DNA from: a virus
Reading direction: 5' to 3' (one strand)
IMG/VR virus record: IMGVR_UViG_3300004770_000016
Location: 1 to 54,292 of that record
DNA: 54,292 bases
Below the pieces are notes generated by a model. The model saw only the letters and a list, made by a program, of their open reading frames with translations, had not been told where the DNA came from and ran no database searches. Position 1 is the stretch's first letter, and every line of letters starts with the position of its first letter. Both the position numbers and the translations under genes were made by a program. Below, one piece after another: positions 1 through 54,292 of the stretch.

Positions 1-126
1 ATTGCAAAAGATTGTGCCGATATCTGCCTTGAGATGGCAGCAAAGTGTGCTGGAATTCCTGGTGATGGTGCACTAGCAAAAGATTGTGCTTATTGGATTA
101 AAAAAGATTTCGGAGTTGAAGAATGA
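1..126 (+). CDS. 3' end of a small phage ORFan of the MNERIRELA...FGVE family (partial)
   Basis: The open frame enters from the left edge and ends in the C-terminal signature DFGVEE followed by TGA. The visible 41 residues are Cys- and Ala-rich helical sequence. The same C-terminus closes the genes at 464 and 15804, so this is a third copy of a paralogous family common in T4-like phages; its function is unknown. The stop overlaps the next start as ATGA, and the GGAG inside the Gly-Val codons serves as the Shine-Dalgarno of that gene. The N-terminus lies outside the window. Confidence 0.75.
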   Translation: MAKDCADICLEMAAKCAGIPGDGALAKDCAYWIKKDFGVEE

Positions 127-467
127 GTTTAGATGTAAATTTAATGGTTACCCAACCCGTATCGGTTTATAGTGAGAATATTACGCATAACCTTGGAGCA
201 ATGGCAAGGGAAGTAAAATTGTCAAACGGCATGACATTGTATGATGTATTGTGGCGTCCCGATGAACAAGAAGGGTTGAAGTTTGCTAAAGATATTTCAG
301 AATTGCTAGATGAGGGCTGGAATATTCTATTATCAGACCCTGAGCATTACAAAAAGTTTAAGCCAGCTGGCGGCTGGGGAAGTTATGAAGGACTCTTATT
401 GTTTGTATACGAGTATAGAAACGCATGTTGGGATAATCCTGATGCAGAATTGAGAGTGTCAAGATGA
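123..467 (+). CDS. Conserved phage protein of unknown function (MSLDV...NITHNLG family)
   Basis: 114 residues. The pattern is MSLDVNLMV, then NITHNLGAMA, a LWRPDE motif near residue 44, a GGWGSYEG segment near residue 83 and a C-terminal E-x-R-V-S-R. I recall it as a widespread phage ORFan family with no known activity. The start is fixed by the ATGA overlap with the upstream gene and by GGAG 8 nt upstream. The last four bases (ATGA) overlap the next gene, so the cluster is translationally coupled. There is no signal peptide or membrane segment. Confidence 0.8.
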   Translation: MSLDVNLMVTQPVSVYSENITHNLGAMAREVKLSNGMTLYDVLWRPDEQEGLKFAKDISELLDEGWNILLSDPEHYKKFKPAGGWGSYEGLLLFVYEYRNACWDNPDAELRVSR

Positions 468-739
468 ACGAACGAATTCGAGAACTTGCTGAACAAGCAG
501 TCAAAGATGTTGATGTTGTCCACGAGGATAATCCCTTCAACGAAGAATTGGCTAAGATGTATATTCCGAATCTCTTTATTGAACGATTCGCCAAATTGAT
601 TGTGTGGGAGTGTTTGAGTGAACTGCAAATCAGCAAGCGATGTGACCCATATACGGGTGAAATTTATATCAACGAATATAATCAAGCAATTGACGACCAA
701 ATAAAGATGTTAGCAGGACATTTTGGAGTTGAACAATGA
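464..739 (+). CDS. Small phage ORFan, MNERIRELA...HFGVE family
   Basis: 91 residues. It starts with MNERIRELAEQA, has a middle FAKLIVWECLSEL helix and ends in HFGVEQ. It is clearly paralogous to the gene at 15804 (same first eight residues, same FAxLIVxEC motif, same last six residues) and to the partial gene at 1. The family occurs in many T4-like phages and its role is unknown. Codons for FGVE read TTTGGAGTTGAA, which places GGAG at Shine-Dalgarno distance from the overlapping ATG of the next gene. Confidence 0.8.
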   Translation: MNERIRELAEQAVKDVDVVHEDNPFNEELAKMYIPNLFIERFAKLIVWECLSELQISKRCDPYTGEIYINEYNQAIDDQIKMLAGHFGVEQ

Positions 740-978
740 ACAAATATGATTTAAATATACATCAAAACCCAGACGCTATGGCTTGGACCAAGTTTTTCAG
801 GGAAACTCATCCATCCTGTAACATAGATGATGATGTAATGCTTGGATGGTTCGCCAATGCTATGATGGCAATGCATGATTTTTTAATCTATAAAGACGCT
901 CCGTTAAATGGAGATCATGCAGAATTTATGTTAACTCAGGAAAATGTGCTTTCCCGCATTAAGAGGATTGAAGAATGA
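736..978 (+). CDS. Conserved phage ORFan (MNKYDLNIHxNPDAMAW family)
   Basis: 80 residues. The signature is MNKYDLNIHQNPDAMAWTKF in the first 20 residues followed by DDVMLGWFANAMMAMHD in the middle. I remember the same pattern in other phage ORFans, always uncharacterised. It appears soluble and helical. The start overlaps the previous stop (ATGA), with GGAG from the FGVE codons upstream; the end overlaps the next start (ATGA). It belongs to the coupled cluster 1-1784. Confidence 0.8.
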   Translation: MNKYDLNIHQNPDAMAWTKFFRETHPSCNIDDDVMLGWFANAMMAMHDFLIYKDAPLNGDHAEFMLTQENVLSRIKRIEE

Positions 979-1169
979 GGTATTGGTTCTATAGAACACT
1001 GATGCGATTAGCACATCGTTTCAATTGGCACCACATGAAACCTTGCTATCCAGATGGAGACACTATGCTTTGGTGTCATTGGTGTGGAATTAGGGTTGTA
1101 ATAAAACAATCAAACAAAACTTTGGAGTTGAAGAATGATAATGCACCTTCACAATTGACGAACAAATAG
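975..1169 (+). CDS. Small zinc-ribbon-like phage protein with an altered C-terminus
   Basis: 64 residues. The first ~40 (MRYWFYRTLMRLAHRFNWHH..., PDGDTMLWCHWCGIR) match a small phage family I recall, with a CxxC pair at 49-52. After about residue 42 the reading frame enters sequence that, in another frame, spells KQNFGVEE-stop, the ending of the neighbouring paralogous family. The tail KTLELKNDNAPSQLTNK is therefore probably read-through into recombined DNA and not a native C-terminus. The start overlaps the previous stop as ATGA. Confidence 0.65.
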   Translation: MRYWFYRTLMRLAHRFNWHHMKPCYPDGDTMLWCHWCGIRVVIKQSNKTLELKNDNAPSQLTNK

Positions 1170-1204
1170 CCATGTTAAAAGAGCTTTTTGGAGTTGAAAA
1201 ATGA
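1142..1204 (+). pseudogene. Remnant of an FGVE-family paralogue
   Basis: In this frame, directly after an in-frame TGA TAA, the DNA reads CTFTIDEQIAMLKELFGVEK-stop. It matches the C-terminal part of the intact copy at 464 (IDDQIKMLAGHFGVEQ). No start codon with a ribosome site precedes it. It looks like the 3' stub of a deleted paralogue. It still supplies GGAG and the ATGA overlap for the gene at 1201, which may explain its retention. Confidence 0.6.
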
Positions 1205-1569
1205 TTAACACCATCAAAGAACTGCTGGGCCACACCTTGATCAATGTAGAGGTAAACTCAGACGGCAACGAAATCTTGTTCACCCGCGAGGATGGAATTC
1301 GATACCGTATGTATCACAGGCAGGACTGCTGTGAGGATGTGGCCATTGAAGATGTATGTGGTGACTGGCATGATCTCATAGGCAGCCCTTTGTTAGAAGC
1401 CGAAGAAGCCACCAGTGACGATATGCTGAACTGGTTGGAACACATCACTTGGACATTCTACAAATTCGCCACCATCAAGGGCAGTGTGACCATTCGCTGG
1501 CATGGTATCAGTAACGGTTATTACAGCCAGCGGGTGGATTTTGAGTGCTTGGACGAAGTTGAATGTTGA
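1201..1569 (+). CDS. DUF7448-like phage protein
   Basis: 122 residues. The central part contains TREDGIRYRMYHRQDCCEDV, then IEDVCGDWHDLIGSPLLEAE, the signature of a family I remember as DUF7448 (not searched here). The Cys pair and the acidic IEDVCGD stretch near residues 48-58 are its most conserved features. Function unknown. The start has GGAG from an FGVE-type cassette 8 nt upstream. The 3' end overlaps the next gene by 7 nt. Confidence 0.75.
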   Translation: MINTIKELLGHTLINVEVNSDGNEILFTREDGIRYRMYHRQDCCEDVAIEDVCGDWHDLIGSPLLEAEEATSDDMLNWLEHITWTFYKFATIKGSVTIRWHGISNGYYSQRVDFECLDEVEC

Positions 1570-1784
1570 ACAACATCTTAAAATGGCTTGCTACCAAGAC
1601 TCTGATCATAGGCACGTTGATCAACAGCCTGGGCTATTATCCCCTAGGACCCTTGATTCTGCTGGCCGGTGGGCTGATGTGGCTGATTGTGGCCATACGC
1701 TGGAGAGAAGCTTCCCTCATAGTGACCAACGGCGTCATGGCTGCGATCAGCACGGCTGGACTGATCTATCACTATTATCATTGA
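1563..1784 (+). CDS. Small two- to three-pass membrane protein
   Basis: 73 residues, mostly hydrophobic. A segment at about residues 13-25 (IIGTLINSLGYYPLG), another at 29-44 (LILLAGGLMWLIVAIRW) and a third at 52-72 suggest an inner-membrane protein. The motif LGYYPLGPLILLAGGLMWLI is one I recall in other phage small proteins. The start lies inside the end of the previous gene and is probably coupled. Its stop TGA is part of the -35 element of the promoter for the next gene. Confidence 0.7.
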   Translation: MLNNILKWLATKTLIIGTLINSLGYYPLGPLILLAGGLMWLIVAIRWREASLIVTNGVMAAISTAGLIYHYYH

Positions 1785-1808
1785 CTGCTGTGTTTGATCT
1801 GCTATAAT
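1781..1808 (+). promoter_or_regulatory. Sigma70-type promoter for the gene at 1838
   Basis: TTGACT, 16 bp, TATAAT. The -35 element overlaps the stop codon of the upstream gene. The transcript would start about 30 nt upstream of a CGGAG ribosome site and ATG. Confidence 0.75.
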
Positions 1809-1837
1809 ACTCACATACTAGAGCGGAGACGAACACT

Positions 1838-2071
1838 ATGAATTGGAACTTGGAAGGTTTGATTGTGCGTGGTCGCTATCTTGGACAGCATCCGGTGCAG
1901 GGTCACGTGGTGTTGTCACGCACCAAGTACGGAAGTGGCATTGATCATCATGTGGTGTTGGATCATCCACTGGATCTTTTTGGCAGCTGCCGCGATCGAG
2001 TGGTGCTAGCCCATCATCACGTGGATCAGGTGTTGCAGAATCACTCCAAGGAGTGGGTACGTCATGGATAA
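1838..2071 (+). CDS. Conserved phage ORFan (MNWNLEGxxVxGxYLG family)
   Basis: 77 residues: MNWNLEGLIVRGRYLGQHPV at the start, then VVLDHPLDLFGSCRDRVVLAHHH. I recall the same two motifs in other phage proteins. The pattern suggests a small beta-barrel, but no function is known. It is the first gene after its own sigma70 promoter, with a CGGAG ribosome site. It overlaps the next gene by 8 nt. Confidence 0.75.
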   Translation: MNWNLEGLIVRGRYLGQHPVQGHVVLSRTKYGSGIDHHVVLDHPLDLFGSCRDRVVLAHHHVDQVLQNHSKEWVRHG

Positions 2072-2267
2072 AGATCAACAAATCAAACAGCTTCGCGAAT
2101 CACAAATGGTGCTGTATCTCGAAAATGCCACACTCAAAAGCCGTTGCCACGAGATGGAAGAGCGTATCGCTCACTTGGCCCAGGCCTTGGATATTGCCAT
2201 CCAAGCACTAGAAACTGCCAAGGCCACTTTTGAACAGGCCTTGCAGGCCGCTGATCAATCTAGATAA
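2064..2267 (+). CDS. Small coiled-coil protein
   Basis: 67 residues, almost entirely heptad-like helix: MDKDQQIKQLRESQMVLYLE, then NATLKSRCHEMEERIAHLAQ and an Ala-rich end. A soluble coiled coil is the only structural inference possible. The start overlaps the previous gene, with AGGAG in AAGGAGTGGGTACGTC upstream. It is the last plus-strand gene of the left cluster. Confidence 0.65.
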   Translation: MDKDQQIKQLRESQMVLYLENATLKSRCHEMEERIAHLAQALDIAIQALETAKATFEQALQAADQSR

Positions 2268-2287
2268 AAGCTCACTTTAAACGTTCT

Positions 2288-2347
2288 GGTAGCGAATCAG
2301 TCAGTTAAGCCAGCAGCCGGCTACATAACCTTATAACGGTCCTAAGG
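2288..2347. other. Intergenic segment carrying two blocks identical to 23S rRNA helix 69
   Basis: Between convergent genes lie GGTAGCGAA (2288-2296) and TATAACGGTCCTAAGG (2332-2347). Both strings are adjacent, in the opposite order, in the near-universal helix 69 region of bacterial 23S rRNA, which is also the I-CeuI recognition site. Here they are separated by about 35 bp. The identity is visible by eye; the reason for it is not. Confidence 0.6.
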
Positions 2348-2365
2348 CATGTTCTTTGATGTTTG

Positions 2366-3091
2366 TCAGCAGTGCCATTTTCTCAATGATTTATTGATAC
2401 GACTGTTGGGATCATGAGCTGTCTTGGCTGATGTGCGATGTTTTTTCATGCCCTTCATGCGAGCGCAAAAACTCTTGCGTCGTTTGGAGGCCTTGCTGCC
2501 TTTCTTGAGCTTGCCGGGCTTGGTAGTGACCGCGGTCTGCAATTTGCTGCCGGGATGTTGTCTGCGGTAGCTGGCCACGCCCTTCTTGTTGAGCCCGCCG
2601 TTTTTGTTCTTGCCAGATTTCTTTTGCCATGCCGCAGCTTCATCCAGATGACTGCCTTCACGTGGGGCGAACGCAACATCTGCCACGTCTGCGATTCGTA
2701 TGTGTTTCAGACCAGTGGTTCCGTGAGATCTAGCAGCCCAGTATCCTTGATTGTGCAGATGCTGCATCACATAGTAGAGAAATTTGGGATCAATTTTGTC
2801 ACCGGCAGTGACCTTGACGCCCATGTATTGAGGCTGATATTGTGTGACTGGTCGGCCCACCTGTTGTTGGCTGCCTTTGCGTATGATCCAAAAGTCCGCA
2901 TTGGGCATGTGCGTGGCCACCAAAGCCAAATCACGCAGGTACATGCCCGACGATTCCTTGACACTGCGATTGGGCACACAGTTATTGACTCGCACGCCGC
3001 CCTTGATCTTGGTGCCCTGTTTGTGCATGCCTGACCAGCACTTGGCATCCAATCTGGTTTTAACCTCACCCACGAATTCTTGAGCTCTCAT
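2366..3091 (-). CDS. Fusion of an HsdS-like recognition domain and a basic DUF6321-like tail, with a capsid-leader-like N-terminus
   Basis: 241 residues. The N-terminus MRAQEFVGEV resembles the T4 capsid-targeting leader, with a VGE site. Residues ~40-145 read like one half of a type I restriction specificity subunit: VTAGDKIDPKFLYYVMQHLH, then a conserved TTGLKHIRIADV. The C-terminal ~80 residues are Lys/Arg-rich and match DUF6321 as I remember it (TTKPGKLKKGSKASKRRKSF, ARMKGMKK, DPNSRINKSLRKW). It may be a DNA-binding protein packaged with the genome. The start overlaps the upstream stop as ATGA. Confidence 0.65.
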   Translation of the reverse strand: MRAQEFVGEVKTRLDAKCWSGMHKQGTKIKGGVRVNNCVPNRSVKESSGMYLRDLALVATHMPNADFWIIRKGSQQQVGRPVTQYQPQYMGVKVTAGDKIDPKFLYYVMQHLHNQGYWAARSHGTTGLKHIRIADVADVAFAPREGSHLDEAAAWQKKSGKNKNGGLNKKGVASYRRQHPGSKLQTAVTTKPGKLKKGSKASKRRKSFCARMKGMKKHRTSAKTAHDPNSRINKSLRKWHC

Positions 3092-3285
3092 TTTTTCTTT
3101 CCTCTGCGCATGTTGATCTGCCAGCGGGCCAATTGGCCTTTACGCCCCTTGCTCTTGGCTGCCTTGGTCAATTGAGCCAGGGTGGCATGTTTGGGGATAC
3201 CCGCACGAGCACTGTCGCCAGGACGACCCGGGCCTTTGCCATCTGCAAAGTTTTCAAACAAGGCCAACAGTTCGCGCAAAGTCAT
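3088..3285 (-). CDS. Small basic late protein with capsid-leader-like N-terminus
   Basis: 65 residues starting MTLRELLALFEN. The C-terminal part HATLAQLTKAAKSKGRKGQL and QINMRRGKKK is a basic phage module I recall, often found next to DUF6321 proteins. The start at 3285 is preferred over an upstream codon at 3315 because a late promoter box (GATAAATA) ends 5 nt before this ATG and no Shine-Dalgarno exists. LFE|N is a possible prohead protease site. It is coupled by ATGA to the HsdS-like gene. Confidence 0.7.
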   Translation of the reverse strand: MTLRELLALFENFADGKGPGRPGDSARAGIPKHATLAQLTKAAKSKGRKGQLARWQINMRRGKKK

Positions 3286-3290
3286 ACTGA

Positions 3291-3298
3291 TATTTATC
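3291..3298 (-). promoter_or_regulatory. Late promoter box, leaderless arrangement
   Basis: GATAAATA with 5 nt to the ATG at 3285. By T4 spacing (-13 to -6) the A of ATG is the transcription start. No Shine-Dalgarno. Confidence 0.6.
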
Positions 3299-3304
3299 AC
3301 TCTG

Positions 3305-4246
3305 TCACTGACCAAACTGAGTGGTGATCACACGACCATGCAGATCTTGTGCATGCAAGGGCAACTGTTCAATCACAAAGGTTCTCTGCAGCCATCGATC
3401 GTTGCCATCAAAGCGTGGCTGATAGGCACTGCGTCCATGCACTGCCCGCGCATTGTCAATGATCAAGAGATCGCCTGATGTGAGATTGATTTCACTGTGA
3501 CACTGAGCCACCGCACGGCCCAGTTCATGTAGGGCCTGATCAGCAGCAGGATCAGTGCCTACCATGAGATCCTCATCAAACACCATGACAGGATCATGGG
3601 GCGTGGTCAATACCGCCATGGGTGGGCCCAACTGATTGGCTCTGCCATTCAAGAAGCTTTGATCTATGGCCGTACGGAATCTGGGTTCAAACAAGATTCT
3701 CTGTGTGGCCCGGCTCAGGTGCGGCCACACCTGATTGATTGAGCACAGCGTGGTCATGGCTCGTTCATCTCCCCTCAAGCACAGCAGGGCCAGATAGGCC
3801 GGACGATAGGGATGAAAGGCCGTTTCGGTATGAAACATGAGTGGCACCAGACTGGATGTGCTGGTTTGGGCATGCTGATTGGCACGAGTTGGCACCAGAT
3901 TCTGCACCAAACGGCCGCCCAATTCAGGTTCATAGCCCACGGGTTCACCCAGCAGGCTGGCCACGGCCAACAGAGTGCGTTCGCTGATCAAATCTTTGCT
4001 AGTGGGCTCAGTGGGTGAGGAGGGAGTTCGCGGCACTGCTCCCACTGGCAAGCCTCGCATCAGCAGCGCACCACTGGGGTGGCTGTGCCTGCGAAACTGA
4101 GCCACTGCGTGAGTGATCTCAGCAGGCAGATGAGCACGCCAGTCCCGAGCCTGGGCCATGAACTGGGCGCTATCCAGTGGCTCCTGCAGGGGCAGCGGGC
4201 CTGGATCCGGTGCTGGGCACGTCAAGGTGAGGGGTGCTAGATGCAT
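3305..4246 (-). CDS. Fe(II)/2-oxoglutarate-dependent oxygenase of the AsnO/VioC (clavaminate synthase-like) type
   Basis: 313 residues. Iron ligands are visible as H139-T-E141 (MFHTETAFHPYRP) and distal H270 (AVHGRSAY). R284 and R288 in DGNDRWLQRTFV sit 14 and 18 residues after the distal His, where AsnO and VioC place their 2-oxoglutarate arginines. In known members the reaction is beta- or gamma-hydroxylation of a free amino acid (Arg, Asn) or a related substrate; the substrate here is unknown. Length is slightly below the family's ~330-360. It is transcribed from a late box with a normal leader and AAGGA site. A phage copy is unusual and suggests host-metabolite or surface modification. 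Confidence 0.85.
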   Translation of the reverse strand: MHLAPLTLTCPAPDPGPLPLQEPLDSAQFMAQARDWRAHLPAEITHAVAQFRRHSHPSGALLMRGLPVGAVPRTPSSPTEPTSKDLISERTLLAVASLLGEPVGYEPELGGRLVQNLVPTRANQHAQTSTSSLVPLMFHTETAFHPYRPAYLALLCLRGDERAMTTLCSINQVWPHLSRATQRILFEPRFRTAIDQSFLNGRANQLGPPMAVLTTPHDPVMVFDEDLMVGTDPAADQALHELGRAVAQCHSEINLTSGDLLIIDNARAVHGRSAYQPRFDGNDRWLQRTFVIEQLPLHAQDLHGRVITTQFGQ

Positions 4247-4270
4247 GAGCGGGTCCTTTCATGTGTGAGA

Positions 4271-4278
4271 TATTTATC
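4271..4278 (-). promoter_or_regulatory. Late promoter box with leader
   Basis: GATAAATA, 24 nt upstream of the ATG at 4246. The leader contains AAAGGA, in contrast to the leaderless late genes nearby. Confidence 0.5.
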
Positions 4279-4305
4279 GGCGATTAAATACACAATTGAA
4301 TCAAC

Positions 4306-4536
4306 ATGCGAACCACACTGAAAATATCACGCGAGCAGTATCAAGCTCTGTTTGTAGAGCAGGGATGGGATCCCATTTGGGATTGGGGACCCTTGAGCCG
4401 AAGCCAATTTATCCTGGAATCATTGCGCCGGGAGTTTGGCATCGCGGACTACAGATACCAGTATGACCTCAGCCTGATCGAATTTGACTTTGATCATGAG
4501 CAGCAGGCCACTTGGTTTGCGCTGAAATATCTATGA
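4306..4536 (+). CDS. Small ORFan, first of a tandem paralogous pair
   Basis: 76 residues: MRTTLKISREQYQALFVEQGW at the start, ending in QQATWFALKYL. The following gene has the same plan (short beta/alpha start, an FGI/YGI motif in the middle, ATWFAL[KR] near the end), so the two arose by tandem duplication. Function unknown; soluble. An ATTAAATA box lies 15 nt upstream, but no clear Shine-Dalgarno is present. The stop overlaps the next start (ATGA). It diverges from the oxygenase gene. Confidence 0.65.
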   Translation: MRTTLKISREQYQALFVEQGWDPIWDWGPLSRSQFILESLRREFGIADYRYQYDLSLIEFDFDHEQQATWFALKYL

Positions 4537-4763
4537 AACGCATACGGATCACAGTGGATGAATTCAATCAGTTGGTGGCTCGATATGACCAAACAGTGGC
4601 CGCACAAGAGCCCCTGCTGCAACCCGGGCTGTACACTCGCGGCCTGCTGGGGCACTATGGCATCAAGACGTTCAAATACCTGTCAGCTCTGGGCTTGGTT
4701 CGCTTGGAATTTGTGAGCGAGCCCGCTGCCACTTGGTTTGCGCTGCGACATGTTGGCTCGTGA
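4533..4763 (+). CDS. Small ORFan, second of a tandem paralogous pair
   Basis: 76 residues from the ATG that overlaps the previous stop: MKRIRITVDEFNQLVARYDQ, then GLLGHYGIKTFKYL and ATWFALRHVGS at the C-terminus. It is a diverged copy of the preceding gene. An earlier start at 4512 would lie inside that gene and is not supported. Function unknown. Confidence 0.65.
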   Translation: MKRIRITVDEFNQLVARYDQTVAAQEPLLQPGLYTRGLLGHYGIKTFKYLSALGLVRLEFVSEPAATWFALRHVGS

Positions 4764-4787
4764 TCAGCACATCAAAAATCTACACAC

Positions 4788-4795
4788 ATTAAATA
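4788..4795 (+). promoter_or_regulatory. Late promoter box, near-leaderless arrangement
   Basis: ATTAAATA with 8 nt to the ATG at 4804, predicting a 5' leader of about 3 nt. No Shine-Dalgarno. The box supports 4804 as the start of the methyltransferase. Confidence 0.55.
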
Positions 4796-4803
4796 AGTTC
4801 ACT

Positions 4804-5400
4804 ATGGATAAACACAGAATAATTCAAGAAATGCATGCTCTTCCGTCGGCCTGGACCGGACATTTGGAATTTGCTCAATGGCTGGTTGATCGTGTGCGAC
4901 CAACCACCACTGTGGATCTGGGTGTGGATTACGGGTTCAGCCTGTTTGCCTTGGCTCTTGGCGGTCAAGGCACTGTGTACGGTGTAGACAGTTTTGAGGG
5001 CGATATTCATGCTGGTTACCATCCTGATGCCTACCGTATGGTAAGCAATTTCCAACAGCGCCATGCCTTTGATCATGTGCAGTTGATACGGTCATGGTTC
5101 ACACCCTTGGCCCAAAAATGGCTGCTGCCAATTGACATACTGCACATCGACGGATTGCACACCTATTCGGCCATCACCGAGGATTGGCAAAATTGGTCAA
5201 AATTCGTGCCCGCCACTGGAGTGGTGATCATGCATGATGTGATCAGTTTCCCTGCCGATGTGGGTCGTTTTTACAATGAACTGCCTTTGCCCAAGGCCTA
5301 TTTTGAACACAGTGCCGGACTGGGCATCGTGACATGGAATGTGAGATTACTGGAGGACATCTTGAGAGCCTTTCCTCAGGCACGTGTGGGCCCTGTGTGA
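4804..5400 (+). CDS. Class I SAM-dependent methyltransferase (Methyltransf_24-like)
   Basis: 198 residues. Motif I is VDLGVDYGFS at 37-46; motif II begins VDSFEGD at 61. A characteristic IDILHIDGLHTYSAITEDW follows at 110-128, and an HD pair in VVIMHDVISFP. The DxxHIDGxHxY pattern is typical of the Methyltransf_24/TylF-like group, which often methylates sugars or small molecules; the substrate is not predictable. The start is chosen by the late box 8 nt upstream. With the oxygenase it suggests a small-molecule or glycan modification module. Confidence 0.75.
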   Translation: MDKHRIIQEMHALPSAWTGHLEFAQWLVDRVRPTTTVDLGVDYGFSLFALALGGQGTVYGVDSFEGDIHAGYHPDAYRMVSNFQQRHAFDHVQLIRSWFTPLAQKWLLPIDILHIDGLHTYSAITEDWQNWSKFVPATGVVIMHDVISFPADVGRFYNELPLPKAYFEHSAGLGIVTWNVRLLEDILRAFPQARVGPV

Positions 5401-5420
5401 TCCCCGGCCGGTGACGCGGC

Positions 5421-5428
5421 CATAAATA
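5421..5428 (+). promoter_or_regulatory. Late promoter box, near-leaderless arrangement
   Basis: CATAAATA with 7 nt to the ATG at 5436; predicted leader about 2 nt; no Shine-Dalgarno. Confidence 0.6.
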
Positions 5429-5435
5429 GTCACAT

Positions 5436-5891
5436 ATGCTGCTGCGTGAATTACTGGACCGTCCTTACCCTGTTGCCTTGGATGACCCCGACGCCGCCGA
5501 CGCGGCCTATCGAGCCGTTTGGATCTGGAGATTCACCACAGATCAGGGCGATCAAGGCGAAGTCACCATAACTCGCAGTTTGATGCACAGCCGGACTTCA
5601 GTGAAATACAGCATCAACGGCAGCCGGGATAGACCCAATCGAGATCAACTCCGTCCCAACAGCATGAGAATCTTCAGCTCGGTGTTGGCCGCTCTCAGAC
5701 ACTACTGGAGCCTCAACCCTGCCAATCAAACCCAGACCCTGGAATTTGTGGGCAGCCACAGCGATCCCAAAAGACTGGCGTTTTATGATCGCATGGCTCA
5801 GCAGCTGGGTCGGTGGATTCCCTACAGACTGGTGAGCACACAGGATCATCCAGACGATTACAAGAAGTATGTGTTGGCCCGGATCCGTTAG
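5436..5891 (+). CDS. Late phage protein with MLLREL leader; function unknown
   Basis: 151 residues. The first 12 (MLLRELLDRPYP) are nearly the same as those of the unrelated protein starting at 18886 (MLLREMFDRPRP). A beta-rich middle follows (EVTITRSLMHSRTSVKYSIN), then a C-terminal segment with SDPKRLAFYDRMAQQLGRW. I recall that arrangement in phage proteins, possibly GNAT-like, but no acetyl-CoA loop is visible. It is driven by a near-leaderless late promoter. The stop overlaps the end of the convergent nuclease gene by 4 nt. Confidence 0.65.
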   Translation: MLLRELLDRPYPVALDDPDAADAAYRAVWIWRFTTDQGDQGEVTITRSLMHSRTSVKYSINGSRDRPNRDQLRPNSMRIFSSVLAALRHYWSLNPANQTQTLEFVGSHSDPKRLAFYDRMAQQLGRWIPYRLVSTQDHPDDYKKYVLARIR

Positions 5892-7111
5892 GCAGCGGAG
5901 CCTGATTGTTTTTGTTGGGCATAGGCCTGCTTGAGTGCTTGCAGCACACGACGGATACAGTCCGGTCTAGTTTGCGTTTTCTGCCATTCATCCTCCCAAA
6001 TCACCACCAAGGTAAAGCCTTTCTGGCGCAGATATTCTTCTTTTTCTTGATTTAGTCGTCTACGTTCGCCTGCCGTTTTTCCAACTTTGGGTAACGGGGT
6101 GTTGTCGTCCTGGAATCGTAAGGGGTTGGCATGGTAAAGATCGCCATAATACTCCACGATCATGGGAGGATCTTCTATGAATAGATCGATTTTGTATGAA
6201 TCTCCGTGACGGCCGCCAGTGGGGATTGGTACAGAGTGTTGAGGGTTCAGCGGTTGAATTTCGGGTAGCTGTGAGATTGTTTCAAAAAAATGTATTTCAC
6301 CTTGACTGCGCTGATGTACTTTTTGATTTTTTTTATAGTCTTGATGTAAAAGATCATAATCTGGCAGGTTTTTTAGGTGTCTTCTAATAGTTCCACGATC
6401 TCGATCAATTCTTAAGCTGATATATCCAGGATTATAGCCCTGCTGATACAATTCGCGTATTTCATGATCTTGTTGCACAGTGAACGACCTTTTTTCTCGT
6501 TTTTGCCTAGCCTTAAACTGCCTATCGACAACAGCAGATACACTGGGTATTGATCTATTTTTCTCACGAGCGATCTTAGCGATGGACCAGTTATATTCGC
6601 CCTCGGGATCATAGTGACTTCGTATGAATTCTTCATCGTCGGGAGTGAACGACCTTTTTTCTTGTTTTTGCCTAGCCTTAAACTGCCTATCGACAACATC
6701 AGATACACTGGCCGCTAATCTATTTAACACACCAGCGATCTTAGCGATGGACCAGTTATATTCGCCCTCGGGATCATAGTGACTTCGTATAAATTCTTCA
6801 TCGTCGGGAGTGAACTCTTGATAGGGTCGTTTGAGTTCCTGATCAAGATAGCGATGGATCAGGACATAACTCTTTCCTAACTGTTTAGCAATGGCCGCTG
6901 CATTTAATCCCTGTTTGGCCAAGTGATTGATAAGAAAATAGTTCTTTATGGTTTGCTCGGTTGTACCAGCACCCAGTTGGTAATCGTGGATGAGATCTTG
7001 CAGTATGTGGTGATCACTGTGATGCTGAGCTCGCAGTTGGCGCATGCGTGCTCTCTGTTGAACAGTAAACCCTCGAAACGCTTCTTGAATGAATAATTCA
7101 CGTAATAGCAT
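5888..7111 (-). CDS. Vsr/PD-(D/E)xK-like endonuclease with tandem DNA-binding modules and capsid-leader-like N-terminus
   Basis: 407 residues. The leader is MLLRELFIQE|AF, with IQE as a possible prohead protease site. Helix-turn-helix-like modules follow, including two adjacent 55-residue repeats (100-154, 155-209) differing at few positions; FTVQQ opens modules at 15 and 210. The C-terminus has a nuclease core: GDSYKIDLF (D309), MIVEYYGDLYHANP (E320) and FTLVVIWEDEW (~367-377), the arrangement of Vsr-like and homing-type nucleases. A repeat DNA target and possible delivery in the virion are inferences. A late box lies 5 nt before the ATG. Confidence 0.75.
   Translation of the reverse strand: MLLRELFIQEAFRGFTVQQRARMRQLRAQHHSDHHILQDLIHDYQLGAGTTEQTIKNYFLINHLAKQGLNAAAIAKQLGKSYVLIHRYLDQELKRPYQEFTPDDEEFIRSHYDPEGEYNWSIAKIAGVLNRLAASVSDVVDRQFKARQKQEKRSFTPDDEEFIRSHYDPEGEYNWSIAKIAREKNRSIPSVSAVVDRQFKARQKREKRSFTVQQDHEIRELYQQGYNPGYISLRIDRDRGTIRRHLKNLPDYDLLHQDYKKNQKVHQRSQGEIHFFETISQLPEIQPLNPQHSVPIPTGGRHGDSYKIDLFIEDPPMIVEYYGDLYHANPLRFQDDNTPLPKVGKTAGERRRLNQEKEEYLRQKGFTLVVIWEDEWQKTQTRPDCIRRVLQALKQAYAQQKQSGSAA
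6485..6814 (-). repeat. Tandem 165-bp direct repeat within the nuclease gene
   Basis: Two abutting 165-bp units (6650-6814 and 6485-6649) encode 55-residue modules, each beginning FTPDDEEFIRSHYDPEGEYN. Most differences cluster in the middle (GVLNRLAAS versus REKNRSIPS), which is probably the recognition helix. The flanks are almost identical, so the duplication is recent. Confidence 0.9.
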
Positions 7112-7116
7112 GTGGT

Positions 7117-7124
7117 TATTTATT
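7117..7124 (-). promoter_or_regulatory. Late promoter box, leaderless arrangement
   Basis: AATAAATA with 5 nt to the ATG at 7111. T4 spacing puts +1 on the A of ATG. No Shine-Dalgarno. Confidence 0.6.
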
Positions 7125-7216
7125 AGCGATCACGTGGTGAGTGTGCAGTGCACGGACTGCTAGTGATACACACACGAACCGGTCGCCGGATCGCGCACGG
7201 AGCCGGTGGAAGGCGG

Positions 7217-7241
7217 CTCAAATACCCCGCTGTACGTGATG
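7217..7241 (+). repeat. Dispersed repeat A, copy 1 (CAAATACCCCGCT)
   Basis: CTCAAATACCCCGCTGTACG followed by TGATG and a CACACA run. It shares about 24 bp with copy 2. Confidence 0.85.
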
Positions 7242-7277
7242 CGCACACACGCATACACACGCGCACACACGCACAAA
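7241..7277. repeat. Imperfect (CA)n array 1
   Basis: Alternating CA/CG dinucleotides (GCGCACACACGCATACACAC and on). This is alternating purine-pyrimidine sequence able to adopt Z-DNA and prone to slippage. Confidence 0.8.
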
Positions 7278-7660
7278 CCCGCAGAGATTGAGTGTGTGCC
7301 GGTGGAGGAAACACTGCCCGTGACCAGAGTCCGTGACCCGTGACCCGTGATCGCGATTCCGGAGCAAGAAAGAATGGTCCAGAACCGGTCAAGAAGCGGT
7401 TGGCACCATTTAAACTATGCCTCACTTCCTTCACCTTGTCACGGGGTTTCTAGCCCAGATTCCCTGCCGCTTGAACTTCAGACCGTGACAGAAACCTGGA
7501 ATAAAACCCCACCAAACCGTGAGGATTTTGGGCCAAAACGGTGGGGGTTTGAGACATTTCCCCACACTTTTTGAGGAATTTTGATCCATCTCAGTGTGGG
7601 GCTACCCTAGCACAGGATCCCACTACAACCACAGCCACCGGCTGGATCACAGTGGGGTTG

Positions 7661-7684
7661 TCAAATACCCCGCTGTACGTGATG
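7661..7684 (+). repeat. Dispersed repeat A, copy 2 (CAAATACCCCGCT)
   Basis: Preceded by CAGTGGGG, which can pair with CCCCGCTG (one G-T wobble) to form a hairpin with a TTGTCAAATA loop. Confidence 0.85.
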
Positions 7685-7790
7685 TGCACACACGTACATA
7701 TACACACACTAGCGCACACACACGTACATATACACACACGCACACACACGTACATGTATACACACACGCACACACGAGCACATGCACACC
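7685..7790. repeat. Imperfect (CA)n array 2
   Basis: About 105 bp of CACACA interspersed with repeated CACGTACATATACACACAC units. It appears to be an expanded version of the CA-rich leaders found before most genes of this island. Confidence 0.85.
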
Positions 7791-7921
7791 GGAAGCGTTT
7801 GATCCCGGAGCATGGGCACTGTGACCTGGCGCCGTGAGTGAGCTGACATGGATATGAGCACACACACATCGAATGGACACGGCGGCATCGGGGCACATCG
7901 AGGACTGGGCGGCGCAGGTGG

Positions 7922-7950
7922 TTGACACCTGTGGGGCAGTTGCATACACT
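7922..7950 (+). promoter_or_regulatory. Sigma70-type promoter for the gene at 7986
   Basis: TTGACA, 17 bp, TACACT, followed by a CACACAC leader and AGGAG. Confidence 0.7.
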
Positions 7951-7985
7951 AGCGGCTCACTAACACACACAGGAGAACACACACC

Positions 7986-8336
7986 ATGCCCAAGACAGCG
8001 GCTTCGCGCCACCTCACTGACCAGGAGATCGCAACCATCGCGAACCAAGCCCTGGCCGCGGCTCAGGAGGCCACCCAGAATTTTCTCGACGCCAACGGTG
8101 ATCGTGATCTGTGTGGATTTGCTTGGGTCACCCTCCGGCCTGCCACCACGCGCATGGCACGCTGGCTCCGGCAGCAGGGCGTGGCTCGGCCTGCACCGGG
8201 AGGCGGGGTACAGGTGTGGAATCCGGGTGGTCACCCTACCCAGTGCATCACGGCCCGGGAACAAGGCGCACGGGCCTTTGTCAAGGTCATGGAGCAACAC
8301 GGCATCCGGGCCCTGGCCAACAGTCGATTGGACTAG
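7986..8336 (+). CDS. Island ORFan, 116 aa
   Basis: 116 residues, soluble, no family recognised. A helical N-terminal half (HLTDQEIATIANQALAAAQE) is followed by FAWVTLRPATTRMARWLRQQ, a Gly-rich turn (PAPGGGVQVWNPGG) and a last helix with GARAFVKVMEQHGI. A structure-binding or enzyme-regulatory role is possible but not shown. It is the first gene of the island, with its own promoter, a CACACA leader and AGGAG 10 nt before the ATG. A run of nine T follows its stop, which may terminate transcription. Confidence 0.7.
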   Translation: MPKTAASRHLTDQEIATIANQALAAAQEATQNFLDANGDRDLCGFAWVTLRPATTRMARWLRQQGVARPAPGGGVQVWNPGGHPTQCITAREQGARAFVKVMEQHGIRALANSRLD

Positions 8337-8362
8337 CAGGCGATTTTTTTTTGAAAACGGGC

Positions 8363-8390
8363 TAGACAACGAGCCTGCATCGTGTATAAT
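8363..8390 (+). promoter_or_regulatory. Sigma70-type promoter for the gene at 8439
   Basis: TAGACA, 16 bp, TATAAT. An AACGTTGA palindromic segment follows the -10. Confidence 0.65.
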
Positions 8391-8438
8391 GTTCAACGTT
8401 GAGCAAGAGATGTTTTTTAACCAGCAAGGAGATTGAAC

Positions 8439-8678
8439 GTGGCCAAAGCCATTCCAGTTGATGTGACTTTTCCTGAGTCGGGCGAGACCCGCACTTTCCG
8501 CAGCATCCGTGCTGTGGCGCGCATGTTGAGCGGAACGGGCACTGAGTCGGGCGGTTTCCGCAAGACCATCAGTGCTCGTGCTGCCAACGGCTTTGTGTTG
8601 GCCCAGCCCGATGTGGTGCGCCATAACCGCTTGGCAGATGCCTGGGTGGCAGACCCAGGCTTGGAGCGAGTGGCCTAA
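8439..8678 (+). CDS. Island paralogous protein (SGETRTFRS/AVARMLSGTGT family), copy 1
   Basis: 79 residues. GTG is chosen as the start because AAGGAG lies 7 nt upstream; the in-frame TTG at 8433 would be too close. The core VTFPESGETRTFRSIRAVAR continues into MLSGTGTESGG, and the gene at 13443 shares nearly all of it, so the two are paralogues within one island. The layout (short strand, helix AVARMLSGTG, basic end) looks like a small DNA-binding or MocR-like fragment, but no family is recognised. Confidence 0.75.
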   Translation: MAKAIPVDVTFPESGETRTFRSIRAVARMLSGTGTESGGFRKTISARAANGFVLAQPDVVRHNRLADAWVADPGLERVA

Positions 8679-8684
8679 AGGCTC

Positions 8685-8714
8685 AGGGCAGCTGACCACC
8701 GGGTCAGCTGCCCT
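8685..8714 (+). terminator. Hairpin terminator after the gene at 8439
   Basis: A perfect 13-bp stem AGGGCAGCTGACC/GGTCAGCTGCCCT with an ACCG loop. The next promoter's TTGACA begins at the last stem base, so terminator and promoter are fused; no U-tract follows. Confidence 0.65.
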
Positions 8715-8742
8715 TGACACTCGTGAACGCACACCGTATAAT
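8714..8742 (+). promoter_or_regulatory. Consensus sigma70 promoter for the AAA+ ATPase gene
   Basis: TTGACA, 17 bp, TATAAT: a perfect match to consensus, followed by a CACACACA leader and AAGGAAG. Confidence 0.85.
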
Positions 8743-8781
8743 CACCCGTGAACCGGCAAGCACACACACAAGGAAGCCCAA

Positions 8782-9633
8782 ATGGCACGAGAAACCAACG
8801 TGATTGAACTGGATCCAGAAGCCGTGGCAGCGCGGGCTGCTGCTGTGGCCCAGGAGACCGACGATGAGATCCTGGCACGCTTGAACGAGCGATTCCAGAT
8901 CCTGGAAGACATGACCCTGGCAGTCAAGCGTGGATCGGTACGCAGCATGATCGTATCAGGTCCACCCGGCACGGGCAAGAGCCACGGCGTGGAACAGGTG
9001 CTCAGCCGCGACGACCTATTCAACACCCTGGCCCAGCGGCGGCCCAAGTACGAGATCGTGAAAGGAGCCACCAGTAGTGTGGGCCTGTATGCCAAACTGT
9101 TTGAGTATGCGGCTCCGGGCCATGTGCTGGTGTTTGACGACTGCGACACCATACTCATGGAAGAAGAAAGCCTCAACACCCTGAAAGGCGCCCTGGACTC
9201 GGGTGAACGGCGCTACATTTCGTGGAACAAGGACAGCCGCCTGCTGCGCACACAGGGCGTGCCGGACCGTTTTGAGTTCTCGGGTTCAGTGATCTTTATC
9301 ACCAACATCAAGTTTGACTTTGTGCGCAGCAAGAAACTGCGAGACCACTTGATGGCCCTGGAGTCGCGCAGCCACTACATTGATCTGCAGATGGACACCA
9401 CGCGAGAAAAGATCCTGCGCATACGCCAGATCGTGGCCCAAGGCATGCTGTCTCGCTATCTGTTTGAACAGGATCAAGAAGCCCAGATCATTGACTTCAT
9501 AGTGGAGCATCAGGAGCGACTGAGCGAGCTGAGCCTGCGCATGGTGCTGAAAATCGCGGATCTGCGCCGTGAGTTTCCAGACACTTGGCGCAACATGGCT
9601 CGCACCACCTGCATGAGCCGGCAGCGCCCGTGA
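8782..9633 (+). CDS. Phage AAA+ ATPase
   Basis: 283 residues. Walker A is GPPGTGKS at 60-67, Walker B VLVFDDCD at 115-122 and a sensor-1-like IFITN at 171-175. A helical C-terminal lid contains LSLRMVLKIADLRREFPDTW. A short charged N-terminus precedes the ATPase core. Such single-domain AAA+ proteins occur in many phages with undefined roles (remodelling or DNA handling). It has the best promoter of the island. A membrane-protein gene overlaps its stop (GTGA), so the two are translationally coupled and may act together at the membrane. Confidence 0.85.
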   Translation: MARETNVIELDPEAVAARAAAVAQETDDEILARLNERFQILEDMTLAVKRGSVRSMIVSGPPGTGKSHGVEQVLSRDDLFNTLAQRRPKYEIVKGATSSVGLYAKLFEYAAPGHVLVFDDCDTILMEEESLNTLKGALDSGERRYISWNKDSRLLRTQGVPDRFEFSGSVIFITNIKFDFVRSKKLRDHLMALESRSHYIDLQMDTTREKILRIRQIVAQGMLSRYLFEQDQEAQIIDFIVEHQERLSELSLRMVLKIADLRREFPDTWRNMARTTCMSRQRP

Positions 9634-9854
9634 CGGCCAGGTGGGCCTGGGCCCTGGCCCACTGGGCCATTTGGATGGCAGCTGCGGGCCTGGCCCACCT
9701 GGAAGGCCTGCCCTGGCCGCATGTGGCGGCCTGGGCCCTGCTGCTGCTGTGCCAGGAGTGGAACACGCGCCTCGTGTGGGAACACGAGGTGATGCAGGTG
9801 CTGGCGCGCGTCCGGCACCTGGTGGAGCAGGCGCGGGCCCCACCACACACGTGA
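9630..9854 (+). CDS. Small two-pass membrane protein coupled to the AAA+ ATPase
   Basis: 74 residues from a GTG that overlaps the ATPase stop (GTGA). Two Trp/Ala/Leu-rich helices at about 4-20 (RWAWALAHWAIWMAAAGLAH) and 30-42 (HVAAWALLLLCQEW) precede a soluble helical tail. The in-frame ATG at 9585 would lie deep inside the ATPase gene and is not favoured. No family recognised. The coupled arrangement suggests an ATPase-membrane partner pair; a hole-forming function is not shown. Confidence 0.65.
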   Translation: MTARWAWALAHWAIWMAAAGLAHLEGLPWPHVAAWALLLLCQEWNTRLVWEHEVMQVLARVRHLVEQARAPPHT

Positions 9855-9868
9855 ACAGCTCTCCAGCT

Positions 9869-9894
9869 CGCAGTGGGGCTGGCCGCGGCCCACT
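9869..9894 (+). terminator. Hairpin between the membrane gene and the next promoter
   Basis: GCAGTGGGGC pairs imperfectly with GCCCACTGGC around TGGCCGCG. It contains CAGTGGGG, the same word present in repeat-A hairpins. No T-run follows. Confidence 0.4.
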
Positions 9895-9906
9895 GGCAGG
9901 TGCGGC

Positions 9907-9934
9907 TTGACTTAGAGCTGTTTTCTGTTATAAT
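9907..9934 (+). promoter_or_regulatory. Sigma70-type promoter for the gene at 9965
   Basis: TTGACT, 16 bp, TATAAT, then a long CACACACATTCACACACA leader and AAGGAG. Confidence 0.85.
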
Positions 9935-9964
9935 ACACACACATTCACACACAAGGAGACTGCC

Positions 9965-10261
9965 ATGACCCTTTACAGCTATGCCGGAGTCAGCCGCCGC
10001 CAAGGACGCATGCGACCGCGTTGGGCCAACGATCAAGCTCGCATCCGGACCCTGATCCGCACCGGACACACGGACATTGATCTCATACCGTTGCCCAAGG
10101 CCATGACACGCACAGAGGCCCTGACCTGGCTGATCTCGATTGACTTTGACAACGGCAATCCGGAAGTGCGCGAGGCCCTGGAGGCCGCACTGGATCGACG
10201 CCAGACCCAAGAACCGGCCGAGGCTCAGGGCGTGGAGCCGGCCCAGGAGCCGGCCCACTGA
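9965..10261 (+). CDS. Island ORFan, 98 aa
   Basis: 98 residues, not recognised. A basic N-terminal third (SRRQGRMRPRWANDQARIRT) is followed by a conserved-looking core with DIDLIPLPKAMTRTEALTWL and an acidic, Pro/Glu-rich, probably disordered tail containing two PAQEPAH-like repeats. It has a strong promoter, a CA-rich leader and AAGGAG 8 nt before the ATG. A GC-rich hairpin follows directly. Confidence 0.7.
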   Translation: MTLYSYAGVSRRQGRMRPRWANDQARIRTLIRTGHTDIDLIPLPKAMTRTEALTWLISIDFDNGNPEVREALEAALDRRQTQEPAEAQGVEPAQEPAH

Positions 10262-10273
10262 CCCACCCGGTAC

Positions 10274-10299
10274 CGCACAGCCCGGTCGCGGGCTGTGCG
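10274..10299 (+). terminator. Hairpin between the genes at 9965 and 10321
   Basis: CGCACAGCCC pairs perfectly with GGGCTGTGCG around GGTCGC; ACTTTTGC follows. It ends only 12 nt before the next AAGGAG, so it may attenuate or stabilise instead of fully terminating; no separate promoter for the next gene is evident. Confidence 0.6.
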
Positions 10300-10320
10300 A
10301 ACTTTTGCAAGGAGCATACT

Positions 10321-10542
10321 ATGGGAATTTTGACCACATTTGGCAGGCCCTACGTGGAGTTTGATCCGGGCCAGCGCAGCCACCGCGAGTGGTTGCATCA
10401 GTTCCTGGCCACGGCCAGCTGGGGCCACTGTCCGGTGCGTTTTACCGTGAATCAAGAAGGTGAGCACTTGGCCGTGATACAGCGACGCCTGTTGGAATGG
10501 TACATGGACCGCGAGTTTGCGCGCCGTGGTGCCACAGGCTAG
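10321..10542 (+). CDS. Island ORFan, 73 aa
   Basis: 73 residues: MGILTTFGRPYVEFDPGQRS, a WLHQFLATASWGHCPVRF segment and a helical end (LLEWYMDREFARRG). Not recognised. CPVRFxVNQEGEHLAVI could form a short beta sheet. AAGGAG sits 8 nt before the ATG. It lies downstream of a hairpin and probably shares the transcript of the gene at 9965. Confidence 0.65.
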   Translation: MGILTTFGRPYVEFDPGQRSHREWLHQFLATASWGHCPVRFTVNQEGEHLAVIQRRLLEWYMDREFARRGATG

Positions 10543-10601
10543 CGGCGGACTGCCGGCCGGCCTCGGCCCTGGTACTCTCACACACACAGCAAGGAGCACA
10601 C

Positions 10602-10940
10602 ATGATACAGCCCAACTCACAGTTCCGTTATTGGCGAGCCGACCAAGTGGCCGAGTGCCTGGATGGCATTCCCGACAGCCTGTATCAACGCCTTTGGCAC
10701 ATCACCCAGCCTGAGCCTGTGACGCCAGGCCTGGATTATGGCGAAACGCCACCGGACAGTTGGGATCACTGCCTGGCCGCCCAGGGCTGGAGTCTGCTGA
10801 CTGAGGATCAGCAACGCCTGCTCAATCAGCTCATGGAGCAGTATCACGCTGCGCTGGGCTGGACCCAGGCTCAGCAGGATCGGGACATCCTGGACCAGAT
10901 CGACCACTTCAACTGGGTGGGCAGCCGGCACCACTATTGA
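10602..10940 (+). CDS. Island ORFan, 112 aa
   Basis: 112 residues. The start is the ATG preceded by a CACACACACAGCAAGGAGCA leader, not the upstream in-frame start at 10497, which would overlap the previous gene. Helical, acidic, Trp/Gln-rich: SQFRYWRADQVAECLDGIPD, then WDHCLAAQGWSLLTEDQQRL and a tail with HFNWVGSRHHY. No family recognised. No clear -35 element is visible before it, only a weak TACTCT at the -10 position. Confidence 0.65.
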   Translation: MIQPNSQFRYWRADQVAECLDGIPDSLYQRLWHITQPEPVTPGLDYGETPPDSWDHCLAAQGWSLLTEDQQRLLNQLMEQYHAALGWTQAQQDRDILDQIDHFNWVGSRHHY

Positions 10941-10942
10941 GG

Positions 10943-10971
10943 TTGACGGCGATCCGGCCCTAGTGTACATT
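10943..10971 (+). promoter_or_regulatory. Sigma70-type promoter for the 18-aa ORF and tRNA-Lys
   Basis: TTGACG, 17 bp, TACATT, preceded by GAGG as in several other island promoters and followed by a CACACAGACACACACG leader. Confidence 0.65.
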
Positions 10972-11006
10972 GCACACACAGACACACACGCTGCAAGGAG
11001 ACCCAC

Positions 11007-11063
11007 ATGCACACTTGGCCCTCGGATCAGGCGCTCGAGGCCTATCTGCCAGAACACGCTTAA
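11007..11063 (+). CDS. 18-residue ORF upstream of tRNA-Lys
   Basis: ATG to TAA encodes MHTWPSDQALEAYLPEHA. AAGGAG lies 8 nt upstream and a promoter precedes it, exactly as for the longer island genes. It ends 9 nt before the tRNA. It may be a real micropeptide or a translated leader that influences tRNA processing; it contains no Lys codon. Confidence 0.5.
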   Translation: MHTWPSDQALEAYLPEHA

Positions 11064-11072
11064 CACACCAAT

Positions 11073-11147
11073 GGGATCGTAGCTCAGAGGTAGAGCAATC
11101 GGCTTTTAACCGATTGGTCGAGAGTTCGAATCTCTCCGGTCCTACCA
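11073..11147 (+). tRNA. tRNA-Lys (anticodon UUU)
   Basis: A 75-nt cloverleaf. Acceptor GGGATCG/CGGTCCT (with G-T wobbles), D-stem GCTC/GAGC, anticodon stem ATCGG/CCGAT with loop CTTTTAA (anticodon TTT at 11105-11107), T-stem GAGAG/CTCTC with TTCGAAT, discriminator A and an encoded CCA. It is the only tRNA seen. Lys AAA is common in the AT-rich late genes, so the tRNA could support them on a more GC-rich host. Confidence 0.95.
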
Positions 11148-11181
11148 AATCACCACGTCCAAACAACGCAGGAAGACCAAA

Positions 11182-11610
11182 ATGGCCTACATGAATCAAG
11201 AAAGAAAAGCACAGGTTGCACCACTGGTCAAGGCCGTGTTAACACGCTACGGCGTGAAGGGGTCGCTGTCGGTTCGCAACCATATGACACTGTGCCTTAA
11301 CATCAAGGCGGGCACGATTGATTTCATTGACAATTTCATCAGCACGGATCAGGCACGGGGTCATGCCCATCCAATGACAGCCGAAACCATCCAGCGCCTC
11401 CGCAACGAGCAGAGCCTAGACGTTAACCCGTACTGGTTCCATGAGCACTTTTCAGATCGCGCTAGAGCATTCCTAAGCGATGTGATGACTGCGCTAAAGG
11501 GTGCGGGTTGGTACGACAAATCGGATGCGCACACGGACCACTTTGACACCGCTTACTATATTAGCATAAGCATTGGTGACTGGAAAAAGCCTTACCAGCT
11601 GATCGCGTAA
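11182..11610 (+). CDS. LPD29-like phage protein
   Basis: 142 residues. The start MAYMNQERKAQVAPLVKAVL, the GVKGSLSVRNHMTLCLNI segment and the VNPYWFHEHFSD motif match a family I recall as large-polyvalent-protein-associated domain 29 (LPD29), found alone in phages and fused in large mobile-element proteins. Function unknown. A typical C-terminus DTAYYISISIGDWKKPYQL is present, so it appears complete. CAGGAAG precedes the ATG; no promoter is visible between it and the tRNA, so it is probably co-transcribed. Confidence 0.85.
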   Translation: MAYMNQERKAQVAPLVKAVLTRYGVKGSLSVRNHMTLCLNIKAGTIDFIDNFISTDQARGHAHPMTAETIQRLRNEQSLDVNPYWFHEHFSDRARAFLSDVMTALKGAGWYDKSDAHTDHFDTAYYISISIGDWKKPYQLIA

Positions 11611-11639
11611 GTGACTGAATCTTGAGGCAAAACTGGTGC

Positions 11640-11668
11640 TTGACTATTCCATCACCAGAGACTATAAT
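11640..11668 (+). promoter_or_regulatory. Orphan sigma70-type promoter
   Basis: TTGACT, 17 bp, TATAAT. No ORF with a ribosome site begins within 200 bp downstream. This could drive a small RNA of about 210 nt ending near the repeat A hairpin. Confidence 0.6.
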
Positions 11669-11860
11669 GATCGCATATTGGCACGTGAGGGCGTCACCCT
11701 CTATTCTGGTCCGGAAGATGAGAAGCCCGTGACAGGGCAGGACCTTACCATTTGGTGCAAATGGCCTTGGCAACAGGACAGTCTTCCCAGGTCGAGAAGC
11801 GGGTGGAAGGTGGCAACACTACAATTACCGCCGCTGGGAAGAAGCTATTAGGAAAAAACC

Positions 11861-11884
11861 TCAAATACCCCGCTGTGTGGGGTT
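11861..11884 (+). repeat. Dispersed repeat A, copy 3
   Basis: TCAAATACCCCGCTGTGTGG followed by GGTTGAC. ACCCC/GGGGT pair around GCTGTGT, and the next promoter's -35 starts inside the stem. Confidence 0.85.
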
Positions 11885-11911
11885 GACAATGCCCACACAG
11901 CGTGGTACAAT
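11883..11911 (+). promoter_or_regulatory. Sigma70-type promoter for the gene pair at 11980
   Basis: TTGACA, 17 bp, TACAAT, directly abutting repeat A copy 3. The leader contains CTAGCCCAGAGGAGAGCCCTAG, a possible hairpin. Confidence 0.75.
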
Positions 11912-11979
11912 GCTGTTATCAAATCTAGCCCAGAGGAGAGCCCTAGATTATAACTAGTTGTAGTCAGGGAGAAAACACC

Positions 11980-12261
11980 ATGTATCTTGATGAAAGCACT
12001 GTGGAAAAAATGCGTGAGCAGTTGGCGCACAGAGACGAGATCATGACCGATGCACTGCGCAAGCGCGACGCGCACCGGCTCATGGCCCAGGAGTATCGAG
12101 ATCAGCTGGGTCAAGCACGGGTGCAGATCTCACAGCTGGAGGCACAGATGCAATCCCAGGCCGCGCAGCTGGATCAGCTGCGCACAGACAATCGGGATTT
12201 GGAAGCGTTCAATCGCATGCTGCAGAAGATGATACGACGTATGGCTCACAAGGACAAATAA
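11980..12261 (+). CDS. Island coiled-coil protein, 93 aa
   Basis: 93 residues, helical throughout with heptads from about residue 30 to the end (QISQLEAQMQSQAAQLDQLR, then DNRDLEAFNRMLQKMIRRM). Not recognised. GGGAG lies 10 nt before the ATG. The next gene starts 3 nt after the stop and is also a coiled coil, so the two may form a hetero-oligomer. Confidence 0.7.
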   Translation: MYLDESTVEKMREQLAHRDEIMTDALRKRDAHRLMAQEYRDQLGQARVQISQLEAQMQSQAAQLDQLRTDNRDLEAFNRMLQKMIRRMAHKDK

Positions 12262-12263
12262 AC

Positions 12264-12485
12264 ATGGTCAAGCGAACAAAGATTTTACACGAAGAACTGG
12301 AGTATGTGACCGCGCAACGCAACTGGACACTGGCACAAAAAAACTTTCGCCAGCTCAAACGCCGAGAGGGTGTCACGGACGAAGATCTAGCCCTGGCCAA
12401 ACAGCGCCTGGAAGTGTTCAAGTCCCGAGCACAGGAAACCAGCGCAGCGTTGACTCGCGCGGGGCTCAACAAGGGTTCTATCTAG
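12264..12485 (+). CDS. Island coiled-coil protein, 73 aa
   Basis: 73 residues, basic and helical: MVKRTKILHEELEYVTAQRN, then LAQKNFRQLKRREGVTDEDL and RLEVFKSRAQETSAALTRAG. The upstream gene's end supplies AAGGAC as the ribosome site. Not recognised. It is co-transcribed with the previous coiled-coil gene. Confidence 0.65.
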   Translation: MVKRTKILHEELEYVTAQRNWTLAQKNFRQLKRREGVTDEDLALAKQRLEVFKSRAQETSAALTRAGLNKGSI

Positions 12486-12500
12486 CCACAGGACACACAC

Positions 12501-12668
12501 ATGATTACTAACACGTTCATGACACACGCACCCTTTGTGATCGCTGTGCTGTGTGGGATCACAGCCATCCTGGCCCTGGTGCAGGGCCACTCAGACGCAG
12601 CCGGAGCTTGGCTGTTGGCCTTTGCGGGATGGCTCACGGTGCACGTGGAGCGCTTGACACAGCACTAG
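12501..12668 (+). CDS. Small two-pass membrane protein, 55 aa
   Basis: 55 residues in a clean frame. Two hydrophobic helices lie at about 11-27 (PFVIAVLCGITAILALV) and 34-48 (AGAWLLAFAGWLTVHV). The leader is ACAGGACACACAC before the ATG, a weak ribosome site. The 3' codons double as the -35 element (TTGACA) of the next promoter. No family recognised; a membrane-acting early protein is possible. Confidence 0.55.
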   Translation: MITNTFMTHAPFVIAVLCGITAILALVQGHSDAAGAWLLAFAGWLTVHVERLTQH

Positions 12669-12681
12669 ATCCTGTTATAAT
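12654..12681 (+). promoter_or_regulatory. Sigma70-type promoter for the gene at 12707
   Basis: TTGACA, 16 bp, TATAAT, overlapping the end of the upstream ORF; a CACTCACAGTCACACACGGAG leader follows. Confidence 0.8.
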
Positions 12682-12706
12682 GCACTCACAGTCACACACG
12701 GAGAGC

Positions 12707-12874
12707 ATGATGGACCCGGCCAACTACCTGGAAAAGAATCGCACTCGCAGCCGCAATCCAGTGGCGCGACATGCCAATCAGTTCAATCGCCCAAGCACGC
12801 ACCCTAGCAAGCAGGATCGTGCTCGCCAGCGCCGACCCAAGTATGGGTTCCAGTTTGATCGGGAGCTGGTATGA
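12707..12874 (+). CDS. Small very basic protein, 55 aa
   Basis: 55 residues (or 54 from the next codon, also ATG): MMDPANYLEKNRTRSRNPVA, then Arg/Lys/Asn/Pro-rich sequence (NRPSTHPSKQDRARQRRPKY). Probably disordered and nucleic-acid binding. CGGAG lies 6-9 nt upstream. The stop overlaps the next start as ATGA. Not recognised. Confidence 0.65.
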   Translation: MMDPANYLEKNRTRSRNPVARHANQFNRPSTHPSKQDRARQRRPKYGFQFDRELV

Positions 12875-13134
12875 CACGCGGTGTGCCCGTGCTGTGGCTG
12901 CCCACTGTGGCCTTGGCGGTGCTCATGATCCTGTTGGGTGTGAACCTGGTCAGCCACGTGGCCATGGCCTCTGCTGCTGTGCCCAGCACCATCTCATGCT
13001 ACTCGGGCGGTCACGAGATCTATCGAGGGCGGGGTATACAAGTGGAACGCTTGGAGAACAGCTATGTGTACTTTCAAGAAGTGGGCACAGGGCGTGACAT
13101 TTCCATACGTGCCGACTGCATGATCACCAAATAA
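12871..13134 (+). CDS. Secreted or membrane-anchored small protein
   Basis: 87 residues. An N-terminal signal or anchor (VLWLPTVALAVLMILLGVNL at ~8-27, then VAMASAA) is followed by a small beta-rich exported domain with C43 (STISCYSGG) and C82 (IRADCMITK), which could form a disulphide. AVASAA-like residues before P38 fit a signal peptidase site (MASAA|VP). Coupled to the basic protein by ATGA. It may act in the periplasm, for example in superinfection exclusion, but this is only a topology-based guess. Confidence 0.7.
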   Translation: MTRGVPVLWLPTVALAVLMILLGVNLVSHVAMASAAVPSTISCYSGGHEIYRGRGIQVERLENSYVYFQEVGTGRDISIRADCMITK

Positions 13135-13138
13135 ATGG

Positions 13139-13166
13139 TTGACACAGCCCATAAGGGTTGTATACT
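13139..13166 (+). promoter_or_regulatory. Sigma70-type promoter with a palindromic -10 region
   Basis: TTGACA, 16 bp, TATACT. GTTGTA-TAC-TACAAC (13157-13171) is a perfect inverted repeat centred on the -10 box, a likely operator. Confidence 0.75.
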
Positions 13167-13205
13167 ACAACAGTTGACAAGGCATTTACCAAGGAGCCAA
13201 TCGCA

Positions 13206-13379
13206 ATGCCACGTTTTATCAGCGACGAACATCTGATGGAAGACATCTTCACGCAGACCAATCCTATTGTGAAGTCGGACTTTTTTGATGACGCCAACCA
13301 GTTTGATGATTGGGAGGAGGATTGGGAAGAGGACAGTGAGCAGACCTGGGCTCACATGGACGCAAACGACCAGGATTGA
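13206..13379 (+). CDS. Small highly acidic protein, 57 aa
   Basis: 57 residues from the ATG following AAGGAG; the earlier in-frame codon at 13158 lies upstream of the predicted transcription start. The acidic C-terminal half (DDWEEDWEEDSEQTWAHMDA) is strongly negative, like DNA-mimic or enzyme-inhibitor phage proteins, though no homologue is recognised. Its own promoter carries a palindromic -10. A second acidic protein of similar composition is at 14587. Confidence 0.7.
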   Translation: MPRFISDEHLMEDIFTQTNPIVKSDFFDDANQFDDWEEDWEEDSEQTWAHMDANDQD

Positions 13380-13381
13380 GG

Positions 13382-13410
13382 TTGACACAGCCTGTGCACG
13401 AACATATACT
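13382..13410 (+). promoter_or_regulatory. Sigma70-type promoter with operator for the gene at 13443
   Basis: TTGACA, 17 bp, TATACT. Perfect 10-bp arms AGCCTGTGCA (13389-13398) and TGCACAGGCT (13410-13419) bracket the -10 box. Confidence 0.8.
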
Positions 13411-13442
13411 GCACAGGCTATTTACACACTAGGGAGAACAGT

Positions 13443-13640
13443 ATGACCAGTTACAAGATCCAAGTTACTTTTCCAAACTCGGGCGAGACCCGCACTTTCC
13501 GCAGTGTGCACGCTGTGGCACGCATGCTGAGTGGCACGGGCACTGCATCGGGCGGTCTGCGCCAGCAGATCGTGCACAAGGCCAACGAAGGCTATTGGGG
13601 TCATGACAACATCGTGCGCCGCCACGCGGTAGTGGGCTAG
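13443..13640 (+). CDS. Island paralogous protein (SGETRTFRS/AVARMLSGTGT family), copy 2
   Basis: 65 residues, paralogous to the gene at 8439: VTFPNSGETRTFRSVHAVAR, then MLSGTGTASGGLRQQI. Conservation is high across the first 45 residues and lost at the C-terminus (NEGYWGHDNIVRRHAVVG here). Separate promoters, operators and ends indicate duplication followed by regulatory divergence. AGGGAG lies 7 nt before the ATG. Function unknown. Confidence 0.75.
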   Translation: MTSYKIQVTFPNSGETRTFRSVHAVARMLSGTGTASGGLRQQIVHKANEGYWGHDNIVRRHAVVG

Positions 13641-13646
13641 GGCACA

Positions 13647-13678
13647 CAGGGCCTGCTGATTGGATTCAGCAGGCCCTG
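13647..13678 (+). terminator. Strong hairpin after the gene at 13443
   Basis: A perfect 13-bp stem CAGGGCCTGCTGA/TCAGCAGGCCCTG with a six-base loop; TGAACTGTTTT follows. Confidence 0.75.
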
Positions 13679-13700
13679 AACTGTTTTGGTCACAGCACCC

Positions 13701-13853
13701 ATGACACACACTAGACCCCAATGCGGCCGTTGCAGTCAGCTGGAGGACCGCATACAACAGCTGAGGGACGCGCTCAAGGCCATACAGGCCCACAGCCAAA
13801 GCACCCCGCAGATTCGAGAGCTGGCCACCCGATCTCTACGGGGCATCATTTAG
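13701..13853 (+). CDS. Small CxxC coiled-coil protein, 50 aa
   Basis: 50 residues: MTHTRPQCGRCSQLEDRIQQ, then a helix LRDALKAIQAHSQ and IRELATRSLRGII. CGRC is a single CxxC pair followed by a coiled coil, a plan seen in small zinc- or iron-dependent dimers. No ribosome site beyond a weak CACAGCACCC and no promoter other than read-through of the hairpin upstream, so it may be poorly expressed or not a gene. Confidence 0.4.
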   Translation: MTHTRPQCGRCSQLEDRIQQLRDALKAIQAHSQSTPQIRELATRSLRGII

Positions 13854-13860
13854 CAACAGG

Positions 13861-13884
13861 CTCAAATACCCCGCTGTGTGGGGA
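13861..13884 (+). repeat. Dispersed repeat A, copy 4
   Basis: CTCAAATACCCCGCTGTGTG followed by GGGA. CCCC/GGGG pair around GCTGTGT. Confidence 0.85.
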
Positions 13885-13929
13885 TCTCCGCTGCTGATAA
13901 ATAAAAACTACCAATACATACAAACGCAC

Positions 13930-13957
13930 TTGCGCACTGTGCACACTGTGTTATAGT
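13930..13957 (+). promoter_or_regulatory. Sigma70-type promoter for the gene at 14008
   Basis: TTGCGC, 16 bp, TATAGT. GCACAC (13941) and GTGTGC (13962) form an inverted repeat around the -10. Confidence 0.6.
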
Positions 13958-14007
13958 GCATGTGTGCGTCAGGTCAGCAACCGCTACCACATATAGGAGC
14001 ATAGCCC

Positions 14008-14292
14008 ATGCTAGAAGAAATCAGTACCGAATACGATCCGGAACTAGACGCCCACATCACAAAATATGCCTGCAGCTTTTTGGCCAGCTGCGAGGACCAA
14101 ATGGTCAAAGTGACCGGCATCACAGTATGCGACGGCGGCGACTTTGAGGTCATTTGGGTAAAACACAACGGTGACCTGTTGTACCACGACCGTGAGTTTG
14201 AGCATGCTATCAGTCACGCTTTGGGTTATCGTGTACAGTTTACCGAACAAGGCATGCAGGCGCCTAAATCGGCCTGCCTGGAACGAATTTAA
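14008..14292 (+). CDS. Island ORFan, 94 aa
   Basis: 94 residues, acidic, alpha/beta: MLEEISTEYDPELDAHITKY, then CSFLASCEDQMVKVTGITVC, and EFEHAISHALGYRVQFTEQG near the end. Four Cys are spread without a zinc pattern. Not recognised. TAGGAG lies 9 nt before the ATG, and a GC-rich hairpin follows 8 nt after the stop, so the unit is monocistronic. Confidence 0.7.
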   Translation: MLEEISTEYDPELDAHITKYACSFLASCEDQMVKVTGITVCDGGDFEVIWVKHNGDLLYHDREFEHAISHALGYRVQFTEQGMQAPKSACLERI

Positions 14293-14299
14293 CACAGCC

Positions 14300-14324
14300 C
14301 AGCGCCGCCTGCACAGCGGCGCTG
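14300..14324 (+). terminator. Hairpin terminator after the gene at 14008
   Basis: CAGCGCCGC/GCGGCGCTG, 9-bp stem, CTGCACA loop, then TTTGG. Confidence 0.65.
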
Positions 14325-14398
14325 TTTGGACGCCGCTGCTGCCTCATGGTGTGTGCTGGTCAGCAGTTGAAATCGCAGTGGGGCAGTGTGCTAGATCC

Positions 14399-14420
14399 CC
14401 AAATACCCCGCTGTGTGGGT
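14399..14420 (+). repeat. Dispersed repeat A, copy 5
   Basis: CCCAAATACCCCGCTGTGTG followed by GGT; preceded 23 bp upstream by CAGTGGGG. Confidence 0.85.
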
Positions 14421-14511
14421 TTATATCCGCCCCACTGTTGCAATCTTAAACGTGTGTTTTGATCACGTGGGGCAGCTCCCACTGTTGCCACAAAGCTTAT
14501 AGGAATTTTTG

Positions 14512-14551
14512 GTGGGATCCGGTTGACAACTCCAGCACCGGCACGCATACT
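14512..14551 (+). promoter_or_regulatory. Sigma70-type promoter with duplicated upstream module
   Basis: GTGGGATCCGGTTGACA, 17 bp, CATACT, then ACACACACTG. The 17-bp upstream block is identical to that at 17646. It drives the acidic gene at 14587. Confidence 0.75.
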
Positions 14552-14586
14552 ACACACACTGCAAACCAGCAGTGACAGGAGCACAC

Positions 14587-14823
14587 ATGGAACACGTCAA
14601 CATTGACTGCTATTTGGAATCACCTGCAAGCACACCCGATCTGGAAGAAGCCTGGGATCTGGACGCACAGTATCCAGGCGAGGATCAGGAGGAATGGGGC
14701 GACTACGAGGACGACAGCGACCGTGAGAATCAGCCCACCGAATACGAGGAGTGGCAGGCCGTGAGTGGCGGCGACGACAACTGGTACGACAACGCAATGG
14801 AAATCGGCGACCTGGACTACTAG
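14587..14823 (+). CDS. Small highly acidic protein, 78 aa
   Basis: 78 residues from the ATG behind AGGAGCACAC; the in-frame codon at 14572 precedes the ribosome site and is rejected. Extremely acidic (LEEAWDLDAQYPGEDQEEWG, then DYEDDSDRENQPTEYEEWQA), with few basic residues: DNA-mimic-like composition. It may inhibit a host DNA-binding enzyme, by analogy with other acidic phage proteins, but no homologue is recognised. Followed by a textbook terminator, so it forms a monocistronic unit. Confidence 0.7.
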   Translation: MEHVNIDCYLESPASTPDLEEAWDLDAQYPGEDQEEWGDYEDDSDRENQPTEYEEWQAVSGGDDNWYDNAMEIGDLDY

Positions 14824-14831
14824 ACCTCTCC

Positions 14832-14861
14832 AGGGCCTGTTTTGGCAACAGGCCCTTTTTT
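14832..14861 (+). terminator. Rho-independent terminator
   Basis: AGGGCCTGTT/AACAGGCCCT with a TTGGC loop and a six-T tail. Confidence 0.9.
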
Positions 14862-15114
14862 AGTGGCCCGCATTTCCCACCAGCACAATCACAGCAGCAG
14901 ATGGCAGCAGTGGGGCCGCTGCCCAAATACCCCGCTATCACTATCTCTAAAAATATCTCGCAGTGGCTGGTCGGTACCGCTGTTCCCTGAACCCTGCGTG
15001 TGCATTCAAAAACGCAGCACGTGGGGCGGACACTGCGGCCGTGAACAGCTGGTGCAGTTCCCACAGTGCCGCATGCGAACCCGGCCAGCAGCAGTGGGGA
15101 GGATTAAATAACAG
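14862..15114. other. Intergenic region with repeat A copy 6
   Basis: No gene seen. Contains a degenerate copy of repeat A (14924-14936, preceded by GCAGTGGGGC that pairs with GCTGCCC) and another CAGTGGGG at 15092, directly before the promoter at 15115. Confidence 0.5.
14924..14936 (+). repeat. Dispersed repeat A, copy 6 (core only)
   Basis: CAAATACCCCGCT; the downstream sequence diverges. Confidence 0.75.
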
Positions 15115-15143
15115 TTGACAGAGGGCGGCTGAACTAGTAAACT
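15115..15143 (+). promoter_or_regulatory. Sigma70-type promoter for the gene at 15168
   Basis: TTGACA, 17 bp, TAAACT. Confidence 0.7.
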
Positions 15144-15167
15144 GGCTGCACTTAGAGGAGACACACA

Positions 15168-15506
15168 GTGATTGAAACAGTGATCGATTTGATTCCGTTT
15201 GTATTGGTCATGATGAGCGCGGCACAGTTGGTGGTGGTCATGTTGGTGCACAGTGATCTTAAAAACTTATTTGTTAACCTGACTCAACGCCTGGACAGCT
15301 TGAAAGACTCAGAACTTACCATTTCGCAGGGCAACAGCAGCCCAGCGCCCACCACTTTTGCGCATGCGCCCACCACAGCACCCGGTGCGGGCACAGGCTC
15401 TCAAAGTGCAGGCGTGGTTGACCGCCACCCACCCGCACAGACCGCTGGAATCTATGAGGTCAGCGATGCGCAAGTGATCGCAGCGTTGCGAGAGCTGGAC
15501 AAGTAA
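15168..15506 (+). CDS. Membrane-anchored protein with Pro/Ala-rich linker, 112 aa
   Basis: 112 residues from a GTG behind GAGGAGACACACA. One N-terminal helix (LIPFVLVMMSAAQLVVVMLV, ~7-27), then an amphipathic helix (LFVNLTQRLDSLKD), a disordered Pro/Ala/Thr linker (residues ~55-95) and a short C-terminal helix (SDAQVIAALRELDK). The architecture resembles small anchored adaptors. No family recognised. Own promoter upstream. Confidence 0.7.
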   Translation: MIETVIDLIPFVLVMMSAAQLVVVMLVHSDLKNLFVNLTQRLDSLKDSELTISQGNSSPAPTTFAHAPTTAPGAGTGSQSAGVVDRHPPAQTAGIYEVSDAQVIAALRELDK

Positions 15507-15580
15507 TTGCCGGCGGGGTGCAACGCCCTAGCCCCACCAGGCCGTATACAACCCTAGCTACAATCTGTGGGGTTGAGTTG

Positions 15581-15630
15581 GGCCCCAATGCGCTGTATTA
15601 AAAGAATATAAATGCAGCGGTGGGGTGCAA
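15581..15630. repeat. Dispersed repeat B, copy 1
   Basis: About 48 bp reading GCCCCAATGCGCTGTATTAA and ending AAATGCAGCGGTGGGG. The same with few changes is found at 18161. The ends are imperfectly complementary and enclose an AT-rich centre, so it can form a hairpin. Confidence 0.85.
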
Positions 15631-15706
15631 CGACGCAGCCCCACGCAGTGGCCAGTGCAGCTGACCTCGATCCGAGTGTGACTCAGCAGCGCTGGACAAA
15701 AAACAC

Positions 15707-15734
15707 TTGCAAAATACACACACTGTGTTAAATT
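15707..15734 (+). promoter_or_regulatory. Weak sigma70-type promoter for the cluster at 15804
   Basis: TTGCAA, 16 bp, TAAATT, with ACACACACTGTG in the spacer. Both boxes are poor, but no better one precedes the cluster. Confidence 0.4.
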
Positions 15735-15803
15735 TGCAGCTGTAGCAATCGGCCAGTGGCTCTGGAGATTGTGCCCAATCAATTAAACACTTGGAGTTGC
15801 AGC

Positions 15804-16022
15804 ATGAACGAACGAATTCGAGAACTGGCTCAACAAGCTGCTGATGGTATGCTTTCTTATGATGCTGAAGGTGAATGGCGTCTTAATCAAAAGGAAGCGG
15901 AAAAGTTCGCCCAGTTGATTGTGAGAGAATGTGTTATAATTGTGGCAGATGCCGTTGACCATCGCGAACCCGCCATCACTTATGCGAGCAAGATTAAACA
16001 ACATTTTGGAGTTGAACAATGA
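15804..16022 (+). CDS. Small phage ORFan, MNERIRELA...HFGVE family (second full copy)
   Basis: 72 residues from the ATG behind TTGGAGTTGCAGC; the in-frame start at 15756 has no ribosome site. MNERIRELAQQAADGMLSYD, FAQLIVRECVII and final KQHFGVEQ match the copy at 464, 15 kb away. The stop overlaps the next start (ATGA), and the FGVE codons supply its GGAG. It is more AT-rich than the surrounding island, so the 15.8-16.7-kb cluster probably came from the same source as 1-1200. Confidence 0.8.
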   Translation: MNERIRELAQQAADGMLSYDAEGEWRLNQKEAEKFAQLIVRECVIIVADAVDHREPAITYASKIKQHFGVEQ

Positions 16023-16591
16023 CTGAGGAGAAAGCACAAGTGAAAACTGTGATTTGCACTAGTCTTAACAAGATTCGCGCGCGCGTTCCATGCGAGAAAG
16101 GGTGGAAAAAACTACTCGATCATTTGGGTAAAACTAAAGCGGACGATGAACCATTACCGTTTTCCGTAATTGTCGAATCAAACGGACTTGACGACGCGTT
16201 GTGGGCGTGTAGAACAACGCCAGAATATGACCACGAGTGGCGTTTGTTTGCAGTTTGGTGCGCACGACAAGTACAACATTTGATGACTTACCATCAATCG
16301 GTCGATGCGTTAGATGTCGCATACCGACACGCGAACGGACAAGCAACCAATGAGGAGCTACACGCTGCGCAAAATGCGGCGAAAGATGCAGCGAGAGATG
16401 CAGCGAGAGATGCGTATCACAAGTCAGTACAGGATGCGGCGTGGGCTGCGGCGTGGGCTGCGGCGAGGGCTGCGCGGTATGCGGCGTCGGCTGTGGCGGA
16501 GTATGCGGGGTGGGTTGCGTGGGCTGCGGCGAAAGACGCTCAAACACAAAAATTTCTGGATGTGGTGTCAAGTGCGCGGGGGGAGAAATGA
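16019..16591 (+). CDS. Imm-5-like phage protein with Ala/Trp repeat tail
   Basis: 190 residues. A core with GLDDALWACRTTPEYDHEWR, LFAVWCARQVQHLM and DALDVAYRHANGQATNEEL matches a phage family I recall as Imm-5-like putative immunity protein (not searched). The C-terminal ~65 residues are degenerate heptads (AAKDAARDAARDAYHKSVQD, then AAWAAAWAAARAARYAA), a length-variable helical tail probably expanding by slippage of GCG/GAT codons. Coupled by ATGA on both sides. Any immunity role here is inferred from the family name only. Confidence 0.75.
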   Translation: MTEEKAQVKTVICTSLNKIRARVPCEKGWKKLLDHLGKTKADDEPLPFSVIVESNGLDDALWACRTTPEYDHEWRLFAVWCARQVQHLMTYHQSVDALDVAYRHANGQATNEELHAAQNAAKDAARDAARDAYHKSVQDAAWAAAWAAARAARYAASAVAEYAGWVAWAAAKDAQTQKFLDVVSSARGEK

Positions 16592-16716
16592 AACCGCACA
16601 TGTACGTCTATGTAAACAACCGATTGATCACAGTGGAATCCTGCCTGGAGTTTGCCATGCCCTATTGGGCTAAACGCAAACAGACCAATAAACGGATCAC
16701 TTGGAAGTTCCGATAG
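16588..16716 (+). CDS. Small basic protein, 42 aa
   Basis: 42 residues: MKPHMYVYVNNRLITVESCL, then EFAMPYWAKRKQTNKRITWK. The start overlaps the previous stop (ATGA), with GGGGAG upstream. Compact alpha/beta with a basic C-terminus; not recognised. Confidence 0.6.
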   Translation: MKPHMYVYVNNRLITVESCLEFAMPYWAKRKQTNKRITWKFR

Positions 16717-16779
16717 CGCTGGTACACCCGGGCCAGCGCAGCTGGATCTCGCCGGGCACACGCGCAACCAGTGTGGGGA

Positions 16780-16794
16780 TCAAATACCCCGCTG
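16780..16794 (+). repeat. Dispersed repeat A, copy 7
   Basis: TCAAATACCCCGCTG, preceded by CAGTGTGGGGA which can pair with CCCCGCTG. Confidence 0.8.
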
Positions 16795-16800
16795 CGCTCC

Positions 16801-16939
16801 CACTGCTGGGTGCACGCCGCTAACTTGCGCAATAGGGCTGTGTGCTGTGATCTCACTGCTGGGTGCACACCGCTGCTGTGTACGCCAAGCGCTGACAAGC
16901 TGTGTGCTAAATCTGCTGCGTTCCCACTGCTGGGTGCAC
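16801..16939. repeat. Three 15-bp direct repeats
   Basis: CACTGCTGGGTGCAC at 16801-16815, 16854-16868 and 16925-16939, separated by 38 and 56 bp. They have the look of iterated protein-binding sites; the first abuts repeat A copy 7. Confidence 0.8.
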
Positions 16940-16974
16940 GATTGCTAGATCGCGTGGCAGGGATCGCCGTGAAC

Positions 16975-17002
16975 AAAAAAAAAGCGCCGTGATCACGGCG
17001 CT
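16975..17002 (-). terminator. Rho-independent terminator for the minus-strand gene at 17238
   Basis: A perfect 20-bp palindrome AGCGCCGTGATCACGGCGCT followed, on the minus strand, by nine T. Confidence 0.9.
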
Positions 17003-17037
17003 CAACGTAGCGGCTCGAGGCCACTGGCCCCTGGGCG

Positions 17038-17238
17038 TCAGCTGCCCTCCACCGTGCGCTGCCAGCGCGGACGGCTCTCAATCATGTTCAACACTGCCTG
17101 TCGCAGCGCATCCAGATCATGCACAGGACCCTCAATGCGATCCAGCTCTGCACCGCCCTGATGTATGCGGCCCGAAATCAACCACTGCATGGTGTTGTGG
17201 CTCACTGCTTGATCTTGGAAACGTATCTGTCTGCTCAT
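17038..17238 (-). CDS. Island ORFan on the minus strand, 66 aa
   Basis: 66 residues: MSRQIRFQDQAVSHNTMQWL, ISGRIHQGGAELDRIEG, and a helix DLDALRQAVLNMIESRPRW. It is the only minus-strand gene of the island and forms a complete independent unit: consensus promoter at 17468-17496, a leader of about 220 nt, AGGAG before the ATG (GCAAGGAGCAGTAGCG) and a strong terminator 36 bp after the stop. No family recognised; its isolation suggests a regulator or immunity-type gene, without direct evidence. Confidence 0.75.
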   Translation of the reverse strand: MSRQIRFQDQAVSHNTMQWLISGRIHQGGAELDRIEGPVHDLDALRQAVLNMIESRPRWQRTVEGS

Positions 17239-17460
17239 CGCTACTGCTCCTTGCTGTTGCTGGAATCTGTATTATGCACAACCCGCCGGCCCTGTGCAAC
17301 CTCTCGTGTGTCGAGTTGTGTTAAGTTGTGTCGAGTTTCCCACCCGCACCTCGCGTGTGCTGCGTTCCCACTGGCCCTGTTTCCCACTCGCGCTGCTGTT
17401 GCACAGTTTCCCAAGGGCTCTCGCAGGGCCGGTGTGCGCCGTGTGCGACGGCTTTTTTCA
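17239..17460 (-). other. Long 5' leader of the minus-strand gene
   Basis: About 220 nt without an ORF, bearing repeated TTGTGTCGAGTT and TTCCCAC words. On the plus strand, GCCGT/ACGGC plus six T (17438-17458) form a terminator; on the minus strand the same hairpin is at the very 5' end of the RNA. Confidence 0.45.
17438..17458 (+). terminator. Short hairpin with six-T tail
   Basis: GCCGT/ACGGC around GTGCG, then TTTTTT. It may stop plus-strand read-through before the convergent minus-strand unit. Confidence 0.5.
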
Positions 17461-17467
17461 TTGTGTT

Positions 17468-17496
17468 AGTATAGCATCAGTCCCACCCGATGTCAA
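17468..17496 (-). promoter_or_regulatory. Sigma70-type promoter on the minus strand
   Basis: TTGACA, 17 bp, TATACT, reading toward the gene at 17238. Confidence 0.8.
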
Positions 17497-17645
17497 CTCT
17501 GCGTGCACACTTTATGCGGGGTTGCAGAGCCCCGGCTGCGGCGTCTGCGCTTGCGCACGCAGTTTTGTAAAGCGCGTGGGAGTTAGTCAAGCAGTCCAGC
17601 TCACAGCTGCGCACACGCACTGCGGGCCTGCCCGGCACTGGCGCA

Positions 17646-17701
17646 GTGGGATCCGGTTGACAGCCGGTCTGCGCGAGTGCATACTGCATGCACACTCGCG
17701 C
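17646..17701 (+). promoter_or_regulatory. Promoter and operator for the micro-ORF at 17714
   Basis: GTGGGATCCGGTTGACA (identical to 14512), 17 bp, CATACT at 17680. Perfect 9-bp arms GCGCGAGTG (17671-17679) and CACTCGCGC (17693-17701) flank the -10, a likely repressor site. Confidence 0.75.
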
Positions 17702-17713
17702 AAGGAGACCAAC

Positions 17714-17800
17714 ATGTGCTCGTTATTGACTTATCTAGTGATCAGCTGTGTGACCGCACTCGTAGTGGCACAAGTGATCCACTGGGGCAACGGAGACTAG
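17714..17800 (+). CDS. 28-residue single-pass membrane micropeptide
   Basis: MCSLLTYLVISCVTALVVAQ followed by VIHWGNGD. One transmembrane helix (residues 4-20) with a short polar tail. AAGGAG lies 8 nt before the ATG, behind a promoter with an operator, so expression is well supported despite the size. The Cys at position 2 is suggestive but not a lipobox. Role unknown; small phage membrane peptides often target host membrane proteins. Confidence 0.6.
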   Translation: MCSLLTYLVISCVTALVVAQVIHWGNGD

Positions 17801-17958
17801 CAGCCCACCCGGCTGTGTGCGCACACCCGGCCCCCGGGTGTGCGGCCGCTGTGCCGGCTGACCCCCACTGCTGTGCACTAGCACAGCTAACGCCTGCGGT
17901 GGGGCCGCTGTATTAAACCCCTGCTGCGATTGCGTAACTGCGAGATTTCTGCACTGGA

Positions 17959-18160
17959 CCCCCGCTGCTGCTGCGTTAAGCTGTTGTATTCCTGCACCGG
18001 GGCCCCAGCTGTTATTGCGCTAGCACATCAATTCCTGCACCGGGGCTGTGTGTGCCGGGCCCCCGCTGCTGCTGCGTTAAGCTGTTGTATTCCTGCACCG
18101 GGGCTGTGTGTGCCGGGCCCCCGCTGCTGCTGCGTTAAGCTGTTGTATTCCTGCACCGGG
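17959..18160. repeat. Tandem array of ~58-bp units
   Basis: The unit begins CCCCCGCTGCTGCTGCGTTA, continues AGCTGTTGTATTCCTGCACC and ends GGGGCTGTGTGTGCCGGG. Good copies start at 17959, 18060 and 18118 (last two exactly 58 bp apart), with a degenerate unit between the first and second. Unit-to-unit identity is high, so the array is recent. It has no spacer diversity and is not CRISPR. Confidence 0.85.
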
Positions 18161-18206
18161 GCCCCAATGCGCTCTATTAAAAAAATCTAAATGCAGCGGT
18201 GGGGCT
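18161..18206. repeat. Dispersed repeat B, copy 2
   Basis: GCCCCAATGCGCTCTATTAA ... AAATGCAGCGGTGGGG; few differences from copy 1 at 15581. Confidence 0.85.
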
Positions 18207-18422
18207 GTGCCGGTCCCCACCCGACCGGTATACTAGCTAGCAAGCTAGCCCGTGTTGCGTGCGGCAAGCCCGTTTTTTCTCACCACCGTTTTTCAATCCC
18301 GGGGTCGCAAAATCACCGGGGGTGGAGATCTCCGGGGCCTTTTTTATTTGCGTAACAATTTTTTGGCACTGTATAGACCGGGCCCTGCTCAATTCCTCAC
18401 CCCCTCACGGGAGGCCCCTTTG

Positions 18423-18444
18423 AAAAATTTGCGCGCAAATTTTT
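18423..18444. terminator. 22-bp perfect palindrome, probable bidirectional terminator
   Basis: AAAAATTTGCGCGCAAATTTTT, lying 29 bp beyond the stop of the minus-strand late gene at 18473. Confidence 0.6.
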
Positions 18445-18472
18445 TGAGCCCTTATAGAGGCCCCAGCCCTGG

Positions 18473-18886
18473 CTAGCCGTACAGGTGATCCCAGATCTGG
18501 CCTATCAATGGGGGCCGCCGCTCTCGGCCCAGGCCCCGGCGGGCCAAGAACGTGTCCAAGGCCAGCCACTGTGCCAGTTCCCATTGTCTCCACGCTGCCC
18601 ACCGTTTTAGCATGACCGCGCGACTGCCAGTCACTCCCGGTTCCGTGGCAGGTTGCACACGCCAAAGATCACTGTGCTGAAACTCGTGGGCCAACTGTGG
18701 CACTGTGAGTGGGGTGGGTATGGTGTGCACAGTGCCTTCGGCCACACGGGGCACATCCGGCAGTCGGGTGAGGCTCACGCGATAGCGCTGCCCTTGTTCA
18801 GTGTGGAATTCACGGTGGTATGACAGGCCCGCCTGATGTTGCACCGGTCGGGGGCGGGGGCGATCAAACATTTCTCGTAACAGCAT
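18473..18886 (-). CDS. Late phage protein with MLLREM leader; function unknown
   Basis: 137 residues from the ATG at 18886; the longer frame to 19012 has no promoter or ribosome site. The first 12 residues (MLLREMFDRPRP) match the leader of the gene at 5436, but the bodies are not similar. A beta-rich domain (YHREFHTEQGQRYRVSLTRL) is followed by a helical, Trp-rich end (KRWAAWRQWELAQWLALDTF). A late box GCTAAATA ends 8 nt before the ATG, predicting a ~3-nt leader. Possibly a capsid-packaged protein. Confidence 0.65.
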   Translation of the reverse strand: MLLREMFDRPRPRPVQHQAGLSYHREFHTEQGQRYRVSLTRLPDVPRVAEGTVHTIPTPLTVPQLAHEFQHSDLWRVQPATEPGVTGSRAVMLKRWAAWRQWELAQWLALDTFLARRGLGRERRPPLIGQIWDHLYG

Positions 18887-18894
18887 AGTGTGGG

Positions 18895-18902
18895 TATTTA
18901 GC
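18895..18902 (-). promoter_or_regulatory. Late promoter box, near-leaderless arrangement
   Basis: GCTAAATA, 8 nt to the ATG at 18886; no Shine-Dalgarno. CACACTATG at the start resembles other late genes (CACTATG). Confidence 0.5.
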
Positions 18903-19041
18903 CTCGTGCCAGTGAGCGCCCGGGCCTGTGAGATTATAGTGGTAGATAATGTGAGAAAAAATTTTGCGCAGCCCCTTTGGGGGTCGGCTCTACTCTCAAC
19001 CCTCCATCTCATGGTTGTCTGGCTCGGCTCTGGCGGATTAC

Positions 19042-19049
19042 AATAAATA
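19042..19049 (+). promoter_or_regulatory. Late promoter box with leader
   Basis: AATAAATA, 17 nt before the ATG at 19067, with AAAAGGAG in the leader. Confidence 0.55.
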
Positions 19050-19066
19050 AATCAAAAGGAGTTCTC

Positions 19067-19594
19067 ATGAGACGATTGACCGAAAATGAACAACAGCGTG
19101 TGCAGTTGGCTGCATTTAAAAGAGCGCATCAAGCAGCACAGCAAGAAATCAGCGCCATTGACGATATCAACCGAGATGTGGATCAAATAGTGATCCAAGT
19201 GGGACGCATAGCAGAGGCCGCTGGGGTTGACATGCGGGACATCGCTCATGCAGCTGATTATGTGGAAGAAGCTTTTAGCGGCTTGGTCAAATCTCTGCAT
19301 GATCTCCAAGAAGTGTTTCAAGATCATATCACCACACTGGAACTGCGCATGGAGGACGACGACATTGATCTGGATGAAGCACAGCAACCTGATGTGTCCT
19401 ATGTGATCAAGGTGCTGCATCCCAACAGCAGCACGCGCTTTGTCAAGCAGTATCTAGTGACTGATCTGCGGGACTGGTGTCAACGCAAGGGAGTGGATTT
19501 TCAAGCTGCCCTGGACGCGGTGCATAGACAGGGATTGGTCAAAGGCACAGCCACCAATTATCGAGTGACACGCTACAAGGGCGGCACAAGATAA
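19067..19594 (+). CDS. Late helical protein, 175 aa
   Basis: 175 residues from the ATG behind AAAAGGAG; the longer frame from 18977 lacks a ribosome site. N-terminal coiled coil (NEQQRVQLAAFKRAHQAAQQ, EISAIDDINRDVDQIVIQVG), a middle with an acidic hinge (MEDDDIDLDEAQQPD), then a small C-terminal alpha/beta domain (SYVIKVLHPNSSTRFVKQYL and a winged-helix-like DLRDWCQRKGVDFQAALDAV). Not recognised; perhaps a core or tape-associated virion component given its late promoter. Confidence 0.65.
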   Translation: MRRLTENEQQRVQLAAFKRAHQAAQQEISAIDDINRDVDQIVIQVGRIAEAAGVDMRDIAHAADYVEEAFSGLVKSLHDLQEVFQDHITTLELRMEDDDIDLDEAQQPDVSYVIKVLHPNSSTRFVKQYLVTDLRDWCQRKGVDFQAALDAVHRQGLVKGTATNYRVTRYKGGTR

Positions 19595-19607
19595 TGTTCA
19601 TCAATTG

Positions 19608-19615
19608 AATAAATA
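19608..19615 (+). promoter_or_regulatory. Late promoter box
   Basis: AATAAATA, 24 nt before the ATG at 19640; the leader has only a weak GTGAGA in place of a Shine-Dalgarno. Confidence 0.45.
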
Positions 19616-19639
19616 AACACAATATTGTGAGACATTGCG

Positions 19640-21688
19640 ATGCCTGATAACGAAAGAAAAAAAACTAAACTGGATACCAAACCCAATCCGTTTCCGCACC
19701 TGGATGATTTGGATGATCTGTTGGGAGGCAGCACCAATCCTCCTTCCACCATTGAACCCGAGAGAGACGATGCTCAACAACAACGCCACTCAGATCCGGA
19801 CGCCAACGGCCCAGCTGAACTGCCACGTGCCAGTGCTGAACGCACGCGCAGTGTGCAGGCCACTCCGTCCGAACGCATGCGCGATGCACTCAATAGACTG
19901 AATGATTTAGATCCTGGAGAAATTACTGATCAAGAGCGTGCTAGACAGCATCGTGGCATGGGCGAACCAGAAGAACCCAGTCCAGTGATCAACCAAAACA
20001 TGCCAGTTGTGGCCAATCGACTGCCGGCCATGTTGGCCACCGAATTGGCTGTGCCCAACATTGAATGGCATCAAATACGCAACCTTCCTGGTTTCCAGAA
20101 GCAACAGATACGCATGATGGGCGATCGAGTGTTTGGCGCACGCACCCGCACTCCTGTGGAGGATATCACTGCCATTGCCTGGCTCAGCCCAGATGCTGCC
20201 AATCTGTTGCCAGGATCACGTCGTGCAGGAAACAATCCCAGGCCGCCCTCGGAAAGTGAATACAACACTCTGGAACAATTGAGCAGTGTGGGCGAATGGT
20301 TAAGAGATCATGCTCAGCCCATGGGATCCCCGGATGCACCTACTCATCCACACATACCAGGGTATCGAGCCGACGTGAGAGAATTTGTGGAATCAGGGGT
20401 GCGTTTTCAAGTGGTACAAGATTTCATAGACGATCAGCGATTGGGCTATTATATCTATGCATGGCCCGAAGCAGATACCAAAGCAGGGACAAGGACAGCA
20501 CGCGAGCCATCACAGCTAGGTCGAGGTCAGACCTACGACATGCCAGGAGAAAATTCTCCCCCGCAAGATAGACCAAGATTACCCAGAAGAGAGTCAACTA
20601 TCATGATCAAAAAAGATGCAAGCTATCTCAAAGAAGAACTGGAGATGCACAAGAGATTTATCAAAGAAGAATATCGATTTAGAGTGGCTGAAGCCATTTT
20701 ATGCAAAAAACTAGATGAAGCGATTATAAAAGAATTGTTGGTTGAAAGCACGTTGAGTCGAGTGATTGGCAAAAATCCAGGCGGTCAGCATCTGGTTCAA
20801 TGGTTACATCGTAGAAATAAATTAGGCAACGACGTGGAATGGGCAGAGCATCCGTTCAGTGAACGAGTGATGTGGTCTGAATTTAAAAATCATCCCGATA
20901 ACTTTTTAATCGTGGTGGGCACACGCGGTGTAGCTGGTATCAAGCCCAATGAGCAAGATATACAAAGCGGTGAAGAAGCTGCTAGAAGAAAACGCAAAGT
21001 ATATAATCCTGCGAGAGATAATACGCTGCGATACAAGGTAGTGGCATTTGTGGGTGATCAACAGGTAAATCCTGATCTATTCCGACAAGAAGGCGACGTG
21101 GAAAGAGATATTGATCCTACTGTGATGCGTGCCAGAGGCGGGCTAGTAGGCAGATCTGATGTGCGCAATGATGAAAATATTTTTGATAAAATGCGTGAGC
21201 AACTGGGTGAACTCAAAAGCGTGATAATTTCACATAGAGCAGTTCCTAGAGATGTAATGGCTGCCCGCGCTAGTCGTGATCAACCCAAATACGGAGTCGA
21301 AGATCTCCCTAGACTACAGATTAAATTGGTTTCCAAACTACGACCGTTACTTAAAAAAATAGCATATGAATGCCTTAGTATCATTACGCAACGTGCGCAA
21401 AGAGCCATGACCGGCGGAAATTTTGACGCGGCCAGCGAAGCAAGTGCGACTGCGGTAACAATTAAAAATTTTATTACAGCAGTCGATACCCAAGGAGAGT
21501 TAAATCTCGGTTATGGCAGCCCGGTAAAAGCACTCATCAATAGGTCAGTGGATTCTGTAGCTCCACAAGATTTAATGAAAAGAGTAGAATGGTACGAGGA
21601 TATGCTCACACCAGGCGATACTGTGAGAAAATGGGAGCCTATGCTGGCTGGTGTGAGAACTGCTCTCATGCGAAAACCAGGTAATTAA
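19640..21688 (+). CDS. Large late protein, apparent fusion of two unrelated halves (682 aa)
   Basis: 682 residues. Residues 1 to ~320 are polar, Pro/Arg-rich and GC-richer (LDDLDDLLGGSTNPPS; VEDITAIAWLSPDAANLLPG). From MIKKDASYLKEELEMHKRFI onward the coding becomes AT-rich and helical, contains KELLVESTLSRVIGK (echoing LLVENTLSKG in the next gene) and ends in a domain with TPGDTVRKWEPMLAGVRTAL. The composition jump near 20590 suggests a joined pair of genes. No family recognised. It is followed 2 bp later by the WCTA gene; both are probably virion or injected proteins. Confidence 0.6.
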   Translation: MPDNERKKTKLDTKPNPFPHLDDLDDLLGGSTNPPSTIEPERDDAQQQRHSDPDANGPAELPRASAERTRSVQATPSERMRDALNRLNDLDPGEITDQERARQHRGMGEPEEPSPVINQNMPVVANRLPAMLATELAVPNIEWHQIRNLPGFQKQQIRMMGDRVFGARTRTPVEDITAIAWLSPDAANLLPGSRRAGNNPRPPSESEYNTLEQLSSVGEWLRDHAQPMGSPDAPTHPHIPGYRADVREFVESGVRFQVVQDFIDDQRLGYYIYAWPEADTKAGTRTAREPSQLGRGQTYDMPGENSPPQDRPRLPRRESTIMIKKDASYLKEELEMHKRFIKEEYRFRVAEAILCKKLDEAIIKELLVESTLSRVIGKNPGGQHLVQWLHRRNKLGNDVEWAEHPFSERVMWSEFKNHPDNFLIVVGTRGVAGIKPNEQDIQSGEEAARRKRKVYNPARDNTLRYKVVAFVGDQQVNPDLFRQEGDVERDIDPTVMRARGGLVGRSDVRNDENIFDKMREQLGELKSVIISHRAVPRDVMAARASRDQPKYGVEDLPRLQIKLVSKLRPLLKKIAYECLSIITQRAQRAMTGGNFDAASEASATAVTIKNFITAVDTQGELNLGYGSPVKALINRSVDSVAPQDLMKRVEWYEDMLTPGDTVRKWEPMLAGVRTALMRKPGN

Positions 21689-21690
21689 TA

Positions 21691-22842
21691 ATGCTTCCGG
21701 ACATTAGATCATTAATAACCCTTGTTGAATCATTGCTGGTTGAAAACACACTCAGTAAAGGCAGCCAATTTGTCTTGAATAATAAAAAACTAGTTACGGA
21801 ATTGGCAGATGTTGTGCGTGATGATGTGAACACTTCGCCCCACAATTTTCCCGCAGACTTTGTTCAAAATGTCAAAGGCAGTGTGGCCAAAGGTGTTAAA
21901 AAATTCAATGATCAACAAATCGCTGAATGGATAATGACACAACTGGATCGCATAGAAGAACAAGGGTACGAGGGTGTAAGATATCAGCGAGAAGGCAAAG
22001 ATAATAAATGGATCGTTGAGCGCTATATAGCTGGCAGTCACAACTGGGAAGATATCACCGGAACCTTGAATCTAAATCTAGGAAAATTTTATTTTCTCAA
22101 AAATCGAAACATGCTGGAACCGGCGCATTCAAACCTGGGCAGTTTTAAGAGTGTGCGCGATTTAGGAAACTATTTGGTATTCCATTACCAAGAAGCTCTT
22201 AAAGATTATAATGAAAGAATGAAGTTAGCAGCTATGAAACGAGCCATACGAGCTTTTGTTATAGTGGATAACGATGATTATAAAATTTATGTCACTTTAA
22301 ATAGAGCTGCCAATGTGCTTTATGGTCAAGGATCAAACTGGTGCACAGCAAACAGCAATTACGGTGGACATTTCCAAAGCTATTCCACTAGAGCCATGCT
22401 GTTTCAACTTTATCCTTACGCTCCTGATGATGTCTCAATCACCAAGGCCACTAATAACGGTGAACGCAAGTTTGTAGGAAAAGAACGATTTCAGTTTGAT
22501 GCCGGTAATGCTCAAAATCCTGATTTTAAAAATATCGCCGATAGTCAAGCCAACGCGGAATACATTAGAGAAAAATTTCCTTACCTTTATACAGATCTAG
22601 TTACAGGTCTTAAAGAAAAAAAACCCGAACTTGAAGCTTATATGAAAACGGCTTCAGAGGATCCTGCATTACAAACAGATGATACAAAAATTAAAACTTA
22701 CAATATTGATGATGAAATAGAAAAATTAAAAAATTTCATAAGGGCAGGATACATGACAACAACGGTGAGGCCGGCTGTGTCCGAAGAAGAACCAGAAGCT
22801 TTGCCTGATAACAGTACTCCTCCTGCTGAGCCAACTGCCTAA
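21691..22842 (+). CDS. WCTA-motif phage protein with LVE-rich leader
   Basis: 383 residues. The leader MLPDIRSLITLVESLLVENT has two LVE sites that resemble prohead protease targets. The body includes a KWIVERYIAGSHNWEDITGT block, FKSVRDLGNYL, and the signature VLYGQGSNWCTANSNYGGHF with W217-C218, followed by a beta segment. I recall WCTA proteins as frequent in T4-like and other phages, of unknown function. The C-terminus is acidic and Pro-rich. The gene ends in a 4-bp overlap with a convergent minus-strand gene. Confidence 0.65.
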   Translation: MLPDIRSLITLVESLLVENTLSKGSQFVLNNKKLVTELADVVRDDVNTSPHNFPADFVQNVKGSVAKGVKKFNDQQIAEWIMTQLDRIEEQGYEGVRYQREGKDNKWIVERYIAGSHNWEDITGTLNLNLGKFYFLKNRNMLEPAHSNLGSFKSVRDLGNYLVFHYQEALKDYNERMKLAAMKRAIRAFVIVDNDDYKIYVTLNRAANVLYGQGSNWCTANSNYGGHFQSYSTRAMLFQLYPYAPDDVSITKATNNGERKFVGKERFQFDAGNAQNPDFKNIADSQANAEYIREKFPYLYTDLVTGLKEKKPELEAYMKTASEDPALQTDDTKIKTYNIDDEIEKLKNFIRAGYMTTTVRPAVSEEEPEALPDNSTPPAEPTA

Positions 22843-23084
22843 AGATCTTTTTTCCATTTCAATATAAAATAAGTGCCGGCAAAAGATCCAATCATGACCG
22901 CTAGAATATAATGATGATCTTCAACGTAAGAGATAGCACTGTAACTGCCGCATAACATGATCAAGCTGCTCCATGTGGCTGCCTTCAATGCATTACGTTT
23001 TCCGGTTTCAATAAAATACATGGTCCAGCATATATCAGCTAGCGCAACCAGGATCATAACAAATAAAAATTTTGCATAAAACAT
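22839..23084 (-). CDS. Small multi-pass membrane protein
   Basis: 81 residues from the ATG at 23084; the in-frame codon at 23120 would begin in a charged, Cys-containing stretch and is not favoured. Three to four hydrophobic segments: KFLFVMILVALADICWTMYF, ATWSSLIMLCGSYSAISYV, and HYILAVMIGSFAGTYFILKW, ending in a Lys-rich tail (KWKKDL). Small DMT-like topology. TATTATAACACAATAT lies upstream (minus: possible promoter). No function assigned. Confidence 0.65.
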   Translation of the reverse strand: MFYAKFLFVMILVALADICWTMYFIETGKRNALKAATWSSLIMLCGSYSAISYVEDHHYILAVMIGSFAGTYFILKWKKDL

Positions 23085-23131
23085 GTGTCTATTATAACAC
23101 AATATCGGTCTAGTGTACATCTATCTTTCAG

Positions 23132-23139
23132 CATAAATA
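23132..23139 (+). promoter_or_regulatory. Late promoter box, leaderless arrangement
   Basis: CATAAATA with 5 nt to the ATG at 23145; +1 falls on the A of ATG; no Shine-Dalgarno. Confidence 0.65.
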
Positions 23140-23144
23140 TCGTA

Positions 23145-23969
23145 ATGCATATACGTGATATACTGTTAGAACTCGATAGTCGCAAAGCTGCGGTCATATA
23201 CGGACCTCAATTGATTCAACGCTATTATGGTAATGAAGCGATTTTGAAATATAAAATGCCTGAAGCTGAACTGAGTGCTTATATCATAAGACAGTTGGCA
23301 AAGAAAGACCCTACTACTAATTTGAAGTATCTTACTTGGATCATAAGAGAATATATCCAAGGAAGAATAGACCTTGGTCACGATTATGATGACGGTCACG
23401 ACAATGATGGATTGTATAGATTGTTGAGAAAATTTGATGAGGCCAAAAAGAAAAATAAAATCAAACCACAATTACGAGATATCAATAAATTTACTATTGA
23501 TCAATTCAAACGGTTAGGAAAGGTAATAAACTCAAAAGAACAAAGAGATTACGTAAATTTTAGAAATGCATTTTTTAATACAGTAGTTCCGGATTTGAAA
23601 AAAACAGCGCATGAATCGTTAAGACAGGCCCTGATTGAAGCTAACCAATCATTAGAGAATCAAGATTTTGAACATTTTTATGATTTGATGCAGACATGCA
23701 GAAATATCAAACAGACCATCGTTATGATGGATTCCCAATCATTGATACATGATATAAGGTCGCCTAGCAATCCAATTTTTCAACTGATCAATAAAGCGGT
23801 AAGGAAAGTCTCTCCAAATATAGAAGGATTATCTCGACCTGATGGCGGTATTGATTACGGTTGGTGGTTTTCCAACATTATCAAGAACGGAAAAAAAGGA
23901 ACGCACTATCAAAAAGTTTTGACCAATCTGCGCCAAATTTTGTTATTCACACCCAATCACTGGCGGTAA
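23145..23969 (+). CDS. Late protein sharing the N-terminal module of WCTA proteins
   Basis: 274 residues starting MHIRDILLELDSRKAAVIYG; the start is fixed by the late box 5 nt upstream. Residues ~50-120 carry KKDPTTNLKYLTWIIREYIQ, a GRIDLGHDYDD acidic turn and RDINKFTIDQFKRLGKV, which I recall as the N-terminal module of phage WCTA proteins. The WCTA part is absent and replaced by a helical C-terminus (FYDLMQTCRNIKQTIVMMDS; GGIDYGWWFSNIIKNGKKG). ILLE|L may be a prohead protease site. Function unknown. Confidence 0.65.
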   Translation: MHIRDILLELDSRKAAVIYGPQLIQRYYGNEAILKYKMPEAELSAYIIRQLAKKDPTTNLKYLTWIIREYIQGRIDLGHDYDDGHDNDGLYRLLRKFDEAKKKNKIKPQLRDINKFTIDQFKRLGKVINSKEQRDYVNFRNAFFNTVVPDLKKTAHESLRQALIEANQSLENQDFEHFYDLMQTCRNIKQTIVMMDSQSLIHDIRSPSNPIFQLINKAVRKVSPNIEGLSRPDGGIDYGWWFSNIIKNGKKGTHYQKVLTNLRQILLFTPNHWR

Positions 23970-23975
23970 CACAAT

Positions 23976-24203
23976 ATGATCGATCATAAATTTCGCTCAC
24001 TAACACACTGGCGTATAGGACCTATTAGAAATCAATGGGGATGGGTTTTTAGTGCCGCAGAAATCGGAGACACTTGGTTTTTAAAATGGACCACTCCCAT
24101 TGGCGAAACTGGAATTACTATTTTATCTGACCATGATTCGGTAGTTGACGAAATAGATCGTATTAATAGAGAATCCAGTGGAAATTTCACACAAGACGAT
24201 TGA
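23976..24203 (+). CDS. Small ORFan, 75 aa
   Basis: 75 residues, beta-rich: WRIGPIRNQWGWVFSAAEIG, DTWFLKWTTPIGETGITILS, and an acidic end DEIDRINRESSGNFTQDD. Not recognised. It starts 6 bp after the previous stop (GGTAACACAATATG), so it is probably co-transcribed with the preceding late gene. No Shine-Dalgarno apart from GCGGTAA. Confidence 0.55.
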   Translation: MIDHKFRSLTHWRIGPIRNQWGWVFSAAEIGDTWFLKWTTPIGETGITILSDHDSVVDEIDRINRESSGNFTQDD

Positions 24204-24275
24204 GGTCAATTGGTTTGACAACATGGATCTTCTTGACCATTACTATGGCATTTTGTCAGTAAAGATTTAGATTAA

Positions 24276-24959
24276 CTAGTCAAGACTTAATAGTTCATCT
24301 TCTAGATCGTGAATTTCAGTGTTCAATCTTTCTAGTAATTGCATATTACGCAAACTTTTGTAGACTAGATTTGGAGTTCCAAATTCGCCGTATGCCTTTA
24401 ATCCCAATTTTCGATAATGTGAGAGCAAGGCCATAACCTGTTTGCATAGATCCACGTCTTGCTGTTTGATAGCAAACAATATCAAACGACTCCATGTGTT
24501 GACAGATTGTTTGACCTTGCCTAGATTGTAATTCACTTGTGCAGTACTCGGATGACGTACCCATTGTCCTTTCAATAAACTATAGCATGCACTGACAGCA
24601 GGATTAAGAGAATCCTCAGCATATACTTCAACAGGAATTCCATAGATATCAATGTCGTGATTTTTCTTCCACAATTTTCTTTTGCTGTCAAACAGTTCTA
24701 TTATGGGCTCGTCACATTGTATATCACTGAAATCAAATACCAAATGTAGATCAATATCGGAATATTGTGAATAGTTATAGTTGGCCTGGCTGCCCGAAAT
24801 CAATATGTCGCGAATAGGAGCTTTTACTTTTAGAAACTTGTAGTATTCTCTCGCTATCCTAAGCAAAGCCCGTTGCACTTCGTCGTGAGGTTTATCACCG
24901 TTCCATAAAGCTGGATTCAGTCTGTCATGTATGTCAATAGGCAATTTAAATGTAGGCAT
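24276..24959 (-). CDS. Predicted nucleotidyltransferase (pol-beta superfamily)
   Basis: 227 residues. The catalytic motif is GS56-57 in ISGSQANYNYSQYSDIDLHL, with D68 and D70 as metal-binding residues and a probable third Asp in DIDIYGIPVEVY (near 103). The rest is helical. The family transfers NMP to proteins, nucleotides or antibiotics; the substrate is unknown. An ATTAAATA box ends 6 nt before the ATG, so the mRNA would be nearly leaderless. It lies just after the helicase gene and may be expressed both late and from the replication transcript. Confidence 0.75.
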   Translation of the reverse strand: MPTFKLPIDIHDRLNPALWNGDKPHDEVQRALLRIAREYYKFLKVKAPIRDILISGSQANYNYSQYSDIDLHLVFDFSDIQCDEPIIELFDSKRKLWKKNHDIDIYGIPVEVYAEDSLNPAVSACYSLLKGQWVRHPSTAQVNYNLGKVKQSVNTWSRLILFAIKQQDVDLCKQVMALLSHYRKLGLKAYGEFGTPNLVYKSLRNMQLLERLNTEIHDLEDELLSLD

Positions 24960-24965
24960 GTCATG

Positions 24966-24973
24966 TATTTAAT
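24966..24973 (-). promoter_or_regulatory. Late promoter box, near-leaderless arrangement
   Basis: ATTAAATA with 6 nt to the ATG at 24959, overlapping the end of the helicase gene. Confidence 0.5.
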
Positions 24974-26423
24974 CCTTTTCAACATTGATGTTGGCCAGCA
25001 TTGCTCTCAGCTGTGTAGATCCTGCAATTGCTTTGATCTTGCCAACTGGCACACCCCGAGTGGGATCTGCATCACGTGTTTCTGTGTCTGCAGCCGTGTC
25101 CAAAGTTTTAACGGTACTGGTTTTTTTAAACTTTTCCATGATGTTGCTGGTGGCTGAATTGGATTTTTGTTGCCCGAAACTGGATTCTTCATCTTCTCCC
25201 AAATCTGAGATACGCAGAGTATCCACATTAAATTCCAAATCCACTTTGTTTCCAACACCGCTGCTGCTGCGTGTTTTCATAAACTGTATCTGGTAGCGCC
25301 CGCGTTCTTTCATAGCACGGCTGGTAAAAATACCGATCACGTTATCTGCTGTCTGGATCTTGCTTAATCCGCCCGAAATGTGACTGTGATCAAACTCAAT
25401 TTCTTCCACAGCAGCTCGATTCAACTGACTGGCTGTTACTACCACACATTGCGTTTCCATGGCCAAATTGCGCAGTTCTTCGCTGACATATTTGTCCTTT
25501 ACAAAAAGATCGCTCGGACTTACCTTGATCGATAGAGGCATCATAAGGTCTAAGTAGTCCACTAAAATTATGTCAGGTTTTTGACCTGTTTTGACCTGAT
25601 ATTCCTTCAAATATGATCTCAAATCATTACAATTTTTACCAGAAGGAAGGTATTTTACCTGTATTTCTGCCGCCTTCTTTCTTGTCATCTTGACCTTTAG
25701 TTCTACATCGTCTAGATTCTTAAACACGTCTCTGGTAGGAGTTCCTGTGACCATGCTGTCCAGTCGCATGCTGACCAGTTCTTCACTGAGCTCAAATGTA
25801 AAATAGATGGTGTTTAGTCCAGCCAGCGCAAAGTTCAATGCTTGATTGGCCAGGAACAGCGATTTGCCGCCGCCGGATCCTGCACACCATATGTTCAATT
25901 CTCCGCGCTTGAAACCGCCATACAGCTTTTTGTCCACCGTGGGCCAGCCTGTTGAAATCTGTCCATTGTTTTCTTTCAGCTTGTTTAATCGCGCTCTAGG
26001 ATCATCCCAATAGTCTGTGCCCATGTCTCGACTGAGACTGATCTGGATAGCGTCTTTGATCAGTTTTTCTACCGGGCCATAATCACCTGCCTCCAATAGA
26101 TCACTGCTTTCGATAATGGCTCTTTCTAAACTTTTGTGTCTACTGAAGTTTTCAAAGTCGTTCAGTAACCAGTCATAGTTCTCTTTGGGAACAGGAGCGG
26201 CCTGTAAGTTCATTTTGCAATTGGCATTTAGTATGCCGGGTTCGGGCATGATCTTGTATTTGTCCACATATTCGGTCATGAACTCTGCGGCCTTTCTTAG
26301 CTTTTGATCAAAGTTTTTGGGATCAAAAATGTTCTGGCACCGAATAAATGTTTCAGCGTCGCTCAAAAACATTTCTAAATAAATCTTTTGTATATCGTGA
26401 CTGTAATCTGTTTTATTTGTCAT
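24969..26423 (-). CDS. 41: Replicative DNA helicase, DnaB/gp41 type
   Basis: 484 residues (T4 gp41 has 475). Walker A is AGSGGGKS at 181-188, followed by LFLANQALNFALAGLNTIYF; Walker B is DIILVDYLDLMMP near 280. Downstream are ASQLNRAAVEEIEFDHSHIS and KTRSSSGVGNKVDLEF with the arginine-finger region. The N-terminal domain is the DnaB-like helical bundle. It unwinds the fork 5'-3' as a hexamer, with the primase encoded just upstream. The start lies 11 bp inside the primase gene, giving translational coupling. Confidence 0.95.
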   Translation of the reverse strand: MTNKTDYSHDIQKIYLEMFLSDAETFIRCQNIFDPKNFDQKLRKAAEFMTEYVDKYKIMPEPGILNANCKMNLQAAPVPKENYDWLLNDFENFSRHKSLERAIIESSDLLEAGDYGPVEKLIKDAIQISLSRDMGTDYWDDPRARLNKLKENNGQISTGWPTVDKKLYGGFKRGELNIWCAGSGGGKSLFLANQALNFALAGLNTIYFTFELSEELVSMRLDSMVTGTPTRDVFKNLDDVELKVKMTRKKAAEIQVKYLPSGKNCNDLRSYLKEYQVKTGQKPDIILVDYLDLMMPLSIKVSPSDLFVKDKYVSEELRNLAMETQCVVVTASQLNRAAVEEIEFDHSHISGGLSKIQTADNVIGIFTSRAMKERGRYQIQFMKTRSSSGVGNKVDLEFNVDTLRISDLGEDEESSFGQQKSNSATSNIMEKFKKTSTVKTLDTAADTETRDADPTRGVPVGKIKAIAGSTQLRAMLANINVEKD

Positions 26424-27408
26424 CCAGTTTCTCCAATTTTTTCTTCTGTAGCTCTATTTTTATCTTGTTTGTCTCTCGATAATGCAATATCGTGGCTAGG
26501 GTGTAGAGTTTACCATAGCGCAGCACTGCATCAGCTACATCTTTGATATCATCTGCCCAGGGAGGAAAACTCATGCTCCACCCATTATCAATCGCTGATT
26601 TCAACAGCTTGGCACCAGGTCGATCTCGATCAGGAACTACAATAACCGGTTTGCCTGTAGAGTTGATACGCGCACATTGAACCTCGTTGGGTTCATTTGT
26701 CATGATGGCTACTCCACCTATGGCTATGGCATCAAACTGTCCTTCCACTACGATTAGATATTTTCTATCCCAATGCTGTGCATCTAAATTAAACACATAA
26801 CCGGGTTGACTCTTGGTCAGATATCTAGGTCGTCCATTGTTTATTTTACGTGCCGTCCATCCTACTACTTTTTTGTCATGATAAAATGGAATGATCACGC
26901 GATCCTGATATCCGGCACAATCACTCCAATGCCAATCGTAATCATCCAATGTCAATCCTCTAGACAGTATGTATTCCACAATGTTTGCCAACCGAGAGTC
27001 CGGTTCTTGTATGGATAGCCATTGCATGATGCTTTGACATTTGCCAGGCAATGCTTCTTCGTGCAGCTCAAAATTTAACGCTTTGTTGTCAAGCGGAGAT
27101 GTGTCTTTGTCTTTTAACGCATCTAAAATCAGTCGATTAATTTCTGTTTCGGGTAACCCTAACCAGCGCAATAGATCTTTGGTATTTTTACCTACCAGTT
27201 TACCGGGTTTCCATCCTGCTTTGAAACCGCAGTTGAAGCAATGCCATACAAAGCCCTCCCCTTCAAACAGTATGCCGCCACGTTGTCTAGTGTCTTGTGA
27301 TTCGCCCTTGTGCACACAGCATGGAGCATTGAAGCTGATCCATCCGCCGCTGGTAGTTTTTCTTTTGGGCGGCAGCAGAGCACGCAACGTTTCTTGTATG
27401 AGACTCAT
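26413..27408 (-). CDS. 61: DNA primase, gp61 type
   Basis: 331 residues (T4 gp61 has 342). An N-terminal zinc site is built from C30, H33, C57 and C60 (WISFNAPCCVHKGE; WHCFNCGFKAGW). A TOPRIM core follows: KYLIVVEGQFDAIAIGGVA with the catalytic Glu, and VIVVPDRDRPGAKLL supplying the DxD pair. It synthesises RNA primers on the lagging strand and binds the gp41 helicase. It is the first gene of the gp61-gp41 pair; its 3' end overlaps the helicase start by 11 bp. Confidence 0.95.
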   Translation of the reverse strand: MSLIQETLRALLPPKRKTTSGGWISFNAPCCVHKGESQDTRQRGGILFEGEGFVWHCFNCGFKAGWKPGKLVGKNTKDLLRWLGLPETEINRLILDALKDKDTSPLDNKALNFELHEEALPGKCQSIMQWLSIQEPDSRLANIVEYILSRGLTLDDYDWHWSDCAGYQDRVIIPFYHDKKVVGWTARKINNGRPRYLTKSQPGYVFNLDAQHWDRKYLIVVEGQFDAIAIGGVAIMTNEPNEVQCARINSTGKPVIVVPDRDRPGAKLLKSAIDNGWSMSFPPWADDIKDVADAVLRYGKLYTLATILHYRETNKIKIELQKKKLEKLDDK

Positions 27409-27417
27409 ACATTGATT

Positions 27418-28293
27418 TTAACTTCTATACAGTATTTGATCAACCGATCCGGCATAGGCAAGATTCTGTGCAGCAAATGTGTTGTTGTAGATATTGTTGG
27501 ATTGTGTCACCGGATTGATAGCTGGAATATAGCGTACTCGAATGTAGGAAAATAATCCGTTAAAATTTGTGTAATCAATCCCGCTAAATCCATTGTAGGA
27601 TTTACTGCTGATCACTGCATAGTTGCCAAAAGTATTTGGGTTATTTTCCAATGTGCCTTCGATGACAACAGTTCCTTTGTAATTGGTCATGTAAACGGCC
27701 ACAGTTTGCAGCGCAGTGTTGGATTTAAATTGGGGACTGGCATACAAATTGCCTGAGTAATAGTTCCATGCTCTCGCTGTTTGATCAGCGTTGAAAAATG
27801 TTTGGAATTGACAAGCCAACACCTGTTGACTGGGTATTAGTGTGGGATAGAGATCATGTTTTACTTCCACCGTGCCGGCCACATCATAATAGGTGTTAGC
27901 GTATGCAGGCACATAACTGCCGTCGGCCGGATCTAGTGCTTTAATCCCTATTTGATAATACACACTTTCCAATGCTTCTAGATCGCTTTCGTAAAATGTC
28001 ACTTGCCCAAGTCCTCGCAACGAAGCAGTGGTTCCGTTATCTAGGATTGTTACGGGTTTTTGTATCAGTGTGCGTTGATCAGTGGCATCGAACAGTACCA
28101 TAACAAATGTTCCCGTAGAAACATTCAATAGCTTTTGATCACTGTTTTTGAATTGTATCTGTATGGTGTTTTTTACACCTTTCTGCAGTTTTAAATCGCG
28201 TTGGTACATAACCTGATAGATCCTATTATTGTTGTCGTCCAAATCTAAAACAACTTGATATACATTTGGATATAAATAAACTGGTAATTTCAT
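27418..28293 (-). CDS. Virion structural protein with BppU-like N-terminal domain
   Basis: 291 residues, almost all beta strand. Residues ~30-140 contain LKLQKGVKNTIQIQFKNSDQ, then TFVMVLFDATDQRTLIQKPV and a following segment resembling phage baseplate upper protein N-termini. The C-terminal half is rich in Tyr/Asn/Ser like tail-fibre or head-decoration proteins. I recall similar proteins in aquatic T4-like phages annotated only as virion proteins. An AATAAATA late box ends 6 nt before the ATG. It lies in the replication block, so its class is judged by promoter and fold. Confidence 0.65.
   Translation of the reverse strand: MKLPVYLYPNVYQVVLDLDDNNNRIYQVMYQRDLKLQKGVKNTIQIQFKNSDQKLLNVSTGTFVMVLFDATDQRTLIQKPVTILDNGTTASLRGLGQVTFYESDLEALESVYYQIGIKALDPADGSYVPAYANTYYDVAGTVEVKHDLYPTLIPSQQVLACQFQTFFNADQTARAWNYYSGNLYASPQFKSNTALQTVAVYMTNYKGTVVIEGTLENNPNTFGNYAVISSKSYNGFSGIDYTNFNGLFSYIRVRYIPAINPVTQSNNIYNNTFAAQNLAYAGSVDQILYRS
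28271..28278 (+). promoter_or_regulatory. Perfect T4 late promoter box TATAAATA
   Basis: Plus strand, 36 nt before the ATG at 28315, inside the 5' end of the divergent gene's coding region. No Shine-Dalgarno follows. Confidence 0.5.
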
Positions 28294-28299
28294 ATTATG

Positions 28300-28307
28300 T
28301 ATTTATT
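28300..28307 (-). promoter_or_regulatory. Late promoter box, near-leaderless arrangement
   Basis: AATAAATA with 6 nt to the ATG at 28293; no Shine-Dalgarno. Confidence 0.6.
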
Positions 28308-28314
28308 GCAATCA

Positions 28315-28698
28315 ATGACAACAAAAATCGACTTTCAAAAGAATTTTCCCTTTATCACCTGTATCAAATCAAATGATGTAGAATATGTAGGTATCATCAT
28401 CAATTTAAATAGTCATGTGACCAGTCTCTATGATTTTGGCATTATCAAAACCGATACAGAAAAAAGCAAATTCTTAGAATTGGGTGACGTCTGGTGGTGG
28501 GAAAGCAATCGCAAAATACCTATCAATATTTTTCTCAAAAAAGACATGATCATATTTAGAAATTATATCAAAACTTTCAATTCCAAGGATGTGGAAATAC
28601 TTTTTGGACCCGTGGTCAATCTGGATGAGATTTCGGAAAAACGGGTAAAAAGAAAATCCATACAATTGGTACGCGCTCCAAAAAAATCCAAAGACTAA
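28315..28698 (+). CDS. Conserved T4-like phage protein of unknown function
   Basis: 127 residues from ATG 28315 (an in-frame ATG at 28297 is possible; neither has a Shine-Dalgarno). The body NFPFITCIKSNDVEYVGIII, then a GDVWWWESNRKIPINIFLKK motif and TFNSKDVEILFGPVVNLDEI, matches a protein I recall as conserved in marine T4-like phages. Small alpha/beta fold, basic C-terminus (KRKSIQLVRAPKKSKD). It is the only plus-strand gene within the replication block and converges on the mini-DnaE gene, with a 4-bp overlap. Confidence 0.65.
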   Translation: MTTKIDFQKNFPFITCIKSNDVEYVGIIINLNSHVTSLYDFGIIKTDTEKSKFLELGDVWWWESNRKIPINIFLKKDMIIFRNYIKTFNSKDVEILFGPVVNLDEISEKRVKRKSIQLVRAPKKSKD

Positions 28699-29264
28699 TA
28701 GTTTTCACAGATAAGATTCATCTGCACAGCCACTAACATCGCATAGCTGATAGCGTGAGCCTTTTTAAAAGCATAATCTTCGCCCTCAGACTTTGTCCAT
28801 ATCTCGTTCATCACTGTAGTCCAGTCTTTCCCAATCAAATAACGTTTCGCGGGGCGTATCATCGCTAGGACCGCAGCTAACTGTTCCACGGAAGTTGGGC
28901 AAGTCATCCTCAGTACATCCCCATGCCCCCTTAAATGAAATAGTAGATTTACAAACTCGTCTTGAAGTAAAAGCTCCCATAATGGCTCCTTGTTCATTAA
29001 TTCAATTAAATGTTGTTCGCTTTTGATATCTTTATAAACACCCACATTTAAAAAATCCAGCTTGAAATAGCCTCGACTTTCTGCAGTTTTATAATCAATT
29101 GCCGCAATATTACTTATTGGGTTTACAGGAATTTTCTGTAGGTATATTCCGGTACTGTGTTTTTTATATTCGCCGCGTTCTATGCGCGAAGCTGCGATAT
29201 GAGGAATCTTTGATAAAATATCTTCTCTATTGGCAAAATCAATGTCAACATCTGACTGTATCAT
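28695..29264 (-). CDS. Miniature DnaE-like (family C polymerase palm) protein
   Basis: 189 residues. Compared by eye with bacterial DnaE: SDVDIDFANRE (residues 4-14) aligns with PDFDVDF, carrying the first two catalytic Asp; GYFKLDFLNVGVY (65-77, D70) aligns with KFDFLGL, the third Asp; TSVEQLAAVLAMIRPAKR aligns with the FEDIIALVALYRPGP region; YAFKKAHAISYAMLV (164-178) aligns with FNKSHSAAYALVSYQ. DnaE is over 1000 residues; PHP, thumb and beta-binding domains are absent here. Activity is unproven. Coupled by ATGA to the zinc-finger gene, in an operon headed by a gp62-like gene. Confidence 0.65.
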   Translation of the reverse strand: MIQSDVDIDFANREDILSKIPHIAASRIERGEYKKHSTGIYLQKIPVNPISNIAAIDYKTAESRGYFKLDFLNVGVYKDIKSEQHLIELMNKEPLWELLLQDEFVNLLFHLRGHGDVLRMTCPTSVEQLAAVLAMIRPAKRYLIGKDWTTVMNEIWTKSEGEDYAFKKAHAISYAMLVAVQMNLICENY

Positions 29265-29956
29265 TCTATTCCCGCTTCTTTACAAATCTCTTTGACAAGA
29301 CCAACGTCTGCTGGGGCGTTTTTAAATCGCTTGAGCCAATGAGTAACATCAAAGGCTGGAGCAATTAATTCCAACTGTTCGTCACTGAAACCTTCTACCA
29401 TGGCTTTTCCGCTTTTGGAGTTTAGTATCAACCAAGCAGAAATTTTACCGTTTCTTATATCATGCACTGCACGATTATGATTCACATAATTAAAATAATG
29501 ATTAAACTGTGCTTGACTTATATCAGCCCATTCCATCATGGTCTGAAGTGATCTTTGCACCGCAGCCTCAACTGGTTCAGTTTTCAGTGTTTCATAGAGA
29601 TAAGCTTCGTACAGTGCGTCTCTGCACCAATGATCCAGCTTGACTCCACTTTTGATCACGAAGTCAATAAATTTTTCCGGATATAGCGGATTGACATTGT
29701 TTAGGAAACTTCCAAACTTTACAAAAGCATTGTAAAAAGAACTCTTGCAAAAATCTTCATAAGATTTAGTTGTTCTAGAGTTTTGAGTCAGCTGATAGAA
29801 TCTATTATAGGCCATGAATCCTGTACGGACTCTTTTTTCGTCTTTTTGTAATGCTCTTCGTTTGTTTTCGCACATGTGGCTAAATAAAGTACGGGATTGC
29901 ATAAATTTCTTCCCACAATGCGAGCAGGTAAAGGGCTGATCAGCTAAATCAATCAC
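29261..29956 (-). CDS. C2H2/C2HC zinc-finger phage protein
   Basis: 231 residues from GTG 29956, which overlaps the upstream stop as GTGA. An N-terminal finger with C11, C14, H27, C29 (PFTCSHCGKKFMQSRTLFSH, then MCENKRR) is followed by a helical body with GFMAYNRFYQLTQ, LYPEKFIDFVIKSGVKLDHW and a C-terminal THWLKRFKNAPADVGLVKEI. Similar proteins occur in marine T4-like phages as I remember. The likely role is DNA or protein binding in replication, given its position between a gp62-like gene and the mini-DnaE gene. Confidence 0.7.
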   Translation of the reverse strand: MIDLADQPFTCSHCGKKFMQSRTLFSHMCENKRRALQKDEKRVRTGFMAYNRFYQLTQNSRTTKSYEDFCKSSFYNAFVKFGSFLNNVNPLYPEKFIDFVIKSGVKLDHWCRDALYEAYLYETLKTEPVEAAVQRSLQTMMEWADISQAQFNHYFNYVNHNRAVHDIRNGKISAWLILNSKSGKAMVEGFSDEQLELIAPAFDVTHWLKRFKNAPADVGLVKEICKEAGIE

Positions 29957-30129
29957 TCTTGTAAGGTCCCGTTTATTTTTCTAGCGAGATTGCTGGCAAA
30001 CCGAATTAAACTTTCATGAGATGAAAATTTTCCTTCAACATATAATTTAATATTATTATTATCGATGCCTGTTTCTATATAAACCTTTCCATCATGAGAA
30101 ACCCCAGTGGTCCAAACTTCTTGTATCAT
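29953..30129 (-). CDS. Small conserved protein, 58 aa
   Basis: 58 residues: MIQEVWTTGVSHDGKVYIET, GIDNNNIKLYVEGKF, and a helix HESLIRFASNLARKINGTL. Too short to stand out as an ORF, but it fits exactly: ATG overlaps the previous stop (ATGA) and its TGA overlaps the next GTG (GTGA). Beta-hairpin plus helix fold likely. Not recognised; coupling implies a stoichiometric partner of its neighbours. Confidence 0.65.
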   Translation of the reverse strand: MIQEVWTTGVSHDGKVYIETGIDNNNIKLYVEGKFSSHESLIRFASNLARKINGTLQE

Positions 30130-30581
30130 TCGTATTCCTTCCTTTGTTTTTTATCAAACCCCATTTTATCAAATAGTTCTTTGATATCTTCTTTGGTCAT
30201 CATACCGGACAACAATTTAATCTCATTCATTTTCATTGCAGGATACAGTTCTGCTATCAGTCGTTTAATTTTTTGTGCTTTTTCTTTTTTACCTGCAGCG
30301 AGATACTGATGATACATCCGCGTACCTACACCGACACCTGCAAATAGCTTCCAGAGCAATGCTTTATGATGTTTGCTCAGTACCCAATGATGTTTATTAA
30401 CCAGTTCATTGGTTCTTTCAAGATACCATTCCTGTATATCATGATCTCCTTTGACATTGCTAGTATAACGCATCAAAATAAAAGGACTAAAGGATTTTTT
30501 TTCGTCAGCGGTAAGATTATCATAGAAATTATAATTTCTCAAATCTACTGCTGTCAATTCCTTCTTGATATCAAGCGCCAT
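30126..30581 (-). CDS. 62: gp62-like clamp loader small subunit (tentative)
   Basis: 151 residues, helical. The pattern FSPFILMRYTSNVKGDHDIQ, ERTNELVNKHHWVLSKHHKA, then AAGKKEKAQKIKRLIAELYP and NEIKLLSGMMTKEDIKELF follows the layout I recall for gp62 of marine T4-like phages (aromatic/acid start, N-x-HH midsection, basic RxK motif, C-terminal gxSxxka/LLS helix). T4 gp62 is 187 residues and not obviously alignable. The partner gp44 and clamp gp45 are not in the window. First gene of a coupled four-gene operon; AAGAAAATGG precedes the ATG. Confidence 0.5.
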   Translation of the reverse strand: MALDIKKELTAVDLRNYNFYDNLTADEKKSFSPFILMRYTSNVKGDHDIQEWYLERTNELVNKHHWVLSKHHKALLWKLFAGVGVGTRMYHQYLAAGKKEKAQKIKRLIAELYPAMKMNEIKLLSGMMTKEDIKELFDKMGFDKKQRKEYE

Positions 30582-30614
30582 TTTCTTTTCCTAGATAATA
30601 TAATATTTTTGATT

Positions 30615-32147
30615 TCACTTATTTTTTTGATCAATAAACCTGGCAATTTCTTTTTTATAAACTTCAGTTTCTTTCTTATAAATTTGTTGAGCAAAATTAG
30701 TATCAAGTGTACACATTGTTGCGGAATTTGGAGTATAAAATAACATATTTGATATTAAATAATTGTGATTGCCTCTATATAGCATGGTGTCAAAAATCCA
30801 GTTATCTCCATATCCAATTTTTAAATCATCTGGAATATTAACCCAATCCTGTTTAAATAGAAACATGAGGCATCCAAACCCAAATCCATTTTGTCCATTA
30901 TAATAATCAATATCAATCGATCCGTCAACAAAAGAAGTGTGGGCATCTAGTCCAAAGATTTTATTTGGTTCGAGATATTCATAGATCTTGTTAATTAGTT
31001 TAAGATCAAAAATAAGATCATCATTTAAAATGCAAATCCTATCATATCTACTGTTTTTAACTCCAAAATTCCATGCTGGATTAACAAATGTATTCTGATC
31101 AAAATTGTAGAGAGATATTTTATCGTTATCCAACACGCTGTGCGCAGGAGTGTCTGCAACTGCATTATTAATTATTAGCACCTCTCCAATTAGCGGTATC
31201 TTTGTTAATTCAGATACAAAATTTAGAAATGGTTTGAACTTCCACATCGTGGGCACAATAACAGTAATTTTAGAATCAAAATTATAAACGCTATCAACAA
31301 CTTTTGACGGTTTATGAGAAATTAATTTAGGTAAATGGTCTACAGCTTGGGAGTGAAAACATTTTAAAAAATCCAACGGAAATAAGGAAATATCCACTAA
31401 TTCAAATTGATCGCCGCTTCTTTCAAATAAATCTTTATTGTTTTCAATTTGTCTTTTAATATGTTCAGGATTCTTAAAATAATCGTTGTTGAATTCTTGA
31501 TGAGCAAAATTTTCAATCTTGTCTATAATATGCTTGACATTTCCAAAGTAACTGAGATGCCATCCGGCATTTTTTATATGAGGAATTTGATATCGATTAT
31601 TTCTAAACCATTGTGCCGTTTTTTCTTTGATTAATCCTGCTTTAGAAAATATTGTTCCTACCCAAACATTGAGATTTCTATGTGTTAAATCATAATAAAA
31701 AAATTCCTGTAATAATGCACCGTAGGCAAATCCAAGTTGAGCATGCAAATCTGAATAAATCGATTTGATGACATCTTTGTTTGGGATCTCGTCAGCATCG
31801 CTTATTAACACAAGATCATCATCGCCTATTTGATTTACAAATGCAGTGATGTGATTTCGCTGAAGATTTTCAACTATCCAAAATGGAGAGTTTTCGCCGT
31901 GGTTTTCATGATGATCAAAATCCAATTTGTGGATTGAATTATCAAAAATATAAGGAAAATAAATTATTTTATCTTTGTATTTTGAATATCTTTGCTCATT
32001 CTCTAAAAAATAAAAAGGCTTTGGTTTACCCGAATGAGTGATGTTGGATTCAACAATAACAAAATAATCCACAGTATCATGAAGATATTTTATCCTAGAT
32101 TCTAAAATATCCAATTCATTAAAAAATATAAATGTATCGTATATCAT
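30615..32147 (-). CDS. Bifunctional glycosyltransferase: GT17-like plus GT2-like
   Basis: 510 residues. Residues 1-~275 follow the GT17 plan: MIYDTFIFFNELDILESRIK, then YFVIVESNITHSGKPKPFYF, DDDLVLISDADEIPNKDVIK (DAD metal site) and a NAGWHLSYFGNVKHI segment. From ~290 a second domain begins: ITVIVPTMWKFKPFLNFVSE, then NPAWNFGVKNSRYDRICILN with a DD pair and GYGDNWIFDTMLYRG. The fusion could build two linkages of a phage-directed glycan on DNA, virion or cell surface; the acceptor is unknown. Very AT-rich compared with neighbours. Starts in operon context after 32151. Confidence 0.8.
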   Translation of the reverse strand: MIYDTFIFFNELDILESRIKYLHDTVDYFVIVESNITHSGKPKPFYFLENEQRYSKYKDKIIYFPYIFDNSIHKLDFDHHENHGENSPFWIVENLQRNHITAFVNQIGDDDLVLISDADEIPNKDVIKSIYSDLHAQLGFAYGALLQEFFYYDLTHRNLNVWVGTIFSKAGLIKEKTAQWFRNNRYQIPHIKNAGWHLSYFGNVKHIIDKIENFAHQEFNNDYFKNPEHIKRQIENNKDLFERSGDQFELVDISLFPLDFLKCFHSQAVDHLPKLISHKPSKVVDSVYNFDSKITVIVPTMWKFKPFLNFVSELTKIPLIGEVLIINNAVADTPAHSVLDNDKISLYNFDQNTFVNPAWNFGVKNSRYDRICILNDDLIFDLKLINKIYEYLEPNKIFGLDAHTSFVDGSIDIDYYNGQNGFGFGCLMFLFKQDWVNIPDDLKIGYGDNWIFDTMLYRGNHNYLISNMLFYTPNSATMCTLDTNFAQQIYKKETEVYKKEIARFIDQKNK

Positions 32148-32150
32148 GTA

Positions 32151-32654
32151 TTACCAACACTTTGTATAATCTAACAATTCACTTTGTCGGCTCACTTCTT
32201 TGACAAAATATGCGCAGATGGGCTTATTGCCTTTGTGTAAGGGTGTGGTCAGCAACTGCCCAGTTTTAATTTTGGGAAAATACCACTTGACATCTTGATA
32301 GACATTGACTATGTCAATGTCTAAAAATTCCGGTCTAAAAGAACTCAAGGGATTGAAACAGAATGTTTTAAATCCTCGATCATTTAAACTGGTCAACGGA
32401 AGCACCTCCATGTCCGGACCTTCAGGATCTCCTACCACTGTGCACCAGTCCAAGGGCATGTTAATTTCATAAGGACCAATTTGTAATACCGCTGCTGGCG
32501 CGGTAAAACTTTCTAGGAAAATCAATGGAATAAAGAAGTAATCGGTATTTGATGGGTCACTGTTATCCATGACCGAAAATCTCATGTTTTCGTCCACTTC
32601 CTCGGGAAGATCATTTAAAAAAAATGTCTGATTTTGTAATGTAAGTATCTGCAT
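32151..32654 (-). CDS. Conserved protein encoded after uvsW, 167 aa
   Basis: 167 residues, beta-rich: MQILTLQNQTFFLNDLPEEV, TDYFFIPLIFLESFTAPAAV, CTVVGDPEGPDMEVLPLTSL and a C-terminal VKEVSRQSELLDYTKCW. I recall the pattern IYEINMPLDWCTVVGDPEG in other T4-like phages beside uvsW, annotated as hypothetical. The start overlaps the uvsW stop by one base (TAATG type). Function unknown; position suggests recombination or late regulation. Confidence 0.7.
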   Translation of the reverse strand: MQILTLQNQTFFLNDLPEEVDENMRFSVMDNSDPSNTDYFFIPLIFLESFTAPAAVLQIGPYEINMPLDWCTVVGDPEGPDMEVLPLTSLNDRGFKTFCFNPLSSFRPEFLDIDIVNVYQDVKWYFPKIKTGQLLTTPLHKGNKPICAYFVKEVSRQSELLDYTKCW

Positions 32655-34132
32655 TATTGATATTTCACCTTGTCAATTGTAAAAGGATATTGTGCGTCTC
32701 GATAAAAACGTTTCCTTTCTGTTAAATGTCGTTTGGCATACTTACTGGCTGCTGTAATATCCCAAATTTGAACAAAATCTTTGTCGTCGGCTTTGCGTAT
32801 ACCGCGTCCGATGCTTTGAATAACACGTACAAAACTTTTACCTGGTTCGATCAAGACCAAATTAAAAATTCTAGGTATATTGATGCCCACAGCAGCCACT
32901 CCATAGGTGGCAACGATAATTTTGTTATCAGAAGTTTTAATTTCATCGTATTCTTCTTTTCTATCTTTGGTTTTGACTGCACCGGAAACAAACGCTACCT
33001 CTTGGCCTGTCAATGCTGTGAGATTTTCTTTAATCATATTTCCGCAATCAATGCGATCGACCAACACCAATGTATTTCCTGTATTTGCTATTCCGGAAAT
33101 TATTTTGGAAATGAATTCAACACGTTCTTGACTTGTGACCAAATATTTCAATTCTTCTTGATAATTGCTAAACGCTTTCCACTCACTTGTTTGAACTATA
33201 TTTACATGACATTGACTCAATATACCTTTTTGTTGTAATTCATGAGCACTGACACGACCTACTACGTCACCTAATGACACACGTATATTTTGAAAATTTA
33301 TTTCTTCCTTGGGAACCGTTCCGGTCAATCCCCAACGTATGGGAGTATTTCTTAGATTATGTGTCAACAATTTCTTAAGTACATCAGCTTTGGCCATGTG
33401 TACCTCGTCAACTATGATGGTATTAACATTTTCAAGAAATTCTGCCAGAGTCAATAACTCATCGCTGTTTTCAAAGTTTTTACTTTTTTTATCCAGGATA
33501 TTGAGACTTTGCCAGGTGCAAATTGTGTGCGTTTTATTAAGATCTTTTCTATCTCCATAGTAGACGCCAACATCCAATCCCACATTGATAAAATCTTCTT
33601 CGGTTTGTTCAACTAGACTTTTGTTAGGAACTATAGTGATAGTGCGTCCATATTTTTCACAAATCTTGCTCAAGGTAGCGGTCATGATGGTTTTGCCTGC
33701 TCCTGTGGCCACCTCTTGTAGTGATTGTGGATTGTTGAGAAAATTATTTACAACTTCCACTTGATCACTACGCAATCTAATGGGTTCTCCTTCAAAACGG
33801 TGACCTTTAGGCCACCTACTGTCTCCCCAAAAATCTTCATTGATCTGATCAAACTCCAATGCAGGGCTTGTTCTTAAATCTTCAACCTCCACATAATAAT
33901 TATATTTTTCTAGTTCAAGTAAAACAGGTTCCAGCATTGCTAGATAAGTGGTTCCGCCAATGCCAAAAAAACTTACGGATCCATCCCATCGACCTAGCTG
34001 ATAGGATGGCCTATATCTTGCTGTGGGGTCTTCATATTTGAATTTTTTAGTCAAAGCTTTGCGAGTATCTAGATCAAGCCCGTCAATCTTGATATTAACC
34101 TCGTCTTTGATTATGATTTTACAGCTGGCCAA
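32654..34132 (-). CDS. uvsW: UvsW-type SF2 helicase
   Basis: 492 residues (T4 UvsW 587 including split variants; this size is typical of marine relatives). Walker A ATGAGKT at 142-148, DEVH box at 242-245 in NTIIVDEVHMAKADVLKKLL, motif III WGLTGTVPKE, and motif VI VIQSIGRGIRKADD. An N-terminal double-strand-binding domain (TARYRPSYQLGRWDGSVSFF) is present. It acts in branch migration, fork regression and R-loop removal, switching origin-dependent to recombination-dependent replication. Followed by a 1-bp overlapping gene. Confidence 0.95.
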   Translation of the reverse strand: MASCKIIIKDEVNIKIDGLDLDTRKALTKKFKYEDPTARYRPSYQLGRWDGSVSFFGIGGTTYLAMLEPVLLELEKYNYYVEVEDLRTSPALEFDQINEDFWGDSRWPKGHRFEGEPIRLRSDQVEVVNNFLNNPQSLQEVATGAGKTIMTATLSKICEKYGRTITIVPNKSLVEQTEEDFINVGLDVGVYYGDRKDLNKTHTICTWQSLNILDKKSKNFENSDELLTLAEFLENVNTIIVDEVHMAKADVLKKLLTHNLRNTPIRWGLTGTVPKEEINFQNIRVSLGDVVGRVSAHELQQKGILSQCHVNIVQTSEWKAFSNYQEELKYLVTSQERVEFISKIISGIANTGNTLVLVDRIDCGNMIKENLTALTGQEVAFVSGAVKTKDRKEEYDEIKTSDNKIIVATYGVAAVGINIPRIFNLVLIEPGKSFVRVIQSIGRGIRKADDKDFVQIWDITAASKYAKRHLTERKRFYRDAQYPFTIDKVKYQ

Positions 34133-34135
34133 TTT

Positions 34136-35347
34136 TTATCTCTTTTGTAGATCCAGTAAGTTCATGTGGATAATATTATGATGTCGTTGCAAGAAATTTT
34201 TAATCGTGTAATGAGCAGAGTTTGATCCAAAATTTACTACAAGATCAAAACGTTTGTTGGATTCAAAAAGTGTTTTGGGAAGTTTCACACTCACGAATAC
34301 AAATTTTGTACTATCAGAAATAGATCCATTTAGATTGTTTTCTTTGATATAGTCATTGCACATTTTGCCAGTACTGCTATCAAGCCTAAATAAAACTGAC
34401 ATTTGATCATCTCTATAGTTCATGGATTTTAAACTATTGTGTGCAGTTTGTAAATGATATAATTCGCTGCCGCCGGGAATAATAAAAAGAATATTATCAG
34501 AAAATTTAATAATATGTTGTAAAAAATTTAACGATTCGTGTTCCAGAGCACAGGGTGCAATTGAATTATTTCTCAACCATTTTTTTACAGAATCTGGATA
34601 GGCAGCAGCAGTCAAATGTTGATCAACTGTTTCATCCATGCAGGATATGCCATATTTTTTAGCACCAATCAAAATTTCTAATAAATTATCAGTTGATATT
34701 TTTGGAATTCTTTCGTGTGCATTTTTAAAAACATATTTAGAATCTTCAAATGAAACCATGGGAATGTAATTTTCAATTTGGCTACCCACTTCTTCTATTT
34801 GTTTTAGTATTGAATCAAATTCTTCATCTCTGACAAAGTTGTTGAATTTTGATAAAAATAAAATGTTAGATTCGGTCAATGCAAAGGTCCAATATTTTTT
34901 TGAATTGTTCCATGAGATCTGTTTCGATTCAAAACTCAAATTTAATGACGATTTATATTCTTTGATTTGATCAATTAACTCTTCATCGTAGGGAAAATAA
35001 ACCAAGATTTTTTTATTGGTTGATCCTTTGTTATATGAAGGATCATAAATTTCTTCGATACAAATTTTTCTTATTTGGGCAATTATTCTACTGGGCATTC
35101 TAAACTGAGGTTTATCTAAAAATTGTTCTACATCAAAATTTAACGCTCTAGACAATTGAGATTTATATTTTTTAATTATTTGTATAGCTAAAGATCTTTG
35201 CTTTTCGGTCAAAGAATCTCCTCTGATTAACTGAGCAGCAAAACTGGTTATGTATTTTTGATCAATCAAATTGAGTAGTAAAGGCATAGAGAAAATATAA
35301 TTTCCCTCGCATGCCAGTCTTTCAATTAGTTCTTCCACGTACATCAA
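34136..35347 (-). CDS. Unknown protein between uvsW and uvsY, possibly a degenerate helicase-like protein
   Basis: 403 residues. Residues ~110-165 contain KKILVYFPYDEELIDQIKEY and SWNNSKKYWTFALTESNILF, a pattern like HARP-type fork-binding modules (W-x-F-x-L). The C-terminal half has FSDNILFIIPGGSELYHLQT and STKFVFVSVKLPKTLFESNK, reminiscent of RecA-like strands in a helicase second lobe, but no Walker A or DExx box is visible. A scaffold or accessory of UvsW is a possibility only. AT-rich; starts within a 4-bp overlap of uvsY. Confidence 0.5.
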   Translation of the reverse strand: MMYVEELIERLACEGNYIFSMPLLLNLIDQKYITSFAAQLIRGDSLTEKQRSLAIQIIKKYKSQLSRALNFDVEQFLDKPQFRMPSRIIAQIRKICIEEIYDPSYNKGSTNKKILVYFPYDEELIDQIKEYKSSLNLSFESKQISWNNSKKYWTFALTESNILFLSKFNNFVRDEEFDSILKQIEEVGSQIENYIPMVSFEDSKYVFKNAHERIPKISTDNLLEILIGAKKYGISCMDETVDQHLTAAAYPDSVKKWLRNNSIAPCALEHESLNFLQHIIKFSDNILFIIPGGSELYHLQTAHNSLKSMNYRDDQMSVLFRLDSSTGKMCNDYIKENNLNGSISDSTKFVFVSVKLPKTLFESNKRFDLVVNFGSNSAHYTIKNFLQRHHNIIHMNLLDLQKR

Positions 35348-35802
35348 ATCGAAACATCCTCTAATCCTGCTGTACGCAGTTTAACAATGTTGGTGATTTG
35401 CCATTGTTTTTGATCAATGGCCTTGATAATACCTAACCATTGATTTCTTAACAGGGCAAACTCATTAATGATTTTTTCCATGTCAACTACGTCTGCTTCG
35501 CCGTCCACATACTTTTCAACATCTCTGGAACTTAATGCTCTTTGATAATTCTCTAAATATTTCTTAAAAATCTTGCTACGTATTCTTCTTAGCTCGATAT
35601 TTAAATATTCTAAAATCGCTTCAATTTCTTGTAATTGATTAAAGCGATGTTCTACAATTCCAGGCAGTTGTGCCGAGGCCTTTTCTACATTGCCAAAAAT
35701 CTTGACTTCTTTTTTGGCAGAATCAAGTTCGTGATAAAAATGATCAATGCAGGAAGGAAGGTGAGCAATGTCCTTGCTCACCTTTGAGTACCATAAGGAC
35801 AT
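35344..35802 (-). CDS. uvsY: UvsY-type recombination mediator
   Basis: 152 residues (T4 UvsY 137). Helical: VKIFGNVEKASAQLPGIVEH, RIRSKIFKKYLENYQRALSS, RDVEKYVDGEADVVDMEKII and LGIIKAIDQKQWQITNIVKL before a final LRTAGLEDVSI. The RDVEKY-VDGE block and the C-terminal I-x-RxxxIxxIxxLR pattern parallel T4 UvsY. It loads UvsX on gp32-covered ssDNA. Located two genes downstream of uvsX, as expected. The stop overlaps the following gene by 4 bp. Confidence 0.75.
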   Translation of the reverse strand: MSLWYSKVSKDIAHLPSCIDHFYHELDSAKKEVKIFGNVEKASAQLPGIVEHRFNQLQEIEAILEYLNIELRRIRSKIFKKYLENYQRALSSRDVEKYVDGEADVVDMEKIINEFALLRNQWLGIIKAIDQKQWQITNIVKLRTAGLEDVSI

Positions 35803-36044
35803 TAATAATCCTCGTGATCATGTCCAAAATCTTCTTCGTCCTCGTGGTCCTCTGGTCCATCGATTACTAAATTAATAGCATCATCGAGATGTGGATCATA
35901 AGACAAATATCCTTCCAATGTTTCGGCATCAATATCTTTTCCTAAAAGGAAATCAACATATTGACCTGCAGCATTGTCCTTGTTCTTTTCCGGAATATAC
36001 TGCTTGAAAGTATCCCAAATTTCAATGATCAAACTCTCGTCCAT
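35802..36044 (-). CDS. Small acidic protein between uvsX and uvsY
   Basis: 80 residues: MDESLIIEIWDTFKQYIPEK, KDNAAGQYVDFLLGKDIDAE, and a very acidic His-containing end (GPEDHEDEEDFGHDHEDY). I recall the KDNAAGQYVDFLL motif in marine T4-like phages at the same place. It overlaps its neighbours by one base on each side (TAATG type), so it is coupled to uvsX and uvsY. The acidic tail could compete with DNA or bind a partner; unproven. Confidence 0.75.
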   Translation of the reverse strand: MDESLIIEIWDTFKQYIPEKNKDNAAGQYVDFLLGKDIDAETLEGYLSYDPHLDDAINLVIDGPEDHEDEEDFGHDHEDY

Positions 36045-37102
36045 TATTCGCCCTCGCTATCGGTTATGTTATTTGTAGATTGATTAACTAAAAGTTCATC
36101 CCACTGATCCATAATAAGTCTTAATTTATCTTCGGTCCAGTTTTTACGAAACTCCGAAATAATCTCTCCGGTCTCTTTGTCAGTGTAGGCCAATTTATTG
36201 CCCGACTTGGATAATACATTCATCTTTTCAAACATGTCTACCAAACCGGAAGTGGCACTCATTCCTGTGGAATAAGGAATTTCAACTTGCACAGTTTCAA
36301 ATGGTTTAGCATAGCGTGTTTTCATGATTTTACAGGCACTTCGTATGCCATGCACTTCGGAGGTCTTATTGCCATCTGCATCGGTCTTGAGTTTTAATTT
36401 CTTCATTGCAACCACAATACTGGATGCGTAAATGAATCCTTGGCCGCCGCTAATTTTATCATCAGGATCAAACATGTCCTGACTAGCATAGGTATGATTG
36501 GTACAGATCATGCCCACATTCCAACTGCCAAACATGTTGACACAGTTGCGCACCAAGGATGTTAGGGCTTTGGGTTTACGACCCATGTCGCCCTTCATTT
36601 CGCCTGCTTCGAACTGATTGACATCAGTCGGAGTTAACAACATACCAAGGCTATCAATCACAAATAATACCTTTGGACGATCCTCATTTGGCATCAATTT
36701 GTATTCTTTCATAAACTCTGAAATAGTTTTGGCCACATCGTCAATCATGGCCATGTTTAACTTCAGCAGTTTATCTTCTGCGGTATCTACTCCCAATGCT
36801 TTTAACCAAGCTTCGTCCAACGCATTTTCACTGTCAATAAGGATTACATAAATGCCCTGTTCTTGTGCATGCTTAATGATGTTGCCCGAACAGATATAAC
36901 TTTTACCTGCCCCGGATTCTCCTGCAAACACAGTGACCTTACCCAGCGGAACTCCTTTAAAGAAATCTCCTGAAATAAGATAATTCAAAGCATAATTACC
37001 AGTCGAGATCCAGTCTGTGGGGTCGTTAAATCCGACCCCTAGACCGTCAATTGACTTGGTAATGCTCTTTCTAAATTTAGAAATATCAAAACTTTTTGTC
37101 AT
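36044..37102 (-). CDS. uvsX: UvsX recombinase (RecA/Rad51 family)
   Basis: 352 residues (T4 UvsX 391). Walker A GESGAGKS at 61-68, Walker B in KVLFVIDSLGMLLTPTDVNQ, the L1/L2 DNA loops around EMKGDMGRKPKALTSLVRNC and TYASQDMFDPDDKISGGQGF, and an acidic C-terminus. It catalyses strand exchange for recombination-dependent replication. AGGAG lies 8 nt before the ATG. Heads a coupled uvsX-small protein-uvsY block, 14 bp downstream of gene 32. Confidence 0.95.
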   Translation of the reverse strand: MTKSFDISKFRKSITKSIDGLGVGFNDPTDWISTGNYALNYLISGDFFKGVPLGKVTVFAGESGAGKSYICSGNIIKHAQEQGIYVILIDSENALDEAWLKALGVDTAEDKLLKLNMAMIDDVAKTISEFMKEYKLMPNEDRPKVLFVIDSLGMLLTPTDVNQFEAGEMKGDMGRKPKALTSLVRNCVNMFGSWNVGMICTNHTYASQDMFDPDDKISGGQGFIYASSIVVAMKKLKLKTDADGNKTSEVHGIRSACKIMKTRYAKPFETVQVEIPYSTGMSATSGLVDMFEKMNVLSKSGNKLAYTDKETGEIISEFRKNWTEDKLRLIMDQWDELLVNQSTNNITDSEGE

Positions 37103-37116
37103 TTTGATCTCCTAAA

Positions 37117-38160
37117 TTACTGCTGAACCGCGCGACTACGGATCCTTTGCATAATTTCCTGTGCTCGGGCTGCACCGTCACTGACTGGAGCAGATTTTTC
37201 ATCTGCCTTGACAGCAACTTTTTCTTCAACCTTGAGAACAGGCTTTTCTTCAATCTTAGGTGCAGCAGCACGAGCAGGAGATGCAGATGTAATCACATCA
37301 TCCTCGCCCAAGTCATCATTGCCTCGCGACGAAGATGCGTAGTTTGAAGGCTTAAAGTATTGACCCCAGCGAGCCATATCAAATGCTTCGCCGTCAACTG
37401 ATGCCTGGAACATTTCCTGAATTACCTTAAGTTCAACCTCAGTGGGCTTCTTAGGAAGAAAACTCTTTAAATCAAAGAGTCCATACTTTTCAATAGCAGC
37501 CATTTCGTTTGCATCTAGTGCACGTTCACGACGAGCATAGCTTGAAGAAGTATAATCAGCAAACTTGCCTTTCTTGGTCTTGGCAATCTTGAAATCTAAT
37601 CCACGCACATAGTCAGTCGGCAGTTCTTCAATTTCCGGATCCATGACACCGGTCTTTACGATATTGAAAATCTGTGCGTTCATAACAAATCGTCGGATTG
37701 GATTTTCTGGAGCTTTATCATCGGGCACCTTGTTATCAACTACAAATCCTTGGAAAAGATAACTGCGTTTCTTCCAATAACGGCTACCCAATGCTTCTAG
37801 CTCGGCCTTGAATGCTGGATCTCGTTCGTCCTTGGCCTGCTTGTACCAAGCACGCGCTTCTGTAAGGATAGGACATACCTCATTCTTTCCATACATTTCC
37901 ATGCAAGGAACAGCCACTGTTACCGGCTTAGAATCAGTTTCTCCCACAATGCCAGCAAAGGGCATTTTAATAACTGATCGCTCTATCCAAAATCCCCATT
38001 CATTGTTCGGATCTGCATCTGGTAAGAAACGTACTGTTGTTGTTTGATCGTCTTGGATATTCCAAAAAGGATAGATTGCGTTGTCGCCGCCGGTTGAGCC
38101 ACCGGTACCTTTTTGAGATGATGCTTGAAGTTTTGCTCTAATTTCTGCTAATGTTGCCAT
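37117..38160 (-). CDS. 32: ssDNA-binding protein gp32
   Basis: 347 residues (T4 gp32 301). The N-terminus MATLAEIRAKLQASSQ provides the basic cooperativity region; YPFWNIQDDQTTTVRFLPDA, then WGFWIERSVIKMPFAGIVGE and CMEMYGKNEVC (Cys pair of the zinc region) and SRYWKKRSYLFQGFVV follow the OB-fold core. An Ala/Lys/Glu-rich tail ends in QRIRSRAVQQ instead of the strongly acidic T4 end. It coats ssDNA at forks and recruits UvsX/UvsY. AAAGGA precedes the ATG; a perfect hairpin lies in the leader. Confidence 0.9.
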   Translation of the reverse strand: MATLAEIRAKLQASSQKGTGGSTGGDNAIYPFWNIQDDQTTTVRFLPDADPNNEWGFWIERSVIKMPFAGIVGETDSKPVTVAVPCMEMYGKNEVCPILTEARAWYKQAKDERDPAFKAELEALGSRYWKKRSYLFQGFVVDNKVPDDKAPENPIRRFVMNAQIFNIVKTGVMDPEIEELPTDYVRGLDFKIAKTKKGKFADYTSSSYARRERALDANEMAAIEKYGLFDLKSFLPKKPTEVELKVIQEMFQASVDGEAFDMARWGQYFKPSNYASSSRGNDDLGEDDVITSASPARAAAPKIEEKPVLKVEEKVAVKADEKSAPVSDGAARAQEIMQRIRSRAVQQ

Positions 38161-38188
38161 AATGTTTTTCCTTTTGTTTAAGCCACAT

Positions 38189-38255
38189 CTTTTTAGCCAA
38201 CTGACTAAAAAGAAAAAGTGTGCATATGTCTATAATATACACACTTCTATTTATT
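38189..38255 (-). promoter_or_regulatory. gene 32 leader: hairpin plus promoter elements
   Basis: On the minus strand, CTTTTTAG/CTAAAAAG form a perfect 8-bp stem around TCAGTTGG (38189-38212), starting 28 nt before the ATG, where T4 gene 32 has its autoregulatory pseudoknot. Upstream lie a TATAATATAC-type -10 region (~38230) and an AATAAATA late box (38248-38255). Confidence 0.5.
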
Positions 38256-38272
38256 AAAGCAAGAAAAAATTA

Positions 38273-40093
38273 TTATTTTTTTAAGCCAGACAATCTCAAA
38301 ATATCTTCAAAAGCCGTTTGATCCGGTTTTTCCATCATGTTTCTATTTTTGATGTTTTGTTGTAGCACAGAATTAAATCTTTCTGGACCAAGTACTCGAT
38401 GCATATGCATAAACTTTTTGGCCAATCGTGCTGCATGCGGACCACCTTCTTTTTCTATCTTGGTGATAACGCCGGTTTCGCCCAATGTAAAGGTTCCTTC
38501 CTGCACATTATAAAACCCTTGGATTCTTTCGGCTACATCTGTGGGAGAAAGTTTTTTCTTATTGGGTTCTCTTTCTATTTCTTCATCTTCTTCGGTAGGG
38601 GACGGAGGTGCTATTCCGGGTTCAGCTCCAGCAGGCGGCTGCTCTTCGGCTGGAGGAGTTTCTGGAACTTCAGGAGATGCGACTGCTTCCGGTGGAGGAG
38701 TTTCCTCCGGCTCGGCGGCTTGTTCTTCTTTATCGCTGTTATCTAGACCTAATTCTTTGATGGCATCTTGATCATTTTTTTCATGTAACCAGGATCTCAG
38801 TATAGTTCTCATATCGCCATTGGGACCGGCTGCTTCGATAGCGTCTGATAAATCTTGATCTAATATTCCAATATCCTCCAACGCCTGCATGGAAGGAGTG
38901 CCTTCTAATCCTGTTGTGTCTAACTCGCCGCTATCGAGAAGCTTTTTCAATTGAGAAATCTGATCGTCAGTCGGGCGGCCTTCTGCTACCTGTGTTGTCC
39001 ATTCAGAAAATTCTGAAAATTCTTTTATTTCTTTTTCACACTTGCATTGGGTTTCATACATGCCACATTCGTCGCATGTTTCTTCTCGAGTTTCGCTTAC
39101 CATGTCCGCTAGATTGACTTCGCCAATTTCTTGCATGATTTTGTGTATTAATGGAAAGTATTGAACTAGATTTTCATTAAATTTATTAACAGTAAATTGA
39201 CTTTTGTAGTGTTCCATGGTTGCCTGATCCATGACCATTTGATCATCTTCGGATGAGGCATGCTGACCTTCCTTCCATTCTTCGTAACCGCGTTGTGTGC
39301 TAATACGTTTCATACATTCACGCAACTGATCTAGTTTTCCACATGCTCTTTCTAAAATCTCATTGGCCTCGGTCTGCATTGTGTCATTGACCACATGATG
39401 AGCATGCTTTTTAAATGATGCCAGCTGAGCAATTTCCTCTGCCATCTTGACTATTTTTTGTCCATGATGATCATGTGGTCTTCCATCATTGGCCACATGT
39501 CGACCCATGGCTTCGGCCAATCGTAAAGAATTTATTGGGCATTTATAACGTTCACCTGCCTGGTTCTCCACATAGATAGCTCGGATATGTCTATGGCGAC
39601 CACCGTCACTTACAGGAGCACTGTGTCTTACTATAATTTTTACTTTTTCCAACATGGGCAAATAACTGCTTCGTGAGCTGCCATACATTCTGCTTTCCGC
39701 CATTTTTTCTTCCTTAGATCCGGTTGATGCTAGATATTGAAAATCATCTTTGTTCAAATTGGATTTTGTTATATCTCTTGTATCAAAACGTAGCATTCTA
39801 CGTTTGGCAAATAGTCTCATTTCTCTTAAAAAATCAAACCATACTCCTTGAGTAAAACGATCTTGACCTTGAAGTATTCCTTTTCCGTAAAATATTTTCA
39901 ACGTGCCAACGTCATTGATGCTGATGCTGACTCTGCCAAGATTGTTGCCTTCAAATACAAAGTCAAAATCAAAAAATCGGGCTGCTAATGGATCTGATGT
40001 AATCTTGCCATTTTGATCGCCCATTTCTAGGTTAGAATAGCGACTGCGTATTTTATCAAAAAGATCTTGAGAAATGAGTTCTATAGCGTTCAT
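38273..40093 (-). CDS. Large late protein of unknown function, 606 aa
   Basis: 606 residues. N-terminal ~120 residues form an alpha/beta domain (FDFVFEGNNLGRVSISINDV, then RFTQGVWFDFLREMRLFAKR). Residues ~150-210 hold HSAPVSDGGRHRHIRAIYVE and GRPHDHHGQ (His-rich). C-x2-C...C-x-C in EETCDECGMYETQCKCEKEI near 350 looks like a zinc site. A long Pro/Glu-rich linker and a compact C-terminal domain with IQGFYNVQEGTFTLGETGVI follow. Late box CATAAATA ends 7 nt before the ATG. Probably a virion or injected protein; no homologue with known function recognised. Confidence 0.6.
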   Translation of the reverse strand: MNAIELISQDLFDKIRSRYSNLEMGDQNGKITSDPLAARFFDFDFVFEGNNLGRVSISINDVGTLKIFYGKGILQGQDRFTQGVWFDFLREMRLFAKRRMLRFDTRDITKSNLNKDDFQYLASTGSKEEKMAESRMYGSSRSSYLPMLEKVKIIVRHSAPVSDGGRHRHIRAIYVENQAGERYKCPINSLRLAEAMGRHVANDGRPHDHHGQKIVKMAEEIAQLASFKKHAHHVVNDTMQTEANEILERACGKLDQLRECMKRISTQRGYEEWKEGQHASSEDDQMVMDQATMEHYKSQFTVNKFNENLVQYFPLIHKIMQEIGEVNLADMVSETREETCDECGMYETQCKCEKEIKEFSEFSEWTTQVAEGRPTDDQISQLKKLLDSGELDTTGLEGTPSMQALEDIGILDQDLSDAIEAAGPNGDMRTILRSWLHEKNDQDAIKELGLDNSDKEEQAAEPEETPPPEAVASPEVPETPPAEEQPPAGAEPGIAPPSPTEEDEEIEREPNKKKLSPTDVAERIQGFYNVQEGTFTLGETGVITKIEKEGGPHAARLAKKFMHMHRVLGPERFNSVLQQNIKNRNMMEKPDQTAFEDILRLSGLKK

Positions 40094-40099
40094 AGTGTA

Positions 40100-41695
40100 C
40101 TATTTATGTAAAGTGCTGATGTAAATCGGCATAGGCAAATCATGTTCTTCCAAACCTTTATGATCTCGCATTTTTTCATAAATTACAGGATCCCAATCTT
40201 GTAAAATCATGATCATACGCATGGATAACAATAGGCTTGAAACCAAATCATCGTGCTGACCTGATTTTGCCTTGAATGATATGCCCGAAGCTATAAATGT
40301 TTTAAGTTCGCTGATTAAAGTTTTGCTGTTTAATTTTATTTGCTTGCTTTCAATCAACTGCTTTAGTTTGGCACAGGCAGCAATTTTGGCTGAATGTGTG
40401 GTATTGAAGCCTCGTCGGAATCGTCTCACATGACCTTTTTTAATAGGTTCGCTTAGAAACAGTCCAGGAAAACTGTCCTCGCCCAATTCATTTATAGCCG
40501 CTATGGCGCTTTCGCCAATGGTATTATTTTCAACACTGTAGTAAATGCTACTGGTGGCGCCCATTTTATTACATTCGTCGTCTACATATTTGATCATATC
40601 TCGGAAAATTCTGGCTTGAGCTTGCACAGGAGTAGTATTATGATGCCATTCACCCACTTGTTCTAGACTGGGTATTTCCAAAACTTCTATAGCAGCAAAA
40701 TCACCACCTGTGCCCAAACTGGGGTCGAGGCTGAAAACATATGTCGAACTAGGGTCTATTCTTTTGTACCATCTGGCCTGTCCCATTTTCATAAAGGGTT
40801 CCTGCCCTTCCAGATCACTTAAACTGATGCTGTTGATCAATGTTTCACTGAAAATCAAAAACTCGCATTGATGTTCACGACGGAATCTTTCTTCGCCCAC
40901 TCTACTACGCTCAGTATCAGCCCAGGTTTCATCTCGTTCAGGATGTTGATTCCATATGGCTTTGAATGGATAAAATCCATTTCTTCCTAATTCTGTTTCA
41001 TTTCCAAACTCGTCAAATTTTTTATTAGCTTCATTCCAAATTTGAGCAAACTGATCCTCGTCGCTGTTTGGAGTGCTAGTAATAATGGCTTTACCACCTG
41101 TGGCCAGAGTAGGGCTGATAGAGGTCCAAAATTCAACAGCAATATTGGGTTCCACATATGCAAACTCGTCGGAGTAAAGCAAGGACACAGACATACCTCT
41201 ACCTGTGGTTTCTGTAGTAGTTTGGGCTATTATTCTCGATCCGTTTTCAAATTCTACACTTTGTTTGTTATAGCTGGTAACACCTGCTCTTATCCAATCT
41301 GGGCAGGTTTCATAAGCATATCGTAATCGCTGCATGATTTCTTGTGCGCCCGAATACTTGTGCGCGGCTATGAGAATAGTACTGTTATCCATAAACATCG
41401 CATACCATAGCAAATAACCCACCGCGGTGGTGGTTTTTCCCAGCTGCCTTCCAAGCATGTTAATGCTGAACCGATGTGTATGATAACTTTTTAGTAATTC
41501 CTCCTGATAATCATACGCCTCATATTTTAGTTTGCCCTGCACCGGATGCTGTATAAAAAAATAATTTCTTAAGAAATGGGCAGGACCTGTGTCAGGATCT
41601 TGACATTTGATTAATTCTTCAATCTGAGCTTTGGTCCATTTTTGTTTTTGGTTTGCACGTTTTATTAAGACCCCATCGAGATTTTTACTACCCAT
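40100..41695 (-). CDS. 17: Terminase large subunit gp17
   Basis: 531 residues (T4 gp17 610). Walker-A-like GRQLGKTT at 82-89; Walker B LLYSDE at 172-177 in SLLYSDEFAYVEPNIAVEFW; coupling motif ITSTPN. The C-terminal nuclease has FSLDPSLGTGGDFAAIEVLE with its first Asp, SVENNTIGESA and the distal HDDLVSSLLL Asp pair. It cuts concatemers and pumps DNA into the prohead. AGTAAATA late box ends 5 nt before the ATG with no Shine-Dalgarno: a leaderless start for a core packaging gene. A strong terminator lies between it and the upstream gene. Confidence 0.95.
   Translation of the reverse strand: MGSKNLDGVLIKRANQKQKWTKAQIEELIKCQDPDTGPAHFLRNYFFIQHPVQGKLKYEAYDYQEELLKSYHTHRFSINMLGRQLGKTTTAVGYLLWYAMFMDNSTILIAAHKYSGAQEIMQRLRYAYETCPDWIRAGVTSYNKQSVEFENGSRIIAQTTTETTGRGMSVSLLYSDEFAYVEPNIAVEFWTSISPTLATGGKAIITSTPNSDEDQFAQIWNEANKKFDEFGNETELGRNGFYPFKAIWNQHPERDETWADTERSRVGEERFRREHQCEFLIFSETLINSISLSDLEGQEPFMKMGQARWYKRIDPSSTYVFSLDPSLGTGGDFAAIEVLEIPSLEQVGEWHHNTTPVQAQARIFRDMIKYVDDECNKMGATSSIYYSVENNTIGESAIAAINELGEDSFPGLFLSEPIKKGHVRRFRRGFNTTHSAKIAACAKLKQLIESKQIKLNSKTLISELKTFIASGISFKAKSGQHDDLVSSLLLSMRMIMILQDWDPVIYEKMRDHKGLEEHDLPMPIYISTLHK
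40101..40108 (-). promoter_or_regulatory. Late promoter box, near-leaderless arrangement
   Basis: CATAAATA with 7 nt to the ATG at 40093, overlapping the last codons of gene 17. Confidence 0.6.
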
Positions 41696-41700
41696 AATTA

Positions 41701-41708
41701 TATTTACT
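41701..41708 (-). promoter_or_regulatory. Late promoter box, leaderless arrangement
   Basis: AGTAAATA with 5 nt to the gene 17 ATG; no Shine-Dalgarno. Confidence 0.6.
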
Positions 41709-41713
41709 CAAAA

Positions 41714-41737
41714 AAATAGGCCCCGCGGGGCCTATTT
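41714..41737 (-). terminator. Bidirectional terminator before gene 17
   Basis: AAATAGGCCCCGCGGGGCCT plus ATTT: a perfect 24-bp palindrome with a T-run on the minus strand. The gene 17 late promoter lies immediately after it. Confidence 0.9.
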
Positions 41738-41754
41738 GATATGTTGTGTACGAT

Positions 41755-43173
41755 TTACTTTTTGGAAATATTTAAAGCAAACTGTGCACGCTTCTTTTCT
41801 TTAGGAGTTCCTGTTTTAGCAAGACTTTTCAATTCACTTTTACTAAATTTTTCATCTTTTTTCTTGCCTTCTTGCTTGCGCAGTGCACCTTTGGTTGTGC
41901 CTTGTACAGCTTTTTTAACCCAGTTTTTTCCTTCGTCCATCGGTTTGTCCTTATGTATTGGGCATTTGTCTTGGCCTTTCTTATCACATAAACAAACGCC
42001 TGTTCCGGCTTGACGAGTTGATGACTGTTGTGCTTTGGTTTGCGCATCAAATTTTTTCTGCCCTGCCTTTACATAAGGTTTCATTTCTTCACTGATATTT
42101 CCATGCACAGGACACTTGGTTTTTCCTTTGGTTTTGCAGCAGCATTTGTCTTTCATTGTGCTTTCCATGTAACCGCTGCATTCCTTCATACCATGCACTG
42201 GACACATTTTGCCCTTGGGTGAATGATTGCATCGAGATTCATCCACGCCAACCTTATTTCTTTCTTTTTTGGAAATTTTTTGACCTGATTTCAATTCCGC
42301 TTTGACTTGTGCTTTTTCCAACCATTTGGGCTTGTGCGGAGCTGCTTCTGCAATAAATTCTGCATAATCGGCCAGCAATTTTTCCAAGGTAGATTCGCGG
42401 GTGGTCATGGTACTGCGACGATTTCTATCAACCAATTCATCTTTGGCGGCCACAGCATTTTGATCTCCGTCACCAATGCGGTTAAATGTACCAGGCAGAA
42501 GCTCTTCATCTGGACTATTATCCATGGCACGGTGGCTGTGCCCGTTCATTCGATCTTCTTCGAACTCTTCCTCGTCGTCATGGACTAGCATTTTTGAGTC
42601 TTCGTGACCTTCCATGCCATCCAGAGTCTTGATCAAATCTTTCATTTCTTGCCCTTGCGATAACACAGGCGAAGCTACCAGTTTGCTTGGTCCTGCGTCT
42701 GGTTTTTCAATGGGCATATGATCCATTTCAACCTTGTGAACACCAGCTAGATTCATGATATCTTTTAACATTCCAGACAGTTCTGGACCGTTATCGGCAG
42801 TAATATTAATGCTTGCATGTCCCCGGCTTTGTGCACCATCCATAGGCATCATTCCACATTCTTCCAGTGCTTCATTAATGCCTGACAAATAACGCAAGCT
42901 GTTTACATCTAATTCTTTCATGATTTTTCCTTCGTTGTTTCGGTTATCACTACCGCCAATTCCATTATGTTTTTTTCCTGCAGGATCTGGATTTTCTTCA
43001 TTGCCATTGCCTACCACACTCTGTGTATCGGGTGCTCCGCCTTGATAGCCATCATAGGCAGAATTCCTATCTTCCTTGGTTTTTTTATCTTTAACCATGG
43101 GATTGATGACGTTTTTGTTGCCTTCGTCCAATTCAGCCAATCTGTTGAGAACATTGATCATGTGCATGATCAA
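41755..43173 (-). CDS. Late protein with CPxH repeats and capsid-leader-like N-terminus, 472 aa
   Basis: 472 residues. The start MIMHMINVLNRLAELDEGNK has an LAE|L site. The N-terminal half is polar, probably disordered, with an acidic DDEEEFEEDRMNGHSHRAMD patch. Three Cys/His repeats follow: CNHSPKGKMCPVHG, CCCKTKGKTKCPVHG and CLCDKKGQDKCPIH, each C-x(n)-CP[VI]H, likely metal-binding. A basic C-terminus (KKAVQGTTKGALRKQEGKKK) resembles a tail I recall in other phages. It may be a packaged or injected DNA-associated protein. Coupled by ATGA to the gene upstream; a terminator follows. Confidence 0.6.
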   Translation of the reverse strand: MIMHMINVLNRLAELDEGNKNVINPMVKDKKTKEDRNSAYDGYQGGAPDTQSVVGNGNEENPDPAGKKHNGIGGSDNRNNEGKIMKELDVNSLRYLSGINEALEECGMMPMDGAQSRGHASINITADNGPELSGMLKDIMNLAGVHKVEMDHMPIEKPDAGPSKLVASPVLSQGQEMKDLIKTLDGMEGHEDSKMLVHDDEEEFEEDRMNGHSHRAMDNSPDEELLPGTFNRIGDGDQNAVAAKDELVDRNRRSTMTTRESTLEKLLADYAEFIAEAAPHKPKWLEKAQVKAELKSGQKISKKERNKVGVDESRCNHSPKGKMCPVHGMKECSGYMESTMKDKCCCKTKGKTKCPVHGNISEEMKPYVKAGQKKFDAQTKAQQSSTRQAGTGVCLCDKKGQDKCPIHKDKPMDEGKNWVKKAVQGTTKGALRKQEGKKKDEKFSKSELKSLAKTGTPKEKKRAQFALNISKK

Positions 43174-43760
43174 AACTTCCTTACTTCAGGAGCCTGCTTC
43201 AATAGACTCTTGTCATTTGCTTTATCATCCACATTGTAATGTGCCTGCCCTTCGCTAGGAATTTGTTCGCCGCGTGCTTTGCGTTGCAGTTTTAATAATT
43301 CATTTAATTCTTTCACGAACCCTGAATTATATTTGTCGCCATAATAATCTTCAAATTTGTGGTTTGGCGCTTCCTTATAATCGGGGTCATTTAATAATGC
43401 ACCTTCTCTGGGTTCCGTGGGCTGCTGATATATTTCTAGATCTTCGCCAGGATGACGAACAACCATGGCATCCTTGGTAATTCCCAAACTGGTACTGAGA
43501 TACTCATGCAGCTCGCCCTGTGTGACAGGATAATCCACAGTGGCCTCGTAGATGGTTACTTCGGCATTCTTGATTTTGGGAAAGTCTAAAGGTAATTCCT
43601 GTATGGGGGTAATCCCAACTTTCTTCCATTGAGACAGTTGGTATTTCTCCAGTAATCCCTTCATCATATCGGCCTGCTCAGGCGTAAATTTGCCCGCGAC
43701 CTTGATACGGAAGTTCCATTTTTTTGTGCTTTCTGCTAGATATGTCTTAAAATTTTTCAT
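43170..43760 (-). CDS. Late protein with T4-type capsid-targeting leader, 196 aa
   Basis: 196 residues. The start MKNFKTYLAES closely follows the T4 internal-protein leader (MKTYQEFIAEA), with LAE|S as the predicted prohead protease cut after residue 10. The body is alpha/beta: KWNFRIKVAGKFTPEQADMM, then EVTIYEATVDYPVTQGELHE and a polar tail. Leaderful late gene: AATAAATA 21 nt upstream plus AGGAAC. The stop overlaps the CPxH gene (ATGA). Probable internal head protein. Confidence 0.7.
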   Translation of the reverse strand: MKNFKTYLAESTKKWNFRIKVAGKFTPEQADMMKGLLEKYQLSQWKKVGITPIQELPLDFPKIKNAEVTIYEATVDYPVTQGELHEYLSTSLGITKDAMVVRHPGEDLEIYQQPTEPREGALLNDPDYKEAPNHKFEDYYGDKYNSGFVKELNELLKLQRKARGEQIPSEGQAHYNVDDKANDKSLLKQAPEVRKF

Positions 43761-43781
43761 AGTTAATTTGTTCCTATGCTT

Positions 43782-43789
43782 TATTTATT
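43782..43789 (-). promoter_or_regulatory. Late promoter box with leader
   Basis: AATAAATA, 21 nt before the ATG at 43760; AGGAAC Shine-Dalgarno present. Confidence 0.5.
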
Positions 43790-44255
43790 TCAAATTCTTA
43801 AGTTTTTCCAATATGGAGTTTCGATCTGTCATAATATAGCCTTCGCCCTGTACCTCATTGTCTTGTCCATGTTTTTTATCAATAGCTAGCTTTTTAAGCT
43901 GTAAATCTACCATTTTTAATTTTTTGTCTATTTTGGCACTTTTAGCTTGTATAGCTGCGTTCATCATATTGGCCGCTACTTCAAACATGCGAGCGCCATA
44001 GCGTGCTTCTACATTCATTCCTAGATCCATTAAATCGTCATAGGCCTGCTCGGCTTTGACAGCCAATGCGTCCAGTTCGGCATCACTTATATCCCCTAGT
44101 CCTTTGACTCTGGGCAAAGCCGCAGATATCTTGTCAAATTCTTCAAGTTTAGATTGCAGATCAATAGTGGGAGGAGCCATAGTAGCTTCTTTCGCGGGAA
44201 TAATGTCCTCGGTCTTGGGGTCAATGTTTAAAATTTCTTCTAATTTTTTTGTCAT
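43785..44255 (-). CDS. 16: Terminase small subunit gp16
   Basis: 156 residues (T4 gp16 164). A central coiled-coil region with DELDALAVKAEQAYDDLMDL, GMNVEARYGARMFEVAANMM, NAAIQAKSAKIDKKLKMVDL and QLKKLAIDKK follows the gp16 layout (A-R-x-x-E-V-A ... K-x-x-K-x-x-M-x-x-L). It forms the ring that recognises DNA and stimulates gp17. In T4 it is adjacent to 17; here two late genes separate them. The start overlaps the upstream gp4 stop by 4 bp. Confidence 0.75.
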   Translation of the reverse strand: MTKKLEEILNIDPKTEDIIPAKEATMAPPTIDLQSKLEEFDKISAALPRVKGLGDISDAELDALAVKAEQAYDDLMDLGMNVEARYGARMFEVAANMMNAAIQAKSAKIDKKLKMVDLQLKKLAIDKKHGQDNEVQGEGYIMTDRNSILEKLKNLK

Positions 44256-44689
44256 TTTTTAGTACCTAAAAATAAATCATGTTCGGTTATTATGCGGAAA
44301 ATCATTCCGGCCTGTTTGCAATAATTTCTAGCTGCTTGCCATTTTACCATGTTGCGAACATACTGTGCTTGATTGTACTTGTTTTTTCCAACATTTTCCA
44401 GTATGGCCTGATTGGCAGGTTTTATTTCCCAAATCTCTGCACGTTTTTTATTTGATTTATCTACAAATACCACAAGGAAATCCGGAACGTAAACAGTGGC
44501 CTTGCCTGTTAAAGGATCACGATAAGGTATTTTAACGCTTTCGCTGGCCCATTGATGTATGGCAGGATTTTCATCGCACATTTTCATTACAGCAATTTCC
44601 CAACTTGAGCGAAATCGCGGGGTTCCTCGCCCGATGTACTTATCAGGATTTTTGAGTTTGTAACTGCCTTGTGAAAATCTTAGACTCAT
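44252..44689 (-). CDS. 4: Head completion protein gp4
   Basis: 145 residues (T4 gp4 150). The signature is GSYKLKNPDKYIGRGTPRFR followed by SSWEIAVMKMCDENPAIHQW, then PDFLVV and WEIKPANQAI: the conserved restriction-endonuclease-like head-completion fold (E...PDF...E-x-K). It acts late, binding the DNA-filled head before tail joining. Overlaps its neighbours by 4 bp on both sides. Confidence 0.9.
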   Translation of the reverse strand: MSLRFSQGSYKLKNPDKYIGRGTPRFRSSWEIAVMKMCDENPAIHQWASESVKIPYRDPLTGKATVYVPDFLVVFVDKSNKKRAEIWEIKPANQAILENVGKNKYNQAQYVRNMVKWQAARNYCKQAGMIFRIITEHDLFLGTKK

Positions 44690-45081
44690 TTTACTTTTGG
44701 AGTATTGTCTATGATCTGTCTGGTAACTTCCTGTGATGGCTGGAATGATTGACTAGCTCCCAGCAAACTAGTTTTCAGTCTATTATAATTTAATATTTCG
44801 GCAACCAATCCGCTAATCTCAGTTGATCCCAGTGTTCTTAATGTATCTAAAATCTGTAGAGCATTATATCCGTCTTGCAATGCCTGCGTGAGTATTGTTA
44901 TTGCTGTTGATTCTGCGGCAACTGCTTGAAAACCTCTGCTCTCAAAAAAACCCGTCATAGCGATTAGCTCGTTGTTGTTTATAGTGATTGGAGTGCTAAA
45001 GTAATTGTTCATTACCTGTATTGTTTGATCAGAGCTGGATGGAGCTTTTTGTGAAGGAATATTAGTGTACAAAGCTGTCAT
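44686..45081 (-). CDS. Structural protein between gp4 and the tube initiator, 131 aa
   Basis: 131 residues: MTALYTNIPSQKAPSSSDQT, TPITINNNELIAMTGFFESR, GFQAVAAESTAITILTQALQ and DTLRTLGSTEISGLVAEILN. Small helical fold with a disordered end. I recall homologues in the same position in other T4-like phages, perhaps baseplate-associated, but without assignment. Coupled by ATGA to both flanking genes. Confidence 0.6.
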   Translation of the reverse strand: MTALYTNIPSQKAPSSSDQTIQVMNNYFSTPITINNNELIAMTGFFESRGFQAVAAESTAITILTQALQDGYNALQILDTLRTLGSTEISGLVAEILNYNRLKTSLLGASQSFQPSQEVTRQIIDNTPKVK

Positions 45082-46256
45082 ATTATTGGTCCGACACCTA
45101 ATTTTTCACTGTAGGAAGGTAACTCAACTTGCGTTGCTTGTGTGGCATTTGAGGGTTGAGATCCTGCAGGAACACTTATTCCTGCAGGATTGGTGCTTTG
45201 TGATTCATTCAAAGACTGAGATGATAATATATTTGGTCCTGAAGTTTTCAGCAGTAGACTGAAAAATTTAACATTAGAATTAGGGGGTATAAAAATACTA
45301 TCTGGTAATCTGGATCCAGCAGCCGCAATTGTTTCGCTGTTTATTCTATCAAGATCGCTGTTGCCAGGATTGTTCAAACTGCCTCTAATATCCGTAATTC
45401 CCGATACTGACCCATTTTGATCTACAACTGTGGGATTCCCTTGTCCTCCAATGCCGATGGTACTGAAGGCTGTATCATAATGTTCAGGGCTATTAAATCC
45501 ACTTTGAGAAATAACGCGATTATCCGGATTGGTATCATAAATCATTGTTTCGTATTCTATGATCATTTTGCTGGCTGCTATTTTACTTCCTGCTGACTGA
45601 TCTAACGATTCATGCGACCAGTCTTTTATCAAGGGTTTGACCAATTTAAACGCTGTGTATTTCTTTTGATTTAATTGAAAAATATCTATTGATTCAATGA
45701 AAGGTATGGATTGTCCATTACTCAATCCAAATTTGTTGGAATTGCTGATGAAGTCGTTGTATTTGTTATCGCTATATTTAGGCACTGTAGACGCTTGCGT
45801 TATACTCACACGTCCGGTGTCATTGCTGTCTCCGTAATAGTATGTATAATAACTTTTCCAAAAATTAGTTGAAAGATTTGCCATGTCATCATGAAACGTG
45901 ATAGAAATTGGACTGTAATTTATTTTCTTTTGTATAATGTGCTTTCTATTATACTGATTCATTATTTCGGTATCAATTGTGAATTTAGGCAAATCTACCT
46001 GTTTGGATAACAAACCTATAAATCCTTTGTATCTGCCATACCATCTATTAAATTCTATATATGCAACAGTATCGGTAATAGCCTTGGCTATATCCGCATT
46101 AATGTTGATCCTTACATAATATATCCATCCAGCTTTTGGGCTAAATTCATAGATACGATCTGGCGTACTTCTTAGATATAATCTAGAAGCATGTTGGTAG
46201 TCTCTAAGATTTACCCCAGCACTGCCGCTTAATTGATTTACCCACCCGCTTGACAT
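45078..46256 (-). CDS. Tail-tube-fold baseplate protein (gp54/gp48-like)
   Basis: 392 residues (T4 gp54 320, gp48 364). The tube-like core VDLPKFTIDTEIMNQYNRKH, IIQKKINYSPISITFHDDMA and NFWKSYYTYYYGDSNDTGRV contains the LPKFxI / NQYNRK / ITFxDD motifs typical of T4-like tube-initiator or tube-cap proteins. A Ser/Asn/Gly-rich C-terminal extension follows. It caps or starts the gp19 tube at the baseplate. The late box GATAAATA ends 7 nt before the ATG with no Shine-Dalgarno. A terminator separates it from gene 19. Confidence 0.65.
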   Translation of the reverse strand: MSSGWVNQLSGSAGVNLRDYQHASRLYLRSTPDRIYEFSPKAGWIYYVRININADIAKAITDTVAYIEFNRWYGRYKGFIGLLSKQVDLPKFTIDTEIMNQYNRKHIIQKKINYSPISITFHDDMANLSTNFWKSYYTYYYGDSNDTGRVSITQASTVPKYSDNKYNDFISNSNKFGLSNGQSIPFIESIDIFQLNQKKYTAFKLVKPLIKDWSHESLDQSAGSKIAASKMIIEYETMIYDTNPDNRVISQSGFNSPEHYDTAFSTIGIGGQGNPTVVDQNGSVSGITDIRGSLNNPGNSDLDRINSETIAAAGSRLPDSIFIPPNSNVKFFSLLLKTSGPNILSSQSLNESQSTNPAGISVPAGSQPSNATQATQVELPSYSEKLGVGPII

Positions 46257-46263
46257 AGTGTTT

Positions 46264-46271
46264 TATTTATC
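46264..46271 (-). promoter_or_regulatory. Late promoter box, near-leaderless arrangement
   Basis: GATAAATA with 7 nt (AAACACT) to the ATG at 46256. Confidence 0.6.
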
Positions 46272-46274
46272 TAT

Positions 46275-46305
46275 AAAAAAAGGCGTAATAAATTACGCCT
46301 TTTTT
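46275..46305 (-). terminator. Bidirectional terminator after gene 19
   Basis: AGGCGTAAT/ATTACGCCT with AA loop, flanked by A and T runs on both sides. Confidence 0.9.
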
Positions 46306-46324
46306 ATCAGTGTATAAAAAAATA

Positions 46325-46981
46325 TTAAGCCGGAATTCCACTACCGCCGGCTCCGCCGGTAGCTAATGTTCCGGCTGTTTGCCTAATCCGCTCACCAATT
46401 CCTACTAGTGATCCAGCAGCATTGAGTTGAATGGCATTGTCATATCTAACAGTCAATGTGATCTCTAATGGATCACTGGTTTTATAATCACCTTGAGAGT
46501 ATGCAGCTTTGTTTAAAAAGCAGCCATCCAATTCAAAAGTTTCTAAAACAACCGGACCATATTGGTTGCCATTTCCGCCATCTAAAATTTGTATCAACGT
46601 GGTAAATTTATAATCTATTCCGCTTACAGCACTGCTTTGTTCATAAAAGTCAAATTGCTTTTGAAGCTGTTCGCCAACCAGTCTACTGACGTTGCCTTGT
46701 GCATCATCTCTAATTTTGATTTCAACGTCATCCCACTTGGCCTTGCCTGCTAGTTTGATTCGACTATTATAAACATCTAGAGTGATGTCATCAAAACTGG
46801 GTGATGGTCTACCTGCACTCATAACTTGTTTGGTCAATTCGGTAGTGGGTTTTGTAACACCAAAATTTTCAAAAAGTACGCGAAAACGATATGCCAGTTT
46901 TGGCATCAGCAGCCCTTGATTGGATGCACTCTGAGATGTGTCTAACGGTACTCCTAAATTGCTTAAACTTGAAATTGCCAT
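46325..46981 (-). CDS. 19: Tail tube protein gp19
   Basis: 218 residues (T4 gp19 163; this is in the range of aquatic relatives). Pattern: LAYRFRVLFENFGVTKPTTE, LTKQVMSAGRPSPSFDDITL, DVYNSRIKLAGKAKWDDVEI and DYKFTTLIQILDGGN, then ETFELDGCFLNKAAYSQGDY and LTVRYDNA. It forms the inner tube of the contractile tail. AAGGAG lies 5 nt from its ATG (CAAGGAGCATTAAATG). A transcript from gene 18 probably reads into it and stops at the terminator. Confidence 0.95.
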   Translation of the reverse strand: MAISSLSNLGVPLDTSQSASNQGLLMPKLAYRFRVLFENFGVTKPTTELTKQVMSAGRPSPSFDDITLDVYNSRIKLAGKAKWDDVEIKIRDDAQGNVSRLVGEQLQKQFDFYEQSSAVSGIDYKFTTLIQILDGGNGNQYGPVVLETFELDGCFLNKAAYSQGDYKTSDPLEITLTVRYDNAIQLNAAGSLVGIGERIRQTAGTLATGGAGGSGIPA

Positions 46982-47009
46982 TTAATGCTCCTTGTTCTAT
47001 TTTGTTAAA

Positions 47010-50000
47010 TTAGGCCTTTGCGCCTGCTGCGATAGCACCGGTGTTGACCAATCTCAATGGGATGTAAATAAACTCTACAGCTTTAACTGGTTCAATGGCA
47101 ATGTCTACCCATAACTCACTGCGATCAATTCTCGAAGGAGTATTGTTTGATGTATCGCATACTGTGATATAATCGTAAATCGCTCTTTGTGCTACCAATT
47201 CTAAAAGAAGATTATCAACTGCTCCTTTTATTTCAGAACGAGTGATCGAATCGTTTGGTTCAAACAAGAACGGACGAGCCAGTATTTCTAACTGTCTGCG
47301 CAGATAGCAAACTAGTCTAGCAACGTTAATACGATCCAAGCTACTGGCCACACTTGCACGAGTATATTGCCCCATTACTACCAACCCGGAACCCGGGATA
47401 GTGGCTATTGGATTGACTTTGGCTTCTGCTAATACATTTCTTAAACCTTCATACAGTGAAGTTTGTACAAATTCATCAGTGGTTGGATCAACATATCCTA
47501 CCGCTGTGGCATTTTGAACCACGCCTCGTCTTAGTCCAGCTGGAGCAAACCACGGATAACTTACATTATCGCTGTTGGCAATGGTATATAACATCATGTG
47601 ACTAGGTGGTACAACTATATAATTTCCAAAGTTATCATTGCTATAACCGCTGGGATAATAAAAAGCCGTGTAGTCGTCGTAAGTTACCGCACCAACATCG
47701 CCGTTATCCAAAGCACCATTGGTGTTATTGCCCCAAGCACTAAGTGTGGTGGCATCTGGTTCCAATCGGAAAGGAGTATCTGCCACAACAAATGCCGTTT
47801 GATTTCTATCCGAATTTAGATTGACCAAATTCTGCACAGCTTCTGGATAGCCAGGGCATGCCAGTAGATTGAATACAAGTGTATCGGTATCTCTTACAGC
47901 AGCATTGGTATCAATTAAAGATTTTAATGCTGCAACAACCACAGCTCTTTGTGCATGTCTTCCAAAGGTACCAACTCCTTGACTATCATTAGGACTTGCT
48001 GTTACCCAGCGATCCGCTTCATAGTTGGACAAAGGATCACTGTTGTATCTGATATTGACACCATTGTTGGCATTCAGATTGATGTAATCACTAACATATT
48101 TCTTAACATTGAATCCACTGCGACGTGTATTCCATAATCTTGTACCCTGTGGATACAAAGCCGGATCAGGTGCATCTGGATCAAGATAATTGCTTCCTAG
48201 CATGACCTTGATCGGTGTTACTGTAGACATGCTGGATGCTCCACTGGTGCTCCAGCGAGCATCCGCAAATAGCCAACCATTTGGTGTGGTATGATCGGTT
48301 GGATCTTGCAAAACCCAGGTCAATGTTGAACCATTATACACATAAATTTGATGACCATAACTGTCTATGGGCGAAGTCTGTATCCAAATGTCTCCATTTG
48401 TTAACGGAGTTCCGTCACTTTGCGTGGTAGGAGCCGAAGCCGAAACCAAAGGACCGTTTGGATCACTATTTGGGAACTGATTTAAATATCCCACCCAAGT
48501 TGTTCCGTTTTGATATAAAATATCCACTTGATCAGTCATGGAATCGTACCATAACTGTCCATCGGCAGGAGTAGTGGAAGGAGCCGTCGGTAATGATTGA
48601 TAAAACAACGGAGCCCAGTTGCTTGCACGCAAACTGTATCCATTGGTTTGATATCTACCTGTACGATATAGGTTTGGCGTAGTTTGTGGATTAAATCCTA
48701 AAGCATTGGGACTGCCGCCAGTCAATGGAGAATTGGTTCCATCTGCTATCTTAAAATCTCCACCTAACGCATGACTTATTGTGATTGTGCCATTGGTGCC
48801 AGCGGACGGGCTATAAGTTGCAGAAACATTGCTAAATCCTGCAGCACTAATAGCTGTAACCAGCGCGTTCAATGATGTGGCTGTGTTGTTTGCTGGCTGC
48901 GGAGCAATGGTCACTGTGGCAGTATTAAAATGTCCAAATACTCCTGCTAGAGTTTCATTCAAGACAAATGTACTATTTGTTGCGGTGTTGAATCCAGTAA
49001 ATGAGTTAGGTACGGCATAGCTAATAGTTGTAGGAGCTACAGCTTTTCTTCTGTATACCTTAAATTCAGCTAAAAATTGCGAACTAGTTGATCCGCCTTT
49101 GCCCTGATCATAATTACTGCAAACAAATAGTGTTCCAACAGGAATTTGTGTTCCTCCGGTCAAATCCAAATTGAAGATTGCTGCATCGGTACTTTTGTAG
49201 ATGGGGGCCGCCACTGTTCCAAAAGTCTGTGTTGCTCCGTTATAATAACTAACAGACCAATTGGCTCCATTATTTGGAGGCGTTGTTTTGATATACACAC
49301 TTCCACTAGGATTTCCATTAGCTGCAAATTGCGGAACCTGCGTGTGTGGCTGTATGGCAAGACTTACTGCTGCATAGGTTGACGTAAATCCTAGAGGACC
49401 CACGGCCGATCCACTTAGAGAAATGCTGCCTTTGTAAGTGACATCGCTAGCATCTGCATATAATGCCACTTGACCATTAAGCACTCTAGCTCCTACTCCG
49501 TGTGTGTACATCACACTGTTTATGCTCGAAACAACTTGCGAGGTGCTAGTTCCGCTAAAAGTAATGGATTGTCCGTTAACGGTAAGTGACAGTCCGGTAT
49601 TAAATGAGCTGCTTATTCCTGAACTGACCGCGATAGGATAACTGGTTTGCCAGCAAGTGCTTCCGTTCCAGGTTGGACTAAATGTTTGTTCCCAATTGCT
49701 GCCGACCAATACCCAGACATTATCGCTGTTTTTATACCATAGTTCATTGGTATTTTCTTGCGTAACTACCATGGCATATGCGCCAAGCGTTCCAAAACTT
49801 GGATTCGGGGTCCAATAAGGATTTCCCATAAAATCAGTGGAACTAGCGGCAACTGAGTTTTTATTTGTGTCGTCAATGATAAGAAGGGTTTGATTTTCAA
49901 ACAATCCAGAAGTGGCGTTCCATTCGCTTACTCCAAATACCGAATTGGCGGAGTTTAACCAATAAGTTCCTGCTACTGGACTGCCTGTAACCGGGCTGGA

Positions 50001-50369
50001 CTGTGGTTCTAACTGCCCTAAATCAATATCAGCACGAACAACATATGCGCGACTGCTGATACCCAACAAACTATGCGCAGCTTGCAACCCATATTCGTTT
50101 AACTCACCACCGTTTACAGGGTTTCCATTTGAGTCAGTTTGAAAAGTTGGATTTCCAAATGTACTACCCAAATCAAGCTGACTGGTAATTGTCCAAACTT
50201 TTCCTGCATTAGCACCTAATGTGCCTGCTGCTGTTCCAGTAGCACTGCTGTTCTTCTTGTTGGCAGCAGATGCCACAAAAATTAGAGGAACTGTTCCAGG
50301 AGCTGCTGGATTATAAAAACTCTCGTCAACAACTGTGACGGATACGCCTGGTGAATTTAGTGTTGCCAT
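47010..50369 (-). CDS. 18: Tail sheath protein gp18, enlarged
   Basis: 1119 residues against 659 in T4. N-terminal ATLNSPGVSVTVVDESFYNP and C-terminal RIDRSELWVDIAIEPVKAVE, FIYIPLRLVNTGA are typical sheath ends; the C-terminal core has DRINVARLVCYLRRQLEILA and FLFEPND. The extra length lies in the exposed middle: beta-rich Ser/Thr/Gly sequence with units of the type PTTQSDGTPLTNGDIWIQTS and TPADGQLWYDSMTDQV. These may form added surface domains of the contractile sheath. AAGGAG is present, with a late box 31 nt upstream. Confidence 0.95.
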   Translation of the reverse strand: MATLNSPGVSVTVVDESFYNPAAPGTVPLIFVASAANKKNSSATGTAAGTLGANAGKVWTITSQLDLGSTFGNPTFQTDSNGNPVNGGELNEYGLQAAHSLLGISSRAYVVRADIDLGQLEPQSSPVTGSPVAGTYWLNSANSVFGVSEWNATSGLFENQTLLIIDDTNKNSVAASSTDFMGNPYWTPNPSFGTLGAYAMVVTQENTNELWYKNSDNVWVLVGSNWEQTFSPTWNGSTCWQTSYPIAVSSGISSSFNTGLSLTVNGQSITFSGTSTSQVVSSINSVMYTHGVGARVLNGQVALYADASDVTYKGSISLSGSAVGPLGFTSTYAAVSLAIQPHTQVPQFAANGNPSGSVYIKTTPPNNGANWSVSYYNGATQTFGTVAAPIYKSTDAAIFNLDLTGGTQIPVGTLFVCSNYDQGKGGSTSSQFLAEFKVYRRKAVAPTTISYAVPNSFTGFNTATNSTFVLNETLAGVFGHFNTATVTIAPQPANNTATSLNALVTAISAAGFSNVSATYSPSAGTNGTITISHALGGDFKIADGTNSPLTGGSPNALGFNPQTTPNLYRTGRYQTNGYSLRASNWAPLFYQSLPTAPSTTPADGQLWYDSMTDQVDILYQNGTTWVGYLNQFPNSDPNGPLVSASAPTTQSDGTPLTNGDIWIQTSPIDSYGHQIYVYNGSTLTWVLQDPTDHTTPNGWLFADARWSTSGASSMSTVTPIKVMLGSNYLDPDAPDPALYPQGTRLWNTRRSGFNVKKYVSDYINLNANNGVNIRYNSDPLSNYEADRWVTASPNDSQGVGTFGRHAQRAVVVAALKSLIDTNAAVRDTDTLVFNLLACPGYPEAVQNLVNLNSDRNQTAFVVADTPFRLEPDATTLSAWGNNTNGALDNGDVGAVTYDDYTAFYYPSGYSNDNFGNYIVVPPSHMMLYTIANSDNVSYPWFAPAGLRRGVVQNATAVGYVDPTTDEFVQTSLYEGLRNVLAEAKVNPIATIPGSGLVVMGQYTRASVASSLDRINVARLVCYLRRQLEILARPFLFEPNDSITRSEIKGAVDNLLLELVAQRAIYDYITVCDTSNNTPSRIDRSELWVDIAIEPVKAVEFIYIPLRLVNTGAIAAGAKA

Positions 50370-50400
50370 TTATCGATCTCCTTGATGGATTGCTTATTTT

Positions 50401-50408
50401 TATTTATC
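50401..50408 (-). promoter_or_regulatory. Late promoter box with leader for gene 18
   Basis: GATAAATA, 31 nt before the ATG at 50369; AAGGAG in the leader. Confidence 0.55.
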
Positions 50409-50474
50409 GATTACCAACGGTTTTTACCGATTAAATATTCGGTAAATCACACTTTTTCAATGATTTGCAAATTA

Positions 50475-51122
50475 TTAAACGTTCTTGATAAAAGATTCGA
50501 GCTGTGGGAAAAGACACTGTATTCCTTGACTATTGTCGATCACAGCGTCAAACCGGCTACCCACCCAAGACCATTCACTTGCATGTATTTTAGGATACTT
50601 TTGACTCATAAGTTCTCTCGCATCTTCCAGTATCCATAGATCAGACCAATCTGTGGTGTTTTCCTTTACAGCAGTTTCATACCATTCAGGCAGAGGACCT
50701 CGCTGTATCCAGACCACTTTGCCGCCTTGCTTACGAATAATTTCTATCTCATTTGGAAATCGGCAATCTGTGATAACAGTGTTGCCCTTTCTGTTACGCA
50801 ATTTATTTTCTAAGGATGCGATCCAGATATCGTCGTGAAAACTTTGACGACACACTTCCGTTCCCCAATATTGTAGTATCCAACGGGGAGTAAGGTGTGG
50901 CATATCTAATCTTTCCGCCCACCAAGTATCTACTTTTTCTCTCTGCTCGCGGGCTTCTTTAGTTCTACCCTCAAGCATTTCGCGATCCCACCCAAAAATT
51001 AAAGACACAGCATCTTTAAGAGAATTTGCAAATGATTCTCTAGAAAACTGATGTTTTTCTACTAGATAATCTGCGGCTGTATCTTTGCCGCTGCCGATCC
51101 ATCCCACAAATCCAATAATCAT
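50475..51122 (-). CDS. 1: Deoxynucleoside monophosphate kinase (gp1 type)
   Basis: 215 residues (T4 gp1 241). P-loop GWIGSGKDT at 7-15, then ADYLVEKHQFSRESFANSLK, the LID/substrate region RWILQYWGTEVCRQSFHDDI and VITDCRFPNEIEIIRKQGGK. It phosphorylates dNMPs, including modified ones in T-even phages, for phage DNA synthesis. GAGGAAATTTTT precedes the ATG. It sits among structural genes between the neck gene 13 and the sheath gene. Confidence 0.85.
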   Translation of the reverse strand: MIIGFVGWIGSGKDTAADYLVEKHQFSRESFANSLKDAVSLIFGWDREMLEGRTKEAREQREKVDTWWAERLDMPHLTPRWILQYWGTEVCRQSFHDDIWIASLENKLRNRKGNTVITDCRFPNEIEIIRKQGGKVVWIQRGPLPEWYETAVKENTTDWSDLWILEDARELMSQKYPKIHASEWSWVGSRFDAVIDNSQGIQCLFPQLESFIKNV

Positions 51123-51171
51123 AAAAATTTCCTCAATATTAAATTGTAATAAAATTTAATAAAAAAGTCAA

Positions 51172-51939
51172 TTAACCTATGACAAAATACATGGGCTGTT
51201 GATTATCAAAGTTGTTGATCAGTTCTTTGTCCAGTTCTGCGGCCTTGTCAATCCCTTCTTTCTTGAGGGCTGTGCCATTCAGTTGAGTATTTCCGCCCTG
51301 CGGAGCAGCAATCGATGCAAATTTTTCGCGTGCCTCGCCCAGCATGATCTTGGCCATGGCCAAAGCGTAGTCCTTGATCCAAACTCCTGCATAGGGATCT
51401 TGGAATAGCGCAAAGTCTGGACGATAATTGTAAATCCATGCCAGTACATTTTCTTCTGTTTGAGGACGCTGAGATACACGTAGTTTTTTAGTGGTAGGAT
51501 TAAAATCAAAGTTAATAAAGCTACCAAACATTTTACCAACTAGATTTTGATAGCTGGCAAACGCAAAGTAGGTCCCTAATCCACCCATGTTGCTGGAGCT
51601 TAACAGATAGGTGTTGGTGTAGGCTAGATTGAATGGTTCAAACAAGGATCCACCATCGCCGCCGCCTGATCTTGAACCTATGCTGCGACGAAACAGTTGC
51701 CGAACCTGCATGACTTCTTTGGGCATGTAATATTCATTTTGGTTAACTTGCAAGGTTAAAAAAGCAAAACTTTCTTCGGTAGAGTTTTGGCTGCGCTGAC
51801 GATATCTTGACAGAGCCTTGTCAATGGCGGTATTGTAATGTACTGGATCAAGTTCTATATCTATCATTCCATCACCTAAAAAGGTTTTGATATAGTCTAT
51901 CACAAGCTGTCTTTGATTATCTAAGTCGTTGTTATCCAT
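51172..51939 (-). CDS. 13: Neck protein gp13-like
   Basis: 255 residues (T4 gp13 309). MDNNDLDNQRQLVIDYIKTF, GDGMIDIELDPVHYNTAIDK, ALSRYRQRSQNSTEESFAFL and LAWIYNYRPDFALFQDPYAG follow the gp13/neck pattern I recall in aquatic T4-like phages, ending in NNFDNQQPMYFVIG. It plugs the portal with gp14. The late box ACTAAATA ends 5 nt before the ATG with no Shine-Dalgarno (leaderless). It diverges from gene 14 over 48 bp. Confidence 0.8.
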   Translation of the reverse strand: MDNNDLDNQRQLVIDYIKTFLGDGMIDIELDPVHYNTAIDKALSRYRQRSQNSTEESFAFLTLQVNQNEYYMPKEVMQVRQLFRRSIGSRSGGGDGGSLFEPFNLAYTNTYLLSSSNMGGLGTYFAFASYQNLVGKMFGSFINFDFNPTTKKLRVSQRPQTEENVLAWIYNYRPDFALFQDPYAGVWIKDYALAMAKIMLGEAREKFASIAAPQGGNTQLNGTALKKEGIDKAAELDKELINNFDNQQPMYFVIG

Positions 51940-51944
51940 ACTAG

Positions 51945-51952
51945 TATTTAGT
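51945..51952 (-). promoter_or_regulatory. Late promoter box, leaderless arrangement
   Basis: ACTAAATA with 5 nt (CTAGT) to the ATG at 51939. Confidence 0.6.
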
Positions 51953-51987
51953 TCAATAAATACAATAGCTTCACTAGGAGAAGTAAT

Positions 51988-53187
51988 TTGCCTCGTTTGA
52001 GTATGTATAGACCCGAAAAGGGCAATGATTTCAAAATGATTGATCGCTTAATCAACGAAGAATTTCAAGTGGGCGGCACAGACATTTTCATTCACAAGTA
52101 TTTGGGACCTGTGGCTCCTGCTGCGGGCACATCTACCCCTACTGAGCCGGTTAATACCAATGCAGTGCCGGAATTGGGCATACAAGACGTGTTACTGATG
52201 GAAAACCGTGACAGGAACTACGAGCCCGATGTTTATGTGATCCGTGGCATTTATACCATGTTAGATACCGTTTTCAATCTGGCGCAATTTGGACTGTTCC
52301 TTAACAACGATGAAATACTGTTGCATTTCCATCTAAGAAGCAGTGTGGAATCACTGGGAAGAAAAATCATGGCGGGAGATGTTTTTGAGCTTCCTCACAT
52401 GAAAGATGAATATGCCTTGGACAACCCCAGCATTGAAGTGGCCTTAAAAAGATACTATGTTGTAACAGAAGTCACGCGCCCCAGTGTAGGATTCAGCCAA
52501 ACATGGTATCCTCATTTGATAAGATGCAAGTGTCATCCCCTAGTTGACAGCCAAGAATATGCACAGATATTTGCACAAGACAGCGGAAACGGCGATGGCA
52601 GCACTCTAAAAGATATACTCAGTACCTATAATCAAAGCATAGCGATCAATAATTCCATAATTGCTCAGGCAGAATCGGATGCCTTGCTAAGTGGATATGA
52701 TACAAATGGGTTTTATGTTATACCTACTGATAATTGGGTATCAGTTGTGACCGAAGATGCAAGCGATAGTGTTAACACGGTTGACAGTGAGACTGCTGCG
52801 CTAGACGCCAGCATAATTTTGAGTTCTCCTACCAATAATTTTTATGTCAGTTACTTAACAGATGCCATTCCGCCAAACGGAGCTCCTTACACATATGGAG
52901 TTGAATTTCCAACACCGGGTGCTATTGGACAGTTTCATTTAAGGACAGATTATTATCCAAATACTCTTTTTAGATGGAATGGAGCTCATTGGGTGATGTT
53001 TGAACAGAATGTTCGCATGACCATGACCAATAAACCGCTGAATGGAATTGGTCAACCCAATGATCAAACACGTCAAACACAAAAATTCTCTTTCATTAAT
53101 AATACCAACACAGCCACAATTGCTGGCGAGGTAGTACAGGAAAGACAATTCTTAAGCAAGATTCTTTTACCAAAGGCAGATAATTAA
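51988..53187 (+). CDS. 14: Neck protein gp14-like
   Basis: 399 residues (T4 gp14 256; longer here). The start is TTG, supported by AGGAG 7 nt upstream. RLINEEFQVGGTDIFIHKYL, the following EPDVYVIRGIYTMLDTVF and DVFELPHMKDEYALDNPSIE match the gp14 pattern of aquatic T4-like phages, as does WYPHLIRCKCHPLVDSQEYA. A beta-rich insertion with repeated Thr/Asp segments (residues ~235-330) accounts for the extra length. It forms the neck with gp13. It ends TAATG-overlapped with gene 15. Confidence 0.75.
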   Translation: MPRLSMYRPEKGNDFKMIDRLINEEFQVGGTDIFIHKYLGPVAPAAGTSTPTEPVNTNAVPELGIQDVLLMENRDRNYEPDVYVIRGIYTMLDTVFNLAQFGLFLNNDEILLHFHLRSSVESLGRKIMAGDVFELPHMKDEYALDNPSIEVALKRYYVVTEVTRPSVGFSQTWYPHLIRCKCHPLVDSQEYAQIFAQDSGNGDGSTLKDILSTYNQSIAINNSIIAQAESDALLSGYDTNGFYVIPTDNWVSVVTEDASDSVNTVDSETAALDASIILSSPTNNFYVSYLTDAIPPNGAPYTYGVEFPTPGAIGQFHLRTDYYPNTLFRWNGAHWVMFEQNVRMTMTNKPLNGIGQPNDQTRQTQKFSFINNTNTATIAGEVVQERQFLSKILLPKADN

Positions 53188-54292
53188 TGTCTCAATTTGC
53201 ATATGATGGACAAATAAGAAGATTCCTAACTCAGTTTATGCGGCTGATGAGTAATTTTTGCTATCAAGACAGCAGCGGAAAAATTATACAGGTTCCTGTA
53301 CGTTACGGGGACATGAATAGACAGGTTGCTCAAATCCTAAACAAAAATACCGAAAACGTCATGCCCACTGCTCCTTTTATTTCTTGCTATATTAAAGATC
53401 TCAAATTTGATCGAGAACGCATGCAGGATCCATCATTCGTTGGAAAACTCAATATCAGAGAAAGAGATTACGATGCACAAGGTAATGAATATTTAAATAC
53501 TCAAGGAGCCAACTATACCATTGAACGCTTGATGCCCACTCCTTACAAGATCACTTTCAATGCAGACATATGGACCAGCAATACCGATCAAAAGTTCCAA
53601 TTATGGGAGCAAATCACAGTGCTTTTCAATCCCAGCATGGAACTACAGATGTCGGACAATTATGTGGATTGGACCAGTTTGAGTGTGTTAGAAATAACCG
53701 ACGGCAGTGTTTTTGAATCAAGGCAGATTCCACAGGGAACAAACAACGACATCAGCATAGCCACATTGCAGTTCATGGCACCGGTATGGATAACACCTCC
53801 TGCTAAGGTCAAACAGCTGGGTATAATAACCAAGATTATTTCCAATGTTTTCCTAGAACCCACAGGCACAGGGGCAGCAGGAGGATATAACGATGCCATA
53901 CTTGGTGGTAACATATTTGGAGGACAAACTCCTGATACCAGAGTGACTGTTACCCCGGGCAATTATGATCTATTGGTATTGGACAACACTGCGGTACTGG
54001 TTCCTTCAAATGAAGCATCGATAAGTGAAACTTGGATATCGGTTGACAGTGTTCCAAACAGACCCTCTTGGTTATCTCTATTAGATCTATATCCGGGAAA
54101 ATTTACCTCAGGATTGAGCCAATTGAGATTACTCAAACCCACCGGCAACGAAATAGTGGCATTCATGACATTGAATCCCACCAACGATTCCTTGATGCAA
54201 TTGAATATTGATCCCGACACGGTGCCTGCCAACACAGTGTTAACCGACTATTCCGGAAATTTCAGTCGCGGAACCATTGACGCCATTGTCAA
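53187..54292 (+). CDS. 15: Proximal tail sheath stabilisation protein gp15 (partial)
   Basis: The frame runs off the right edge after ~368 residues (T4 gp15 is 272; aquatic relatives are longer). MSQFAYDGQIRRFLTQFMRL, VPVRYGDMNRQVAQILNKNT, FISCYIKDLKFDRERMQDPS and MPTPYKITFNADIWTSNTDQ, then FQLWEQITVLFNPSMELQMS and APVWITPPAKVKQLG match gp15 closely as remembered. It terminates the tail and connects it to the neck. TAATG overlap with gene 14. Confidence 0.9.
   Translation, partial: MSQFAYDGQIRRFLTQFMRLMSNFCYQDSSGKIIQVPVRYGDMNRQVAQILNKNTENVMPTAPFISCYIKDLKFDRERMQDPSFVGKLNIRERDYDAQGNEYLNTQGANYTIERLMPTPYKITFNADIWTSNTDQKFQLWEQITVLFNPSMELQMSDNYVDWTSLSVLEITDGSVFESRQIPQGTNNDISIATLQFMAPVWITPPAKVKQLGIITKIISNVFLEPTGTGAAGGYNDAILGGNIFGGQTPDTRVTVTPGNYDLLVLDNTAVLVPSNEASISETWISVDSVPNRPSWLSLLDLYPGKFTSGLSQLRLLKPTGNEIVAFMTLNPTNDSLMQLNIDPDTVPANTVLTDYSGNFSRGTIDAIV

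What the first reader, a model, noticed from the sequence alone, without database searches (positions are those of the whole stretch)
3305..4246. Phage-encoded AsnO/VioC-type amino-acid oxygenase
HTE...H plus Arg at +14 and +18 of the distal His, within DGNDRWLQRTF, is the active-site layout of bacterial L-Asn and L-Arg beta-hydroxylases used in peptide-antibiotic pathways. It is unusual in a T4-like phage. With a late promoter it should act at the end of infection or on virion components.
Basis: partly seen in the sequence, partly recalled or inferred. Interest (0 to 1): 0.65.

Follow-up and report, generated by a model that had tools for sequence, protein, structure and literature searches.

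The report
Phage-borne lysine-type amino-acid hydroxylase
A giant T4-like lake virus carries an intact, late-expressed enzyme that most likely puts a hydroxyl group on carbon 3 of free L-lysine or a similar basic amino acid; the gene came from a lake bacterium, and compact cousins sit in hundreds of other virus contigs with no known role.

Summary
The ORF is real and intact (313 aa, minus strand, 4246-3305), with the stated HTE...H triad and Arg at +14/+18. It belongs to the clavaminate-synthase-like (CSL) group of Fe(II)/2OG oxygenases, not to sulfonate TauD. The best solved relative by sequence, profile and predicted fold is KDO1, an L-lysine 3-hydroxylase. All eleven compared pocket residues match KDO1 and are invariant in 55 homologs; AsnO lacks the acidic pair. 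Best reading: C3-hydroxylase of a free basic amino acid, lysine favoured. The window gene nests inside a lake-proteobacterial clade (100/99) whose four members have a divergent Lrp/AsnC regulator. Acidimicrobial relatives sit beside an L-threonine-aldolase-like gene (12 of 21 loci), implying a hydroxylate-then-cleave route. It is accessory: about 320-kb relatives of this jumbo phage lack it. A late promoter of the type before the tail-sheath gene precedes it. A separate compact clade (single origin, dN/dS 0.05-0.12) occurs in other phages, probably of freshwater actinobacteria; 249 viral contigs matched in all. Its role in infection is unknown; "acts on virion components" is not supported, because the pocket fits free amino acids.

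The parts
3305..4246 (-). CDS of the 313-aa CSL-type Fe(II)/2OG oxygenase (P0001)
4271..4278 (-). late-promoter element GATAAATA, 32 nt upstream of the start codon
   Evidence: 12 of 48 listed genes have NATAAATA within 70 nt upstream (0.45 expected), tail sheath included
4254..4260 (-). ribosome-binding site GAAAGGA, 7 nt before the ATG
   Evidence: read from the sequence
3923..3925 (-). codon of E108 (P2, contact of the substrate alpha-amino group; Glu in KDO1 and AsnO, Gln in VioC)
   Evidence: position meaning from PMC6224419
3860..3862 (-). codon of S129 (KDO1 S168)
3824..3832 (-). codons of H139-T-E141, iron ligands (KDO1 H178, E180)
3752..3754 (-). codon of T165 (KDO1 T204, 2OG contact)
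3656..3664 (-). codons of D195 and S197 (P12 and P14; KDO1 D234 and S236)
3569..3577 (-). codons of D224 (P15, KDO1 D268) and D226 (P16)
3437..3439 (-). codon of H270, distal iron ligand (KDO1 H314)
3383..3397 (-). codons of R284 and R288 (2OG and substrate carboxylate; KDO1 R328 and R332)
3088..3285 (-). next gene downstream, 65 aa, unknown, with its own GATAAATA at 3298-3291; read as 75 aa from TTG 3315 it overlaps the oxygenase gene
   Evidence: no Pfam or PHROG match
2366..3091 (-). third gene of the same-strand run, typical large-phage protein (phrog_727, DUF6321); anchors the oxygenase in a phage operon

Best explanation
[quoted passage not shown] H139, E141 and H270 hold the iron, R284 and T165 hold 2OG, R288 and E108 hold the substrate carboxyl and amino groups, and the D195/D224 pair with S129 and S197 holds the charged side chain. 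The gene was acquired from lake proteobacteria by a jumbo T4-like phage as accessory cargo and is read from a late promoter. Shown: fold, family, pocket identity with KDO1, ancestry, motif placement. Inferred: the substrate and carbon 3. Guessed: the benefit to the phage, perhaps diverting host lysine so that host threonine aldolase releases glycine and 4-aminobutanal late in infection.
For: KDO1 is the best relative by phmmer (3e-50), family profile (2e-69) and predicted fold (Foldseek rank 1, E 2e-30, TM 0.86). All 11 compared KDO1 pocket residues are present and invariant in 55 homologs. [quoted passage not shown] P0001 has Leu at P3. Four of four proteobacterial orthologs have a divergent Lrp/AsnC regulator. 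An aldolase of the threonine-aldolase/GntG type sits beside 12 of 21 bacterial loci; such aldolases cleave 3-hydroxy amino acids, which fits C3 hydroxylation. The window nests in the proteobacterial clade at 100/99. Late motif. Phage copies of the compact clade evolve at dN/dS 0.05-0.12.
Against: No enzyme assay exists here for any member of this clade. Identity to KDO1 is about 33-36%, and pocket identity cannot separate lysine from ornithine, arginine or a cyclic arginine; NCBIfam ranks GntD (enduracididine) first, below its cut-off. The lid region is variable. No phage record tested carries an aldolase above the family cut-off, so the cleavage step in infection would need the host. dN/dS could not be measured for the window gene itself (dS saturated). 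The window is about one sixth of the genome of its ~320-kb relatives, so partner genes may be missing.
Confidence: 0.72

Rival explanations
1. VioC/GntD-like: the substrate is free L-arginine or a cyclic arginine, hydroxylated at C3, perhaps towards a guanidino metabolite.
For: GntD is the top NCBIfam profile and VioC the third. D226 at P16 matches the extra Asp that VioC uses for guanidinium.
Against: P2 is Glu as in KDO1, not Gln as in VioC. VioC ranks below KDO1, AsnO and CAS in the PDB by sequence. P16 is not conserved in the compact phage clade. KDO1 also has Asp there.
Confidence: 0.2
2. AsnO-like as first read: C3-hydroxylase of L-asparagine.
For: AsnO is the second-best solved relative (2e-43; Foldseek rank 3); both have Glu at P2 and the DG.DRWLQRTFV motif.
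Against: AsnO has Pro at P12 and Asn at the S129 position, while P0001 has the DXXD pocket for a positive side chain.
Confidence: 0.05
3. The product serves a glycan or surface modification: hydroxy amino acid attached to, or made for, a phage-directed sugar structure.
For: Methyltransferase genes lie near the gene in the window (PF13578) and in DSL-LC01, and an epimerase in L002. Several actinophage groups have genes read by eye as glycosyltransferases downstream, plus Pfam-confirmed methyltransferases.
Against: Other phage groups have RNR, DNA-metabolism or ParB-like neighbours instead; no partner is constant, and the window methyltransferase has no relative in the viral collection at this sensitivity.
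Confidence: 0.15
4. The product disturbs the host as a lysine analogue (LysRS or lysine sensing), or the enzyme matters mainly by consuming 2OG.
For: No constant partner gene; a tRNA-Lys gene lies in the window.
Against: Related phages carry 13-32 tRNA genes, so one tRNA-Lys is not special; late timing is late for host poisoning.
Confidence: 0.1

Closest known systems
KDO1 (K3H), L-lysine 3-hydroxylase of Catenulispora acidiphila, PDB 6f2a, CSL family IPR014503
   Same: Best hit by sequence, profile and fold; all 11 compared pocket residues identical
   Different: About 33-36% identity; shorter protein (313 versus 358 aa); phage-borne, late promoter; substrate not tested
AsnO, L-asparagine oxygenase, PDB 2og5-2og7
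   Same: Same fold, iron triad, Arg pair, Glu at P2, DGxDRWLQRTF motif
   Different: Lacks the P12 Asp and the S129-type Ser; pocket for an uncharged side chain
VioC, OrfP and CmnC arginine hydroxylases; GntD of guanitoxin biosynthesis
   Same: Same fold, DXXD acidic pocket and C3 chemistry; bacterial relatives also sit beside a GntG-like aldolase
   Different: Gln at P2 (VioC); lower similarity; profile scores well below equivalog cut-offs (209 versus 345 bits for GntD)
TauD/TfdA dioxygenase WJZ48424 of Actinomycetia phage DSL-LC01 (OQ999401; PMC10611076)
   Same: Phage CSL enzyme with the same pocket residues, 38% identical
   Different: Compact clade lacking the N-terminal helical part; next to VanY and methyltransferase genes; Phe at P16; the paper's main text does not discuss it

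Membership tests
Clavaminate-synthase-like (CSL) Fe(II)/2OG oxygenases | Double-stranded beta-helix fold of the CSL type | tested here: met
   AF2 pLDDT 92.2; Foldseek top hits all CSL, TM up to 0.86
Clavaminate-synthase-like (CSL) Fe(II)/2OG oxygenases | HxE/D...H triad with Arg at P18 and P19 | tested here: met
   H139, E141, H270, R284, R288; invariant in 55 homologs
KDO1-type L-lysine 3-hydroxylase | Pocket residues Glu P2, S168, T204, D234, S236, D268 of KDO1 | tested here: met
   E108, S129, T165, D195, S197, D224
KDO1-type L-lysine 3-hydroxylase | No Arg at P3, which is linked to C4 selectivity | tested here: met
   Leu109 at P3 (PMC6224419)
KDO1-type L-lysine 3-hydroxylase | Turnover of L-lysine at C3 | not testable with these tools
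   Needs an assay
AsnO-type asparagine hydroxylase | Pocket without Asp at P12 (PPSD motif at P12-P15) | tested here: not met
   P0001 has Asp195 at P12
VioC-type arginine hydroxylase | Gln at P2 and Asp at P12, P15 and P16 | tested here: inconclusive
   Asp at P12, P15, P16 but Glu at P2; TIGR03946 161.9 bits versus cut-off 418.6
GntD L-enduracididine hydroxylase | NCBIfam equivalog cut-off 345 bits | tested here: not met
   209.3 bits
TauD sulfonate dioxygenases | Closer match to TauD/TfdA proper than to CSL enzymes | tested here: not met
   Pfam TauD 9e-18 is a superfamily hit; no sulfonate TauD appears among PDB hits, where CSL enzymes score 2e-69 to 7e-24

The most novel reading that the evidence does not exclude
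Phages repeatedly and durably carry a free-lysine C3-hydroxylase to open a lysine-to-glycine shunt late in infection: 3-hydroxylysine is cleaved by host threonine aldolase to glycine (for purines) and 4-aminobutanal. Some bacteria encode both steps as one operon, a lysine breakdown route that I found no description of.
Probability: 0.15. Interest if true: 0.75.

Novelty: new member of a known kind. Interest (0 to 1): 0.5.

Why it matters
Free-amino-acid hydroxylases of this family are known from antibiotic and toxin pathways of bacteria. Here the same active site is under strong selection in many freshwater phages, in one old compact clade and in at least one later acquisition by jumbo T4-like phages, usually hidden under the name TauD. 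It gives a clear substrate test for an unexplained phage metabolic gene, and the aldolase pairing in bacteria suggests a breakdown route for basic amino acids.

Tried and rejected
Chimeric contig (GC 52-60% at 2-20 kb versus about 40% in the right arm): rejected, because ~320-kb relatives carry both the left-arm AAA gene (66-70%) and the right-arm terminase (77-82%) on opposite strands, as here, and late motifs occur in both arms. Link to the tRNA-Lys gene at 11073: not supported, since related jumbo phages have 13-32 tRNA genes. Constant partner gene in phages: none among 34 groups. Phage-encoded aldolase: none above cut-off in 20 records. Relatives of the neighbouring methyltransferase: none in viral contigs. 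Wider bacterial sampling added two loci: 2 of 198 genomes of one class and 4 of 296 of one order carry it, so it is rare there. Literature for phage or aldolase links: nothing direct. Searches failed on input rules.

Full report
Observation. The ORF 4246-3305 on the minus strand is intact, 313 aa, preceded by GAAAGGA and by GATAAATA at 4278-4271. The quoted motif is there: H139-T-E141, H270, R284 (+14) and R288 (+18) within DGNDRWLQRTF. Orthologs start at the same residue (MHAAPL, MHASPL).

Family. Pfam gives TauD (9e-18) as superfamily. NCBIfam gives GntD, clavaminate synthase and VioC, all below their equivalog cut-offs. PDB order by sequence is KDO1 L-lysine 3-hydroxylase (3e-50), AsnO (2e-43), clavaminate synthases, then VioC. 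A 36-row profile gives the same leader, KDO1 2e-69. AlphaFold2 on 35 window and locus sequences gives pLDDT 92.2 and pTM 0.91, with KDO1 as Foldseek rank 1 (TM 0.86). In the viral structure library the best match reaches TM 0.57, so that library seems to hold no CSL enzyme.

Pocket. The KDO1/KDO5 paper (PMC6224419) names the contact residues and states that a paired Asp (DXXD) marks enzymes for positively charged side chains. An Arg at P3, or P1 in one group, marks C4 hydroxylation. In an alignment of P0001, 54 homologs and four PDB sequences, E108, S129, H139, E141, T165, D195, S197, D224, H270, R284 and R288 are identical to KDO1 in every homolog. AsnO differs at S129 (Asn), T165 (Leu) and D195 (Pro); VioC differs at E108 (Gln). 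P3 is Leu. Hence a free basic amino acid hydroxylated at C3 is predicted, lysine favoured. Lysine against ornithine or arginine is not settled.

Relatives. One other viral contig has the long form (61%, L002). A scan with the three-member alignment returned 249 viral contigs, of which the best 80 were read. Apart from L004, which is L002 again, these encode a compact form, most often 252-268 aa, in 34 groups at 90% identity once phage DSL-LC01 is added. DSL-LC01 has a predicted actinobacterial host and its copy is annotated only as TauD/TfdA. Bacterial relatives are lake proteobacteria (63-68%) and Acidimicrobiia (about 50-58%). In the tree the compact phage clade is one group (100/98). The window and L002 lie inside the proteobacterial clade (100/99), which supports bacterium-to-phage transfer; whether one transfer or two is not resolved. 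Compact phage copies show dN/dS 0.05-0.12.

Bacterial context. Four of four proteobacterial orthologs have a divergent Lrp/AsnC regulator (PF01037). Twelve of 21 bacterial loci have an adjacent L-threonine-aldolase-like gene (PF01212 3e-48; PDB 5vye 1e-73; NCBIfam GntG-like, below cut-off). Eleven of these are immediately downstream on the same strand and one is divergent. These loci are syntenic within one lineage, so they are not twelve independent events. Hydroxylation at C3 followed by retro-aldol cleavage is also the logic of GntD/GntG in guanitoxin biosynthesis; GntG's retro-aldol step is stated in PMC10367076, the GntD step is from general knowledge and the NCBIfam title.

Phage context. 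The right arm is T4-like. It is 99.99% identical to a 15-kb contig of one metagenome, and its nearest large relatives are about 322-328 kb. Those relatives lack the hydroxylase but hold both arms of the window. So the gene is accessory and the contig is not chimeric. The downstream same-strand genes end in a phrog_727-type phage protein. NATAAATA occurs 16 times in the window, 12 of them within 70 nt upstream of a listed gene (0.45 expected), including sheath and oxygenase.

Function in infection. Neighbours differ between phage groups: methyltransferases and probable sugar-transfer genes in some, RNR or DNA genes in others. No phage record tested has an aldolase above cut-off. The enzyme therefore seems to work alone, its product being used by host enzymes or as such. 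The glycine shunt, a glycan use and a lysine-analogue effect all remain open.

Verdict. Observation confirmed; interpretation partly supported. The enzyme is a new member of a known family with a predicted lysine-type pocket, in a setting (phage cargo) that is not explained.

Noticed in passing
L087, L088, L089, L091-L094, L096, L099, L102, L103 (and L090, divergent): Conserved gene pair in Acidimicrobiia: CSL hydroxylase plus L-threonine-aldolase-like gene; in the loci read closely a divergent RpiR/SIS-type regulator lies upstream. A possible undescribed breakdown route for a basic amino acid.
   Followed up: partly
window 11073-11147 (+): Single tRNA gene in the window, tRNA-Lys (TTT).
   Followed up: partly
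window 7244-7283 and 7687-7789: CA-rich microsatellites (CACACACGCA type), unusual for a phage, on both sides of a weakly coding stretch.
   Followed up: no
window 2001-20000: GC 48-60% against mostly 30-45% elsewhere, and few convincing genes between about 10 and 19 kb.
   Followed up: partly
window 5888-7111 (-): 407-aa HTH protein with an internal 165-bp duplication (6479-6815, 93% matches) and a C-terminal homing-endonuclease-like part.
   Followed up: no
window 18031-18162: Perfect 58-bp tandem repeat, 2.3 copies.
   Followed up: no
window 5436, 7111 and about 18900: Several ORFs share an MLLREL/MLLREM N-terminus, possibly a targeting or processing signal such as that of packaged internal proteins.
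   Followed up: no
L002 2180-6646: The other phage with the long form has next to it genes that look by eye like QueE, QueD and FolE, i.e. a 7-deazaguanine pathway; not tested with profiles.
   Followed up: no
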